This document shows positions 1-64,000 of a DNA stretch of 64,000 bases, one piece after another; within the stretch, counting starts at the first letter, position 1; the number at the start of each line of letters is the position of its first letter. The notes beneath the pieces were generated by a model. The model made no database searches. It was not told where the DNA came from and saw only the letters and a program-made list of their open reading frames with translations. The DNA is from Lonicera japonica. Its lineage: Eukaryota; Streptophyta; Magnoliopsida; Dipsacales; Caprifoliaceae. Location of the stretch: assembly GCA_021464415.1 (NCBI GenBank), contig CM038469.1, forward strand, positions 32,955,883 through 33,019,882, read 5' to 3'. A program made the translations under genes and the position numbers.

Positions 1-640
1 AGTCAATTGCATAAGGAAAACTAAGAATGAGTTCTCAAGTGCCTAGTTTAAATTTATGCATTTTCTTTTGGTATATCTTAAGTTTGTATTTTGGTTAAGC
101 ATTATATGGGAATGAGTTGCACTTGCTTCACACCTTTTATTACAAGATAAAAATGAGAGATACACTTATGTTGAATTTTGCTTACACTTTTTTGTACATG
201 GCATTTATATGGGAATGAGTTGTTTTTGCTTTATACCCTTTTGCTTATAAAAGTGTAAGATAGTCAATACTTAGGAATTGCAATAAGAAATTTGAATGAA
301 ATTAATTCTACATAACATTGCAAAGCAAATGAATTCTATAATGCCTTAACCTTTTTCTAATAATTTGATAAATCACTTTAATTTTTATTACAAGATTTTA
401 AAATCTACAACTAAAATCCATCAATCCATTTATTTAAACAATGCCTTGGACTCGTAATCGTTACATCGTCTTTCCGACTATTCTTGTGGTTCAATATTTA
501 GACTTACCAAGTATTATAACTTAACAACCTACACTTGGGTTCTTAAACGTGGAAGTATTTTTGCCGCGTCAATCGTTACCCATGAGAATTCCCCCCGGCC
601 TCCCCTCCCTTCCAATTGCATTTCTTTTAATCAACAAATT
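1..640. other. Intergenic, no gene seen
   Basis: AT-rich sequence with no supported coding region. Two similar stretches, near 103 and 206, share the phrase ATATGGGAATGAGTTG and its surroundings about 105 bp apart, which looks like an old imperfect direct duplication. A short C-rich patch lies near 590. Confidence 0.5.
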
Positions 641-1490
641 AATTACGATTCAAACACATACAATATAAATATCTAGAATCCACCAATGACTATTATCGGC
701 TGAAAAACACATAAGAGCCTTGGTATTTACCTTCTGGGTCACAATTCCCACAACCTCCTTTAACATGTTTATATTGTTATCATTCAGCTTTGCCCTGTAG
801 TTCTTTTTAATGTGACTTGTCTTGTGACACTTAAGACTCCCAACTACCTCAATCTTATGGTTGAGACCGATATGTGCCTCTGTTCTGGGCACCTTGTGAC
901 CTTGACCATCATATTTGTTCACTACTTCCTTTGACTACTAAGCTTTCACTAGTCGAAGTACTTAACCCGCTGCTTCCCTTTTTCATGGCCAAATGCGATT
1001 GAAAATCATTGACAATCTCGTTGAGCTTGAGCGTTGTCTTGCCAAATATTAACATAGTAACGAAATGATCGAAGGAGTTTGGCAATGAAGAAGTAACAAT
1101 AAGGTTCGGTCCTCCTCATTTAGAATGACATGAATTCTTTCAATGTCATGCACCTGTGCTTTAAAGAGATTGTTGTATTTGTTCAAATCTTGCCCCTCCT
1201 CATCTTCAACTTAAAAGTTGTTTCTTGAGGTTTAATTTGCTAAGCATAGATTTCCTTATATACATCTATTCAAACTTATTACATATATCCTTTGCATTCT
1301 TCTTCGATATCACATTTCTTAAAGCTTCATCGGTCACATGCATTTGGATAACAGATGTAACTTTTCTGTCAATTTCATTCCATTAGTACGTCGTCAAACA
1401 TATCTTGCGTTTTGTTCTCCAGTCCCAACAGAGTGATGTACAAATTCAATTGCACAAGCACTCCTCGCATCCGCCTTTGTCTAATACCAA
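640..1490 (-). pseudogene. Ty1-copia retrotransposon gag remnant
   Basis: Read on the minus strand, this stretch gives broken pieces of a plant Ty1-copia Gag. Around 960-1080 it reads LPNSFDHFVTMLIFGKTTL, close to the conserved block of the UBN2/gag domain. Upstream (1300-1480) pieces such as RKVTSVIQMHVTDEALRNVI follow in another frame. Downstream (650-922) an open segment contains CHKTSHIKKNYRAKL, a damaged CCHC zinc knuckle (the usual first cysteine and the last cysteine are not in place), then a WWILD segment where the protease would begin. Gag packages element RNA in cytoplasmic particles. Several stops and frame changes, and the absence of protease, integrase or reverse transcriptase nearby, mark it as a dead fragment. 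No LTRs were found. Confidence 0.75.
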
Positions 1491-4188
1491 AATTTATAAT
1501 CTCATTGTAAGGATTTATCTTAACATTCATATATATATATATATATATATATTGCTACCTACCCCAATGTGGGGTTTCCACTTTTTTACTATAACTTGTA
1601 ATTTGTGTCGAACATGTAAATTTTGTCTTTTCAGCCATTGGACATTTAGCACAGAAAATCTTAGCAATCGATAGCTGAAACTTGATGCATACCTAACTAG
1701 TACCAATTTATTATTATTTCTTATGATAATTGCCCAAATTCATCAAAAATTCATTCATTAACTATACAATTTTATATCCTATTATTCAGTATAATGTGTA
1801 AAAAATATTATCAAAAGCTTTAAATAATAGAACTCAGCGATGTAATGATATGCTTCATAAATGCTGCATAGGGCCACAGATCAAAAGATACATATATAAT
1901 AAACTACACTAAATTTGTATAAACTTTTTGAAGGGTATGGCTATAAATTGACGTTCCAAATTCTTTTTAACACTCAAAAATTTAAATGAAGCTTTTCTTA
2001 AAATACTAAAAATAATGTCACTAAAATATATATTAGATAAAGGACTCATAAGTAGAAAAATATATTTAATTAAAGTGTTATGGTACTTTTTTACTTTGGG
2101 TTGCACCTTTCTTTTCTTTCTTTTTTTAAATCATGTAGCATTGCTTAAAATAGAAAGACATTTATAGAATATCTTAAATGTGCTTAATGTTCTCTTTTCT
2201 TATTTTTATATTTTTAAATCATGTAGCATTTCTTTCTCGAATTATATTTTTACTAGAATGGCAAATATTAATACTCATATATGAATTCATAGATACTATG
2301 ATGTAATTCGAGTATACTTTTAGTGAAATATGATACTTTGTACTTAACGAGTAATAACCGGATTTGTCACGTAATTCATTAGAATAACAAGTTTGGGTTT
2401 GAATATGATTTGTTCACCAGACAAAAAAGAAACTCATTTAGATTTGAACTATAAACACTTGATATATGATAAAAATTGACATGAGCAAAATCTGAACCAA
2501 CGAAATACCAGTCTATTCCAAACATGCAAATTAAGGGTTTGATGGTGAACGAACTATGGAAATTGAGAAGCAACAGCGACTGTGGGGAGTTGGCTCCTCT
2601 CCATTTCTCCCAATTTCTTCTAATACCCTCTATTTTAAGGGAATTGGATAAAAATTTTTATAAAAATTGGTGGAGATGATTTTTATACTAAGTCGATCGA
2701 GGAGCTACCTTTAATTGAAGTAGGGGCGGAATCAGCACAGCTTTAGGTGTTTATAGGATTCACCGGTGAAGTGGTCGTAACATAATTAATTAGTAGGGAA
2801 AACCCTAGCCGAGATTGGGTTTGTTGTGATTTGGTCAAGTAACAAGTGTAAACAATTCGTGTAGTGCTATTCCTACCAACCCATTCTCGACGAAATCAAA
2901 CTACAAACAACTACAAACTTTCATTGCCTCTCTCTGGCCTTCGCTTTTGAACCTTTTTATGAATAATCCGCTTATCTATGATACACCTAAATCTAAATAG
3001 AAAGAGAATATTAAAGCACATAATGGCGCGAGCATGTCCAGAAAAATTTCAACAAAAAACTCAAATCGTGAGTGTAATAAAATTTGGCATATATATTCAT
3101 TATTATTTGTTAAAATTTTAGATAATCATCTTATTCACTTTTTAATTATTTTTTTAATAAAATTTGGTAAAGATAATTTATTCATTATAAAAATTATTTT
3201 TATCAAATTTTATAAAAATATTATTCGTTAAATTCTCGAAATAAAAGGCATTAAGAAAAGAGTGATTTTATTTATCTCTGCTATATCTTGCAGTTAATCC
3301 GTGCTACTAAGTTAATTCGCATTACCTATTAGGTTAATTTGCGAATGTGGATAGCTGACAAAAAAAATATTTATTAAAATTTGTAAATATTCTTTTGAAT
3401 AATAATTTAATACTAAATTATTCACTAAATTAATATTAAAAACAAAAGTTAAACCCTTTTGCTCCTTTCAGGTCAACATCATCGTGCCCTTTCCCCAGCC
3501 TCTTTCTTCTTCTAGGTCAACATCATCCTCATGTGTGGATTATTTCCAATTATTGATGACTTGGATCGAGACATATTGTTACTTTGAACCTTATTAGCCA
3601 AATCGAATCCAGCCACATTTCACCTTACACGGCTTATGGCCTCCTAATTCAAGTGGCCACATTTCACCCAAATATAAATCTCATGTTTAAATCCTCTCTC
3701 CTTCTTTTTTTCTCTTTCCCATTTCTCACTTAATACTTATTAGGGTTTATATTTTTCTTCAAAAAAATATTTTTAAATCAATCAATCAACACGCAACTGT
3801 AAATCCTAACCCTAAAGCATTTGAATTTTTATGAAAAGTTAATATGAAATAAATTAAAAAATATATATTTAGATTAAGAATTTTAATTAAAATAGAATTT
3901 AAATTTATATAATTATAAATTAATTTTAACTAGTAAATATAGTTATCAATTTTTAAAAAAATAATATTATAAAACTTTATTCAAAATATTTATAATTTAA
4001 GGATGAAATAACCATAAAATTGGGTGAATAAAAATAAAATCAACTTAAAAAAATTTAAAATAAATAAATAGTATAAAGGAGCGAAGTGGGGTTGGGGATG
4101 TGAAAGTTGCAGCTTTCCATATATGAAATAATGGAATTAAAATCTGTGCAATGATGGAAATTATCTTGAGCTTTAATGCACTTTGCTC

Positions 4189-4190
<2 letters not shown>
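1491..4190. other. AT-rich intergenic DNA, no gene seen
   Basis: No supported gene. There is a TA dinucleotide run at about 1529-1552. The phrase AAATCATGTAGCAT occurs twice about 88 bp apart (near 2128 and 2216), and AGGTCAACATCATC occurs twice near 3470 and 3515. These are short local duplications. Short reading frames here have no recognisable motifs and are taken as chance. Confidence 0.5.

Positions 4191-4230
<40 letters not shown>
4191..4230. repeat. GA microsatellite followed by a G run
   Basis: About 15 GA units run directly into a homopolymer of ten G residues. The boundary between the two parts is visible at about 4221. Confidence 0.9.
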
Positions 4231-4459
4231 ATTTGTTTGGCGGCTGATAATAATTAACCAGAGACAAAAAGAAAAAGAATTTAATAAAGAATGAGCTATG
4301 AATGCACAAACAAAGCTCAGATTTTTGTCCCTATCCTTCCTTTTGTTGGGTTCTTGAAGATATAAATTTTTTATGACGATTCACAATTTCAAAAATTGCA
4401 AAATGTTATTTAATCCGGGAAAAAGAGTCTTTGAAAATGAAAAACATTGGAGTTCAAAA

Positions 4460-4755
4460 AGGTTTGTTTCACGAATTACAAGAATTAAGGAAGGAAAGTT
4501 TTTTTTTTATTTGATAAATGTAAATTTCATAAATATTTTTTTGACAAATGAAAAAATAGAGGATAAAATTATTCCTCTCAAAATTTATGAAATTTTCAAG
4601 CATTTATTATAAAAATTTTAAATAATAATATTCTTATCTAAATACTTTCTATACTTTACTAAACATAAGAAAAGAATCTTGATAGGAAATTTAGTTTTCC
4701 ACTTCAATGGGAAATATAAGATAATTGATTTCCCTTCCGTGAACTAAACGAGATC
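4460..4755 (-). mobile_element. Diverged Tourist-like (PIF/Harbinger) MITE, copy 1
   Basis: Read as the reverse complement, this aligns by eye with the better-preserved Tourist-like element at 10443-10764. Shared blocks include the end (CGTGAACTAAACGAG here, CGTGAACCAAACGAG there), the phrase CCTAAATACTTTCTAT in slightly altered form (4635-4655), and AACATAAGAAAAGAA (4662-4676). The right end is followed by TAA, as expected for PIF/Harbinger target sites. The left terminus has decayed, so the left boundary is approximate. It codes for no protein. Confidence 0.65.
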
Positions 4756-4756
4756 T

Positions 4757-4911
4757 AAGGGTATATTTGATTGACATAATTTTTTATGAAAAATAGGGAT
4801 TTTCTACCCAAGTTGCCACTTTTGGTGTGTTTAATTAACACATTTAATTAACATTTTTCATGCAATTCAATTCTAGGTAAATTCCATATTTGCAGTCAAA
4901 CGCACCCTAAA
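4757..4911 (-). mobile_element. MITE with TTTGATT-type termini, copy 1 (short)
   Basis: The ends read GGGTATATTTGATTG on the left and CAGTCAAACGCACCCTAA on the right, so they are imperfect inverted repeats. The interior shares AATTCAATTCTAGGTAA with the longer copy at 9924-10439 when one is reverse-complemented. It directly abuts the Tourist-like copy at 4460-4755, the same pairing seen at 10.4 kb. The superfamily is not settled. No coding capacity. Confidence 0.6.
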
Positions 4912-7100
4912 ATTCAATGTTTAGCTCTATTTCAAAGGGCAATACTAATTACACATCATTTTTTTAGATTATATTTTATTTTATTTACTTGATTCTATTA
5001 CACCGAATACATGCAAATTATTTCGGTATAATAAAGTTGAGTTATTATTTGAAACCAAAAAAAATACACTAGTTCGACCTTATAAGATTAGGATCATGTA
5101 CACATAATCGGTGTTATAGGACCGAGTATATGTACGTTACTCAATTTTATACGGTCGAGCCAATATTATAATGTTAATAAAATGTTTTAATGTGTGTAAT
5201 TAGTATCACCTACTTTAAAAGAATTAATTATTAAAAGGACTATGTTTTAGTTCGAGCAATCAATTATACCTGTCAAGTGTACATTCATGTGTTGGCACAT
5301 CAATTCTTATGATTCAACTTTCAAGTGTACTAGTTACAAACCCGTGCGATGCACGGGATGATATTCAAATTATTATTAAAAAAAATTATGTAATAATGAA
5401 CAAAAATTGAATAAAATCACTATAAATTCATGTAAAATATAGCCTTAACTATACAATAAAACACACAATTAATTCAAATAATAAAAGCAGCGAAAGCTCA
5501 AAATAACGCGGGTAAAATGATGCATTTTTGCTATAATAATAATAATAATAATTCAGTTCATGCTTAAAAAAATAATTTCAAAAAAATAAAATAAAAAAGA
5601 AACATTAAAGAGTACAATAAATAAGGCAACCTCTTCTTATTCCTTCTATAATACTAATATATACTAAGTATAGATGTAAATATGAAAAATGAAAAATTTT
5701 AAAAAATAAGTAAATAAATGTTTCATAATAAAAATTATTTATCACTAAATATAATTATTACAATTCCTAGATTTTACCATTATAATAATAATGATAAATA
5801 ATATAGATGATTATGAAAATTATTATAACAATTAATAAGAGAGAGTGTATTGGTATTAAATGTGTTATTATTGTGTCAATTATAATAGCAATTAATAAGA
5901 GAGAAGATCATATATGATTATTACGGAGAAAGTGGATTAGTATTATTAAAGAGGAGGTGGATTATTAACACGGATAATTAATAGGAGAGATGACCGTATT
6001 TAAGTCGAAATTAAATAAGAGAGAGAATAATTATTACGGAAGACTTCCTCCGTAATACTATAATACTATTAGATATTTCTCTCTCTCTCCCTCTCTCTCT
6101 CTATCTCTCTTGTCGGACAATTATATTTTTCTCTCGTCAATCATATAAATAATTAATTTCTTGTAATTTCATTATATAGATAATAACATGTGGCGTTCTA
6201 ATTATTGTATTAAATATTTTCTCGCAAATAAAGTGTGTTAACAAAGAGTTTAAGATCTTAAAAAAATTAAATACCGGCAAATTCTATTGCTATAACAACA
6301 AATTTAGTCCTAAAACTAACAAAGTATGAAAAATTGTTGTCACAAAAGTAATGGCGCTCATCGCAAAAATTTTATCAACATCGCAAACAAGATCTACCTT
6401 TTTACTTTTCCCTCCCGCACCACTTCATACTTATAAACTTCATTCATCAATTTATATAAACAAATTTCAATTATTCCTAGTTTATAATTGATTCTAAATA
6501 ATCCAACCTGATTAGGTTTGACATCTGTATATTTAGCAAGGAAACGCATGCTCAACTATATCAAATTTACCAAATGCAAAATTATATTAAAATCAGGATA
6601 TTAGAAAATGGGACTTCTTTGAAAAAAAAATCTGCAAAAAAAATAAAAAATAAAAAAATAAACAACAACAACAACTAGGGAATGATATATTTGTAAAGCA
6701 AGGGCTTGACCAATTCAACAAGAGTGCAACGTTAAAATTGCACTATATTTTCAAATTACAATATTTTTTGCATCCTGCAAAATTAAGTTTGCACAACATG
6801 TTTTTTAATAGATTATTATGTCTAAGTGTTTGATTTACTTAGTTTTAGAGTTATTTTAATAAGTTAGAAATTTAAACCTCTTTACTATTTACACCCAATA
6901 TTTTGTTGGTGATATTTGACGAGAATGGATGTGGACGTAGAAAAATAATTAGAATAGTCGAGGCGTACTAGGCATTTGTCTTTAAGAGAATATTTCGCCC
7001 CTCTGGAATAATATTTCGATATAGTCAGGTTTAATGGCGTCCCTCCAGGATATAACGATTATGGGTCTATAAGAGAGCACTCCCAAATATAGAATCCGAT
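4912..7100. other. AT-rich intergenic DNA, no gene seen
   Basis: No supported gene. A 17-bp near-perfect palindrome, CCCGTGCGATGCACGGG, sits at 5341-5357 and stands out by its GC content. An (AAT)n run lies at about 5533-5552. A CT-rich tract lies at 6080-6112. Two short blocks containing AATAAGAGAGAG recur between 5830 and 6025. Confidence 0.5.
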
Positions 7101-8850
7101 GGACAACTTTATATGTTTTTCTGGCACAAAAATATAAAAAAATGAATCAATTTAAGAGAATTTTATTACATAAAATAAAATAGAGAAGCATAAGCATCAA
7201 AGGTCGTTTCTTTATTTTTATTTTTTCTTGCTTTTGTATATACATTTGTAGAATAGCACTAAGCATGACAATTTATATAATACCAAGCTCGATTGTTTAG
7301 TGAATTAAATGAACGAATTAATTAATATACTTGCAACTTTAATCCTTTAATTAATTCACTTCAAACTATCAAAAATTTTAAAATGTTAATTAATTAATCA
7401 TCTTGGAACTTACACAAATTATTTCTATCCATTTATAATGATTGATCGATGCTCAAGACATTCTAGAATATGTGATGCTCATTAATTGAATTTCACAAAA
7501 TAAAATTATATAAAAGCCTTATGTAATGATTTTGTATTTTAATGTGTGTATATATATATATATATGTATATATAATATTCAACAATCCCCCACTATTTTA
7601 AAATACATAATAGACACTTAAAAATCATGCCAGAGAAACGCGAGAATACAATATGTCAAATTGGTGCATTTTCGGGCTATGAACTAGTCTTATGACAATA
7701 AATTTTATTTCTCAAGAACTTGGTGAAACTAGGCTTATATGAACTGACGAACCTTTGTGTGAAATAAAGGACTTGAGACCCACACTGCACTAGTACTCTC
7801 TATGTATATCACTGAACTGTGGTGTTGCACATTTTGGCCCTGCTCTATCTTGGTTTTCATGAGTGCTCTAGAGGACCTGTTTAAGCTCTCATAGGAACCG
7901 GCCCAGTTCTATACTCATCTAGGTGGACTTCCATCAGGTGTGCACTGCAATTTTACACACCACCTCAAATAATTTTAGGCTATGGAATTCATTAAAAATA
8001 AAAGCTCAACCTTTTTCACTGTAGAAAACACTATCTCGCCTTAGGGAGGGACATCTCAAATAAAATTTGTAATGAACTTCTAATGCAATAATAATTATAA
8101 GGGTAATCCTTCTTAATACATCCTAGAAGAATCCTTTATAATTAATGCCTACTTTCTAAGTGAAACATTTAAAACTAAGTTAAACTTTTTATCGTTTGAT
8201 ATTGCTAATAGAGTTGTGTTGGGTTTTAAAAACCCTTTACTCATAATTTTATTATATCATCATTATGTTCCATTCTATCAACTTTTTTCAGTGACATTAA
8301 TCCACTTAATAAAATTGTTAATACTAAAGACTTGATACATAAGTAATCGGATCTTAATTCAGATTCTTACAAATAAACCACATAACCATTATGAATAGCA
8401 TATTTACTTTTATTTAAGATCGTTTCAATGTTATTCTCTTGGGTTATCCTTTAATGGTGAAAAAATTATTATGAAGTTGGTGGTCATTCAATTGTTCATT
8501 GTTATTTAATCATCCAATAACTAAATAAAAACAACTCTTTTATTCAAAAGTTATAATTAAAAGATCTTTCACCCTAACTTTTAAATCACCACATTAACTT
8601 AAATTACTCCCACTAACTTCACCCTCTTTAAAAAAAATCTAACATTTCTGATTATGTAATCTTTTAATTCATAATAGGGTGGACGCACCACTAGCATAAA
8701 AGTAGAGACATAGTACCAAATTCGATAATCATATTTATACAAATCAAACCCATAATCTTCGCGTTATAAAACGGGTGGATAGCAACGGGAACAAATGTTA
8801 TTTGTTTGGGTAATATTGGGGCATAGTGAATTCTACAGCTTTGTCCTTGT
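7101..8850. other. Anonymous, more complex intergenic block, possibly an old retroelement
   Basis: Base composition is less AT-biased here, with a TA run at about 7550-7575 followed by ATTCAACAATCCCCCAC. No protein motif, primer-binding site or paired terminal repeat could be recognised. It may be a decayed LTR or another interspersed repeat, but nothing in this window shows that directly. Confidence 0.25.
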
Positions 8851-9805
8851 TAAGCATTAAAGATACAAGCATATATACAAAAGGGCAATTGAGAAAGAAT
8901 TGTGTTGTGTTAAGCCCAAGTTCAACGTTAATGGTAACACTAGACCTTGTTCTATGCCTTTTACCATTTTTACATAAAGGGTGGTAGACTTAACAGAAAA
9001 GAGGCAAAAAGAAGACAGAGAAGGTCTTATTTTAGGGTACCTAAAATAAGAGAGAGAGTTTTTATACATGGCTCAAAGGGCAGGGTTCAAGCTTGAAAGG
9101 TGAAGGCATGTAAAGGTGAACATCAAATGGACATGATTTATAAATGAAAATGAAAGAAACAACAGTTATTTCCTTTGTTGGTTTTGGAGGTTTTTATTAG
9201 GAATATTATTGTTAAAATAATTATTTATGTTGTCATAGTAATATATAATTTTAGAATTATACGGTGCAATTTTTTTAATTAAAGTAATACTATACTATAA
9301 TAAAGAGAATATTATTTTTACAACAAAGAATAAGAGCTTGGATTTGTTATAATCAGTTTCTCGAGGATGTTAATAATCATTATTTACACAAGAGAAGGTT
9401 TATTAATGGCATCTGACTTCACATCATCTTCTTGTCAAGACAATATTTTTCTATTAAAGGACGTAATTAAAATGAAGGATCCACCGCAAAGTTTTTATTA
9501 TTTGACTAAATTATATCAATGCACTCTAAACTAATTGAATATTTTACTTTATACATTCAATTTGTTGCAATTAACTCCAACAAATCACTTTCAACCAAAT
9601 TTTTAACTGGCGTCCATCACAAGCATCTCATGCTTGTGTTTTTCAAGAGTAATATATGTAGAACACAAACTAAAATTGATGAAAAGCCCTCATTTACACT
9701 CACAACTCCCAATTTACACTTAGCTTTGAACAAAACAAATCATTTGTTACACTCAAATCAATTCATTGTTGTTGACTTATCGATGAAAAAAATAATGGGA
9801 TTTAT

Positions 9806-9899
9806 TAGTGTAAATTAGAGCTTCTAACAGAGGATTTGTTTATCGAGAGATAAGTTCGTATAAATGGGGGATTGTTAGTGTAAATAAGAGTTTGTAACA
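9806..9899 (+). repeat. Imperfect direct repeats of a GTTAGTGTAAATAAGAG-type block
   Basis: The phrase TTAGTGTAAATTAGAG (from about 9806) recurs as TTAGTGTAAATAAGAG (from about 9875), preceded in the second case by AAATGGGGGATTG. A third version, AAATGGGGAATTGTTAGTG, appears at 10774-10792, just beyond the two MITEs. This suggests an old local duplication that the MITEs later entered. Confidence 0.5.
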
Positions 9900-9923
9900 T
9901 ATGATTTCTTTATTAAGAGATAA

Positions 9924-10439
9924 TAGTGCGTTTGATCGCAAGCATGGAATTTACATGGAAATAAAATAAGTTCCAGGTAATTGAATTGCCTAGAATTGAG
10001 TTGCATGGAAAATGTAATTAAATGTGTTTGATTGCCTTAATTTTCTACCCGAAAAATATTGGTTGTATTGTGGCATTTTTAATGTAGAAAAAATTATGGG
10101 TATTTTTTTTTACATAATTTTATAGTCATGATGGATCTTATGAGTAGATTTTAAATATAAAATTTTTATTAAATTTTGAATTTTGTAGTTTAAGTTATAG
10201 CATTTTTAGTGTAGAAAATGGGTAAAATGTTGTCTCAAAAACCGTGCAATTGCCTGGAAAATAAAAACTACCCCCCCCCAAAGAAAATATTTTCCTTGTT
10301 TACAAGGAAAATGTAAGTGTGTGAGCAAAAGTTGGAAAATATTTTCCCTAGAAAAAAAGGCCAATCAAACACCTTAAGTTGTCAAATCAAGTGGAAAATG
10401 GGTATTTTCCATGGAAAATACTTCCAATCAAACACACCC
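9924..10439 (+). mobile_element. MITE with TTTGATT-type termini, copy 2 (long)
   Basis: The left end TAGTGCGTTTGATCG pairs imperfectly with the right end CAATCAAACACACCCTA. The interior holds CCTAGAATTGAGTTGCATGG, matching the shorter copy at 4757-4911. It also contains several GGAAAAT-type blocks near its right half. It codes for nothing and its superfamily is not settled. Confidence 0.6.
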
Positions 10440-10442
10440 TAA

Positions 10443-10764
10443 GGCCTCGTTTGGTTCACGGAAAGGAAATTAATTCCCTTATCTTTCCCATAGAGGTGGG
10501 AAAGTAAATTTCCTCTCAAATTTCTTTTCTTGTGTTTGGTAAACCATAGAAAGTATTTAGGTAAGAGTATTATTGTCTAGAATTTGTGTAATAAATGCTT
10601 GGAAATCACATGGGAAAATCAATCCCATGTGCTTTGGGAGGAATGATTTTACCCCCTACTTTCCCTTCTCTCGGGAAAGTGTTTCCGGAATTTGTGCTTA
10701 CCAAACAAAGGAAAGGAACGACTTTTCTTTCTCGAGTACTAAAATCCGTGAACCAAACGAGGCC
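10443..10764. mobile_element. Tourist-like (PIF/Harbinger) MITE, copy 2
   Basis: A 322-bp element with near-perfect terminal inverted repeats: GGCCTCGTTTGGTTCACGG at the left and its complement at the right. It is flanked on both sides by TAA (10440-10442 and 10765-10767). Terminal GGCCTCGTTTGG with a TAA/TTA duplication is the signature of Tourist-type PIF/Harbinger MITEs. Short open frames inside are accidental. Mobilisation would need a transposase encoded elsewhere. Confidence 0.88.
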
Positions 10765-10767
10765 TAA

Positions 10768-11106
10768 GTGTAAATGGGGAATTGTTAGTGAATAAGAGTT
10801 TTACTTGTTTTTCATCTGCTACAGCTAGTGTTATACTGAATTAACTTTGAAAAACACATGTGAGATGTTTGTGGTGGACGTGGGTAAAAAAATTGGCTGG
10901 ATTGATTTCAACAAATCAAATGTATAGGGTGCTAATTGTCTCAAGAAATTTGTTTAAGGTGCAAACTGGGATCTTCTATTAATTTGAGGTGCATTGGTGT
11001 AATTTAGTCTTATAAATTTAGGGTGACTGTATTTACAAAATAATAATTATTATTGTTAAAACAATATACAACTTTAAAAGTATATGGTACAATTTTTTAA
11101 AATTAG
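10768..11106. other. Intergenic, no gene seen
   Basis: Apart from the third copy of the TTAGTG-type block at its left end, nothing is recognised. Confidence 0.4.
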
Positions 11107-11108
11107 TA

Positions 11109-11358
11109 CTCCCTCCGTCGCAAATTGCGGGTCCCTCTTCCCTTTTTGGATGTCCCAAAATAAATGTCCACTTTCTATAAAAGATAAACACACACCTATT
11201 TTATCATTTTGTACTTTCACTTTTTAAATAAAAGTTTTGAATAAAGAAAAGGGTAAAAAGGAAAAGTCAATATAAATTAAGCAAAAATTGCAATGATAAT
11301 ATTAAATCCTTAATAAGTTGGATTTCTCATAAGGACCAATAATTTGAGATGGAGGGAG
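11109..11358. mobile_element. Stowaway-like (Tc1/mariner) MITE
   Basis: The left end is TA followed by CTCCCTCCGTCGCAAATT; the right end is AATTTGAGATGGAGGGAG. CTCCCTCCGT with a TA target site is the hallmark of plant Stowaway MITEs. The element is about 250 bp, AT-rich inside and non-coding. The right-hand TA is slightly displaced (AATTA), so that end may be mutated. It lies about 0.8 kb upstream of the Mei2-type gene. Confidence 0.8.
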
Positions 11359-12054
11359 AATTATAACAATAAGTATACCTTACTTACATTAATCAATTAT
11401 TGATGAGAGGCAAGAATTTACTTAAAAGAGGCAACTATAGCGCATGAATGTACACTTTGGAAAATGGAATTTAAATTGGTCATGGTATTTACTCATTTTA
11501 ATTTTTCATTATTTACATCGTAACCTAGTGTTACAAAAAATTTCAGAACTTTCGAATTTTCAATATTCCGTTCAATTATTTAATTTTTTAGGCTATAGTG
11601 CAGATAGTCGCATAGAGTTGCCCTATAATTTAAAATGCTACTATTACTAATCAATTATGTTTTATTGTTATTATATATAGTATACAATGTTTTAAAAAAA
11701 ATATTTTTCTCACTTATAATTATTATCACCTATTTTTATTAAATGCATTAAATGAATTATATTTTTATTATATTTTATAAATATATAATTCAAACAATAT
11801 TTATATCGATAAAAATAAATAATAAAAGTATACTATAAGTATAAAATAATTCTTTAAAAAAAATATAATTTTTTAAAGTACTATACTATATTAAATGCAT
11901 AATTACTTTAGTAACAATAATAAGATGATCTTAACTATTACTAAATCAATTATGTTCATTACTCCTATTAAAATAATATATAATTTAAAAAATATATAAT
12001 ATATATTTTTTTAAAATGCACATTTCTGTTTCTTAAATCACACATATCACTAAT
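11359..12054. other. AT-rich upstream region of the Mei2-type gene
   Basis: Very AT-rich sequence with no supported gene. Poly-A and poly-T tracts alternate between about 11690 and 12070. It probably holds the promoter of the gene that follows, but no specific factor site can be named. Confidence 0.4.
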
Positions 12055-12067
12055 TTTATATAATTTA
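12055..12067 (+). promoter_or_regulatory. Possible TATA box of the Mei2-type gene
   Basis: TTTTATATAATTT lies about 120 bp upstream of the chosen ATG. The sequence between contains a CT-rich leader, a common plant 5' UTR feature. Many similar AT-rich strings occur nearby, so this is a weak assignment. Confidence 0.3.
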
Positions 12068-12179
12068 ATTAAATATGTGATAATATATGTATCATGATCA
12101 CTTTCACCTCACAAAGTCCATTTTCTCTCTAGAACTCAAAGGCTCTCTCTCTCTCTCTAAAAAAGTTTCTCTCTCTAGA

Positions 12180-15100
12180 ATGGCTAAGCAACTGAACAGA
12201 CACGCCGTACCCTGGGAACCAAATAAGGTTCCAGTTCCACAACCACCGCCGGCAGTGAAATACCAATACCCAAATAATTATTACAACATTTCTGATCAAT
12301 ATTCTTATTACTACTACTACTCTTATTACTACTGTAGAAGGGCAAAAGAAGAAGAATTTACTTATTACAACTACTATTCCTCTTGTAACAATAATACTAG
12401 TGATCATCATCATCATAATCAGTCTTCTGTTGCTGTTGAGCCCAGTAGTGAAGTTGGTGGTGGTCAGTACGGCGTAGAATTGAGGAGTTCTGGGGAAAGG
12501 GAAGTAGTGAAAACATGTAAGAGGGGTGCTGTTAGGAGAATTGATGGTGGTGGTGGTCCCACTGACTTAGGGGGTGGTCTGAAAAGGGTACTTAATGTTC
12601 CACCCAGGTTTAGGGGCAGATTTGTGCAAGGTAGAGTTAGGAGGAGATCATTTGGGCTTCAGTGGAAGCCCAAGGCCGAGATTTCTTCCAAGTCTGGTGG
12701 TGGTGGTGGTGGTGGCGGTGGCGGCGGCTCCGGCGGTAGATCTAGTGGTTACGGCGGTGGTAAAACAAGTGTTATGATCAAGAACATACCCAATCAGTAC
12801 AGGTGAAGTACTACTATTTCTTTAGTTTCTCTTTATATTAAAAGAAATATGTATATATTAAAAAATGTGGTATTATTATTAAAACAATTATCTATATTTA
12901 GAATATGGTTAACCACAAAAAAATAAAATTGTATGAGGTTTTCCTTTTGGGCCAATTTTTTTTGTGTTAAATTTGATATATCAGTTTTATCAAATGTGGT
13001 GTGTGAAATTTGAAAAGACTAAAGTCATTTTATTTGTAAAACTCAGGTAGATCTTTCTCAAATGTTCGTTTATATAATATTAAATTATTGTATAGATCTC
13101 ATTGAATTTGTTAAACTTCCAATATTTAAATTTAAACAGACATTTTTGAGTTTTATTAGAAGATATAGAACAGTATGATAAACATTTTATTTTATGTGTA
13201 TAGTATGCATAAATGTGGTAGATATTATTGTAACGAGATTATTCCCGACTTAAACACCTTTGGGCTATAAGTATGAAGTGTTATCTTAAAAGGACTCGTT
13301 ATTATGTGATGTCACTCTCTCACTTGTATACTCATGTTGATATATACAATTTTTTCATGTGGCATCAATGATTTTGAACGTTGATTCTCAATAATTTTTG
13401 CCTTGGATTAAACCAGTCCACCTTGACTCCATTTGGACAAACACCGATCCAGTCATCTTTGAATCCACCTTTGAACTGTTCATGTAAATCACCGCTCAAC
13501 ACTATTCTCAAGATCGTCCACCTTTGGTCAATGCATATATCGAGGTACACCCAATTTTATCTTACTCGAGAAACATGCACAATCATATTGGCAGTACCCC
13601 GGGTATACGTAAGTTATAGCGACTCTACCCTCAACTTCTTCGAGTCTAACTCCGCCGTAAGTTCCATTAAGTTTAGCTACTGGAATGTTTTTTATAGCGA
13701 CTTATCACCTTAGGTTCTACTAAGTTTTTCTTAACTCCATCGAATCTAAGAACCGGTACTACTTCACAAGTGCATGAATTCACAATTGACCTTTAATATC
13801 ATGATCTATGAAGTATTAATCACGGAGAGCTCTACCAAATTTTGATAAAAAAATTCATGCGTTTATCGATTACCAATTCCAATATATACAAAATGTTCCT
13901 TAAATTTGGTTAAGTTGAAAAATACTATATATATACATGATACGTCTGTATATAATACATGTAAATGTATGTGTAAGAGTGTCTCTGTCTGGGACAGAAA
14001 GAACATGAAAGTGGAAGGGTAGCTTAATTTCCACTTTATGTCCCTTTTCCCCATTTGTACCTTTTTGTCAAACAAACATTAATGGCTTCCCTATCTTTAT
14101 GTCTATCCTTACAACATGAGTGAAAACTCATTGATGCCCACATACATACATAAATAGATACATACATGTATCATAAACATAAACACACACACATAGATAT
14201 ATATATATATATATATAATGATATAAGTATGGATATGCATTATTATCATTACTAATTAATATCATTTAATGTCGTCAAGTATTTTCCATTTATGTACATG
14301 AACATTGATACTCTTTTTGTTTATTCATGAACATTTGTGTCCGTTTTAGTCATTTACTTATTGTCATTGATGATGATATTAATTAATGTGATCAGAAGAG
14401 ATTTGTTGATCGAGTTTATTGACAAGCTTTGTGAGAAGAATCAGTTGGAATATGATTTTCTCTATCTTCCCATGGATTTTCTGTAAGTTATATATTTCAC
14501 ACTTATTTATTTAATTTTTTGGGCAAGTAGAAAAATTTGTCAAGATCGGGAAAAAAATTTAATTATGTTGTGAATTGAGACTAATTAACCTAGCTCTAAA
14601 TCATAATTATAACTTGGAGAAACTTCTTTCAGTAGTTTTCACGAACACTTGGCTGGTAGAATTCTGACAAGTAAGAGAATCAATCAAACCAAGTAATCCA
14701 CACACAATATATATATATGTGTGTGTGTGTGTGTAGCTATGAATACATGATAATGCAGTCGATAAATAAACAGTAAGAGAAATAAGAAAACACCCCAGGA
14801 CGTAACATGGGTACTCAAATTGGGTCTTCCATGTGAGAGGAGTGAACTTTAATATTGATGAAGAAAAATTCGGAACTCAACGTCCAATTTGCTATCTCAC
14901 CAATCAATGGAACAAATCTCCGATTGATCTTACCGTCTCAAACCCTAGCTAAATCGTAGTTACAAACCCTCACAAGAAATTCCTCTTGTAAGAACCCAAA
15001 CCATACTTTTTCTCTAAACCATTTCATTTTTTTCTATACAAATAATTAAAACCTATATATTTATATTTATTTATACAAGTAATAAGATAAAAATAACTCT

Positions 15101-16511
15101 CCTGCTGGAAAACATCCCATGCGTACCAATATATATATATGTCATAACCAAGCCAATACCAGTACGCTCTCCGGCAGTACTCTGCACCAGAAACACCACC
15201 TGCGTACTGCTATGCCTCCTTGGAGCGCAGTACCAGTACGCCCATCAGCAAACCACTCCTATGATGAGGAGCAAAATATAACAAATTAACGGACCAGATT
15301 TTTTAACTCTAATTTAGAACGACTTCTATAGTTCAATATGATAATAGTCTATATAATCCATGGCTAATTATATATACATTAGAACTTATGATAGTAATTA
15401 GTTTAATGGTCATGTTAACATGTGTTTTAATGGTACATTTTAAGCACTTATAAATAGAAAGAATAATGTTCCGACATGCATTAAATTAAGCATGGATTCT
15501 CACGCAAGATATTATTTTTTCTATTCATAATATACTAGCTTATAATGTGCCCCGAAGACACTTTTTAACATTTTCCGTAGTTTCAATTTAAACTAAAATC
15601 TTGAAATCTAAATTCTAAAATCTTACTGAAAATTCGTTGTTCTTTGTCTAAATGAAGCATATGAACAAGTCATTTAAACTTAAATTCAGATTCAGAGATG
15701 AACATACCACTGAATGTTTAGGAGGTAAAATTCAAGCATCACCTCTGAGTTTCTTTAAAAACAACAAACACTAGTCAACACATTTGAAGGCGGGATGAGC
15801 CTCTATTCCTCGTTAATTTTTATGAGTTTTTTTAACACTTCAAGTGCTTTGACATACCATATATTGCCATTTCGGTCTATGGAATTTTTTTAACAAAAGA
15901 TGCTGCATGTTTGATTTATCAATCTTATTTTATTTTCAATTTAATTAATCAGGAGAAAGAATAGCTTGGGGTATGCCTTTGTGAATTTCACAAGTGCTTC
16001 TGCAGCGACAAAGATAAGGGAGCTGCTGCAGGGATACAAGTGGGGTCGTATCCAAACACTTTGCGGAAGTTTCTCTTCCAGCAAAATCTGTGAAGTTACA
16101 TATGCCAGAATCCAGGTATGCATAATCTTTAATCTCATTTAAGTAGTAATTTTTTTATTTTATTTTTAAATGAACAAAGCTAAATTTAATAAATTTAACT
16201 GCGCATCAAAAGTAACTGCAAGCCATTGTCCACTTGAATAGATTCATTGACATGTATAGTTAGATGAATTCAACGAGTACACAAAAACTGTGTTATGTTT
16301 ACTGATAAACATGTATTTACTTTTGGCATTTGGGTACCTGGAAAATACAAAGGGAAAAGAAGCATTGGTGCAGAATTTTGCGAACTCAACTTTCTGCTGC
16401 GACAACGATGAGTGGCTGCCAGTTACATTTACCCCCCCTCGTAACGGTTTGAGCCTCGGCAGCAGTGAGCAAAGGACCATTGGCAAGTGGAGGGCTCGAA
16501 TCTCGTATTGA
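12180..16511 (+). CDS. Mei2-type C-terminal-RRM-only RNA-binding protein (four exons)
   Basis: Exons are 12180-12802, 14396-14482, 15953-16115 and 16353-16511, all with GT..AG introns and compatible phases, giving 343 residues. The start MAKQLN follows a CT-rich leader; an upstream in-frame ATG (12087) lies in AT/CT-rich leader sequence. Residues 5-14 (LNRHAVPWEP) resemble a PAM2 poly(A)-binding-protein-interaction motif. A Tyr-rich tract (about 38-58), a short His run and a Gly run (about 180-195) follow. The RRM starts at about 196: TSVMIKNIPNQY (RNP2-like), DFLYLPMDF, then NSLGYAFVNF (RNP1-like, about 240-249), VTYARIQ at the exon 3 end and GKEALVQNF in exon 4. This is the Mei2 RRM3 pattern. 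The two N-terminal RRMs of full AML/TERMINAL EAR1-like proteins are absent, as in Arabidopsis MCT proteins. A role in RNA control of meristem or organ growth is inferred from the family. The last acceptor has a poor pyrimidine tract. Confidence 0.9.
13215..13760. repeat. Repeat-like block inside intron 1, possibly a TRIM-type remnant
   Basis: CCCGACTTAAACACC near 13249 and TTAAAAGGACTCGTTATTA near 13287 echo, in the same order, CCCGACTTAACCACC and the AAAAGGCCTCGGTTATATT stretch in the LTRs of the TRIM at 43334-43933. Further right, TATAGCGACT recurs (near 13616 and 13694), each followed by a CTTAACT- or CTCAACT-type block and CGA.TCTAA, suggesting a 78-bp imperfect duplication. The similarity is partial and judged by eye. 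Confidence 0.3.
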
Positions 16512-19500
16512 GCTTGCCAGCTACTATTTCCAATCTTTGGCCTCTTCTTAATTATTTCTTTCATCTTGACTTAATTTCTCACACTAAATGTGTGTCTCTG
16601 ATCTCTCTCTTTATATATCTATAGCTTAAAGTTTAGGTTTTTGGGTGGTGTTGAGACCTGTGTTTTCATTATCTCCCCAAAGGGTTTTGTTTGGTTTAAA
16701 ATCTGGGGATGAATTGGAAACATGGGTACGTTTCAATTAAATTAGGGCTTATATTGATTTACATTTTGATGTTTTTGTTTGTTGGAAGGATTTGTTAATT
16801 ATTACGGATTAGCTGTTGGATAGATCATTTGTATTGAAATTTATGTTTTATGTGATGAAAGACTATTCCATTGATTTTATTTTATTTTTCATTTGGGTTT
16901 CTTTGTAAATTAACATTCGTATGTTTGTTTTGAGTGACACATACGTAATACATATATCATAAGGATATTTTTTAAAACAAATTAGATTTCTTGAAACATT
17001 TCAAAACTTCAAGGAAAATGCTAGGTTTAAAATTTGTACAAAGAATTTTCGCACAAAGATTTGGCATGCTGCAAGTAATAAATGAACTTTGCATTTACAA
17101 TGATTGCTCCTTTTTATTTCTTCCAATCTTTAACTTAGATGTCAATTTGTTTACATTTTTTTTTGCGTAAAATGTTAGTATGTTTAACACTTGCGTAACT
17201 TCAAAAAAGAAATAAATGTGAAAATGTGCATTGCGTAAAGTAATATTTGTGAGTATGTATTTTATTAAATATGCGACTGCATCATAAGCACAAACATAAG
17301 GTACTATTTATGATATAATTATAATAATCCTTTCAAAACTTTTACTTATAGTGGACTTTTAAGTTAGAGCAGATAGAGTAGTATTACTGAATTATCTTTC
17401 ACTTCTTTTTTTGTCAATTGTCAAAAAGGGGGATGTGATAGGCGATTCAAACCCTTTTTTAACCATTGCACTACCAAAACCTAGTTATATTTTTCATTAA
17501 TGTAACTTCAATTAATATAGTGAATGTTCAAAATTAATTACTGAGATTTTAGATTAATTAACCATGCCTTATTAAGAAAGAACATATAGAGTAAAAGAAA
17601 TAACATGGTGATAGCATTTAATGCAAGTGAATGGATGTTTCATAAATGAAGGAAGCCACATTCAGATATTATCCTTATACACCCCCAAAAGAAACTTAGA
17701 AAAGAACTGATTTTTTTTTCTTTTTATTTATTCTGTCATATTTTAGATTCACTGTTAATGTATGCCTCCATTTAACAGCCTCACCTTGTGCCTTGCAACC
17801 TAACAACTCTCAACTGTTCAACTATACAAACAAACAAACAAAACGTATATATATATATGTGTGTGTACCTTATCTTTTCGGGTACCCTACATTGATGTGG
17901 TATAATATATAGGACCTTCTGATTCTTGCTTTTTCTTTGTTTCTGTTAAGTCTACCACACTTTGATTGAAAATGGCAAAAAGCATAGAAAAAGGGCTAAT
18001 ACTACTTGTGTTGTATTGACCCATTAATTAAGTTAATTGCATGAAGAAAGGATATTTGTGTGCTCATATTTTGATGGGGCAGTGGTTGACCATTACTATT
18101 TCCAGCTTATATAGGATATATATGCATGCTCTTGATCCCCTTGTCTTTTAGCACTTCTGTTCATGTCATACTTCTTCATGTATTTAATTTTAAGCTTACA
18201 AGAAAAACCAATTCAATTTCAGCTTAAACAGACGCATGTCATATATAAAAGATTCGATTATTGGAGGTTGTGTCCTATTTTTCTTTAACTTTTTTATTCG
18301 TCTAAGTTTTCTTGATAGTAAAAATTTAAAAAACGCAGTTTTTTTTTAGCAACTACACTTGGAGGGATTCAAAATAGGAGATCTCCTGCAAAATAAATCG
18401 TTCACCACATAGACACAGTGAACTATTAGGCCAGCCTCATAAGATCAAGAATGCAGTTCAATCACGTAAAAATTAAAGGATGCATCTTTGTATGTATATA
18501 TATGTGACAATATCTATCAGTGTTTAAGTGTATATTTCTAGGTTAATAAATCACTGTATCTATGTTCAGAATTAAGAGTATATATCTTCTTTTACATTAA
18601 TAACCCAATATTCTAGAGGAGTCTATATAATAAGAGGTAATAATTTTTGAATCCTAAAAATATACAAATGATAAAGAATTGTCGTGGAAGCAAACTTTTG
18701 GTTTCCTTGGACCACGCAAGAATTCGTTGTCCAATTGAATCTGCTTGTTCTTGGATGCGCCACAGGAATCCATCGCTACTCCTTTAATCCACTGAGAAAT
18801 GTTCATTTTGGCTGAGATATTAGATATTGTTTTAATGGTTAATAGTATATTTAGCTTGACATAAAAAAGAGACATATTTAGTATGATCAACATGTATGAT
18901 CGGTCAAAAATTGGGAACTATATATAATATTTATCATTATCAAAGTTTATTATAACCAACAAGTAATTAATCGATATGTCGAAACATCAAATTTTTATTG
19001 ATAAATATATTTGTGTACGTAAAGAATTCTTAATAACCACTTTTTAACACAAATTTACAATCCCTCTTAATGTATCTAAGCACATTATCTACCTACTTTT
19101 AGATTAGTAATTAACTATTAACACAATTATTTACTAATAGTGTCTTACAATTCATGAAAGTAACAAAATATATATAACAATGACGGTGACCTTATTACAC
19201 TAATACTTATTTATATATAAAATATTTATTAAAAATATTTTTTTTAATAAACAAGGACCAGGACCCATGTTTAAACGAGCTTGGCGCTTCAGTGCGGGAC
19301 ATCCGTAATTTTGGCTTTTCATGTTGAGGTAGTGTTCCGTTGTATTCGCGTAATTGTAATTTGGTTGCTCATGAATTTGCCCATTTTACTTTCTCTTCTC
19401 ATAAATTGAATAATTGGGGACCCATTAATCTCTTATTGACTTTTAGACCTTGTGTCTTGTGATTTGTATTAGTATATTCTTGTTTGCTTCGCAATGAAAA

Positions 19501-20481
19501 AATTAAAAAACATTTATTAATTCTTTTTAAAGATATATAACCTTTACTTGACACGTGGAATATATATATAGCTATCCACACTTCACACAAATAATACAAC
19601 TCTAATTTGAGACATCTTTTATATTATATCTTTAATTAAGACATTTTTTTATACATTTATACGACTATACAATATATTAAGCAAGATAAATACAAGATTT
19701 AAACTCGTAAACTTTAGCATGAGACCACATTGAGTTGAAGAAATAATAAATATTAATCTATTAAGGGTAGTTTGGTAATTGGTGGTATACCACCGGGGCC
19801 TGTGGTGACACCAGCAACTCCACCGCTTGTGGTGGCTTTATGATCTGTTGGGTCTTTGGTTCGTAGGGAAGCGCGTCTATGTTCAGCTGGTTACTTATTT
19901 TAGAGAGAGAAAGAAGAGACACAAAGTTAGAGAGAGAGAGAGAAGATATATTGATATATAATCTTGATTATGATGGAGAGTCTTTGGAAGGAGAGAGGAG
20001 ATGGTTCTAATCATCACTCACAAAAAAATAAAATTTAAGGAGACTCTTATTACTAAAGTAATTTTAATTATTGTTTAAAAATACGTGATACAACTTCTAA
20101 AATTAATGCCATATGTTGTCAAAAATATATATAATTACTTTAGTGATAGAAGTAGCCAAAACAAAATCACAAGGTAATGTTTTTATTAATTTCTTTTTTA
20201 ATCATATTTCTAAAGTAAAATTTTCTTTATTAAAATATAATATTACTTTAAGAAATTATATTATATAGTTTTATAAATATATATTATTTTCTTAATAATA
20301 TCACTTAAAAAAAAGTAATGATTAATGTGTAATAATCCTTACTCCACACGTTTCCGTCAAAAATTGAAACAGTAGCTACGTACCCCGAGTTCATTATTAA
20401 CTTTACACTTATATTCAAGAGGCAATTAGGTATAAAGGTTCATTTTAATAATAATATAATTATGAAGGACACTTAAAAATT
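16512..20481. other. Intergenic region downstream of the Mei2-type gene
   Basis: No supported gene. The first 150 bp probably hold the 3' UTR. Microsatellites include a TA/TG run at about 17847-17867. At 19781-19794 there is a perfect palindrome, GGTGGTATACCACC, within a GC-richer block (19775-19850) that also contains TGTGGTGACACCA and TGTGGTGG; it may belong to a small unrecognised element. A GA-rich stretch follows at 19905-19945. Confidence 0.4.
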
Positions 20482-20529
20482 AGCCATGTAAATTAAGGAT
20501 ACTGTAGCCATGTAAATTAAGGATACTGT
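20482..20529 (+). repeat. 24-bp unit repeated twice
   Basis: The 24-bp unit beginning AGCCATGTAAATTAAGGA occurs twice head to tail with no visible difference, at 20482-20505 and 20506-20529. Confidence 0.9.
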
Positions 20530-20581
20530 ATAAAAAAGATACTAATACCCCTTTCTTATAATATCGTCTCATTATGACACA

Positions 20582-21008
20582 AACAGCAACCAGAAGATGC
20601 TAAATGCATTTAGCACCCCTTGGACAACAACTAGAAAATGCAATCAGGAGGTGCTAAATGCATTTAGCACCCCTGGATAGTAACCAAAAGGTGCTAAATG
20701 CAGCCAAAAAGTACAACCAGAATGTGCTAAATGCATTTAGCACCCCTAGACAGCAGCCAGAACGTACAACCAGAAGGTGCTAAATGCATTTAGCATCCCC
20801 TAGACAGCAGCCAGAAAGTGCAACCAGAAAGTACTAAATGTATTTAGCACCCCTGGACAGCAACCAGAAAGTGCTAAATATATTTAGCACCTCCTGGACA
20901 ACACCACAACCAGAAGGTGCTAAATGCATTTAGCACCTTTTGAACAACAACTAGAAGGTAGCACCACTTGGACAACAAACTATAAGGTGTTAAAATGATT
21001 TTAGCACC
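20582..21008. repeat. Tandem array built around a 22-bp perfect palindrome
   Basis: About eight to ten units, of roughly 40-65 bp, each centred on a self-complementary core whose half is GGTGCTAAATG followed by its exact complement. Cores lie near 20596, 20660, 20727, 20777, 20830, 20871 and 20917; intervening spacers are variants of CCTGGACAGCAACCAGAA with optional AAGTGCAACCAGAA insertions. Some units have only half a core (20690) and the last is degenerate (20987-21008). It does not code for protein. It resembles a minisatellite or the interior of an unrecognised element. Confidence 0.85.
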
Positions 21009-21288
21009 ATCAAAATTGATGAGATCAACATATACTTAATTTAATTATATGTATATATATATATGGATCAACTTAGGATTCGTAAAAAAAAAGAGTTACG
21101 ATCATATTTTTTTTTCAAATCCCGCTGGACTGTTAAAATTGGTCGATTTCGATAGCAAAACGACCTCTGATTGTCTTAATTTTTTGCGCAATTATAATAA
21201 CTTTGTCTTCCGAATAACATATCCAAAAATCACCCAAATCAAACGGTTCGATCAAAAGTTATATATCTTTTACGATTGCACATCCATA

Positions 21289-21325
21289 AAAAAGAAGAAG
21301 AAAAAGAAGAAGAAGAAGAAGATAA
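21289..21325 (+). repeat. AAG microsatellite
   Basis: A run of AAG/AAAAAG units, followed 60 bp later by a GGT run (about 21376-21401). Together they form a Lys-rich and Gly-rich open frame that is most simply a by-product of the repeats. Confidence 0.85.
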
Positions 21326-21489
21326 AGATGAGAACGGCATTCGCTCCACTAGGCGATACGATCGGAGATTCAAGTGGTGTTGGTGGTGGTGGTGGTGGTG
21401 GTGGAAGAGGTAAGAGTATTGGTGAGACTTCTCTTTTCCCTTGTCTTTTGTTTTCTCTCTCTAAACTATGTGTATGTAAGAGAGAATAA

Positions 21490-22556
21490 TATGTCTTTTA
21501 TATAATTAGAATAAATGATATAGTAGGGTATTTTTGTCCATCAACATTTATCATTTTCCTTAAAATAAATTAATATTATGAAAAGTGTCCTTATTGTAAA
21601 ACCAAATTATAAAATTGGTACTACTTCCCTTTATTAAACATGAGTCCGTCCTTTAAATTATAAAACATTACGGAACGAGACCTTATAACCCATTATCTCT
21701 ATATTCAAACTAATTATTCTTATAAAACAAATTATGACATAGAGTAAAGTGATTAATATTTATATATATATATATATATATAAATGGTGATCCGTACATT
21801 ATATTTTTACAATAATTTCGCAGATTTATTAGTATAATTAACAAATATGCGAATGGATGTCCTTTGTCATGACAACTATTGTTTGAAATTTGTATTAATA
21901 AATATATATTTGTAGTGTAATTGGCTTATACGATTGATATAACTCAAATATATATTTTGAAATTTCAAATTCGATACGATTGATAAAATTCGCATATATT
22001 TTTAAAATTTCAAATTCAAATCTAGAGTTTGAATAACTATCTATCAAATTCTTTACTAGATGTCAAATGCTATATGCTAGATTTCTTATTTGTCATTAAA
22101 AAAAAATACAAAGTGTGCTTAAAAGTTGAGAAATATGTGACGAAGGACATTAACTTTTGCTTGTTTGAAAAGTATAATGTTCTAAATGATTGTGTTCAGT
22201 ATATAACATTTTCAAATGAATTGTCACATCAGTTAAAAAAAATTGCAAAAATTATAAAAGCAAAAATGCGTTTATGCATTGACTTGTAGCAATCAACCAT
22301 GATTTACTGTACTTTTTTTTTGCTATAATTTACTGAGCTTTGTATTTAAAAATAATTAGAATTCATAAATTTTTATATGAGATTATAAACTTTCAAATAC
22401 CTCTATTTAAAACAAATTTAATTGGATGGTATTTTTCTTATGCAAGATAAATCTGGTAGCTCAATCTATTTGAATTGAAATACATATCAGAGTGATTGCA
22501 CTTATCTAACTAATTTGAACATCCAAAACAAATATATCCCCAAAAGTCTAGGTACC
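21490..22556. other. AT-rich intergenic DNA, no gene seen
   Basis: No supported gene. A TA run lies at 21762-21782. The phrase AAATTTCAAATTC with ATACGATTGATA recurs between about 21930 and 22020. Confidence 0.45.
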
Positions 22557-22564
22557 ACTATCCT

Positions 22565-23045
22565 TAGGGCTGGGAAAATAGAATCGGAAACCGGAGAACC
22601 AGATCGGTTCTGTTCTTGAAAATTTGTTATTTTTTTAATGGTTCGGTTCTTGTCTATTTGTTAACGGTTTCGTTAACGGTTCTTAATATAATTTCTTTCC
22701 AATAATCGTTAAGGAACCGTTATTGAATTTTTCCTTCTTAACTCTATTTCAATGCTTAGGAACCGAACCATTAGAACCTCTATTTCTTTTCAATAATCGT
22801 TTATATTTTAGTTTTTATCTTGTTAACGGTTAACCAATAAACCGGAAGAACCGAATAACCGTTAATATTTTAGTTTTTTTTGTTAACAGTTAACTAATAA
22901 ACCGGAGGAACCGAACCGTTAGAACCAGTTCGGTTCTTAAACGGTTCTTCACTTTTTTATACTTAGAACCGAACCATTATGATACAAATGATTCGGTTAA
23001 CGGTTCTTCCAAATTTGGCTAGGAACCGAACCAGTCCCAGCCCTA
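22565..23045. mobile_element. hAT-like MITE
   Basis: A 481-bp non-coding element. It begins TAGGGCTGGGA and ends with the complement, TCCCAGCCCTA. The flanking 8-bp sequences are ACTATCCT (22557-22564) and ACTATTCT (23046-23053), matching in 7 of 8 positions. Short imperfect terminal repeats starting TAGGG/CAGGG with an 8-bp duplication are typical of the hAT superfamily. The interior is packed with variants of AACCGTTAACGGTTCTT and GGAACCGAACC on both strands, so much of it could fold. Confidence 0.8.
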
Positions 23046-23053
23046 ACTATTCT

Positions 23054-25340
23054 TGGAATCAAGACTTTTGTTTTAGGAGGATTACATTCGCCATTTTTTA
23101 TGATTGATTAATATTCTCACTTCATTGAATATCTTTTTATTTTGAATTATTGTAATACTCGTATCCCATTTTCCATGTAAATCCTTCTTTGACTTTCGGT
23201 TAAATTTGAATACCCACTTTGGATAATGAATTCTCGATTAGAGTTCTTTTTGGATGATACAAAACCTTTACTATGTCATATTAGGTATATGAAGTTTGAG
23301 AGATCAATTATTTCGTTATTTAGAAGGTTCAAATCAAAATCGAAGCATAAATCGCAAGTTTTTATATTACGTGATTCTTAAATTTTTGGCTAATTTTAAA
23401 AGGCCATAACTTCTTCGTTTGATGTTTGAATAAGTCCTCGTTGGCCCCTAAAGTTCGGTATCGTTCCCTTTTACAATTTTCGTGTTTGGCCCAGAATGAG
23501 ATTCCAGCATCTCAGGGATCTGGGAGGCCAAAAATCAGATTAAAAATTAGTGCAGTGGTCCCAAGATCAATCTTGGCATATCTTGAAGGAAATATTTTGG
23601 CTAAGAGCTCCTCTTAGGCCCCCAAGATCGATCTTGGTGCCATATAGTCGATTTTTGATCAATTTTGACATGATTTTTTTTCGATTTAACTTTAATTTTT
23701 CTACAACTTCGACCCATACATGTCTAAAGGGTTTTAGAGAGAGAGATGGATGGGAGATCATAGATGTTCTTGTGAACTCTACATCATTGTGTAAGATTCA
23801 AGCCCTAAATCCATCATTCTCTCTACTATTCATTATCTCCTACCTTCATCCCTTTCATTTGAGCATCAATGGAGCTAGGGTTTGTGGTGTTCTTAGAGTT
23901 TAGCTTCAAAGTTTCAATACAACCTTTCAACCTTGTACTTCTAACATCATAGAGGTGGGAACACTACTATTAAACCTATTTTCTTAAAGATTTATTGTTG
24001 CATTAGTATTTTCCCCCAAATTTATACAAACCTTAAGCGGGATATGCATGCACTTGGGTTTGAGGTTATAAAACTTTGATTACCTTTATATTAATGCTTG
24101 ATATCACATTGAACACTTGATTTTACCATATTTCAAGCATGCATGTATTAATTTATAATGTTTTCCTTAAAAACCCACCAAGATGAAGATAAAGCTTATG
24201 AATTTTGACATGAACCATGGGTATACTTAACTTGGTAGAATGATTGATGATTTTTTCACACTTGTACTTTGAGATGATGGAAATACTTGTATAAGTTGCT
24301 TTGAAACTCAATGATTGTGTTGGCTACTTATGATTTAGATATATAAATACATAAGCATATTGTTGTTTATGGTCTTACTTCCTTTGGCACAATTATCTAC
24401 ATAGGTGAATGTCGCAAAGTTGTAGCCTTGCTTATAAGTTTAAGTTGGAGCCGCTTTATTATCTTCCAGATTGGAGCTCAAGTACTAATACTATATGAGA
24501 GTTGTGGCCCTTTTGACATTATAAAGGTTGTAGCCCTTCGGTTGCCTTGAGATGACTTAACACCTAGTGTAGGATAATTGGTGCCTTAGATAGCCAAAAC
24601 ATTATATTTTCGTACTATATTAAACTTATTGATTTTGCATTATGGGGTTAAACATTATGGGGAATGCCAATGCACTATTTGATTATTACAACTCCATGGA
24701 TAAAACTTATTTTTTTTATAATCACGAATGTGTGTGAATTACGACATGTATTTTCATATAACGCAACTCGTACAGTTCCCACTGAGCCCGGTTGCCTCAC
24801 TCTATTATTATTTTTATATAGGTACTTCAACAGGTACTCAGGGACGAGGATGGGGACGGAGACGAAGGAAGGACGTTTCATCCTAAATTTGCCTCTGGCA
24901 TTTATGAGAGTTTCTTGTGAAAGAAAAACCTTGTTTTAATTTTTGTATTGGCATGTATTTTGTATTTCCTTTAGAATTTCTTATTGCATAATTATGAGAC
25001 CTTATCATACTAGTTAGTAGTTTATGTGTACGATGGTAAACTAGACTATGAAAATTATTGTGTCATAATTATTGCTATATAAAATGTTTTTCTTTAGTGA
25101 AGATTTTACTTAATATAGTATATAAATCACTTAATAAGATCATTAATACCACCCTCTTAAATAATGTTCAAAATATATGATCGAACTCCTATTCAATAAG
25201 GGATTGTATAAGTGTTAGTTTTAATCCAATGATTATGTATTGTATTCTCATTAATGAAGTATGTTAAGATCCTCCAAAATTGTATAATCTAGTTGTTTTT
25301 ATATTTGAAGTAATAGGACAATACAATATCATATATAATT
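23054..25340. other. Intergenic block with retroelement-like sequence, unassigned
   Basis: No protein recognised. Near 23566 and 23625 the phrase CCAAGATC.ATCTTGG occurs twice. The stretch 23440-24950 is less AT-rich than its surroundings and includes GTACAGTTCCCACTGAGCCC near 24770 and GGGACGAGGATGGGGACGGAGACG near 24841. It may be part of an old LTR element, but no paired LTR, primer site or pol motif was found. Confidence 0.3.
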
Positions 25341-25342
25341 GT

Positions 25343-25535
25343 AGGGCTGGATTCGGCTCGATAACCGAACCGAACCCTTTATTATCGAATCAAACTTTTT
25401 ATTATGGAACTGAATTCTTTATTACTTAACCGAACCGAACCGAACATTTTCGGTAACATTATAACTCAAATTGATCCCACAATGACTATTAAACGGTAAC
25501 CAAAAATTCGGTAAATATATTTTAATTTTTGGTAT
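25343..25535 (+). mobile_element. Fragment of an hAT-like MITE
   Basis: It begins TAGGGCTGGATTCGG and continues with repeated AACCGAACCGAACC and CGGTAAC motifs, like the element at 22565-23045. No matching right terminus is evident, so it is a truncated relative. Confidence 0.5.
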
Positions 25536-25697
25536 TGACTACAGCAAAAAGAGTGAAGTATTATACTCAAGTGCAGGCGGTCAAATTATAGTATACTTAG
25601 GGAAGTCTAAGGTCGAACCACAGGTAGGGTAAGAACTCTATTTATTTTAGGTATCTCTCTCAGAGGGAATAAGGAAAAAGAAAAGAAAAGATGATTG

Positions 25698-27741
25698 TGT
25701 GAGAACCCGCGTTCTCGACGCCCAGGGTTCCTCGTGGGCGGTGATTCCGTTGTTGATTTGAAAATCGATTTTGAAAAGAATAAGAGTTTCTAGTTTGTTT
25801 TACTAAACAAACAAAAAAGGTTTGTGTAAAAGAGACGTATTTATGGACTAAATATCCTCTTATACACAATGTATGCGAAACTAGTTGATTCGAGGGTTCG
25901 GGGATTAAGTTACGAATCGGGAAGGTGTTAGGCACCCAATTCGCCCTTTCGGTCTCTTGAGTAGGATATGCGTGTATTATAATTTAGCTCTTGCATGCTA
26001 TTGCTATTACTTTACAGCTTTTCGTGCTTACCTTAGAAACATGGATTTTGGGGTTGGGATAAAAACGATGTGTTTCCTAATTCGCCCATGATTTTGAAAA
26101 TAAGTGTGTGTGTGATTTGAAAAAATAGAGTTTGATAATAATATATGCAATGAAACAAGTGATTTTGTAAAGTATTGGGCTTTTCGGAAACTGATTCAAT
26201 GTGGAATCTTATACTCGATATGATATGAGGTGACTTGACCGATCATATACCATAGTCTATTGATTAAACCGGTATAGATGGCAGTAGTGCTCTCATAATC
26301 GAGTGTTTATCACATACACACCGCAATCTATGAGTTAGATTGGATATATAGCGATTATCGATTCCTTCGTATAACAATGCTGCTAATCCGGGCTTTTGAA
26401 AAAGTAAGAAAGTAATAATACTATTTTAGAATTGGATTAGGGTTTATTATACGCCTTTGGTTTTGAAAAAAAAATTGAAAAAGAGTTTTGAAAAGCTATC
26501 AAGTGATAGAAATTATGCAGACAAGAATATAAATTATAAAACTGACGAATAAATAAAAGAAGAGAGAGAAAATTATACCCGAGCCTCCTTGGGGGAGAGA
26601 ATAAGGGTCTCTTGGTGTGTACCACGAAATCCCCTTGATTGTTGATGAAAATAATGAATGGAGGGGGGGTCTATTTATAGTTGTCAAAATACTTGGAGAG
26701 CAAGAAAAGATATTGCAACTAGGACTCTTGGAAATTATCGCGAAGCCTTCCCACCGTTGGATCATCCTGATTTTTCGATACGTGTTGGGAATAGAACTCT
26801 TCTAGATTTTGTAAAAATTTCAGGTCGATCAGATTTCGGGAAGGTTCCCTTTCGTTCTGATTGGTACGAAGAGTTTGTGTCCGCGTAGGAAAGGTACTTA
26901 TTGTAGACAAGGTCCCTTGTTTGCACAACAAGTCAGGTTCTAACCGTTGGATCATGCTGAATGTTGGATATGTATTGCCAATATAAGTCTTCTATACTCT
27001 GTAAAAAATTGGAGACGATCAGAGTTCGGGAAGGACTCGGTCTCCTTGGCTTGGTACAAAGAGTTTGTTCCCGCGTAGGAAACGTACTTGCGTACAACAA
27101 TCTCGACAATTAAACTTCCAACCGTTGGATCATTATTTTTTTTTGATATGTTTTCCCTCCAAATAGTTTATAACTTGTGTCCAAATTTGAGGTCGATCAG
27201 AATTCTGGAAGGCCAATATTTATTTTAATTTGCTACGAAGGACATTTCGACTAGAATTGCACGATAGACAAATTGTTTCTTGATGATCCCATGTTCGACA
27301 AAGCTGAATTTTGAATATGTTCTTCCCCACAATAAGGCCTATCTACTTACCAAACTTCAAACCATTTTAACTTCGAGAAGACCTCCATTTGATCACCCAA
27401 AACAAACTCATGATTTTCTGAATTTTTGGAGATCCGACCATCGGATTGAGCTGATTTTCGAGTATACTACTCCTTATGGTAATGTCTAACAACTCTCAAA
27501 GTTTGAGGATGATCCGAAATGTGTAACTCTCCTTTCAAAAATTTCCCAGAGTTTTGACGGTTTTCGATTCCGACAATTTTCGATAATTCTGTAACTCCTC
27601 ATCCGGGGTCCTTTCAGCTTTCTTCTTTGTCCTGTATCACATGTACATAGTATATGCATCTAGGAATGCTCGTGCATGCATGCGTACTTATTTCCTTAGA
27701 TATCAGAATTCTTGTGGGGGTCGCAAAATGAGGTGTTCACA
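25698..27741 (-). repeat. 3' LTR (long form)
   Basis: 2,044 bp, bounded by TGTGAGAACC and GGTGTTCACA on the plus strand. It matches the 1,683-bp LTR at 33391-35073 along its length apart from a 361-bp excess. The excess is explained by three tandem units, each starting ACCGTTGGATCAT (26753, 26943, 27121), where the other LTR has one. A minus-strand TATAAATAG lies at 26671-26679. Open frames in it are shared with the other LTR and show no protein family. Confidence 0.9.
26753..27215. repeat. Three tandem units inside the long LTR
   Basis: ACCGTTGGATCAT starts units at 26753, 26943 and 27121, giving periods of about 190 and 178 bp. Each unit continues with a variant of GATCAGA.TTCGGGAAGG; the first two also share GAGTTTGT.TCCGCGTAGGAAA. 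The other LTR keeps only the start of unit 1 joined to the end of unit 3. Confidence 0.85.
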
Positions 27742-27765
27742 GACCCTCTCGGCCTGGGTTCTTTG
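27742..27765 (-). other. Candidate polypurine tract
   Basis: Immediately inside the left LTR, the minus strand reads GGCCGAGAGGGTC up to the LTR. It is moderately purine-rich and in the right place to prime plus-strand DNA synthesis, but it is not a long pure tract. Confidence 0.4.
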
Positions 27766-27943
27766 TGAAGCAAAAAAACCAGGACGATAACGAGAACACA
27801 ACATTTTGCGGCTCTTGCTTGAATCACAAGTGATATTTTGAAAATAATGCAATGCAAATGATGCCATGCTATGTTGCTTATCTCTCTTCTTGGGATGGAT
27901 GGGCGATGTTTGGAACATATCTTGTGCCTTGCTGTGATGTGTG

Positions 27944-29412
27944 ATCTGCGTAGAGTGGTGAGCCCCTTGCTTTAGCAAAGTGTGATAGTCGCGTAGAGGG
28001 TGAGTCCTACTTTAGAGAACTTATGAGCCGTGTAGAGGGTGAGCCCCTGCCTTAACGGGCTTTGGGAACCGTGTAGAGGGTGAGCCCCTGCCTTAACGGG
28101 ATTGGGAACCGTGTAGAGGGTGAGCCCCTGCCTTAACGGGATTTAGGAACCGTGTAGAGGGTGAGCCCCTGCCTTAACGGGATTAGGAACCATGTAGAGG
28201 GTGATCCCCTGCCTTAACGAGTTTATGAACCGTGTAGAGGGTGAGCCCCTGCTTTAACGAACTTGTGAACTGGACTGTGTGAACCGTGCTTTTGAACCGT
28301 GTAGAGGGTGAGCCCCTGCTTTAACGAACTTGTGAACCATGATTGTGAACCGTGTAGAGGGTGAGCCCCTGCTTTAATGGACTTATGAACCGTGTAGAGG
28401 GTGTGCCCCTGCTTTAACGGACTGTGTGAACCGTGTAAAGGGTGAGCCCATGCCTTAACGGGATTTGGGAACCGTGTAGAGGGTGAGCCCCTGCCTTAAC
28501 GGACTTGGGAACCGTGTAGAGGGTGAGCCCCTGCCTTAACGGGATTTAGGAACCGTGTAGAGGGTGAGCCCCTGCCTCAACGGGATTTGGGAACCGTGTA
28601 GAGGGTGAGCCCCTGCCTCAACGGGATTGGGAACTGTGTAGAGGGTGAGCCCCTGCCTCAACGGGATTGGGAACCGTGTAGAGGGTGAGCCCCTGCCTTA
28701 AAGGGATTGGGAACCGTGTAGAGGGTGACCCCCTGCCTTAATGGGATTGGAAACTGTGTATAGGGTGAGCCCCTGCCATAACGGGATTGAGAACCGTGTA
28801 GAGGGTGAGCCCCTGCCTTAACGGGTTTGTGAACCTTGCTTGTGAACCGTGTAGAGGGTGAGCCCCTACTTTAACGGACTGTGTGAACCGTGTAGAGGGT
28901 GAACCCCTACTTTAACGGACTTGTGAACCGTGTAGAGGGTGAGCCCCTGCTTTAACGGACTTGTGAACCTTGTAGAGGGTGAGCCCCTGCTTTAACGGAC
29001 TTGTGAACTGTGCTTGTGAACCGTGTAGATGGTGAGCCCCTGCTTTAACGGACTTGTGAACCGTGCTTGTGAACCGTGTAGAGGGTGAGCCCCTGCTTTA
29101 ATGGACTTGTGAACCATGCTTGTGAACCGTGTAGAGGGTGAGCCCCTGTTTTAACGGACTTGTGAACCGTGTAAAGGGTGAGCCCCTGCTTTAATGAACT
29201 GTGAACCGTGCTTGTGAACCGTGTAGAGGGTGAGCCCCTGCTTTAACGGACTTGTGAACCATGCTTGTGAACCGTGTAGAGGGTGAGCCCCTGCTTTAAC
29301 GGACTTGTGAACCATGCTTGTGAACCGTGTAGAGGGTGAGCCCCTGCTTTAACGGACTTGTGAACCGTGTAGAGGGTGAACCCCTTCTTTAACTGACTGT
29401 GTGAACCGTGTT
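27944..29412. repeat. Large minisatellite array in the retrotransposon interior
   Basis: More than 30 head-to-tail units sharing GTGTAGAGGGTGAGCCCCTG. Two unit forms are seen. The short form (about 39-42 bp) ends TTAACGGGATTTGGGAACC and dominates about 28020-28260 and 28440-28830. The longer form carries an extra GTGCTTGTGAACC segment (about 54 bp) and dominates 29000-29340. This points to separate bursts of local amplification. The array lies near the 3' LTR in element orientation, the position where Tat/Ogre elements are known to carry variable tandem repeats. Confidence 0.95.
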
Positions 29413-30477
29413 CTGTCAGTGATTCTATTATGGTATATGTTTGCTGGGGATATGATGATTGATTGTATGCTGGCTAAGAATTGATGGTATGATGATTGAT
29501 GGCCTGCTGGGGAGATAAGAATTCCTACTTGCTAGGATAAAGGCTGAGAGTTGATGATCTGCTGAGGATATGAGAACTCCCACTAGCATGGATAATGGTT
29601 GATGTTCGGGTTGATGATCTGTTACAGAAATAAGAATTTCTACTAGCTAGGATAATGGTTGAGGGTTGATGCTGAGAAGGTGAGAGTCTCTGAGAAGACA
29701 TTGAGAGAGAGTTCTGGTGTGATCTTTTTTTTTTTTGAAAAGAAGTACTTTTGGCTGGCCTCTTTCTTCTTGAGAAATGATCGAGTTGCGTTCTCTCTGT
29801 TCTCAAACCTCGTGTATGAATTTTGGACTTTGCCTCTTGCTCAGCTTCCGTGGCATTTTTTCTCTTGGCACTAGGGTGCGATTTTGCTTATTGTTTTCTG
29901 ACTTCACGAGAGAAGAATTTTTTGTGCCTGCATCATTTTCTGTTTTTCGATGCCCTTATTTCTCCTTGATTGATTGAGAGCTTTTTAATGCAGCTCTTTT
30001 TTTTTGCAAGGTCAGCAGCCTTCCTCACCCAAGCCGTAGCCCTGGCCTTTTTAGCCTAGCTGTCACTCTCGGTGTGGCTCTCGCTGCCATCTTTTTTTTT
30101 CTTTTTTTTTTAATTTTCTTTTCTTTTGGCACTGTGGAATTTATCCTCTTTTCTACTCTTTCAATTTTTTCTTGTACCCACTTTATTTTCTCTCACTTTG
30201 TCAGGTTTTTTTGAGCATCATCGTCCTTGCGATTTTGAGAATGTTTACTTTGAAAGTTCGCATTTGACATCGTCGTGCTGTGTTTGTGATTTTCGATCCG
30301 AGAACCTTTGGGAGCGTATCTTGAAGACTTCTTGGGCAGGAGAAGCTTGGCCAAAAGTCATTTTTGTGGGGGCTTGTTCCCTGTATTTTTTACGAAATCT
30401 TGTCATTCCAGTCTTTCTCTCCATCTTTCTTTGATATCCTCTCAAATGGGGCTTTTTTGGTTTTGGAGAAGGCTTGA
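29413..30477. other. Retrotransposon interior, no domain recognised
   Basis: It contains a partial repetition of GATGATCTGCTG..GATA.GA.AA.T.C.ACTAGC-type blocks (29480-29665) and T-rich tracts near 29727, 30000 and 30090. Open frames of about 65-100 codons occur on both strands, but none shows retroviral Gag or Pol motifs. Confidence 0.5.
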
Positions 30478-30830
30478 GTTTGCCTGTAGAAAAGCCTTTA
30501 GTATGTGCCTGTGAAAAGGGCTTGGGTTGGTGCCTGTAAAAGGGGCTTGGCTTGGATTGGATTGGTGCATATAGAAAGGGCTTTGAATTGGTGCATATGA
30601 AAAGGGCTTTGGATTTGCCTGTATAAAGGGCTTGGATTGGTGCCTGTAAAAAGGGCTTTGGACCGTGCCTGTAAAAAGGCTTTGATTGGTGCCTGTAGAA
30701 ATGGCTTTGATTTTGCTTGTCGAAAGGGCTTGGATTAGTGCCTGTAAAAAGGGCTTGGATTGGTGCCTGTAGAAAGGGCTTGTGAAGTGATTCGCCTCTC
30801 TAGGAGGGCTTATGAATTGACTTGCCTCTC
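30478..30830. repeat. Second tandem array, units of about 24-28 bp
   Basis: Around a dozen variants of GCCTGTAAAAAGGGCTTGGATTGGT. Units differ at several positions (TGCATATAGAAAGGGCTT, GCTTGTCGAAAGGGCTT), so it looks older than the array at 27944-29412. It lies in the same retrotransposon interior. Confidence 0.85.
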
Positions 30831-33365
30831 TGGGAAAACATGTGATCTTATCATGACGATCTGGTCAGTGATGGTGGTGTGACTAATCATCGAGGTATAT
30901 ACCAGGATGTGGTGATAAAGCCTGTCTGGTAGGCCATGGAGCTTAGTGCCTATGTATTCTTAGACTGGTGCGCGGTACACTTGTGCAAGTGTTCATGCGT
31001 ATGCACTATGCAAATGCTTCCCTAAATTTCAAGTATTCACATACTTCTTAAATCACCGCACCATCATTTTAAAAACTTAGTTTTGAAAATGTTTTGAATC
31101 TTGAATTGCCTGATTTATGAAGTATGTTACGCTATTTGAAATTATCTAAGTGTAGATGCATGCATGCAAGACCGACAATTTTCCTAGAATATAGCAACAC
31201 TAAAAAGGAAAATATTGATTTTCGGTCAATCAGTGAGTGAGTGCAAGGTGATATCGGTCATAAGAGAAATGACATGCTTCCGTCTTGGAATTCTGCTAAT
31301 CTTGCGTCATGCTTCCTTCTTGACATGTTTCTCTCTGCTTCTTGATTCTCTATGAGCTTGTTCGAGTCCATGTGCGTTGCTGCTTTTTGCTTTTACCCTC
31401 AGTCTTAGGAGGCTTACATATATGCTTCAGAGGTAGAATTTCTGATTCTAGTGATAGGACGACCATGGGGTTGTGATGGTGTGGGTTAAGCCACCTTTAG
31501 CGCAAATGATAAATGGAGAGGGTGGTCTTAGGGGAGCTGTTCATGTCTTCTTGTCGATACCCTCAGTAGATGTACCCTCGGCACCCTTAGTGTATACGAA
31601 CGATGATGGTGAGGCTAACTTTTAGGGAGCTGTTCTGGTCTTCTTGTCGATACTCTCAGTGTATATACCCTCTACACCCTCAGTGTATGCGAACAATGAT
31701 GGTGAGGCTAATCTTCGAGGAGATATTATGATCTGCATCAAGGACGGCTTGAGGATTATGGTTTTGAAGGGATTGGTTATGTTTAGGGTTCAACCAGGAG
31801 GTTTCGGGATCTTACGGAGGTGTTACAATGATTTTGGCAAGGGCACATGAAGTGGGTGGTTGATGTTGATATGAACTAGGAGGCGAATGTTAGGTGGAGC
31901 TACTGGGTCTCAAGTTTGGTTGCCTTCGGTTGGGTATGGATTTGGATTGAATTGGTTTGGTTCAGCAAGTATTCTGACAGCGATTAGGGCTCAAGATGGG
32001 CTTCGGTGGCCACTTCGTGATCCTTCATGATGGCTACAAACTGGGTCAGATCATGGATTAGATGATAGAGGTGTTCAAGGGTTAAGGTGCCACCTTCGGT
32101 TTATGGGAGAATGGGACCAGGCGGCGAACCCGCTGTATGAGAAGCTTCAATGTAATTACCCTCAGTATTCTCGACCCCGGTTTGATGAAGTAGTAGCTTG
32201 GTGTTACAATGAGGAGGCATGATCGGTGGTGAATCTGATCTCGTGAGTCGTCTAGTTTGAATCTCTAAGAGCCTAGCCAACCAGTGCCAGCAGTAGATAA
32301 TCGGAGTGTGGTAAAGAATTGAGAGAAAGAAATCGGGGATTTGACCAAAAAATCAATATTTTGCCATGGGTTGCATAATTCTCGAAAAACTATGATTTGA
32401 CAGAAAAATAAAATCGAAAATCACTTTTTGGTGATTAGCGAAAACAGACCGACGGCAACAACTTGAGAGCCCCGTGGATAGGTTTAGGGTAGGAATATGA
32501 ATTCCCGAGGTGCCCTTATAACTTTCCGATTTTTGAAATTCTTTTTTAAAAAATTCATTTTGGAAAATGACTCGGTTTTTGGAAAAAAAATTTGGAAAAC
32601 ATTTTTTGAAAATCGGGAAGTTCTCTCCTCTTAGAGTTGCTTTTCATGAAAATAATGACAGGAAAATTCTCACTAACGGGTTTTAGTGAGGGATTTCTAC
32701 GAACTGGGTTGGACAGCCTCCGGTCGTACTTGCCAAACCAAGAGTTGGTATGTATGACAAGGCCTTTTGTTCACTAATCTCACGGCTGACGGTCAAGAAA
32801 ACATGCAGAAATTCACGTGTACTAGGCTGACACATCCTATATGCAAACATGGTTGAAAAGGGTAAAGTTTAAGACTCCCTCCTATTTGGCTAGGTCTTGC
32901 TATATACCCCAAGGGCGAGTACGTGCAAGGACCTTTTGATATACATTCTGGGTACGTGAGTATTCTCGTCACTCGATATACCTCAGTTTGGTACTTGGCC
33001 AAGGAGAGTGGTCCCATGCGCTTTTGGCTAGTGTAGACCCGCAAGTCCACGGTCTAGTCACGACTTTGGTCCCTAGGTTGATAGGGTAAATTCACACTCG
33101 CGATAATGTATGATGATAGTGGGTGCGTGCAAAATAACAATTATGGAGGTATATTATGATAAGCGCATTAGAGTTTGTTCGAGTATTTTCAAATTTTATT
33201 TGTGAAAAGATTTTCCTCAAACAATTATTACAAACAAAAAAGGGAATCAAGGTATCCACCTAAATCGCATCTATGTTATCCTAGAACTAAGGCCAAAAAA
33301 GAAAACATGCAAACAAAAATAATTATCCACGCATATTCTACTCTTGTTTAGAGTCTAATCTTCTT
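30831..33365. other. Retrotransposon interior including the 5' leader region
   Basis: No gag or pol motif was recognised on either strand. A direct repeat of about 96 bp lies at 31530-31720: GGAGCTGTTC.TGTCTTCTTGTCGATA appears twice, each followed by CTCAGTGTA-type blocks and GATGGTGAGGCTAA. In minus orientation the stretch from 33365 down to about 32700 is the leader behind the primer site. Confidence 0.5.
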
Positions 33366-33369
33366 CTCA

Positions 33370-33390
33370 TATCCCCAGCAGAGTCGCCAC
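33370..33390 (-). other. Primer-binding site of the LTR retrotransposon
   Basis: Directly inside the right LTR the minus strand reads GTGGCGACTCTGCTGGGGAT. TGGCGACTC..CTGGGG is the form reported for the tRNA-Arg-type primer site of plant Ogre/Tat elements. It fixes the right LTR as the 5' LTR. Confidence 0.75.
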
Positions 33391-35073
33391 TGTGAGAACC
33401 CGCGTTCTCGACGCTCGGGGTTCCTCGTGGACGGCGATTCCGTTGTTGATTTGAAAATCGATTTTGAAAAGAATAAGAGTCGCCAGTTTGTTTTACTAAA
33501 CAAACAAAAAAGGTTTGTGTAAAAGAGACGTATTTATGGACTAAATATCATCTTATACACAATGTATGCGAAACCAGTTGATTCGAGGGTTCGGGGATTA
33601 AGTTACGAATCGGGAAGGTGTTAGGCACCCAATTCGCCCTTTCGGTCTCTTGAGTAGGATATGCGTGTGTTATAATTTAGCTCTTGCATGCTATTGCTAT
33701 TACTTTACAGCTTTTCGTGCTTACCTTAGAAACAGGGATTTTGGGGTTGGGATGAAAACGATGTGTTTCCTAATTCGCCCATGATTTTGAAAATAAGTGT
33801 GTGTGTGTGTGATTTGAAAAAATAGAGTTTGATAATAATAGATGCAATGAAACAAGTGATTTTGTAAAGTATTGGGCTTTTCGGAAACTGATTCAATGTG
33901 GAATCTTATACTCGATATGATATGAGGTGACTTGACCGATCATATACCATAGTCTATTGATTAAACCGGTATAGATGGCAGTAGTGCTCTCATAATCGAG
34001 TGTTTATCACATACACACCGCAATCTATGAGTTAGATTGGATATACAACGATTATCGATTCCTTTGTATAACAATGCCGCTAATCCGGGCTTTTGGAAAA
34101 GTAAGAAAGTAATAATACTATTTTAGAATTGGATTAGGGTTTATTATACGCCTTTGGTTTTGAAAAACAATTTGAAAAAGAGTTTTGAAAAGCTATCAAG
34201 TGATAGAAATTATGCAGACAAGAATATAAATTATAAAACTGACGAATAAATAAAAGAAGAGAGAGAAAATTATACCTGAGCCTCCTTGGGGGGAGAGAAT
34301 AAGGGTCTCTTGGTGTGTACCACGAAATCCCCTTGATTGTTGATGAAAATAATGAATGGAGGGGGGGGGGTCTATTTATAGTTGTCAAAATACTTGGAGA
34401 GCAAGAAAAGATATTGCAACTAGGACTCTTGGAAATTATCGCGAAGCCTTCCCACCGTTGGATCATCCTGATTTTTGGATACGTGTTGGGAATAGAACTC
34501 TTCTAGATTTGTAAAAATTTCAGGTCGATCAGAATTCGGGAAGGCCAATATTTATTTTAATTTGCTACGAAGGACATTTCGACTAGAATTGCACGATAGA
34601 CAAATTGTTTCTTGATGATCCCATGTTCGACAAAGCTGAATTTTGAATATGTTCTTCCCCACAATAACGCCTATCTTCTTACCAAACTTCAAACCATTTT
34701 AACTTCGAGAAGACCTCCATTTGATCACCCGAATCAAACTCATGATTTTCTGAATTTTCGGAGATTCGACCGTCGGATTGAGTTGATTTTCGAGTATGCT
34801 ACTCCTTTTGATAATGTCTAACAACTCTCAAAGTTTGAGGATGATCCAAAATCCGTAACTCTCCTTTCACAAGTTTCCAGGAGTTTTGACGGTTTTCGAT
34901 TTCGACAATTTTCGATAATTCTGTAACTCCTCATCCGGGGTCCTTTCGGCTTTCTTCTTTGACCTATATCACATGTACATAGTATATGCATCTAGGAATG
35001 CTCGTGCATGCATATGTGCCTATTTCTTTGGAGATCAGGATTCTTGTGGGAGTCGCAAAATGAGGTGTTCACA
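33391..35073 (-). repeat. 5' LTR (short form)
   Basis: 1,683 bp with the same termini as the LTR at 25698. It has one unit where the other LTR has three, and a longer G run (ten against seven near 34361). A minus-strand TATAAATAGA at 34371-34380 is the likely promoter core of the element. Confidence 0.9.
34371..34380 (-). promoter_or_regulatory. TATA box of the retrotransposon 5' LTR
   Basis: TATAAATAGA on the minus strand, followed on that strand by a C run. The same motif is at the matching place in the other LTR (26670-26679) and in the solo LTR at 50565. Confidence 0.6.
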
Positions 35074-35078
35074 GATTG

Positions 35079-35784
35079 AAATAAGGAAATAAGGAACGAA
35101 AATGAAACTAAATTAAAACTACTAACTAACTAAACTAAAACTAAAGGCAAATCTAAACTTAGGGTGCAAAAGTAAAGGGAATCCACAAATGCAAGTTATC
35201 TACTTAAAAAACTTCTTAAATGCACTAAGTGAACATGCAAATGAACTAAAAATAAACAAATCAAATAAAGCAGCGTACTAATTAAATAAATCAGAATATT
35301 AAGTGAACTTAAATCAACGAGAAACAAACGTTAGCGGTATCTGTAGTTAGAAAATACGAACTAGTTCAATCAGGTAATCCAAATCTAAATTAACTAGAAA
35401 ACGGGCCAAAAAAACAAGCAGGGATCGATCCTCATCATGTGGGGATCGATCCTGTTGTGGGGATCAATCCTCACGTGGGGATTGATCATCATGTATTTTT
35501 ATATTATACTAAAAAGTCGGATATAATTATTTAATTATATCCATAAAACAATCCCACATATCCCTATCTCAATGGTATAAGAAAATTTACTGAGATAAAT
35601 AATCCTCGGAATATCCATTTTCAACTAATAGCAAACATGCGATATGATAAAGTTATTCTATCGCACCTTCTTTATCTTACAAGTCAACTGCACCTAGGAT
35701 TCTAGAGAAGAGGGGAGAAGATATATTTATGGAAATAAATAATAAATCGAGTTCTTATTGGATCTAGATTCTTAATTAGCGTAC

Positions 35785-35820
<36 letters not shown>

Positions 35821-35872
35821 AATCTCATAATTAATTAAGTGACCGTTGTCATCATTCGGCAACCTAGCGCTC
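35079..35872. other. Older repeat interrupted by the LTR retrotransposon, no gene seen
   Basis: The sequence on either side of the retrotransposon (25536-25697 and 35074 onward) appears to belong together. AGGGAATAAGGAAAAAG precedes the insertion and ATTGAAATAAGGAAATAAGG follows it. GGGGATCGATCCT-type blocks recur four times at 35421-35490. A TCTA microsatellite occupies about 35786-35821. No gene was found. Confidence 0.4.
35786..35821 (+). repeat. TCTA microsatellite
   Basis: About nine uninterrupted TCTA units. Confidence 0.9.
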
Positions 35873-37513
35873 ATGAATTCTGGTGGTAGTGACAGCATGC
35901 CAACAGGCAATGAACTCGAAGAAGATGATTATGATAAACAACTCAAGCTTTAGATTGATGAAATTGTCTACCGGATTCTTAAACTCGGGGGTGTATTCAA
36001 TCAGGATTTTAAAAGACTATTTTGGGATAAATTAGTCTTGTGGTGTTCAATTAAGACTTTTAAATAATCTAAATAAGTCATGTGGTATTCAATTAGGACT
36101 ATTCGGATATTTTAAAGAGGGTGTCCAAATCTAGTGGTATTCAATCAGGACTTTAAACAAGTAACAAAAAGTCTTTTGGTATTCAAAAACTTGCTAATTT
36201 CAATGGATTTTTTTAAAATTAAGAATTTGTATGACTTTTTAGTGGAAAGTATAAATACCAAATCCTATAAAGAATCTCACTCTAACCCATGAAAGTTTCA
36301 CATGAGACTTTTGTTTTATGTTACAGATTTACCAATTCTCTCATATCTCTTTTCTACATTTACCTCTTCCTTTCACCATTTCCCTTCTCAACTTCACCAA
36401 TGCTTCTTCTTATGAAATGGGTATGTATATATCATCTCTCTATATATATATACATATATGTATGTATGTGTACATTTTCATATTCTTTGAGATTTGAACT
36501 ATTTTTATGTATTTTAATTTATTTTTTTCCTTTAGTGCCTTCTTGTCATTGAATAGTGGGGCCCTTCAATTGAATCCCATTTTAAAGATTGATTGCATAA
36601 TTTTATTAATATTTTAAATAAATTTCATTGATAGGTATAAACACCAAAATCGGCACTCTCTGCCTTTCACAAAAATCATAATGTTTATTAATTTTTTTTC
36701 GTTTCTTTTATTAAGAAATGGTAGCGGGTTTTATAAAACCTTTGGTAAGGAAAAATTCTAACATCATTTGGAAAGCTTGGATTGTAGAGGCTGATGCTGG
36801 AGAATTCGTGCATCATTAAACTAAACATTACTCATCACAAAATCCAAACATAAAATGTCCTGAGTATAAATAATCCACGTGGTCCTTTCAAATCTTATAA
36901 ATTCTAATGATATAATCTTTAAAATCCAAACATAAAAAATCCCGAGTATAAAAAATCTTTTAAAAAAATCTTATAAGTCATTACATTCTTAATAGTCTTT
37001 TAAAATCCACTGGACTAAATTATCCATAAATAATCTTTTAAAATCTCAATTGAATACACCCCCCTCCAGCTTCAAAAGTATGAACTCCAGCGCCAGAGAG
37101 TTCGACGACGGGATCAATTGCATCAAACTCTAGAGAGGTTTTGCTTTGTTAATTAATTAGTTATTACCAATTTTAATCTAGAAAACTAAATTCCCTTTTT
37201 ACGTACCAAAGTTGTTTATGCACTCCCTGATTTTAATTTTCTTTTTCTCTACAACAGGTTTGTTGGCCAACTGGGCAATGTAAGGTGGGAAAACAGCGAT
37301 GACATCACAACTGATGATGCAACTGACACAGGACAAGAACGTTGTGCGGTATATGCACACAAAAACAAAGAATGCACGCCCGACTGCATTTTCGCCCCAT
37401 GCTTCCCACAAGAATTACACCATGTCTTCTTGATTGCCCGCCGCCTTTTCGGCATGGACAGGATATTAGAATATATAGATATGGTAGTATATATTTATAT
37501 GATATATGTATAA
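35873..37513 (+). pseudogene. LOB-domain (LBD)-like gene, split by a DNA transposon
   Basis: The first exon starts at ATG 35873 (MNSGGSDSMPTG), has TAG at 35951, and runs to 35986, where a 1,077-bp inverted-repeat element interrupts it. The exon resumes at 37067 in the same frame (QLQKYELQRQRVRRR) and ends at a donor at 37138. The next exon, from 37258 in matching phase, holds a LOB-type zinc motif. The family pattern C-x2-C-x6-C-x3-C is met in spacing (CAVY, six residues, CTPDC), but the second cysteine is tyrosine. IFAPCFP corresponds to the family FAPYFP and RRLFGMDR to the start of the GAS block. The frame stops at 37513, before the rest of the LOB domain. LBD proteins are plant transcription factors for organ boundaries and roots. 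Stop, insertion, lost ligand and truncation argue for a pseudogene; the charged N-terminal part is unlike typical LBDs. Confidence 0.6.
35984..37066. mobile_element. Non-autonomous TIR transposon inside the LBD-like exon
   Basis: The element itself is 35987-37063 (1,077 bp). It starts GGGGGTGTATTCAAT and ends with the exact complement; similarity continues, with mismatches, for roughly 50 bp. CTC lies on both sides (35984-35986 and 37064-37066), a candidate 3-bp target duplication. Sub-terminal copies of GGTATTCAATCAGGACTTT-type blocks recur at about 36051, 36088 and 36141. No transposase is encoded. Superfamily is unclear: a 3-bp duplication would fit CACTA or PIF/Harbinger, but the end does not start CACTA and the target is not TAA. 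Confidence 0.85.
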
Positions 37514-37662
37514 ATGGTATAGTTGACTACCATCATAATTCTTATAATTATGGGATATTATTTTTGTTTCCATGTACAGCTCATTCACTCCCTATTTAAG
37601 AGACTTTTGTACTCATTCATAAGATCATCAATATAAGTTATTCTCTCATCTCTCTCTCTTAT

Positions 37663-37857
37663 AGTCAACACATGATTGTCGGAATCCTCACCCGCCCAGA
37701 TGGCTCCTGTCCAGTCGTGGCCCTTCACTGCCTTACGCTCGATGAGAACTTCCGGTTGAGCCTCGAACTCCATCCTGAGCTCCTGCGCCAGAATCGTGAG
37801 ATTAATGAAAAGATTCTCCAACAAATTGATAAAGTCAATTCCGAGAAAAAAATATGA
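37663..37857 (+). other. Open segment downstream of the LBD-like gene
   Basis: Codons from 37672 read MIVGILTRPDGSCPVVALHC and continue to a stop at 37855 with a Leu/Glu/Asn-rich tail that could form a coiled coil. Composition is coding-like (higher GC than its surroundings). It may be a later exon of the LBD-like gene, whose family has a leucine-rich stretch after the GAS block, but no residue pattern proves this. Confidence 0.3.
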
Positions 37858-40800
37858 TCTCGATCCCAATATTATTGATCTCAATGTTATTCATCAAGTG
37901 AAGATGGAATCCACAATCTCTACACGCCTTTTTTTAATACTTTTACTAAAATTTGTGGAATATCATGCATAGGATTTGAATTGTTCGTTAATTTGATAGT
38001 TTTCTAGTCGATGAGGAATTATTTTCCTTAGTAAATTAGGATTTACTTTTCTGTAATATTACGTACTCTCATGGTTTTACCCGTCTCTCGTACCTCTTAT
38101 ATATGTATATAGCCAAGTTATACAATTTGTTCCAAGCTTGTTGAATTAAATTTGTTACCGTAAGGGTCTCTTTGAAAAGTTAGAAAATAAGTTAGACACA
38201 TGTAGTGATATATCTTCTAATTTTGTGATTTTTTTACATAGAAATTTTTTTTTTGGTGTTCGACAAAAAAATAATGGCGGATAGAAGATATCTACTCACA
38301 AAAATAAGCATGAGATAAAATAAGAATGAGTACATGTCTTAATTTATTTTTCTAACTTCTAATACAAATAAAATATTTCTCCTTCTATTATTATTTTTTC
38401 TTGTTATTATCAAACTAGGCCCATCTAGCTAATTCGAAACAAACGAAAGGATTTTTATGAAACATCTTGCTGGAACAAACAAAAGAAATTAGTGGATTCT
38501 TTACGAAAAGAAATTAGTGGGAAGGATATTCGCTAACATGTTGCCTATGGCCCTATACTATAATGTCCTTAAATTCCCCTTTTTTTTTTTTTTTTAATCT
38601 TTACCATGAAGTTTCACGGCACTAAATTAATTAAGCTTTTGACATCCATTGAATCTCATTTGTGGTGGATGTGGCTTTTAATTGGTGAGGCTGGAGGGTT
38701 TAGTTTGACAAGTTGGATGAGTTTAACTAGGTGTAATTTTGTCAAAAAAGAGCTGTAACTCTTTGGTAATCTAATATTTAATTTTTCGTTTTTAAATATT
38801 TAAATTTTGTCTTTGGATATAATCTAGTACATTGTGTTAGACAAAATCTCACTTCTTTAATTTATTTCGTTATTTCTTCTTTAACTTTTTATATGCAAAC
38901 GATTACCATTCTCAAAAGAATTAGTGTTAGTGTTAGATTAGTTAAGTTTTCTTAACTAATTAGACTAACCCACTTGTTCAATTAAATTATTAGTTACTAT
39001 TCCATCAATTCGATTAACATTTAAAGTACTCTCTTAGTTTTAATTTGATAGGCATAATAATACATGTTTGCATTGGAAATAACCTGAACATTACTAAAAT
39101 AAGTGGGCCAGCAGGCATAATACATGTTTAATAATGATTTGAACATGTCGGGCATCTAGAAATTAAATGGGAGGAGTAAATCAGAGAAATTAGTTAATTA
39201 AAAAATTAACAATTCTTGACTATTACTAAAAGGATTCGAGTGGTTAAGAATAAGGCGTGAAGTATAATATTACAATTGAATACGAGAGACATAGCACGCC
39301 GATATAATTTTATTTAAGCAGAAGGCATGAAGTATAATATATCTGAAGTAATATCACATATAATGATAATATAACTAAAAATATATAGAAAAGGAGAGTT
39401 GGGCAATATATTATTTGAAAAATGACTCGGCTTCTGATATTGATGGAAAAGAGTCGTTTTTGGAATTGAAAATATTAAAATATTGAGACATTTTTTACCA
39501 AGAAATTGAAAATGTAATTGATGTGTTAGCTTAAAGTGCATGCTTGCATTGCATGCAGAATATAATTAACAATACATAATATAGTTGCCTCTGCAAAGGA
39601 AGTTTCTCTAAATTGAAATTGATCAAATTTTATCTTCGATCGACCATGTCGCAAGGGAGGTTGAATGGAGTAGTTCTATGTACTGCATGTCAATCGATAA
39701 AGATATGCTGGGAAAGGTTGATTCTAAAAGTCTAATCAACAATTTTGTTGCTCAAAATGCTAGAAGAAATTATCTTATGTGATAAATTGATGAATTGATT
39801 TGAGGTTGATTTTTTCCTCTTTTTCTTCTTCTCTTTTTTTTTTTGAATGAAGCACTATATTTTAGTTTATGTTTTAACTAAATTCTACAAGAGTAAGAAA
39901 TTTAATTACTCTTTTTGTAACTTTTCAAATCTTATTGCTAATAATTTTTTGTTCAAATTCATTAGTGTAGTTATATTATATAAGCATATAAAAATACAAA
40001 AGGGTCGAGAAACAAAAATTCACCTAAGGCCCCTTAAAACTTAAGACCGGCCTTGTACGCATATATATCCAATTCTTTGAAAAAATCGAAATGAAACTAC
40101 TCTATTCATTGCCAAAGCTTCAACAAAAATTTTCAGAGCTTTTCGGAGCTCTGCCGATCATTGCCGAAGTCCCACTAGATTCTCAGAGTTTTGCCGAAAA
40201 TTTTTATACAATGCAAAAAAATAAATTTACTCTCAAACTTATATCATTATTTTGTATGTGGATCTAATGCAAGGATAGATTTGCACCAAAAAGTTATGTC
40301 ATTTTTTTACTGATTTAGTGCAAAAAAATATTATAATTTATCTTATTAATTTATGCTTTGGAGAGCTTTTATCTTTTTTATTTCATTAATTATTTTTATT
40401 TGGTTTTATAGTTTTGTAGGTGTTCGAGAAGAATAAAAAGAATAGGCTCTAAAAGTGAATAATTGTGGAGAAAGGTGGGCAAGAAAATGAAGGTCAAAGG
40501 CATTTCGAATACAAAGTAGACAACGGACGAGTCGTAACTCAGTCAGTTGAAGTTTTAAACTCGGAAGTTATGGGGGTGTAATTTTAGGTTATTTGTCTTA
40601 GTTGTGAAAAATATTTATTTTTACAAGTAGGCGATTTAAAGGGGTGGAAAACAAATACGAGTATTATAATTAATAGTTTTAAATATATATCGGTGGGGTC
40701 GATTTTGTGAAGTTTTTTCTAAACCTAGAACAAGGTTCGGAACGAAAGTAGTTGGTCCACTAATTTTAGAATCAAACTAAAACGCAACAATTAAAAAGAC

Positions 40801-41640
40801 CGAAGAAAACTGGTGGTATAATTCAGTTCAGTTCGATTAATACTCACAGTGAGTTTATTTTTGAACACCCCTAAGAATTATTGCTACAAGGTTCAAATCG
40901 TGGGTTCCCCAACAACAAATTTATTTAAATATTTTTTTTTTGTGGAACTCCACGGGTGCAGCTTTGTTCTCTTGAACTACAATGGCCCAAGCCCACTCTT
41001 TAGACATCCAGCAGTAGAATCCTAGTTTACTAGGATTAGGATTTCTAAACCGACTTAATTCCTATTCTTCGTTATTTTTCTTTTCTATTCGAGCATCAAG
41101 AATTTCTTATTTAACGGAACGAATTTGCTTGAGTAATGTAATTCAGTCTTGTTCTTCTTCTTCAATTTAATTTCAAGCGTTCCAAGTAAGTATTTATACT
41201 TATTGTTTCATGTTTTTATTATGAACATGTTAGACTAGTTTTTGTGCCACTATTAAAATGAGTTAAATGTTTAAATTATTGTGTATGTTTATGCGACTCA
41301 AAATTTTCAAAAATTTATGGACAAAAGCTTAACAAGTGTCCTTGTTCAGTTTTCCTTTTTAATTGATTTATTATGGTCGGATTTTTGTTTTGTTTTGTTG
41401 AATTCACTTTATAATTTGTTAAGGATAAGTTTTAATGAATTCAATGAGTATTTCAACTTCTATACATAAGTTTGATAAAAGAAGAACTAATTTAAAACAT
41501 ATATATTCTTGAATAGAATTGGGGATTTGATGAAACATAAATGCACGTAATAATTGGCGGTTGTAATGAATTCCGAAACCTCAGCCAATTAATTCTTTGA
41601 TTTTATTACCTTGCTTAATATTATTTAGTTTGTTACATTA
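37858..41640. other. AT-rich intergenic DNA, no gene seen
   Basis: No supported gene. Poly-T tracts lie at 38579-38595 and 39836-39844. TAATACATGTTT occurs twice (39059 and 39119) within a 60-bp imperfect duplication. GGAGCTCTGCCGATCATTGCCG near 40146 repeats parts of its surroundings. The stretch 40940-41190 resembles an LTR edge in composition but no partner was found. Confidence 0.4.
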
Positions 41641-41765
41641 CTTTGCTTTACCTCCACTCTTGCCTAGGGTTCGATTCATGGGGTAGGAAGAAGGTTTTCT
41701 TTATTTGTAGGATTAAGAGATAAATTTAGACTTCCGTTAATTTATTTATTTTTAAAAAATACTTA
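41640..41765 (+). mobile_element. SINE-like element, copy 1
   Basis: A tRNA-type B box, GGTTCGATTC, lies at 41668-41677. It is followed by ATGGGGTAGGAAGAAGG, CTTTATTTGTAGGATTAAGAG and ATTTAGACTTCCGTTAATTT, then an A/T tail. The same order of blocks is found on the minus strand at 58591-58715. Shared body, B box and A-rich tail fit a plant tRNA-derived SINE. The A box is not clear, so this copy may be truncated at its 5' end. Confidence 0.6.
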
Positions 41766-42790
41766 TTATAGTTTATTCCAACACTCTTCCAAATAAGATT
41801 AGGAATTTAATGAAAAATTAACTAGACCAAATTATTTATTATTATTTTTTTCATTGTAACTTTTTTTTTTAAAATTTGGGTAAATACTTTCCTTATTTAT
41901 AATATTTTAAAAATTTTAAATATTAACTTTGATACGTTTTAAATATAGCAATTACATTAGAATTATTTTGTTTCTTTATGTGAAAACTTTTTGAATTTGT
42001 GCTAGGTTAGGATATAAAGATTAGTCTTTGTAATTAGTCATTCTCATTGGATGTAATGGCAACAAGTCAACCAATTAATGAATTTATAAAAGTATTAGAG
42101 AAGGTTTTATGTTATTTAAATTTAGAAGCTCACCACCCAGGTTTTCTCTTTCATCAATGTATCCCTTTTTAACAGGTACATAATCTTTTTTGTAGAGTTT
42201 CCTTTTAATTTATTACTTAAGTTTGACAAATGAGGCAAGTTCTTCAACAATATTGAGCAAGTACTTGTTTGGTGACAATATAATTACAATGATGTTACAA
42301 GGTTACTAAGAGTGTTTGATTTGCATGTTGTTACCGAGGTGAGAGGAATTCTTGATAAGGAGACTCGGAATATAAGAACAAATTCACCCCGATTTGAGCT
42401 AAATTGATCATTGTTCTATGTTACATAGAAATACTTGATATTGTATAATGTTTAGCAGAGTTCTTGAGAAAAATAATAAATTGTCTTAAATTGATAGTCC
42501 TACTTTAATTTTGGTATCCTCTAAGGAAATGTTGATTTCCATAAAATAACTTTCATTTCATATCTATTTTTGCTGTAGAAACCAATTAAAGCGAACCAAT
42601 GAGATGAGTTCCATTACCACATGGTTCTAACCACAGGCAAGGGCAATGCCATCCTCCTCGAGTCTGGGGTTCGTCCACTTGAGGTATTCGTGTTGCGTCG
42701 TGCACAATGGGCTACGGTCACTGGCGGAGCCAATAAAGGAAAAGCAGGGGTGAGTGCCCCCAGTTGGTTTTGAATTTTTTATATGGGCTA

Positions 42791-42825
<35 letters not shown>

Positions 42826-42827
42826 TA

Positions 42828-43230
42828 GGGAGCATATCTCATACGGATTACTATTCACGGACCATCCGTACGGATTGGTCCGTTTGGCATGCTTCCCGAT
42901 GGAATTTTTCGATGAAATTTGGTGGGGATGTTCTTCAATGTGTGTAGAACATCTCCACCAAATTTCATCGAAAAATTCAATCGGGAAGTGGGTTAATTAC
43001 ATGATTGAAAAATATTGGATTTTATATATCTATTTTTGGACCAATATTTTTCAATCATGTATTTAACCCACTTCCCTATTGAATTTTTCGATGAAATTTG
43101 GTGGAGATGTTCTACACACATTGAAGAACATCCCCACCAAATTTCATCGAAAAATTACATCGGGAAGCGTGCCAAACGGACCAATCCGTACGGATGGTCA
43201 GTGAACAGTAATCCGCATGAAATATTTGCC
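42828..43230. mobile_element. Double-foldback MITE, copy 1
   Basis: A 403-bp element set in TA repeats on both sides. The two arms are complementary from CATACGGATTAC on the left to GTAATCCGCATG on the right. Within each arm there is a second inverted repeat: GAAATTTGGTGGGGATG faces CATCTCCACCAAATTTC about 50 bp away. The centre also pairs (GATTGAAAAATATTGGA against CCAATATTTTTCAATC). It could therefore fold as one long hairpin or as a cruciform of smaller ones. A diverged second copy lies at 56242-56647. The TA flanks suggest a TA target, but the repeat setting hides the true duplication. Confidence 0.85.
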
Positions 43231-43333
43231 ATATATATATATATTTATACAAGAACTTTTATGCAAAAACATATATTTGAGAATACTTAAATGTAAAAAA
43301 AATTAAAACTTTGAATTAAACAACCCACTCATC

Positions 43334-43518
43334 TGTAGAATTTGAGCTTGATATGGTTCACTACCATCACCGATACTGTCCCCGACTTAACCACCTATCA
43401 CTAGGTGCGGGGTTTTTAACTCAAAAGGCCTCGGTTATATTGTAGGTGAACCACTTATTATTTAGTTACATGTTTTTCTCTTATATTTTACGATGTGGGA
43501 TCTTGCTATTCTTCAACA
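43334..43518 (-). repeat. TRIM 3' LTR
   Basis: 185 bp, matching the partner LTR apart from a few substitutions, such as GTTACATG here against GTTATATG. Confidence 0.9.
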
Positions 43519-43737
43519 CGCCCCCTCACGTGCGACCCGATATGGGCTCGCACGGGTAACCCAATTCCCACATCGGGAACTGGTAAATTCGGGAGCCAAC
43601 GCCATTCTTTTCGAAGGTCCCTAGAAACTTGGAGCCAACGCCATCCTTTTCGAAGGCCCGGGCCAACGCTATCCTTTTTGAAGGCCCAGTATTCATAACC
43701 CAATCGGGCCAAGGACGTGAATCGGAATAGATCATTC

Positions 43738-43748
43738 CTCTGATACCA
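43738..43748 (-). other. TRIM primer-binding site
   Basis: TGGTATCAGAG on the minus strand, directly adjoining the right LTR. It is complementary in form to the 3' end of initiator tRNA-Met. Confidence 0.85.
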
Positions 43749-43933
43749 TGTAGAATTTGAGCTTGATATGGTTCACTACCATCACCGATACTGTCCCCGA
43801 CTTAACCACCTATCACTAGGTGCGGGGTTTTTAACTTAAAAGGCCTCGGTTATATTGTAGGTGAACCACTTATTATTTAGTTATATGTTTTTCTCTTATA
43901 TTTTACGATGTGGGATCTTGCTATTCTTCAACA
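43749..43933 (-). repeat. TRIM 5' LTR
   Basis: 185 bp, beside the primer site, which defines it as the 5' LTR in minus orientation. CCCGACTTAACCACC and ATATTTTACGATGTGGGA are recognisable inner blocks. Confidence 0.9.
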
Positions 43934-43938
43934 TCATC

Positions 43939-46019
43939 GACTCACAGCTCTCACTTAATTTCTCACTTCTCTCACTCTTGGGTTCCCATCTCTCTATTTT
44001 ATTTCTCCACCACAACTCCACAAGCTCCTCCGCGACTCCTCCTCCATACCGCCATGGGGCCATCATTCCACGCCGCCATTGCTCCACCTCCACTCCTCCA
44101 TAGCGCCACTGCCACTGTGCTAATCTTTACTTCTCCACCACAAGTTCCTCCACTCCTAGGTAATATTTCTAAATATACTTTTCAAAATTAGGATTAAATT
44201 TTTTCTTGATTAGTTGCATAATATTAGTTGTATTTCTTTATTAATTGCTTAATATTAGTTGTATTTATTTATTAATTGCATAATATTAAGTGTATTTCTT
44301 GAACTATAGATTAATTGTTAAATATTTTTGGATTTAGGTCTAAACCCCTAATTGTTGAATATTAACTTCATTGTTGATTAATTACATAATTTTAATTCTA
44401 TTATTGACTAGTTTGATAATATTAGTTGATTTAGGTCTAAACCCCTAATTGTTGAATAAGAAATACCATAGAATGATATTGTAATTTGTCGTAATTGTTC
44501 GCATTTAGTATTTCAGTAATATAAACTATTATTATTATGAATAATATTATGTTTTTGTTAAAATTTTAAGATTTTAAATATGATTTGGTGTGTTTTGAAT
44601 TTTGCTCCCATTTAGTCGAAATTCTGACTCGAAATTCTGACTCCGCCGCTGAGTACAGTGACGGCTTCAAGTGGCACTCCCAGTACATCAAAAAGAAGGT
44701 TGCTATTTCTGGTTGGTCTCTCCAGTTTTTTCCTTTCTCGATTTTTTTTTCAAATGCATTAATAAAAATTCATATTGCGAAATAACCATGGATTAGCGAT
44801 TGCTATCCTCGGTTTCCGTAATTACCGTACCCTACATCGACAATCGTAGAGCACTGTGGACCAAAATCTACACGTGATTAATGATAAGAGTTTGAGAGTT
44901 ATCAGTGTAATAATGTCGATGAAGTATAAAATTAAATATATTAAAATAATTTTAGATCATTTAAGTTAGCAAATTGAAAACAAAAGATGAGTTTTTTTTT
45001 TTTTAAACACCCAACTGGTCAAAATGTAAGTTAGGGGAAGAAAATGGGCATAAATTATACATTCAATTTACATTGTATGCCTATCTTCTTAATTTCTTAA
45101 TTGCTTTTACATGTAATGTTATAGTCATAATACTTTTACTAGCTAACAAAAAAGGGGTAATGTACTATTTTATAGATTTCGATAAATAGATATTAAATAT
45201 ATGAAAAAAATATTATTATTATTCTTGGATTTGAAGTTGAAGAGGAAGTAGAATCGAGTGGACTGTATATTTAATTTTAGCTCCATGTTAATTAATCAAT
45301 TATTCCCGCTCAAACTCTATATAACCGTTTCAAAAGATCAATGAGGTAGAAGCTCATAAAAATTACGTTAGTGCAATATTTAAAAAAAATTGTCAAAATT
45401 TTTTAATTACAATAGAACTTGTTTTGTAGATATACAATTAAATTTTAAAAATGTAAATTTTATTAATACTAAATCTTTTAGCACATTGGATTCTTTTGAA
45501 AGGGTAATGAGATATTGTCTATAAAAGGAGAGATTTGGGATGATATTAATTTGATGTTCTAATGTAAGAAAAATCATACTTAAAGATCAGAATTAATTAT
45601 ATACTAATTAGTGTCCGGAAAAGTAAATATTGTGGTTAAACTGTGTTCTTATTTTATTTTATTTTATTTTTACGAGAATTTTGGTTAAATGTCCAACATG
45701 TTTGAACGTTTTTTCCACACTATATGCAGTGGTATGGTTTGTTATAATGTTGTACGACCTAGAGAATGAAACGATTAAATAATATAATGAAAACGATCAT
45801 ATCAAAAATAGTTCCCATTAGTACCTAATATTTGATTAAGTTTAACGTGAACAAACTTGCTTATCTTTTATATGTTTCGTTTCCAGGACATTTTTATTTA
45901 GGAAATAGATATATCGATCTCATATATATATATATATATATTATTAAAGAAAGAATGTTAAGAAAATAATAAGTAGCTTAGTGGTCCAGAGACGGTTCAA
46001 TTCTCATTGCATATGTTAA
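43939..46019. other. Intergenic, no gene established
   Basis: A C-rich, leader-like stretch with a good donor (CTAG/GTAATA) at about 43950-44161 could be a lost first exon. It is followed by loose 35-40 bp repeats of TTAATTGCATAATATTAG (44205-44290) and two copies of TTTAGGTCTAAACCCCTAATTGTTGAAT (44333 and 44429). At 44647-44695 a coding-like stretch reads EYSDGFKWHSQYIKKK before a possible donor, but no family was recognised. Otherwise AT-rich. Confidence 0.35.
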
Positions 46020-46054
46020 GGCAGTCGCTATTTGCACACCAAAAATTGCTTGGT
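46020..46054 (+). repeat. Left terminal inverted repeat of the 10-kb MULE
   Basis: Starts GGCAGTCGCTATTTG and ends ATTGCTTGGT. It differs from the right TIR at three positions. Confidence 0.9.
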
Positions 46055-47307
46055 TTTAGACCACTTCTTACAAACACTCCAAAAGGTAGCTTACGTTCTC
46101 TTCTCCACTCTAATGTCACTTCCACCGCTCCCACTATTACAAAAAGTAATTAACTAATTAAATACATTAATTAATAAGTTAATTAAGTTAATAATTAAAT
46201 TAAACAAAAAAAGAGAAAACCCACTCCCCCTTTTCAAAGGAACACGCACAATCTCCTCTCTCATTTTCCCCCCTCACGTTAACCTCTTTCACCCACTCCT
46301 CCTTAGATACTCGACCGTTCTTCATCTTCTCTATTTGTCTTCATCCTAAGCTTCACTAACTATCGGCTTCATCATCTCCCAGCTTCCGTCTTCAACATTA
46401 CGAGCCAAGTAAGTTACACATTTTGACCTAATAATGGTTTCCTTGCATATCCTTACATCTATTTTCCTTGCATATTCAAATATGGGGATGTGAATAATAG
46501 AGTTGTTAATGGTACAAACATGCTTTTTGGTGGAGAGAAGAACCTGATTCCCCCTCCCCCTTTTGATGTGTGAGTGGGTTGCTATGTTTCCTCTTTCCCT
46601 ATAACTGAACGTACCACTTTTGAAATGGGAGAGTAATAGCTAAAACATGCAATTGAACGTACCACTTTTGATAGTAGTTTTTCTCGATAGGGCTTTTCGA
46701 TTCCAAATACACAAAGGAAATTTTCATATAGGGGTTCATTAATCACTTCTATATTAGAAAGCTTTCGTTTTAAATTAGACGGTGTCCGTGCATAAACAAC
46801 TTGTACACGCATTGCATGTGCGACATTACTAGTATACAATTAAAAAGAAGTAGCATACTAATCAAATACTTGCTAGTATCTGAGTAATTTGATCTTTTGC
46901 AAAAATGATAAAAAAAATCAAGATTGATGATTGGAAAAAAAGTACAAGGAAAATAATTAGCCTAAATCAAAGTCAATGCTGCTTTGATTGAAATCAACAC
47001 ACTTTAAAAAAAATTATATCCCATATCTAATTCTTTGTATAGGGCGAAAAATAAAAGATTCAATTTCCTTACATTTCGTAGTCATTTTCTTATTGACAAA
47101 TACATTTCTTCTGTAGTAACGAACTTCGATTTCTCCTAGGAAATGATCCTAATAAGTTGTTAGAATCATAAGCACACATGTTCTTGTAAAGCTTTCACAT
47201 TCATATGTTCTTTTTTCTTAAAACTTACCTTACTTACCTTATTACATACATTAAATTCTTAACGCATGTTAAAATTGGCTAATTGTTATTGTTTTATGTT
47301 ATTAGAT
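46055..47307. other. Leader region between the left TIR and the PMD gene
   Basis: A CT-rich stretch at 46215-46410 ends at a plausible donor (AGCCAAG/TAAGTTAC region), so the PMD gene may have an untranslated first exon here. The TIR itself would then serve as promoter, as in other MULEs. The rest is AT-rich and non-coding. Confidence 0.4.
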
Positions 47308-49850
47308 ATGATGAAGAACAATCCAATGACAGCCTCGGGGAGGCAACGAAAAGTAAAGTTTGTTGCTTCTGCTATAGCTAAGGTACATTGTGGGTACAAA
47401 AGGAGAAATGTTGATCCACCAAATGCATCAGAGTCGGGGATTGCTAAACAAAGTCAATCTCTTCAGGTTGAGAGAGAGGAGCTAGCCGAGCTGTCCCCAG
47501 AATTAGAATAAGCGGTTCCATAACTCGACAAAGGTCGCAGCGAATGTCTAAGCACCAGAGGCGGTGTTTCCCCTCCCGAAGATGAGAGAGGTCAAGTTGA
47601 TAAATCGGTACCTATCAATGAAGGTCCAAGCCCAAGTGTTAATCCTAGCAGTGGCGGCAGTGTTCCCTCTGCCGAAGATGATGGAGGTCCAGTTGATAAA
47701 TTGGTACCTACCAATGAAGGTCCAGGCCCAAGTGTTAGTCCTAGCAGTAGCGGCAGTGTTCCCCATGCCGAAGATGATGGAGGTCTAGTTGATAAATCGA
47801 TACCTACCAATAAAGGTCCAGGCCCAAGTGTTAATCCTAGCAGTGGTGGCGATGTTCCCTATGACGAAGATGATGGGGGTCTAGTTGATAAATCGGTACC
47901 TACTAATAAAGGTCTAGGCCTGAGTCATAGTCGTAGCAATGGCGGCTGTGTTCCCTCGGTTGAAGACGGTGGAGGTCCAGTTGATAAATCGGTACTTACT
48001 AGCTTTGAGAGCCACGTGGCGTATGCAATATGGAACCGCTCGAAGGTATTTCATTGCTATAATTGTTTATTATACCTTCATTTTAATTTCTTTATTGACT
48101 ACTATATTAGGTCCCATTATTTATTTTAATGTAGGACCAACGTGAACAATTGAGCATAATTGGCCATTGGAAAAAGCTAAAGGAATGGAAATTGTCGAAC
48201 AAGGTAGAGGGTGTACAAATGCATGTTAAAGCCTCTGGATTATACAATTTGGTTGAGTACTCGTACCGCTATATTGATTACGTTGCCGTATCGGCCTTCT
48301 TAGAGCGATGGCATCCAGAGACGAATACTTTTCACTTGCCATTTGGGAAAATAACAATAACTTTGGATGATATACGACATATCCTAGAGGTTTGGGTCGA
48401 GGGAAAACCTTTATATGATAAGGACGGAGGAAGAGAGATAGAACCGAAATTGGCAATTACATTGGTGAAAGATTTGTTGGGTAGTCGTGATCGCGATGTA
48501 AGGAGGGAAACGCCAAAATCTTATTCGGACATGCTTGATTAGGTAAAGCGACACTATATAGGTAGAGCTGCTCAAGAATCAACTCCAGAGGAACTTGATC
48601 AATGTGATTAGGAATTCAGTTTTCCCTGACAAAACAAAGAACAAGGTGTTGATCTATTTCCTTAGTTGTTTGAAGGATTTATTGAGGGTTTCTGAAAATG
48701 GATGGGGTATGGTGATACTTGCACATTTGTATCGTTGGTTAGGTATGGCATCCAAAGCGAATATGATGCAGATTTCTGGTTGCTTGACTCTGCTTGTGGT
48801 ACATTACTTCTTCTTATTTTTATACATTATTTCTTTTTATTTATGCACATTACTTCTTCTTACTTATTTTTATTACGCATTTAGGTTTGGATTGTTGACC
48901 ACTTTTCGGATTATTCACGAGTGGTTTATAATATGGAGTACACGGAGCTTATGCCACGTATGTGCAAGTGGAAGTCACAACAATATAGTGGAGATACACA
49001 CATGGCCGTAATAAGGTTGAGAGAGAAGCTTGATAATTTAACTGAGAAAGATGTAATTCGTATTCAATTAACTATGTTACATATTTTATATTTTTTAATC
49101 GTATAGTTATAATTAATGGTTTGGAATTCTGGTAATAGGCGATATGGGATCATTATAAGGACCACAGAGATGCACATCCCTTGCATGGGTTTCGTACTAT
49201 TGCAGCTTACTGCTATGCTACGACATTGTCGAAGCATATCACCTCGACCGTGTACTTAGGCAGTTTGGTCACGTCCAAACTATTTCGACCATGCCGATGA
49301 TCAAATAAAAAAAGTCAATACCAGAAAATACCATTAAGGGATACAAGGTGGAATATAACCTTAGTGGGTGGCACCAAAAGAATTAGAGGAATCATTTGCT
49401 TAACATCTCGTCTTAGTTTGTACCTGCGCGCTATCCTTGGAAATGTGCTCTTGATTATATGGATTGTTTTTTTAGGATTAGCCATCCATATGTTCAACCC
49501 CCATTGCTGAGAATTATCCCCAGAGGACACGGGATGTGTATGACAAAGAATTGACTAAGTTGGTAAGGACATCCCTTTAATTACTTGTTTTCATTTAAAA
49601 CTTTTAAGATTTCTAATCATCAATGATCATAATTGCCCTATGCAGCAAATAGAGTTGACAAAGCACGAGCATTGCTAGAGAGTGCAATTTTGGATGGCCA
49701 ATCACACGATGTCGTAGAAGCCGTGAAAGAGGCATACAATATTTTTAGGGATGCAAGAAAAACTGAATCAGAGCAAGACAATGTAAAAGAGAATATCCCG
49801 AGTCGGAGACTAAATGAAAGAAGAGACATGACAATGCCCCGATAGAGATG
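47308..49850 (+). pseudogene. Plant mobile domain (PMD, MAIN-like) gene of the 10-kb MULE
   Basis: After an acceptor (TTATTAG), MMKNNPMTASGRQRKVKF begins a basic, then acidic N-terminal region with four to five 32-residue repeats (47590-47990). An intron at 48046-48134 joins NRSK to DQREQL in phase. The next exon is a PMD: WKLSNKVEG, SGLYNLVEY, FLERWHPETNTFHLPFGKIT, TLDDI. Later pieces read FPDKTKNKV, WGMVILAHLYRWLGMASKA, WIVDHFSDYS, HPLHGFRTIAAY, DRVLRQFGHVQTI and HPYVQPP, in the usual PMD order. Stops at 47509, 47521, 48540 and beyond, plus frame changes, show decay. PMD proteins MAIN and MAIL1 act in the plant nucleus in silencing and meristem upkeep. PMDs are also known in MULEs and Ty3-gypsy elements, where their role is uncertain. 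Confidence 0.8.
47590..47990 (+). repeat. 96-bp (32-residue) coding tandem repeat in the PMD gene
   Basis: Four full units and a part. The consensus starts VDKSVPTNKGPGPSVNPS and ends SGGSVPxAEDDGG. All units keep the same frame, and most differences between them are substitutions, so the repeat expanded while the frame was open. The region is acidic, Pro/Ser/Gly-rich and probably disordered. Confidence 0.9.
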
Positions 49851-50237
49851 TAAGTACAACAACAAAAGCCCCACCAGCACGCAGATCCGCTAGAAATGCC
49901 AAAGCGCCACCGCAAAAGAAAAGAAAATAGTTATTTTTGTGTAAATATAGTTGCGTTTGGCTTAATATAGTTATGTTTGGTACTTCTTTTTTGTTAATGT
50001 ATTTGCTTTGGATTTGGTACATTTGTTAAGCTTAATGTGTTTGCTTTGACTTAATGTATTTTTTTGTATTCTTTTTTGTTAATGTATTACACTATCTAAG
50101 TTTCATTTTTGGATAATGAAAAATACTTCCATGCATGTTTTGATCATTTATTTATTGTTAATTTATCTTAATTATTGCAAAAAAGAAGAAGAAGAGTAAT
50201 TTACCTATATTACTGATATTAGAAAAAGAATTTGTCG
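49851..50237. other. 3' flank of the PMD gene
   Basis: Contains TTAATGTATTTGCTTTG-type phrases repeated three times (49995-50100), probably 3' UTR. No other gene seen. Confidence 0.4.
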
Positions 50238-51418
50238 ACCCCTGTGAACACCTCAATCCATGACTCTCGTGTGAACCTAATCAAGCATTCCGCATCAAGT
50301 CTTAAGTCATCATGCATACAGGAGACCATTAGGAAAAGCCTTGTTTTTCGAGCGCGTCAAGAATCTACCACAGCCATGTTGCCACTTCGCTAGCCGACCG
50401 CACGCCCCCCAACCGCACGGTTGGCGCATATCCTAGCCACACGGTTGGCTCATAACCGTACGGTTGGCTTTGAGCCGCATGCTCGAGCCGCACGCCTTAG
50501 CCGCAGCCCTACCTAGCCGTACGGCTGGCTCCTAGCTGCGCGGCTACCCAAGCCGTTTTTCTCCTATAAATAGGACCCTTGGGCTCTCATTTGAGGATGA
50601 ACACTCACTAGTGTTTTTTAGTAAGGTGAAGTTCTGTCAAAATCATTAGAGAGTCTTCTTTTAGAGAATTTCTAGTGAGAAAAAAGGCTAGTGAGAGAAA
50701 GCTTTAGAGAGAGAAAGTTCTAGAGAGAAAAGGAGGCAAGCAAGGCAATCAAGGCAAGGTTCTTATTTCTTCTTCAGGCGCATCAGGTACGTCTTTCTGT
50801 CATTCTACTAATTTCAATACTGCATTTAAATTCATTTTTAATACAGAAAATTAGATAACTTGCAAAGAAGTCCAACTGCTTTCAAAACAAGTTCTTTCTA
50901 AATTTTACAAGAAAACTAAAACCTGTTTTCACACGTTTTCAAAACAAAAATACAAAAAACAATTTCCAAAAGAAAGGAACTACGAGACTCTGATTTCATT
51001 CTACGAATGAATACATAGGCGCTCGCAAAGCTCGAGTCTGATTTCAAAATACTGTTTTAAAACTGAATTTATCTGGAAAGGACTATTCTGAAAACTATTC
51101 GAACTACTTGTAAGATATCTAAAATATGAATTAGATACATGATCCATTAAGAGACTGAAATGGCGAATTGGGTGCCTAACACCTTCCCAATTCGTAATGT
51201 AGTTCCCGAACCCTAACAAAGTAAATTTTCAAAATAAATCTCTGGTTTCAAACGTATGAAATATAATTCGTTTTTGAATTGTCCTTCGTACGATCTTTTG
51301 TTTGTTTTCTTGTAAAACAAACTGGCAACTCTATAAAACACGTTTTCCTTCAAATAAAGAAAAAACCGAGAACGGGGACTCTTCCTCTCGGGTCGCGGGT
51401 CCGGATTCTCATAACCCC
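50238..51418 (+). mobile_element. Solo LTR related to the 25.7-35.1 kb retrotransposon
   Basis: The LTR is 50243-51413 (1,171 bp), flanked by ACCCC on both sides (50238-50242, 51414-51418). It starts TGTGAACACC, the same start as the full element's LTR in its own orientation. The part at 51160-51215 (GGCGAATTGGGTGCCTAACA then CCTTCCCAATTCG) corresponds closely to 25890-25950 read in reverse, and AAACAAACTGGCAACT matches near 25795. It ends GGATTCTCATA, so the last bases have changed from the usual CA. TATAAATAG at 50565 is a likely promoter core. The U3 region holds a GC-rich repeat block. No internal region or partner LTR is present, implying LTR-LTR recombination. Confidence 0.82.
50395..50555 (+). 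repeat. GC-rich short repeats in the solo LTR
   Basis: Variants of GCCGCACGGTTGGC and AGCCGTACGGCTGGC recur about every 20-30 bp. The block is strikingly GC-rich against the AT-rich window and lies just upstream of the TATA box at 50565, so it may be an enhancer-like U3 repeat. Confidence 0.75.
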
Positions 51419-52022
51419 ATGTCTTAAAGTGATAATGCTCGTTGGACATTGGGTGATTATGGGGCAACCAAAAAGCAGATGTCCAGCGAGTAAGGTGTAC
51501 TTTCTCGCTAGACATGGGGTGGGTGAGGTGCACCTAGAATGAATAAAGCCTACTAAAAAATTTACTAAGCTTGACATCTAACGAGTATATTACTCGCTTG
51601 ACATTAGGTGACTATGGACTAATAAAAATACGGATGTCCAGCGAGTAAGGTGTAGTTTCTCGCTAGACATAAGGTGGCTGGGGTGCACCCAGAATGAATA
51701 AAGCCTACTAAAAAATTTACTAAGCTTGACATATAACGAGAATATTACTCGCTTGACATTGGGTAATTATGGGTCAACTAGAAGACGAATATCCAGCGAG
51801 TAAGGTTTACTTTCTCGCTATACATGGGATGGCTGGGGTGCACCTAGAATGAATAAAGCCTACTGAAAAATTTAGTAAGCTTGACATCTAACGAGTATAT
51901 TACTCGCTAAACATTGGGTGACAATGGGGCAACCAGAAGACGGATGTCCAGCGAGTAAGTCTTACTTGCTCACTAGACATAGGGTGGCTGGGGTGCACCT
52001 AGAATGAATAAAGCCTACTAGA
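51419..52022 (+). repeat. 155-bp tandem array between the two MULE genes
   Basis: Four units with a constant 155-bp period; AAGCCTACT marks their ends at 51546, 51701, 51856 and 52011. Each unit contains ACGAGTATATTACTCGCT and CCAGCGAGTAAGGT..ACTTTCTCGCTAGACAT, which are themselves partly self-complementary around CGAGTA. The solo LTR abuts the array start exactly at its target duplication. No coding sense. Confidence 0.93.
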
Positions 52023-52397
52023 GCTTACTTTCTCTTCCGTTATCTGGTGAGTGAGGCTTATATTTTATTTTAAGTGGAAAGTAAATCAAACACACTCACG
52101 ACAATAGTAAATTATGTATCTTTAAAAGTAACTATATTATAAGGACCCTTAACATATTTGGATCAAAGTGTTGTCATTTATACAAAAAAAAAGTATAAAA
52201 TACTTTCTATGCGACAAAAATTTACATATTCGCATCAATAAATACTATATTATAAGGATCCTTCACATACGAGGGTAAAAGTGTTATCATTCATACAAAA
52301 AACGAAAGGTATCAAACACTTTCTATGCGACAAAAAGTTACATATTCGCATAAAAAAAGAACAAAAAGGGTTAGCTAACAATAGACTTGCCAATCAC

Positions 52398-55320
52398 CTA
52401 ATTAACTATGATTGGGAAATCGATTGTTGTAAGAATATGTCTCGGTGCTATTTCAAAAAATTGGTCAATTCTATCCACATAATGATCCATCCAAGTGCTT
52501 ACTTCCTCTGTACAAAGAGCACGCCACTTTGAAGCAACGGGAGGAAGCGGTGCACCATCCTTCAACTGAACTTTAATAAAGTGACAACCATAGACAAATG
52601 CTATAGAAAGCAACCGATGTACATTTCCTTCCGACGGATGCATTGAGTGTTGTAAAAAGGTTAAACATTGTTATTTCGAAAGAAAGACCACTATACAATT
52701 GAATGTCAATGCTATAAGGTAACCCATGTCGGGCATAACCATCCAAAACTTCGGGCCACACGGGGTGCTAAAACACTCAAGTGTATATTTATAATCAATA
52801 TAAAACCATAGGCCCCATACTTTGTCATATTTTCCTTTGAACCTCTCAAGATCATCTATCAACTCTTTTCTAACCAATAACCGCCCACCACTATCGAAAA
52901 ATTGCAAATGTCCTATAATACACCGATACCCGCAATTGTCATCATCATCAACATCTTCTATATTGGTGATGAAAGAAAGCATGAATTCAAGAATGTAAGA
53001 GAGATAATCTTTGAATTCCTTCTTCGTCAATTTATGCGCATACTTCATCTTCTTAGCCTTTGAAACTTATGTTAATTTATCGGGAATAAATGCTACCAAC
53101 TGTTGCTCTTCTTGGAACTTGGCATACTCGAACCCTGATGGATCTCGCTTCGTCGACAACTCATGCTTCCTCTCCTTTCTCTCTTTTTGACTCAACGATT
53201 TTTTGCTACCACGAGGTTTTGGCTCTTTAAGCGATGTGATCATTTTTGTTGCAAGCTTTTTCAATTTTCTCAAAAGCACTTTCTTTTCACCAATTGATTG
53301 ATTAAATAATTTCTTAAACAAAATCATTTTCGGTGCCTCATCAACATCTTTCAAAATACTAGTATTTTGCAATATCGTGAGCTGTCCCCAATGTTGATCA
53401 ACGGCCTCAAGCGAGATAGGGTGATTTTCACGACATACTGTAATAATTCATGCGCGCACGGTAGCCCATAAATAGTACGAAAGACGTGATCACATGCAGA
53501 TGGATCTATACCAATATTAATTAACTTATCATGCTCCTTCGTTATCAAGTCTAATGCAAAATATGAAAGGTTTCCCCTTACGTGTCGGAATAGCATTCCA
53601 TAGTGATTTCCTTTTACATATCCAAGTCTTTTCTCAAACACAGCCTTAATTTCAATAAATTAAAGGCATAACATATTGTCCGTCACCGCGAACACTATAG
53701 TAAAAGATCCTTGGCTTAGCTCAAAATAGTTTTTTAACTTAGAATGTGATCCTTCTACTTGATTTGTAGTGTTATTGCCACGGTGTTTCATATGATTCGT
53801 CCATGCTAGTACAAATGACTCTCTATGTTGGAACCACGTACGTGTAAGGTAATCAACACACTTAGGAAAGTGCTCCCAATCTTTCCTGAATCATTCCCAT
53901 TCTTCAAAGAACTATGTTTATGATGTTTCCTAAGTCATATTACTCTAATCTTGAATGAACTTCTTCTAAACAGGGCCACTCTTAAAAGATGATTTGCAAT
54001 ATTGTTCCACATTTCTTAAAATATGGAATGTACACAGCATGTGTTGGGCTTCGGGGAAAATAATGTGGATAGCTTTAATGACTGCACACTCTCTATCCGT
54101 AATAAACACGCTTAGTTTGTTGTGTGCAGCAAATGACAACTTTAACTTTGAAAGGGTCCATTTGTAATTATCTTCCAATTCTCTATACAAAAAGCAATAC
54201 GCAATTGAGAACGTCCTAGCAGTTGATGTCACTCCCACCTTAGCAAACAATGACACTTTATAGCGATTTGTCTTGTAAGTGCAATTAAGAAACACCACGT
54301 AAGGGAAACATTTGGCTATAAAAATACTTTCAGGATGGCCCCAAAAGAGGTCTAATACCTAATTTGTTATTTCGTCCTTCCTATGCCAATACACATAATG
54401 CTTTTCGACTAAAACCTTCATTAATTGTTGCATGGCTCTTCTTCCTTCCATTTCATGAGTTCTCAAATTGGCCTTTGCATTGTAAATTGTTTTCATTATG
54501 GAGGCGTTCTCCTTGTTACAACGCTTAAGTGCATTTAAAATGTCTTTTGGTTTTATTCCAGTAAGGGTCATGTCCACGATAAATTTCCTCTCTTCTTGGC
54601 TTCATCTTCTGGCATAGGGATGACCAACCAAACTATGAGGAAACTCATGGTTATGAACACCACAGCGCACTTCTAGCCTCCACTTATCTCTATTAATATT
54701 CACACAGCGGAGTGAGAATGGACAGTTGCATTTTTTTTATAACACTTTCTTTCCTCTTTGCAATATTCTTAGTATGAGTTATCCCTCCTCTTTCGCACCC
54801 TAAATATAGCCTTGGAGACCTCCTCACTGCACCACCCTTTTGGTCGAATTTCATAGTTATGATTATAGTTATGATTATAGTTCTTATCCAAACTATAGCA
54901 AGAAGAAAATACCTAGACAAATAAACATTTTACACAATAAATTAAAATAACATATTATATTACTTAAGAAAATCATTTATGGCACTGTAGTCAAGTTATA
55001 AAGTAAACTTACTTCGTTTGTTAGAAAGACTAGAATAACATCAATTTTTATAATTTTATCATTATCCGAATTATGGTCACCAATGGAAATGAGGAGGGGC
55101 AAGTCACCGACGTCGGAATTATGGTCACCAACATCAGCCTTATGTTCACCTCAATAAATTGCATCTAGACACATTATATCCTCTAAAGATCGGTCGTCCC
55201 CACCATCGACACTTACTTCACCACTATTATAAGGCTCTAATTCAAGGCAATCGGGATTCAGAGGTTTTGCTCCAAATTGGCCAAAGTCAATTTCTTCAAG
55301 GCAATATACATCCTGAAATA
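52398..55320 (-). pseudogene. FAR1/MULE transposase with C-terminal OTU domain
   Basis: Minus strand, in order. An acidic first exon (55315-55015; VYCLEEIDFGQFGAKPL..) ends at GTAAGT. A FAR1/WRKY-GCM1-type DNA-binding region follows with YLGCERGG and WRLEVRCGVHNHEFPHSLVG. Then come the GIKPKDIL helix and the transposase core: VFLNCTYKTNRY (family has D where N stands), VFITDRECAV (D kept), HMLCTFHILRNV (C-x2-H kept) and TNQVEGSHSKLK (E kept). A degenerate SWIM-like CDHVFRTIYGLPCAHEL, a basic linker with SGFEY, and an OTU domain follow: DDDDNCGYRCI (nucleophile Cys), MPDMGYLIA, GCHFIKVQLKDGAPLPP (catalytic His region). MULE transposases bind TIRs and cut them in the nucleus; OTU proteins are mostly deubiquitinases. 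Several stops and frame shifts break it. The D-to-N change alone should abolish cutting. Confidence 0.82.
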
Positions 55321-55962
55321 ATGGAATTACTTGAAGATTAGTTTATTAACCAATTATAACTCTTGTAATACCATATTACCAAACAATTTTTTCAGTTAAT
55401 GAACACCCAGAAACAAATTAGTCATGATTGCTACATGTTTGGTGATTATACCTATCATACTCGCTTATCATGAAGCGAGTTACAGGCTATGACTGTCTAC
55501 TAATGTCTAACAAGTGGACATGACAGCAAAATTTTCTTATTTTACTACATTTCCAACGAATGAACTACTATAATTCATTTCATGTCAAGAGACAGTCACC
55601 TTATTTCCAATTAGGTATACTTTATGGTGTTCTCACTATTATTCATGGGTGTAGGGTTTCTTGCTTGCTTCCACAAAGTGTTGCTTTAGTGCTTGATTTT
55701 CTTCAATCAATGGAAGTAAATTTCAATTAAGAAGAGGAGAAGGAAAAAGGAGTCCAGCAATATTGGCGTGGTGGAGCGTTTGGAGGGGAAATCAAATGTG
55801 GGATGGTATTTAATTCCTTTTAAATTTGACAGAGTAATTATAAGTTAATATAATATGTAATTATGAAGGTTAATTTTAATTCTAGGTAAATAACCATTGG
55901 GTAAAAATATAAATGAATGGTGTGCAAATAGACATTTAAAGCATTTTTAATATTGGAGTATT
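55321..55962. other. Leader between the transposase gene and the right TIR
   Basis: No gene beyond the transposase start region. A short copy of the TIR phrase (GTGTGCAAATAGAC, near 55919) lies about 50 bp inside the right TIR and may be a transposase-binding repeat. Confidence 0.45.
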
Positions 55963-55997
55963 ACCAAGTAATTTTTGGTGTGCTAATAGTGACTGCC
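55963..55997 (-). repeat. Right terminal inverted repeat of the 10-kb MULE
   Basis: Read on the minus strand it starts GGCAGTCACTATTAG and ends ATTACTTGGT; 32 of 35 positions match the left TIR. Confidence 0.9.
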
Positions 55998-56079
55998 TAT
56001 GTTAAACCTAAAATTTTTTTGAGTTAAAAGTCTACAAAGATAAAATTGGAAAAATGGTTTCAAAAACTCGAAATGGCTT

Positions 56080-56241
56080 CCTTTTGATATATATATATAT
56101 ATGTTACATATTCATATATATGTATATTTTACGTACACATATTGTATATACATAATATGTAACATATACATATATATGTTACATATACATATATATATAT
56201 ATACATATATATGTTACATATATATATATATACATAAACAT
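56080..56241. repeat. TA-rich simple repeat with ATATGTTACATAT palindromes
   Basis: Mixed (TA)n with four occurrences of TATATGTTACATAT or close variants. A similar (TA)n tract follows the foldback MITE at 56649-56665, so the MITE sits inside simple repeat sequence, as does its relative at 42828. Confidence 0.8.
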
Positions 56242-56647
56242 ACAATGCATTTCAAATAAGGATCACTATTTGAGGACCATTATTACGAACCGACCCATTT
56301 GGCATGCTTCCCGAAATAATTTTTTTATGAAATTTTGTGGGGATATTCTCCATCGTATGTACAACATCTCCACTAAAATTTCTTGAAAAAATCTACCGAA
56401 AAGTGGGTTAACTAAAGAATTAAAAAATATTAGATTTTTTTATATTTATTGCTAGACTAATATTTTTCAATGTTATAGTTAACCCACTTCCCAGTTGATT
56501 TTTTTTGATAAAATTTGGTGTAGATGTTCTACACATGATGAAGAACGTCCCCACCAAATTTCATCAAAAAATTCCAGCAAAAAACATGCCAAATTACCTG
56601 ATCCGAAATAATAGTCCTTAAATAGTGACCCTTACTTGAAAATTTTC
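56242..56647. mobile_element. Double-foldback MITE, copy 2 (diverged)
   Basis: Shares the block order of the element at 42828-43230: GATCACTATTTGAGGACCATTATT at one end facing its complement at the other, TTTGGCATGCTTCCCG, AAATTTTGTGGGGATATTCT facing CATCTCCACTAAAATTT, AGTGGGTTAACTA and a central AAAAATATT pairing. Differences are frequent, so it inserted earlier or has decayed more. It lies about 240 bp beyond the right end of the 10-kb MULE. Confidence 0.8.
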
Positions 56648-56665
56648 ATATATATATATATATAC

Positions 56666-57102
56666 ACATGGTATTGTTCGCGACATGATTAAACAAACTT
56701 TGTCTAATAATTTCACAAATAAAGTATGAATAATTTATGACGTCACTAGACAAGTAAACTATTAAATTTAGTGAGCAAGTCTTTAATATATTTTTTTTTG
56801 CCTGCACTGATATACTACTCTATGTAGTCAATGTTTTGGGTATAGTTTTTTTTCGTTCACTTCATTTATCTTGAGTTTAGAGCAAGTTTAAGCTGATATG
56901 CGCTCCGTACTTGATTCTCACGTGCTTATTAGCAGAGTTGGCTTAGATTTCCCGCCAAAATAACTCACTCCAACAAATGCAAACTAATTAACTAATTACT
57001 TACCACCGCCAAACTATCAACATCAAATCACTTATCTTTCTCTGCGAAACTATCAACATCAACATCACCCCTCGCACTCTCTCTATATCTCTCTCTTCCA
57101 AA
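56666..57102. other. Intergenic, no gene seen
   Basis: AT-rich. AAACTATCAACATCAA occurs twice (57011 and 57047). Possibly the 5' flank of the open frame that follows. Confidence 0.35.
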
Positions 57103-57420
57103 ATGGGTAATAATATTAGAATTCGACTAACACCTGCACAGCGAAAGCAGCAGGAACGACTGAGCACGCCGTCAGAGGTAAGGGTTACTAATCAATCGGT
57201 ACCACCGGTAAGAGTGGTGATCCGTTATTCATCGCTGGAATCAAAAAGTGCCATCATTTATAGTGAGAGGTCTTCCCGAGTGCATGATGCACGTTCTCAT
57301 CAACGTACATCACATGTCAGGAAAAAGAGTCATGAAATCACTCGAAGGATCGGTCGAATAAATCTATTTATCACCATAAATGGAATGTATCTAATCTCTT
57401 TTTCTTTCTCGCTTGCTTGA
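57103..57420 (+). CDS. Unrecognised open frame (105 residues)
   Basis: Starts MGNNIRIRLTPAQRKQQERL after a CT-rich leader (57075-57101). Residues 1-90 are basic, Ser/Arg-rich and look coding in composition; the last 15 are hydrophobic and may be intron read-through. No family was recognised. It lies 2.3 kb upstream of the second MULE transposase and could be an exon of that unit or of an unrelated gene. Confidence 0.3.
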   Translation: MGNNIRIRLTPAQRKQQERLSTPSEVRVTNQSVPPVRVVIRYSSLESKSAIIYSERSSRVHDARSHQRTSHVRKKSHEITRRIGRINLFITINGMYLISFSFSLA

Positions 57421-57512
57421 GTTTTTTGTCTTACTAGGGTAGTTTTGAAACTTAATTAAGTGAATGGGGTACTTTTCATCTTATTGGGGGGAAATAGGGT
57501 AGTCCATAAAAA

Positions 57513-57665
57513 CGCCAGTGGTACTGGCAATTTTAAAGGTAAAAACGTCAATAGCTCCGGCGAGTTTAAAAAAAAATACTCAGCGTAAAATCGCCAATGG
57601 CACTAGCAATTTTACATGTAAAATCGCCAGTCTCAAAAATGATTTTACATGTAAAATCGTTACCC
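57513..57665. repeat. Short inverted and direct repeats with TTTTACATGTAAAA palindromes
   Basis: ATTTTACATGTAAAAT, a perfect 16-bp palindrome, occurs at 57609-57624 and 57642-57657. Around it, variants of AATCGCCA, GGCACTAGCAATTTTA and GCCAGTGGTACTGGCAATTTTA recur on both strands. The order suggests repeated copies of one 25-35 bp block. Confidence 0.8.
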
Positions 57666-57992
57666 CTCTTCCGCTCAAACAAAACCCCCAAATCTCACTG
57701 CCTCTCAACCGCATCTCCTTCTTCTTCCCCTCGCCGCCTATCCTCGCTGTCTATCCCGGCCCCAACCGAGCTACTCGCCGCCATAACCTCATTCTCTCCC
57801 TCATCTCCGTCCACCCAGCCCCACGGTACCCAAATTTGTCTATCACCACGCCACTGTTGTAGCTCGCCCCACCCTCCCTCTCGGAGCAGTCCACCCCATC
57901 ACCACCACCTCCCCTTGCCGCCGTCCACCCCTACCCTCCCCCTCGCCATGGTTGACCCCCACCGTCTCTCCCCTTCCACCTCGCAAATCTAT
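57660..57992 (+). other. C-rich leader-like stretch ending in a donor site
   Basis: Strongly C- and T-rich on the plus strand, ending at AAG/GTAATT at 57993. In one frame it is open and ends MVDPHRLSPSTSQIYK. This is the look of a plant 5' UTR plus short first coding exon, but no downstream exon could be joined to it with confidence. Confidence 0.35.
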
Positions 57993-59758
57993 AAGGTAAT
58001 TTCAAAATCCCTACAAGTTATCCTTTTCAAAATCTAAAACATGGATATTTTATGGTATAATTGTTGATATTGCTAATAGTTTGGATTGTATGTTTGTAAT
58101 TGATGATGGATTAAATATTGGTGAAACCTACATATTTTGGTTATCAAACGAGCAATTAATGTGAGTGCGCAAGTGGGGACCGTTTTAAAAAGTTTCACAA
58201 TAATAAAATGACCCACTTGATATTATAATGTAAGTGAAAAATTAATTAGGAGATAATTGTAGTTTGGGTATTCGAAAATTATGTAGAAACAAGCTTGAAG
58301 CTTTGTTAGTTGTCCATTTGTCTAAAGCTTGGAAGGAAATATGGTTTATATAGATGAGTGCAAAGTAGCATATAATTTTATTTTATTTTCTCTTTTTTTC
58401 TAAACCGGTCCAAAGTGGTGTCTTATAGTGCATAACATCAAAGAGTGGAGGAAGCCATCCTAGTTATACTACCACTGCCTATTTGTTCCAAAACTTACAA
58501 CTTTCATCACTCCAAGAGAGATTGAGGACCAAAGTCTGGGATTATTCTCTCCCTTCTTTGATGGTACTTCAAATTTGTAACTCCTTTTTGTTTTTTTTTT
58601 AAATTAAGGGAGGTCTAAGTCTCTCCCTTAATCCTACAAATAAAGAAAAACCCTCCCCTCCCACCCCATGAGTCGAACCCTTGACCTCAAGGTAAAGGTG
58701 GAGGTTGCCTAATAGTATATATTTTAAAAAATTGGTCAAATGTTCATTGCCATGACTTAAATATTAAATCGATTATTAATGTGTATATTAAAAAAGTAAT
58801 TCTATAACCATTGTTAATATACCATTAGGGAAAATAAATTACATATCAATGACTAGCAAATAATTTTTTTTGTCATAACAAATTACATTTAGTAGTAAAA
58901 CCAAAAATATATAATGTGTATATATATCTATATATTTTTGACATTTCCTTAATTTTTTTATTTAACTAAGATTGAAACTTTAGGAGAGAGGAAACCTTCT
59001 AATAACATTTAGCAAAAATATAATTTTTTTATAGAATATTTCCAACCAATAAAAAAATTATATTTTTCTACATCATATTATACAAACCAAAGGAATACCA
59101 AGAAATAATAACAGTAAGTTTGAAAATTAGATAATAGTATATTTATATTCTTTATATATTTATACATATAAAATTGTTTCAGTATTTTGACTAATTAAAA
59201 TGTAAATTTGCAAAAAATTTTAATACAACAATTCCTTCATCAAAAGAGGGAAAGTTAAGAGAGTTTGCACAGAAGACCTTTTATATTGTTGCACAAGCGG
59301 TTTTGAACAGTTAGTTTACATAGGTCTTTTTAAAAATTAAAAAAAATGGAGCAAAAGAAGGATTTGACCAAATTATAACAATGATCATAAAAATATAAAT
59401 GAGTTAAGAAAAGCATTTTCCCAAGCGTAAGATTAGATACAACTTACAAATAATCTTTATATTTTCGTTATTAAAAGAATTAAGAAAGGAAAAATACAAC
59501 TAGTATGTATTATTCTTACTATTTTTACAAATATCAAGTAATTAATTCTAATTACTATCACTCGACATTTACTGTAACATCTAGGAAATAAAATTTAAAT
59601 GTAACTTAAAAAAACAAAAAGAATGTTAATTAAAGTTAAAATATTAGTCCACGGCCACCACCAACCTTTAAAGTAGACCCCATAATTCCATACTTGCTCA
59701 ATTCCAATTATTTTGATTGAAAATAAACTAAACTAGCTTATTGTGTTAAAGGTGAATA
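57993..59758. other. AT-rich DNA, no gene seen apart from a SINE-like copy
   Basis: No coding region supported. Contains a SINE-like copy on the minus strand at 58591-58715. The rest may be the intron or 5' flank of the second MULE unit. Confidence 0.4.
58591..58715 (-). mobile_element. SINE-like element, copy 2
   Basis: On the minus strand: GGCAACCTCCACC, the B box GGTTCGACTC (58670-58679), ATGGGGTGGGAGGGG, TTTATTTGTAGGATTAAGGG, AGACTTAGACCTCCCTTAATTT and a terminal A10 tract. Block order matches 41640-41765. The A tail at the 3' end supports retroposition. Confidence 0.65.
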
Positions 59759-62360
59759 ATGGGAAGCATACATTTTTATTTTCTGCTTTGTTCGGGTGAC
59801 AATATAATTAATGGTGACCAAGGTTGGACCTACAATAAGCCACATGAAAGTGGCATTATCCTGGACCAAAGCAATACTAACTCAGAATTACTAGAGAAAG
59901 TGTTTTTTGCTATGGATGTTGACTGCACGCAGTCCATGTTGAAAATGACTTGTAGATGTCCATTTTTGGTATCTATAACTACTTGGAATTACTTTCATCA
60001 TGAAATTGTAGATGATGGAAGCATGGAATTTGCAATGATAACTATTTGCAATGTTCACGTTAATGCAATATATTTGTATATTGAAAAAGTGGATTTCAAT
60101 TACAATGTGTATCCAATTGGCAAAATTTTGCTATTGTCCAGACCATGTAGATCACCACCGTCAACACAATGTACCCCTTTGTCCATTGATCCATTATAGC
60201 AATAGGAGTTTAATGACCATATCAATGAAGGTTACCCTATATCTATTTTTGGTTCTAGTTCGTGACATTTAAAAAGCCACCGTTTTGGTGGCACTAGCAA
60301 GAAAGGCCACAAATCACGTAAGTCCATACACGAATCTATGTTTGGGGGCGAAGGTGGTATAGATTATGCATCAGATGCAGAATACCGTACTAGAGAGGAC
60401 TTGGACTCTGAATTTGATGTAATGCACAATTTAAGTCATAGTGAAGGTGATGAAGAGGAAGAACCGTTGAGATTAGGCAAGTTAATGATGATGTGCCGTC
60501 ATTCTACACCCGATTTAATGTTATAAGTATGGATGAGGAGGTCTTAATAGAAGATTAGAATATGGATGAAAATGAACTTAGAAATGGGCTAATTTTTTAG
60601 ACGAAAGCGAACTTGAAAACAGCCGTTAAATCGTTCACAATCAAGAATGCAAATGAATATATTGTTGATGAATCTAAGGCAGATATATGGGTAATTAGGT
60701 GCAAATTACATGATAAATGATGCAAATGGCGTATTCGTGCACGTAAGAGGAAGAAAAAACACGGGCAATTTGAAATAACCAAATACGAGGGTCCCCACAC
60801 ATGTAGATTTGATTATTTGAAACTAAGCCACAAACATCTTGACTGCGATTTCATTGCAAGGAAAATAATGCACATAGTGGAGGAGGTTGATCCTGCCCTT
60901 AAAATCGCCGTTATTGTTATATTCATTAAAGATCAATATGGCTATAAGATATCTTATTGGAAAGCATGGAATGCTAAGGTGAATGCAATAAAGACTTTAT
61001 TTGGTAATTGAAAATAATCTTATGCTATAATGCCAAGATATTTGGCAGCTATTACGTATCACAATGAAGGGACGATCCATGAGTTGAAAAGCAACCAATG
61101 TGATAAGAATTATCGTGTTTTTAATAAGAACTTTTGGGCCTTTAGCGATTCAATTGAAAGTCTTATGCTTTGCCGTCCTATTATTAATGTTGACGTGACA
61201 CATCTTCGGGAAAAATATAATGAAAAGTTATCTAATGCAATGGCAATGAATGCAAATGAGGGTATATTTTTCCGCTTGCGTTCGGATATGAAGAGAAAGA
61301 AAGTTACGAAACTTGGAATTACTTTCTAAGCGAGTTTGGCTTTATGTTGTCAAGGGGCGAGAAGGAATGTGCTTGCTTTTTTATCGTCACAGGAGTATAT
61401 TAGCAGTAATCAATTTCGATGCTCAATTTAAAGAGCCAAAATTATATCATCGCTTTTGCATGCACCACATTCGTAGTAACTTCACAAGCAAATATAAACC
61501 AGTCGAATGTTAAGGCTACTAATATGGAAGGCTGATATTTCTTACCAGTTGTCCAAATTCGAATACTATATGAAAAGGATAAAATAGTATAATGAACTTC
61601 AATCAATGAAGGGAAAAAATCGTGGAAATGTCTAACCGAGATTCCACTCTAAAAGCAGACCTTTATTTACGATGGAGGGCATCGATATGGGGTTAACTCG
61701 ACAAACATTTTAGAAGTACTCAATGGGATTTTACTATGAGCGAGATATTTGCCTTTCACCGCATCCGTAAAGCTTATATTTCACCGTCTTGTTAATTACT
61801 TTTGTCAACGAAGACATGAAGACGTAGAGAAGCATAACAATTCAGAGTTAGAACATACCTTGATCATTGCGATTAGATTTTTGGATCTTCAAAAGAATGT
61901 CCAAAAATACTGTGTCTTTAGGCATAATATATCCGAGGGATTGGCGGTAGTCACATCAGCTAAGGGTAAAGTTAAGAATGTCAACATTAAGGAATGCACG
62001 TGCAGCTGCGGAAGGTAGTCTATTAATAAGTATCCTTGCTCTCATGTCATGGCGGTATGTGCTGATTTAAAGCTGGAGCCAAAGTATTTGATTGATCATG
62101 CTTTATCTCTCAAGGATTATATGGTTACTTATGCTTCTGCGATGAATCCTGCTTTGCCAATGGAGTACTGGAATGCATTAATCCCATCACCCCCAACTGT
62201 CTTGATCCCTAATCCTGTTATGTTACGAGAGAAGGGTCATTCGTCAAGATGTATTCGTAACGAGATGGATTTAAGCGATCATCAGCGAACAAACCATTGC
62301 GGGATATGTGGGGAAGCCGGACATGATCGACGCAGTTGTGGTCGGAATAAGAAAAATTGA
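59759..62360 (+). pseudogene. MuDR-type transposase (PB1-like, MuDR, MULE, SWIM, zinc knuckle)
   Basis: From ATG 59759, MGSIHFYFLLCSGDNI begins a PB1-like N-terminal domain. An acidic linker (60338-60526) follows. At 60600-60810 is the MuDR DNA-binding domain: AVKSFTIKNANEY, WVIRCKLHDK, CKWRIRARKRKK, FEITKYEGPHTC. The MULE core has PRYLAAITYHNEG, VDVTHLREKYNEKL (first Asp kept), then FYRHRSILAVI where the family reads SDRH, so the second Asp is lost. YHRFCMHHIRSNF follows. ECTCSCGR then YPCSHVMAVC is the SWIM finger, with a stop between. It ends with a CCHC knuckle, CGICGEAGHDRRSC. In-frame stops (60598, 60718, 61009, 62017) and frame shifts make it non-functional. It lies 320 bp upstream of a PMD gene on the same strand. 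Confidence 0.85.
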
Positions 62361-62678
62361 AGTTTTATTTTCGCATTTTCATTTTGAAATTATTAAGACG
62401 ATATGTAATCTAGCTATTAATGATGAATTATTACGTAGTGTTTGTTTCGTATCTTATGATATAATGTAATATTTGAGTTTAATTATTATCTTTTTCACGT
62501 AATGTTGTATCATGACTTTTAATATTATAATGGTATTAGCGTAACTTTATATACTTTGTTTATGACGGCCTATATTAAAATGCTTAATTATATTACTATA
62601 CTATAAGTTTATTGACACGATAATTTGTTTATGATTAAGCATATATTGTATATATTTATTTATTACAGGTTTTTATAG

Positions 62679-63775
62679 ATGGATCCAGGTCCTAAGGACC
62701 ATTGTGTATTATATCTACAGGATCAGCATAGATCATCTTCTATTTGGGAAGGGCAGGACCCTGGTTTATTAGAGCCACGACGAAACGATACAGTTTTTAA
62801 GCACTAAGATGGACGGTCGATTATCTTACCCGATAAAGTGCAGCGTTTACTATTACGAGCAAGATTTTACGAACTCTATCGGGTTGGATATATAAAGTAT
62901 GATCACGCTTTGCTCACCGCGTTAGTAGAGCGATGGCGACAAGAGACACATACTTTCCATCTCCCGATTGGAGAGTGTACTATCACATTACAGGATGTCG
63001 CCATACTACTAGGATTGCTAATCGATGGGCATGTTATTACCACACCACCATTGGTTGGAGATCCTCCTGACATTTGTTTGCGTGTACTAGGTGTCCGGCC
63101 TGACACTGTTTCTCTGAAAAAATCAAAATTAAAACTTTCATGGTTAGCTAATACATTTCGGAAGGTACCTGAAGATGGGGCAGATGACGGTACCGTAGAG
63201 CGATATGCCTGGACATGGATTCTTCACTCGCTCAGGGGATGTATTTTGGGCGATAAATCGACTACATTTGTTAGGGTTTCATTACTCTTGCTTGTCGAAG
63301 ATTTACATGTGGCGAGACAATACAGTTGGGGGAATGCAGCACTTACTGTTTTGTATAGAGAGATGTGCCGAGTATCACGTAAAAAATAAAAGCAGATTGC
63401 GGGTCCTTTTATACTATTACAAGTCTACATTGAATTCATTAAATTACATTAAAATATTGATTTATAACATAACTTATATTTTTTTGTCATTTTTTCTAGC
63501 TTTGGGGTTAAGAGCGAATGTAGCATATTCGATCGCGATTGGTTGGCACACCAATTATAGCTAAAGAAATTGTTAATGAGATTGATGGAGCACCTTATGG
63601 AGCCAGGTATGAAATATATAACAAGTATCTTACAATATACAACCTTTTGCATATACTTAATATAATCTTGATTTCGTATAGGTGGTGAACGAGATTGTTA
63701 CTTAATCGCACCCTGACACACGTATTGGGGCACTATAGAGACCAGTTAGACTGTATGCAGGCGGAGTAGGTATTA
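62679..63775 (+). pseudogene. PMD (MAIN-like) gene of the second MULE unit
   Basis: MDPGPKDHCVLYLQDQHRSS starts after a short gap from the transposase and is the usual start of MAIN-like PMD proteins. ALVERWRQETHTFHLPIGE and CTITLQDVAILLGLLIDG carry the PMD core. WTWILHSLRGCILGDKS, YSWGNAALTVLYREMC and KQIAGPFILLQ follow in order. Two later exons are suggested: about 63500-63606 (IVNEIDGAPYGAR) and 63682-63770 (THVLGHYRDQLDCMQAE). Stops at 62805 and 63387 interrupt it. It is clearly a different PMD subtype from the one at 47308, and lies in tandem with, rather than facing, its transposase. The end of the element is beyond the window. Confidence 0.8.
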
Positions 63776-64000
63776 CTTAAAAAGTTTATACTTATGGGTG
63801 AAATTTTGTTAAAATCTATTTACAAAATCATATATATGTGCAAGTGTTGTTATTAAGGTTTTAAGATTGTTTTACTTAATGTGATCGGATGGATGGTATC
63901 TTCGAAATTATTTGATAAACAAATTTATTTGAAGATGTGGATTGTTGTTGATTGTCAATTATGTATTAAATGGCGAAAACGTGATTGGATGGATGATAAT
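63776..64000 (+). other. Continuation of the second MULE unit
   Basis: AT-rich, possibly an intron or 3' region of the PMD gene. No right TIR can be seen before the window ends. Confidence 0.3.

Follow-up and report, generated by a model that had tools for sequence, protein, structure and literature searches.

A decayed plant Mutator-like element with a transposase and a plant mobile domain gene converging between its terminal inverted repeats

The window, that is, the whole 64-kb stretch of DNA analysed, contains at 46012-56005 (both target duplications included) a frame bounded by terminal inverted repeats (TIRs), within which two genes face each other (Table 1). The forward strand encodes a plant mobile domain (PMD) protein on the left, and the opposite strand encodes on the right the transposase of a Mutator-like element (MULE), which together with its C-terminal tail runs from 55318 to 52401 and converges with the PMD gene. 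Splice signals are present in both genes. Both also carry stops and frame changes, and an LTR of Gypsy type lies between them together with two tandem repeats. The PMD genes, the intron-bearing MULE genes and the Gypsy-type LTR element of the window point to DNA of a plant. An earlier note on this DNA had described the 35-bp TIRs (32/35), the 8-bp target duplication, the convergent orientation and the identities of both genes, and these descriptions agree with the results given below; it was silent on the decay of the genes, on the LTR between them and on a second MULE-PMD pair in the same window.

Table 1. Features of the convergent element and of the related sequences in the window, in order of position.
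Feature	Position	Strand	Basis
Gypsy-type LTR element	25698-34544	-	LTR pair
Left target-site duplication TATGTTAA, 8 bp	46012-46019	n/a	Exact copy at right end
Left TIR	46020-46062	+	36/43 against right arm
PMD gene, broken; ends approximate	about 47308-49930	+	ORFs, frames, splice signals, Pfam
96-bp (32-codon) tandem repeat, 4.6 copies, N-terminal exon of PMD gene	47560-47999	+	Repeat search
Three putative introns of PMD gene	48046-48134, 48799-48884, 49053-49138	+	GT..AG signals
Plant mobile domain PF10536	48237-49398	+	Pfam on joined exons, E 1.3e-46
Probable solo LTR (50243-51413) of Gypsy-type element, ACCCC on both sides, between genes	50238-51418	+	
155-bp tandem repeat, 3.8 copies, between MULE genes	51432-52020	n/a	Repeat search
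113-bp tandem repeat, 2 copies, between MULE genes	52131-52358	n/a	Repeat search
C-terminal tail with OTU-like motif; one in-frame TAA; candidate domain	52401-53066	-	Motifs
Body of transposase, broken: region of weak FAR1/AFT type, MULE domain, remnant resembling SWIM; one putative intron	53411-55318	-	
MULE transposase domain PF10551	54011-54298	-	Pfam, E 6.5e-22
Right TIR	55955-55997	-	Pairs with left arm
Right target-site duplication TATGTTAA	55998-56005	n/a	Exact copy of left 8-mer
Second MULE: broken MuDR-type transposase	60601-62360	+	PF03108 E 2.7e-8, SWIM E 4.7e-9, terminal CCHC knuckle
Second PMD gene, same strand, downstream of second transposase (pair 60601-63422)	from 62679	+	Pfam E 3.8e-41

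The TIRs start at 46020 on the left and at 55997 on the right and agree at 32 of the first 35 positions, after which the match fades; longer alignments give the 36/43 of Table 1 over 43 nt, or inverted-repeat arms of 45 nt at 84%. Chance origin of the TIRs is rejected, as the real pair (32/36, beside an exact 8-bp duplication) lies beyond every one of 200 Markov-1 shuffles of the 12.5-kb stretch 45000-57500, in which the best pair reached at most 23/36 with a median of 20. Under a looser definition, 14 nt with up to 2 mismatches and a duplication of 7-11 bp, the pair is the sole match in the real stretch, and 30 shuffles gave 7 matches in total. A scan of the whole window for 20 nt with up to 4 mismatches and a duplication of 8-11 bp returned 6 pairs, against 2 in total over 10 shuffles; the MULE TIR pair has 2 mismatches, and the other five have 4 and lie in A+T-rich or simple sequence. 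The element hence shows both TIRs and a target duplication within the range of about 8-11 bp that marks MULEs. A search of the 64-kb window for a third TIR copy, allowing 10 mismatches in 30, found none; its sole other match had 10.

Like the transposase gene, the PMD gene is enclosed by the TIRs, and it is read from the other strand. When its exons are linked, with X at the breaks, the PF10536 profile aligns from position 1 to 326 of 347 with residues 47-377 of a 411-residue reading, and the separate fragments match at E 6e-15 and 4e-11. That reading is interrupted by 4 stops and changes frame twice; 2 further stops fall in the N-terminal exon. The 32-residue repeat at the N-terminus of the protein is rich in G, P, S and D. 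On the 5′ side of the gene, at 46162-47254, a 9-bp direct repeat, ATACATTAA, flanks A+T-rich inverted repeats of 20 nt with 4 mismatches; the stretch is perhaps a small nested element, or the arrangement is due to chance.

The transposase is identified by the MULE domain, which scores 78.3 bits with PF10551 against a cut-off of 27.6. Near its N-terminus the FAR1 model PF03101 (E 0.0024; 19.0 bits, cut-off 28.1) and the AFT model (E 0.0027) both match below their cut-offs, and Pfam reports no MuDR DNA-binding model for this region. By this weak match, the transposase would lean to the FAR1/Jittery-like type. Further down, a relaxed C-x-H...C-x-H stretch at 53494 forms a SWIM-like remnant, and the strict C-x-C...C-x-H of SWIM is absent from the reading. 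At least 2 frame changes and 7 stops interrupt the body and the tail (555 + 349 residues). We excluded 53858-53947 from this reading, where the same frame meets another 5 stops. At the position that we take, from the motif D-x-T-Y, to be that of the first catalytic Asp, the transposase reads Asn (codon AAT). An intact transposase frame with the catalytic D-D-E, as expected of an autonomous active element, is not found in this copy. With both genes interrupted by stops and shifted frames, and with Asn at the first catalytic Asp position, this copy is very probably inactive.

The hallmark of OTU cysteine proteases is a D-x-N-C motif with a catalytic His downstream. The transposase tail contains the motif DDNCGYR (Cys codon 52932-52934); a candidate His, that of CHFIKV (codon 52581-52583), lies 117 residues beyond the Cys, and the reading is interrupted by one stop. 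DDNCGYR is the sole match to D[GDSEN]NC[GFLAY][FYLW], a pattern written with the motif in view, among the 127,996 six-frame residues of the 64-kb window. The motif and the candidate His speak for the earlier claim that an OTU domain is built into the transposase, but the profile does not confirm it: PF02338 is not matched in the tail, a single decayed sequence, at E≤1, nor, at E≤10, once that sequence is read through its stop or cut down to a core. A search of solved structures with the tail gave one unrelated match (E 1.2), and two structures predicted from the single sequence had mean pLDDT values of 49.9 and 34.6, too poor for fold comparison. These results would also suit a tail of another or degenerate kind that shares a short motif with OTU proteases, a reading to which we give nearly, though not quite, an even chance. 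The missing OTU match is weak evidence for it, because it comes from one tail sequence only, and a decayed one, and the uniqueness of the motif in the window and the placement of the candidate His speak against it. We are slightly inclined to regard the tail as an OTU-type cysteine protease.

The LTR between the MULE genes was identified by the match, at 89%, of 51149-51214 to 25893-25958 and to 33586-33651, places within the two LTRs of the Gypsy-type element found elsewhere in the window; these LTRs (25698-26844 and 33391-34544) are 97% identical over 1155 nt. The sequence TGGCGACTCTGCTGGGGA, which we take to resemble the primer site of Tat-type elements, follows the LTR of that element that ends at 33391. 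Tandem repeats of roughly 80 bp occur inside the same element at about 27932-29411. In the MULE, ACCCC flanks the LTR directly at 50238-50242 and 51414-51418, with the PMD gene outside, and because of this duplication on both sides we read it as a solo LTR. The reading is probable and short of certain: the ACCCC duplication guided the placing of the left end, the start being unaligned with any other LTR; a good alignment with the other LTRs is confined to the 3′ part; and the sequence ends in TA, against CA in those.

One question is whether the PMD gene belongs to the MULE or entered it separately. The earlier note had named as an argument against the pairing a PMD block with boundaries and a target duplication of its own. 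Our search for an insertion that carries the PMD gene without the transposase returned 7 candidates, all of them weak: in each the duplication measures 5 bp and 8/10 positions match, so that none has a longer duplication or fewer than 2 mismatches in 10. Their number exceeded that of every one of 30 simple shuffles (0-6), and was reached by 22 of 200 block-wise shuffles (300-bp blocks; mean 3.8). The corresponding search for a block with the transposase only gave 2 candidates, against 0-6 in shuffles. Within the MULE nothing convincingly marks off the PMD gene as an insertion of its own. Since no second element copy with these TIRs is seen in the 64-kb window, we infer, and do not observe, that the PMD gene is an inherited part of the element, already aboard when it transposed.

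Two other origins of the PMD gene have to be weighed. It could be a fragment of a host gene captured by this one element through transduplication, which never formed part of a family. MULEs do capture host sequence, and two independent captures of PMD-C by MULEs have been proposed (PMC5418596). Nearly the whole domain is present here, however, together with a long N-terminal exon and introns, and its orientation is the one published for many MULEs (PMC6446971), and we consider such a capture unlikely. Still less likely, in our estimate, is that a Gypsy retroelement sits nested in the MULE, with the PMD gene as its 3′ part and the LTR at 50.2-51.4 kb as its 3′ LTR. Ikeda et al. 2017, who trace the first description of the PMD to a rice MULE, assign the PMD-A clades to Gypsy elements (PMC5418596), and here an LTR with a duplication-guided left end, an unaligned start and a TA end does lie downstream of the PMD gene, with a purine-rich run at 50179-50196 between them. 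That run is nevertheless 46 bp from the start of the LTR, and ACCCC directly flanks the LTR as placed, where a 3′ LTR would have internal sequence of its element at the left. Moreover, gag-pol is lacking upstream of the PMD gene, as no ORF of at least 100 aa occurs in 46.0-47.3 kb, and the PMD gene has splice signals.

Another MULE-PMD pair occupies the window from about 60.6 kb onward, its two genes arranged head to tail. Over 200 residues, the PMDs of the two pairs are 28% identical (E 4e-16). Between the transposases no alignment came out below E 2, a comparison in which some middle parts of the second are probably read in the wrong frame. The ends of the second pair were not found before the window stops at 64000, and a search of solved structures with its PMD gave no match at E≤1. 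Two such pairs in one 64-kb window, with PMDs at this level of identity, fit a PMD that recurs as a passenger of MULEs rather than an accident. In viral_contigs no relatives were confirmed among the pattern matches to the MULE-domain ORF (0 of 10), the PMD ORF of the second pair (0/1) or one exon of the PMD gene of the convergent element (0/10). Elsewhere in the window, an open frame on the forward strand at 12084-12806 ends in NIPNQYR and has, as a fragment, no Pfam match at E≤0.1; the end resembles, we presume, that of MEI2-like RNA-binding proteins, and the frame is perhaps a host gene.

Taking together that (i) the PMD (E 1.3e-46) and the MULE domain (E 6.5e-22) both lie inside the TIRs and (ii) they do so on opposite strands, we consider it probable, with good confidence, that the locus is a decayed, formerly autonomous plant Mutator-like element with a transposase and a PMD gene. 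Three observations count against this reading: the lack of a second copy with these TIRs in the 64-kb window; the lean to FAR1/Jittery together with the 8-bp duplication, the plant Jittery row of the published survey being without PMD (PMC6446971); and the excess of PMD-block candidates over each of the 30 simple shuffles, though 22 of the 200 block-wise ones reached the same number. While the element was active, each TIR would have driven one inward gene, if, as we presume, the TIRs served as promoters. From the right, the transposase would have moved the element and left the 8-bp duplications. From the left would have come the PMD protein, which would most likely have countered host silencing or titrated a MAIN/MAIL-type pathway, as published authors suggest. 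The host PMD proteins MAIN and MAIL1 serve silencing, and PMDs are also found in transposons (PMC5418596, PMC8616336); an anti-silencing use of the transposon PMD was suggested in PMC5418596 and repeated in PMC8616336, and PMC9289625 and PMC7156037 are further papers of relevance to PMD in Gypsy elements and to MAIN/MAIL1. The transposase tail, judged by its motif, may have acted as an OTU-type cysteine protease. After the insertion, a Gypsy-type element would have landed between the genes and left only a solo LTR behind, and stops and frame changes would have accumulated in the two genes. With both genes broken, this copy is unlikely to move itself and affords no direct test of function, also for the two potential host-interaction modules that the earlier note proposed. 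It is conceivable, although we hold this only tentatively and as rather doubtful, that the copy represents a plant MULE lineage whose FAR1/Jittery-like transposase ends in an OTU protease and which has a separate convergent PMD gene, giving it two candidate counter-silencing modules.

Maize MuDR carries two convergent genes inside its TIRs, and the present element is like it in this respect. The earlier description of the PMD gene as occupying a mudrB-like slot is a fair one, and to our knowledge mudrB is not itself a PMD gene. The same note knew of no named family with this layout, a point that is superseded by the survey of 1,631 MULEs by Dupeyron et al. 2019 (PMC6446971). The convergent MULE-PMD layout is already known, because Table 1 of that survey gives antisense PMD for most of the MUDR group and, beyond it, PMD as "often antisense" in MUDRAVI2, "sometimes antisense" in MDR and MULE-Monocots, and "PMD (antisens)" in MULE-Solanaceae_1; the transposase groups with PMD are 42 and 45-50. 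With MUDR and MUDRAVI2 (groups 50 and 49) the present element shares the pairing of a MULE transposase with an antisense PMD gene, and its TIR of about 43 bp falls within the MUDR range of 30-320 bp (PMC6446971). It differs from them in its duplication of 8 bp, compared with 9-10 bp in MUDR and 9 bp or none indicated in MUDRAVI2, whose TIRs, moreover, measure 80-290 bp (PMC6446971), and in its weakly FAR1/AFT-type N-terminus without a reported MuDR DNA-binding model. With the plant Jittery sub-group (group 36) it has the 8-bp duplication in common; that row of the table lists TIRs of 39-292 bp, a FAR1-type N-terminus, which here falls below the Pfam cut-off, and a C-terminal SWIM or CCHC, and it differs from the present element in listing neither PMD nor OTU (PMC6446971). 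A plant-containing Hop sub-group has FAR1 in half its members and is given without PMD in the same survey.

A PMD on a MULE is likewise found in several grasses and Amborella (PMC5418596), where PMD-C is fused to the transposase, whereas here it forms a separate convergent gene. As to the tail, Ginger1 transposases are described with OTU and Ulp1 tails, and Mutator elements with Ulp1 (PMC2836005), grapevine MULE families are labelled with Ulp1-like regions in either orientation (PMC2528002), and the OTU entry in Table 1 of the survey ("Ovarian Tumour Gene") belongs to the cnidarian MuDR-6_HM only (PMC6446971); the candidate OTU tail would resemble Ginger1, the Mutator elements with Ulp1 and MuDR-6_HM in having a protease-type domain joined to the transposase. 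If real, a PMD gene and an OTU domain with a FAR1/Jittery-like transposase would make a combination absent from the table of the survey (PMC6446971), and, should intact relatives have PMD and OTU together, both anti-silencing ideas would become testable in one element.
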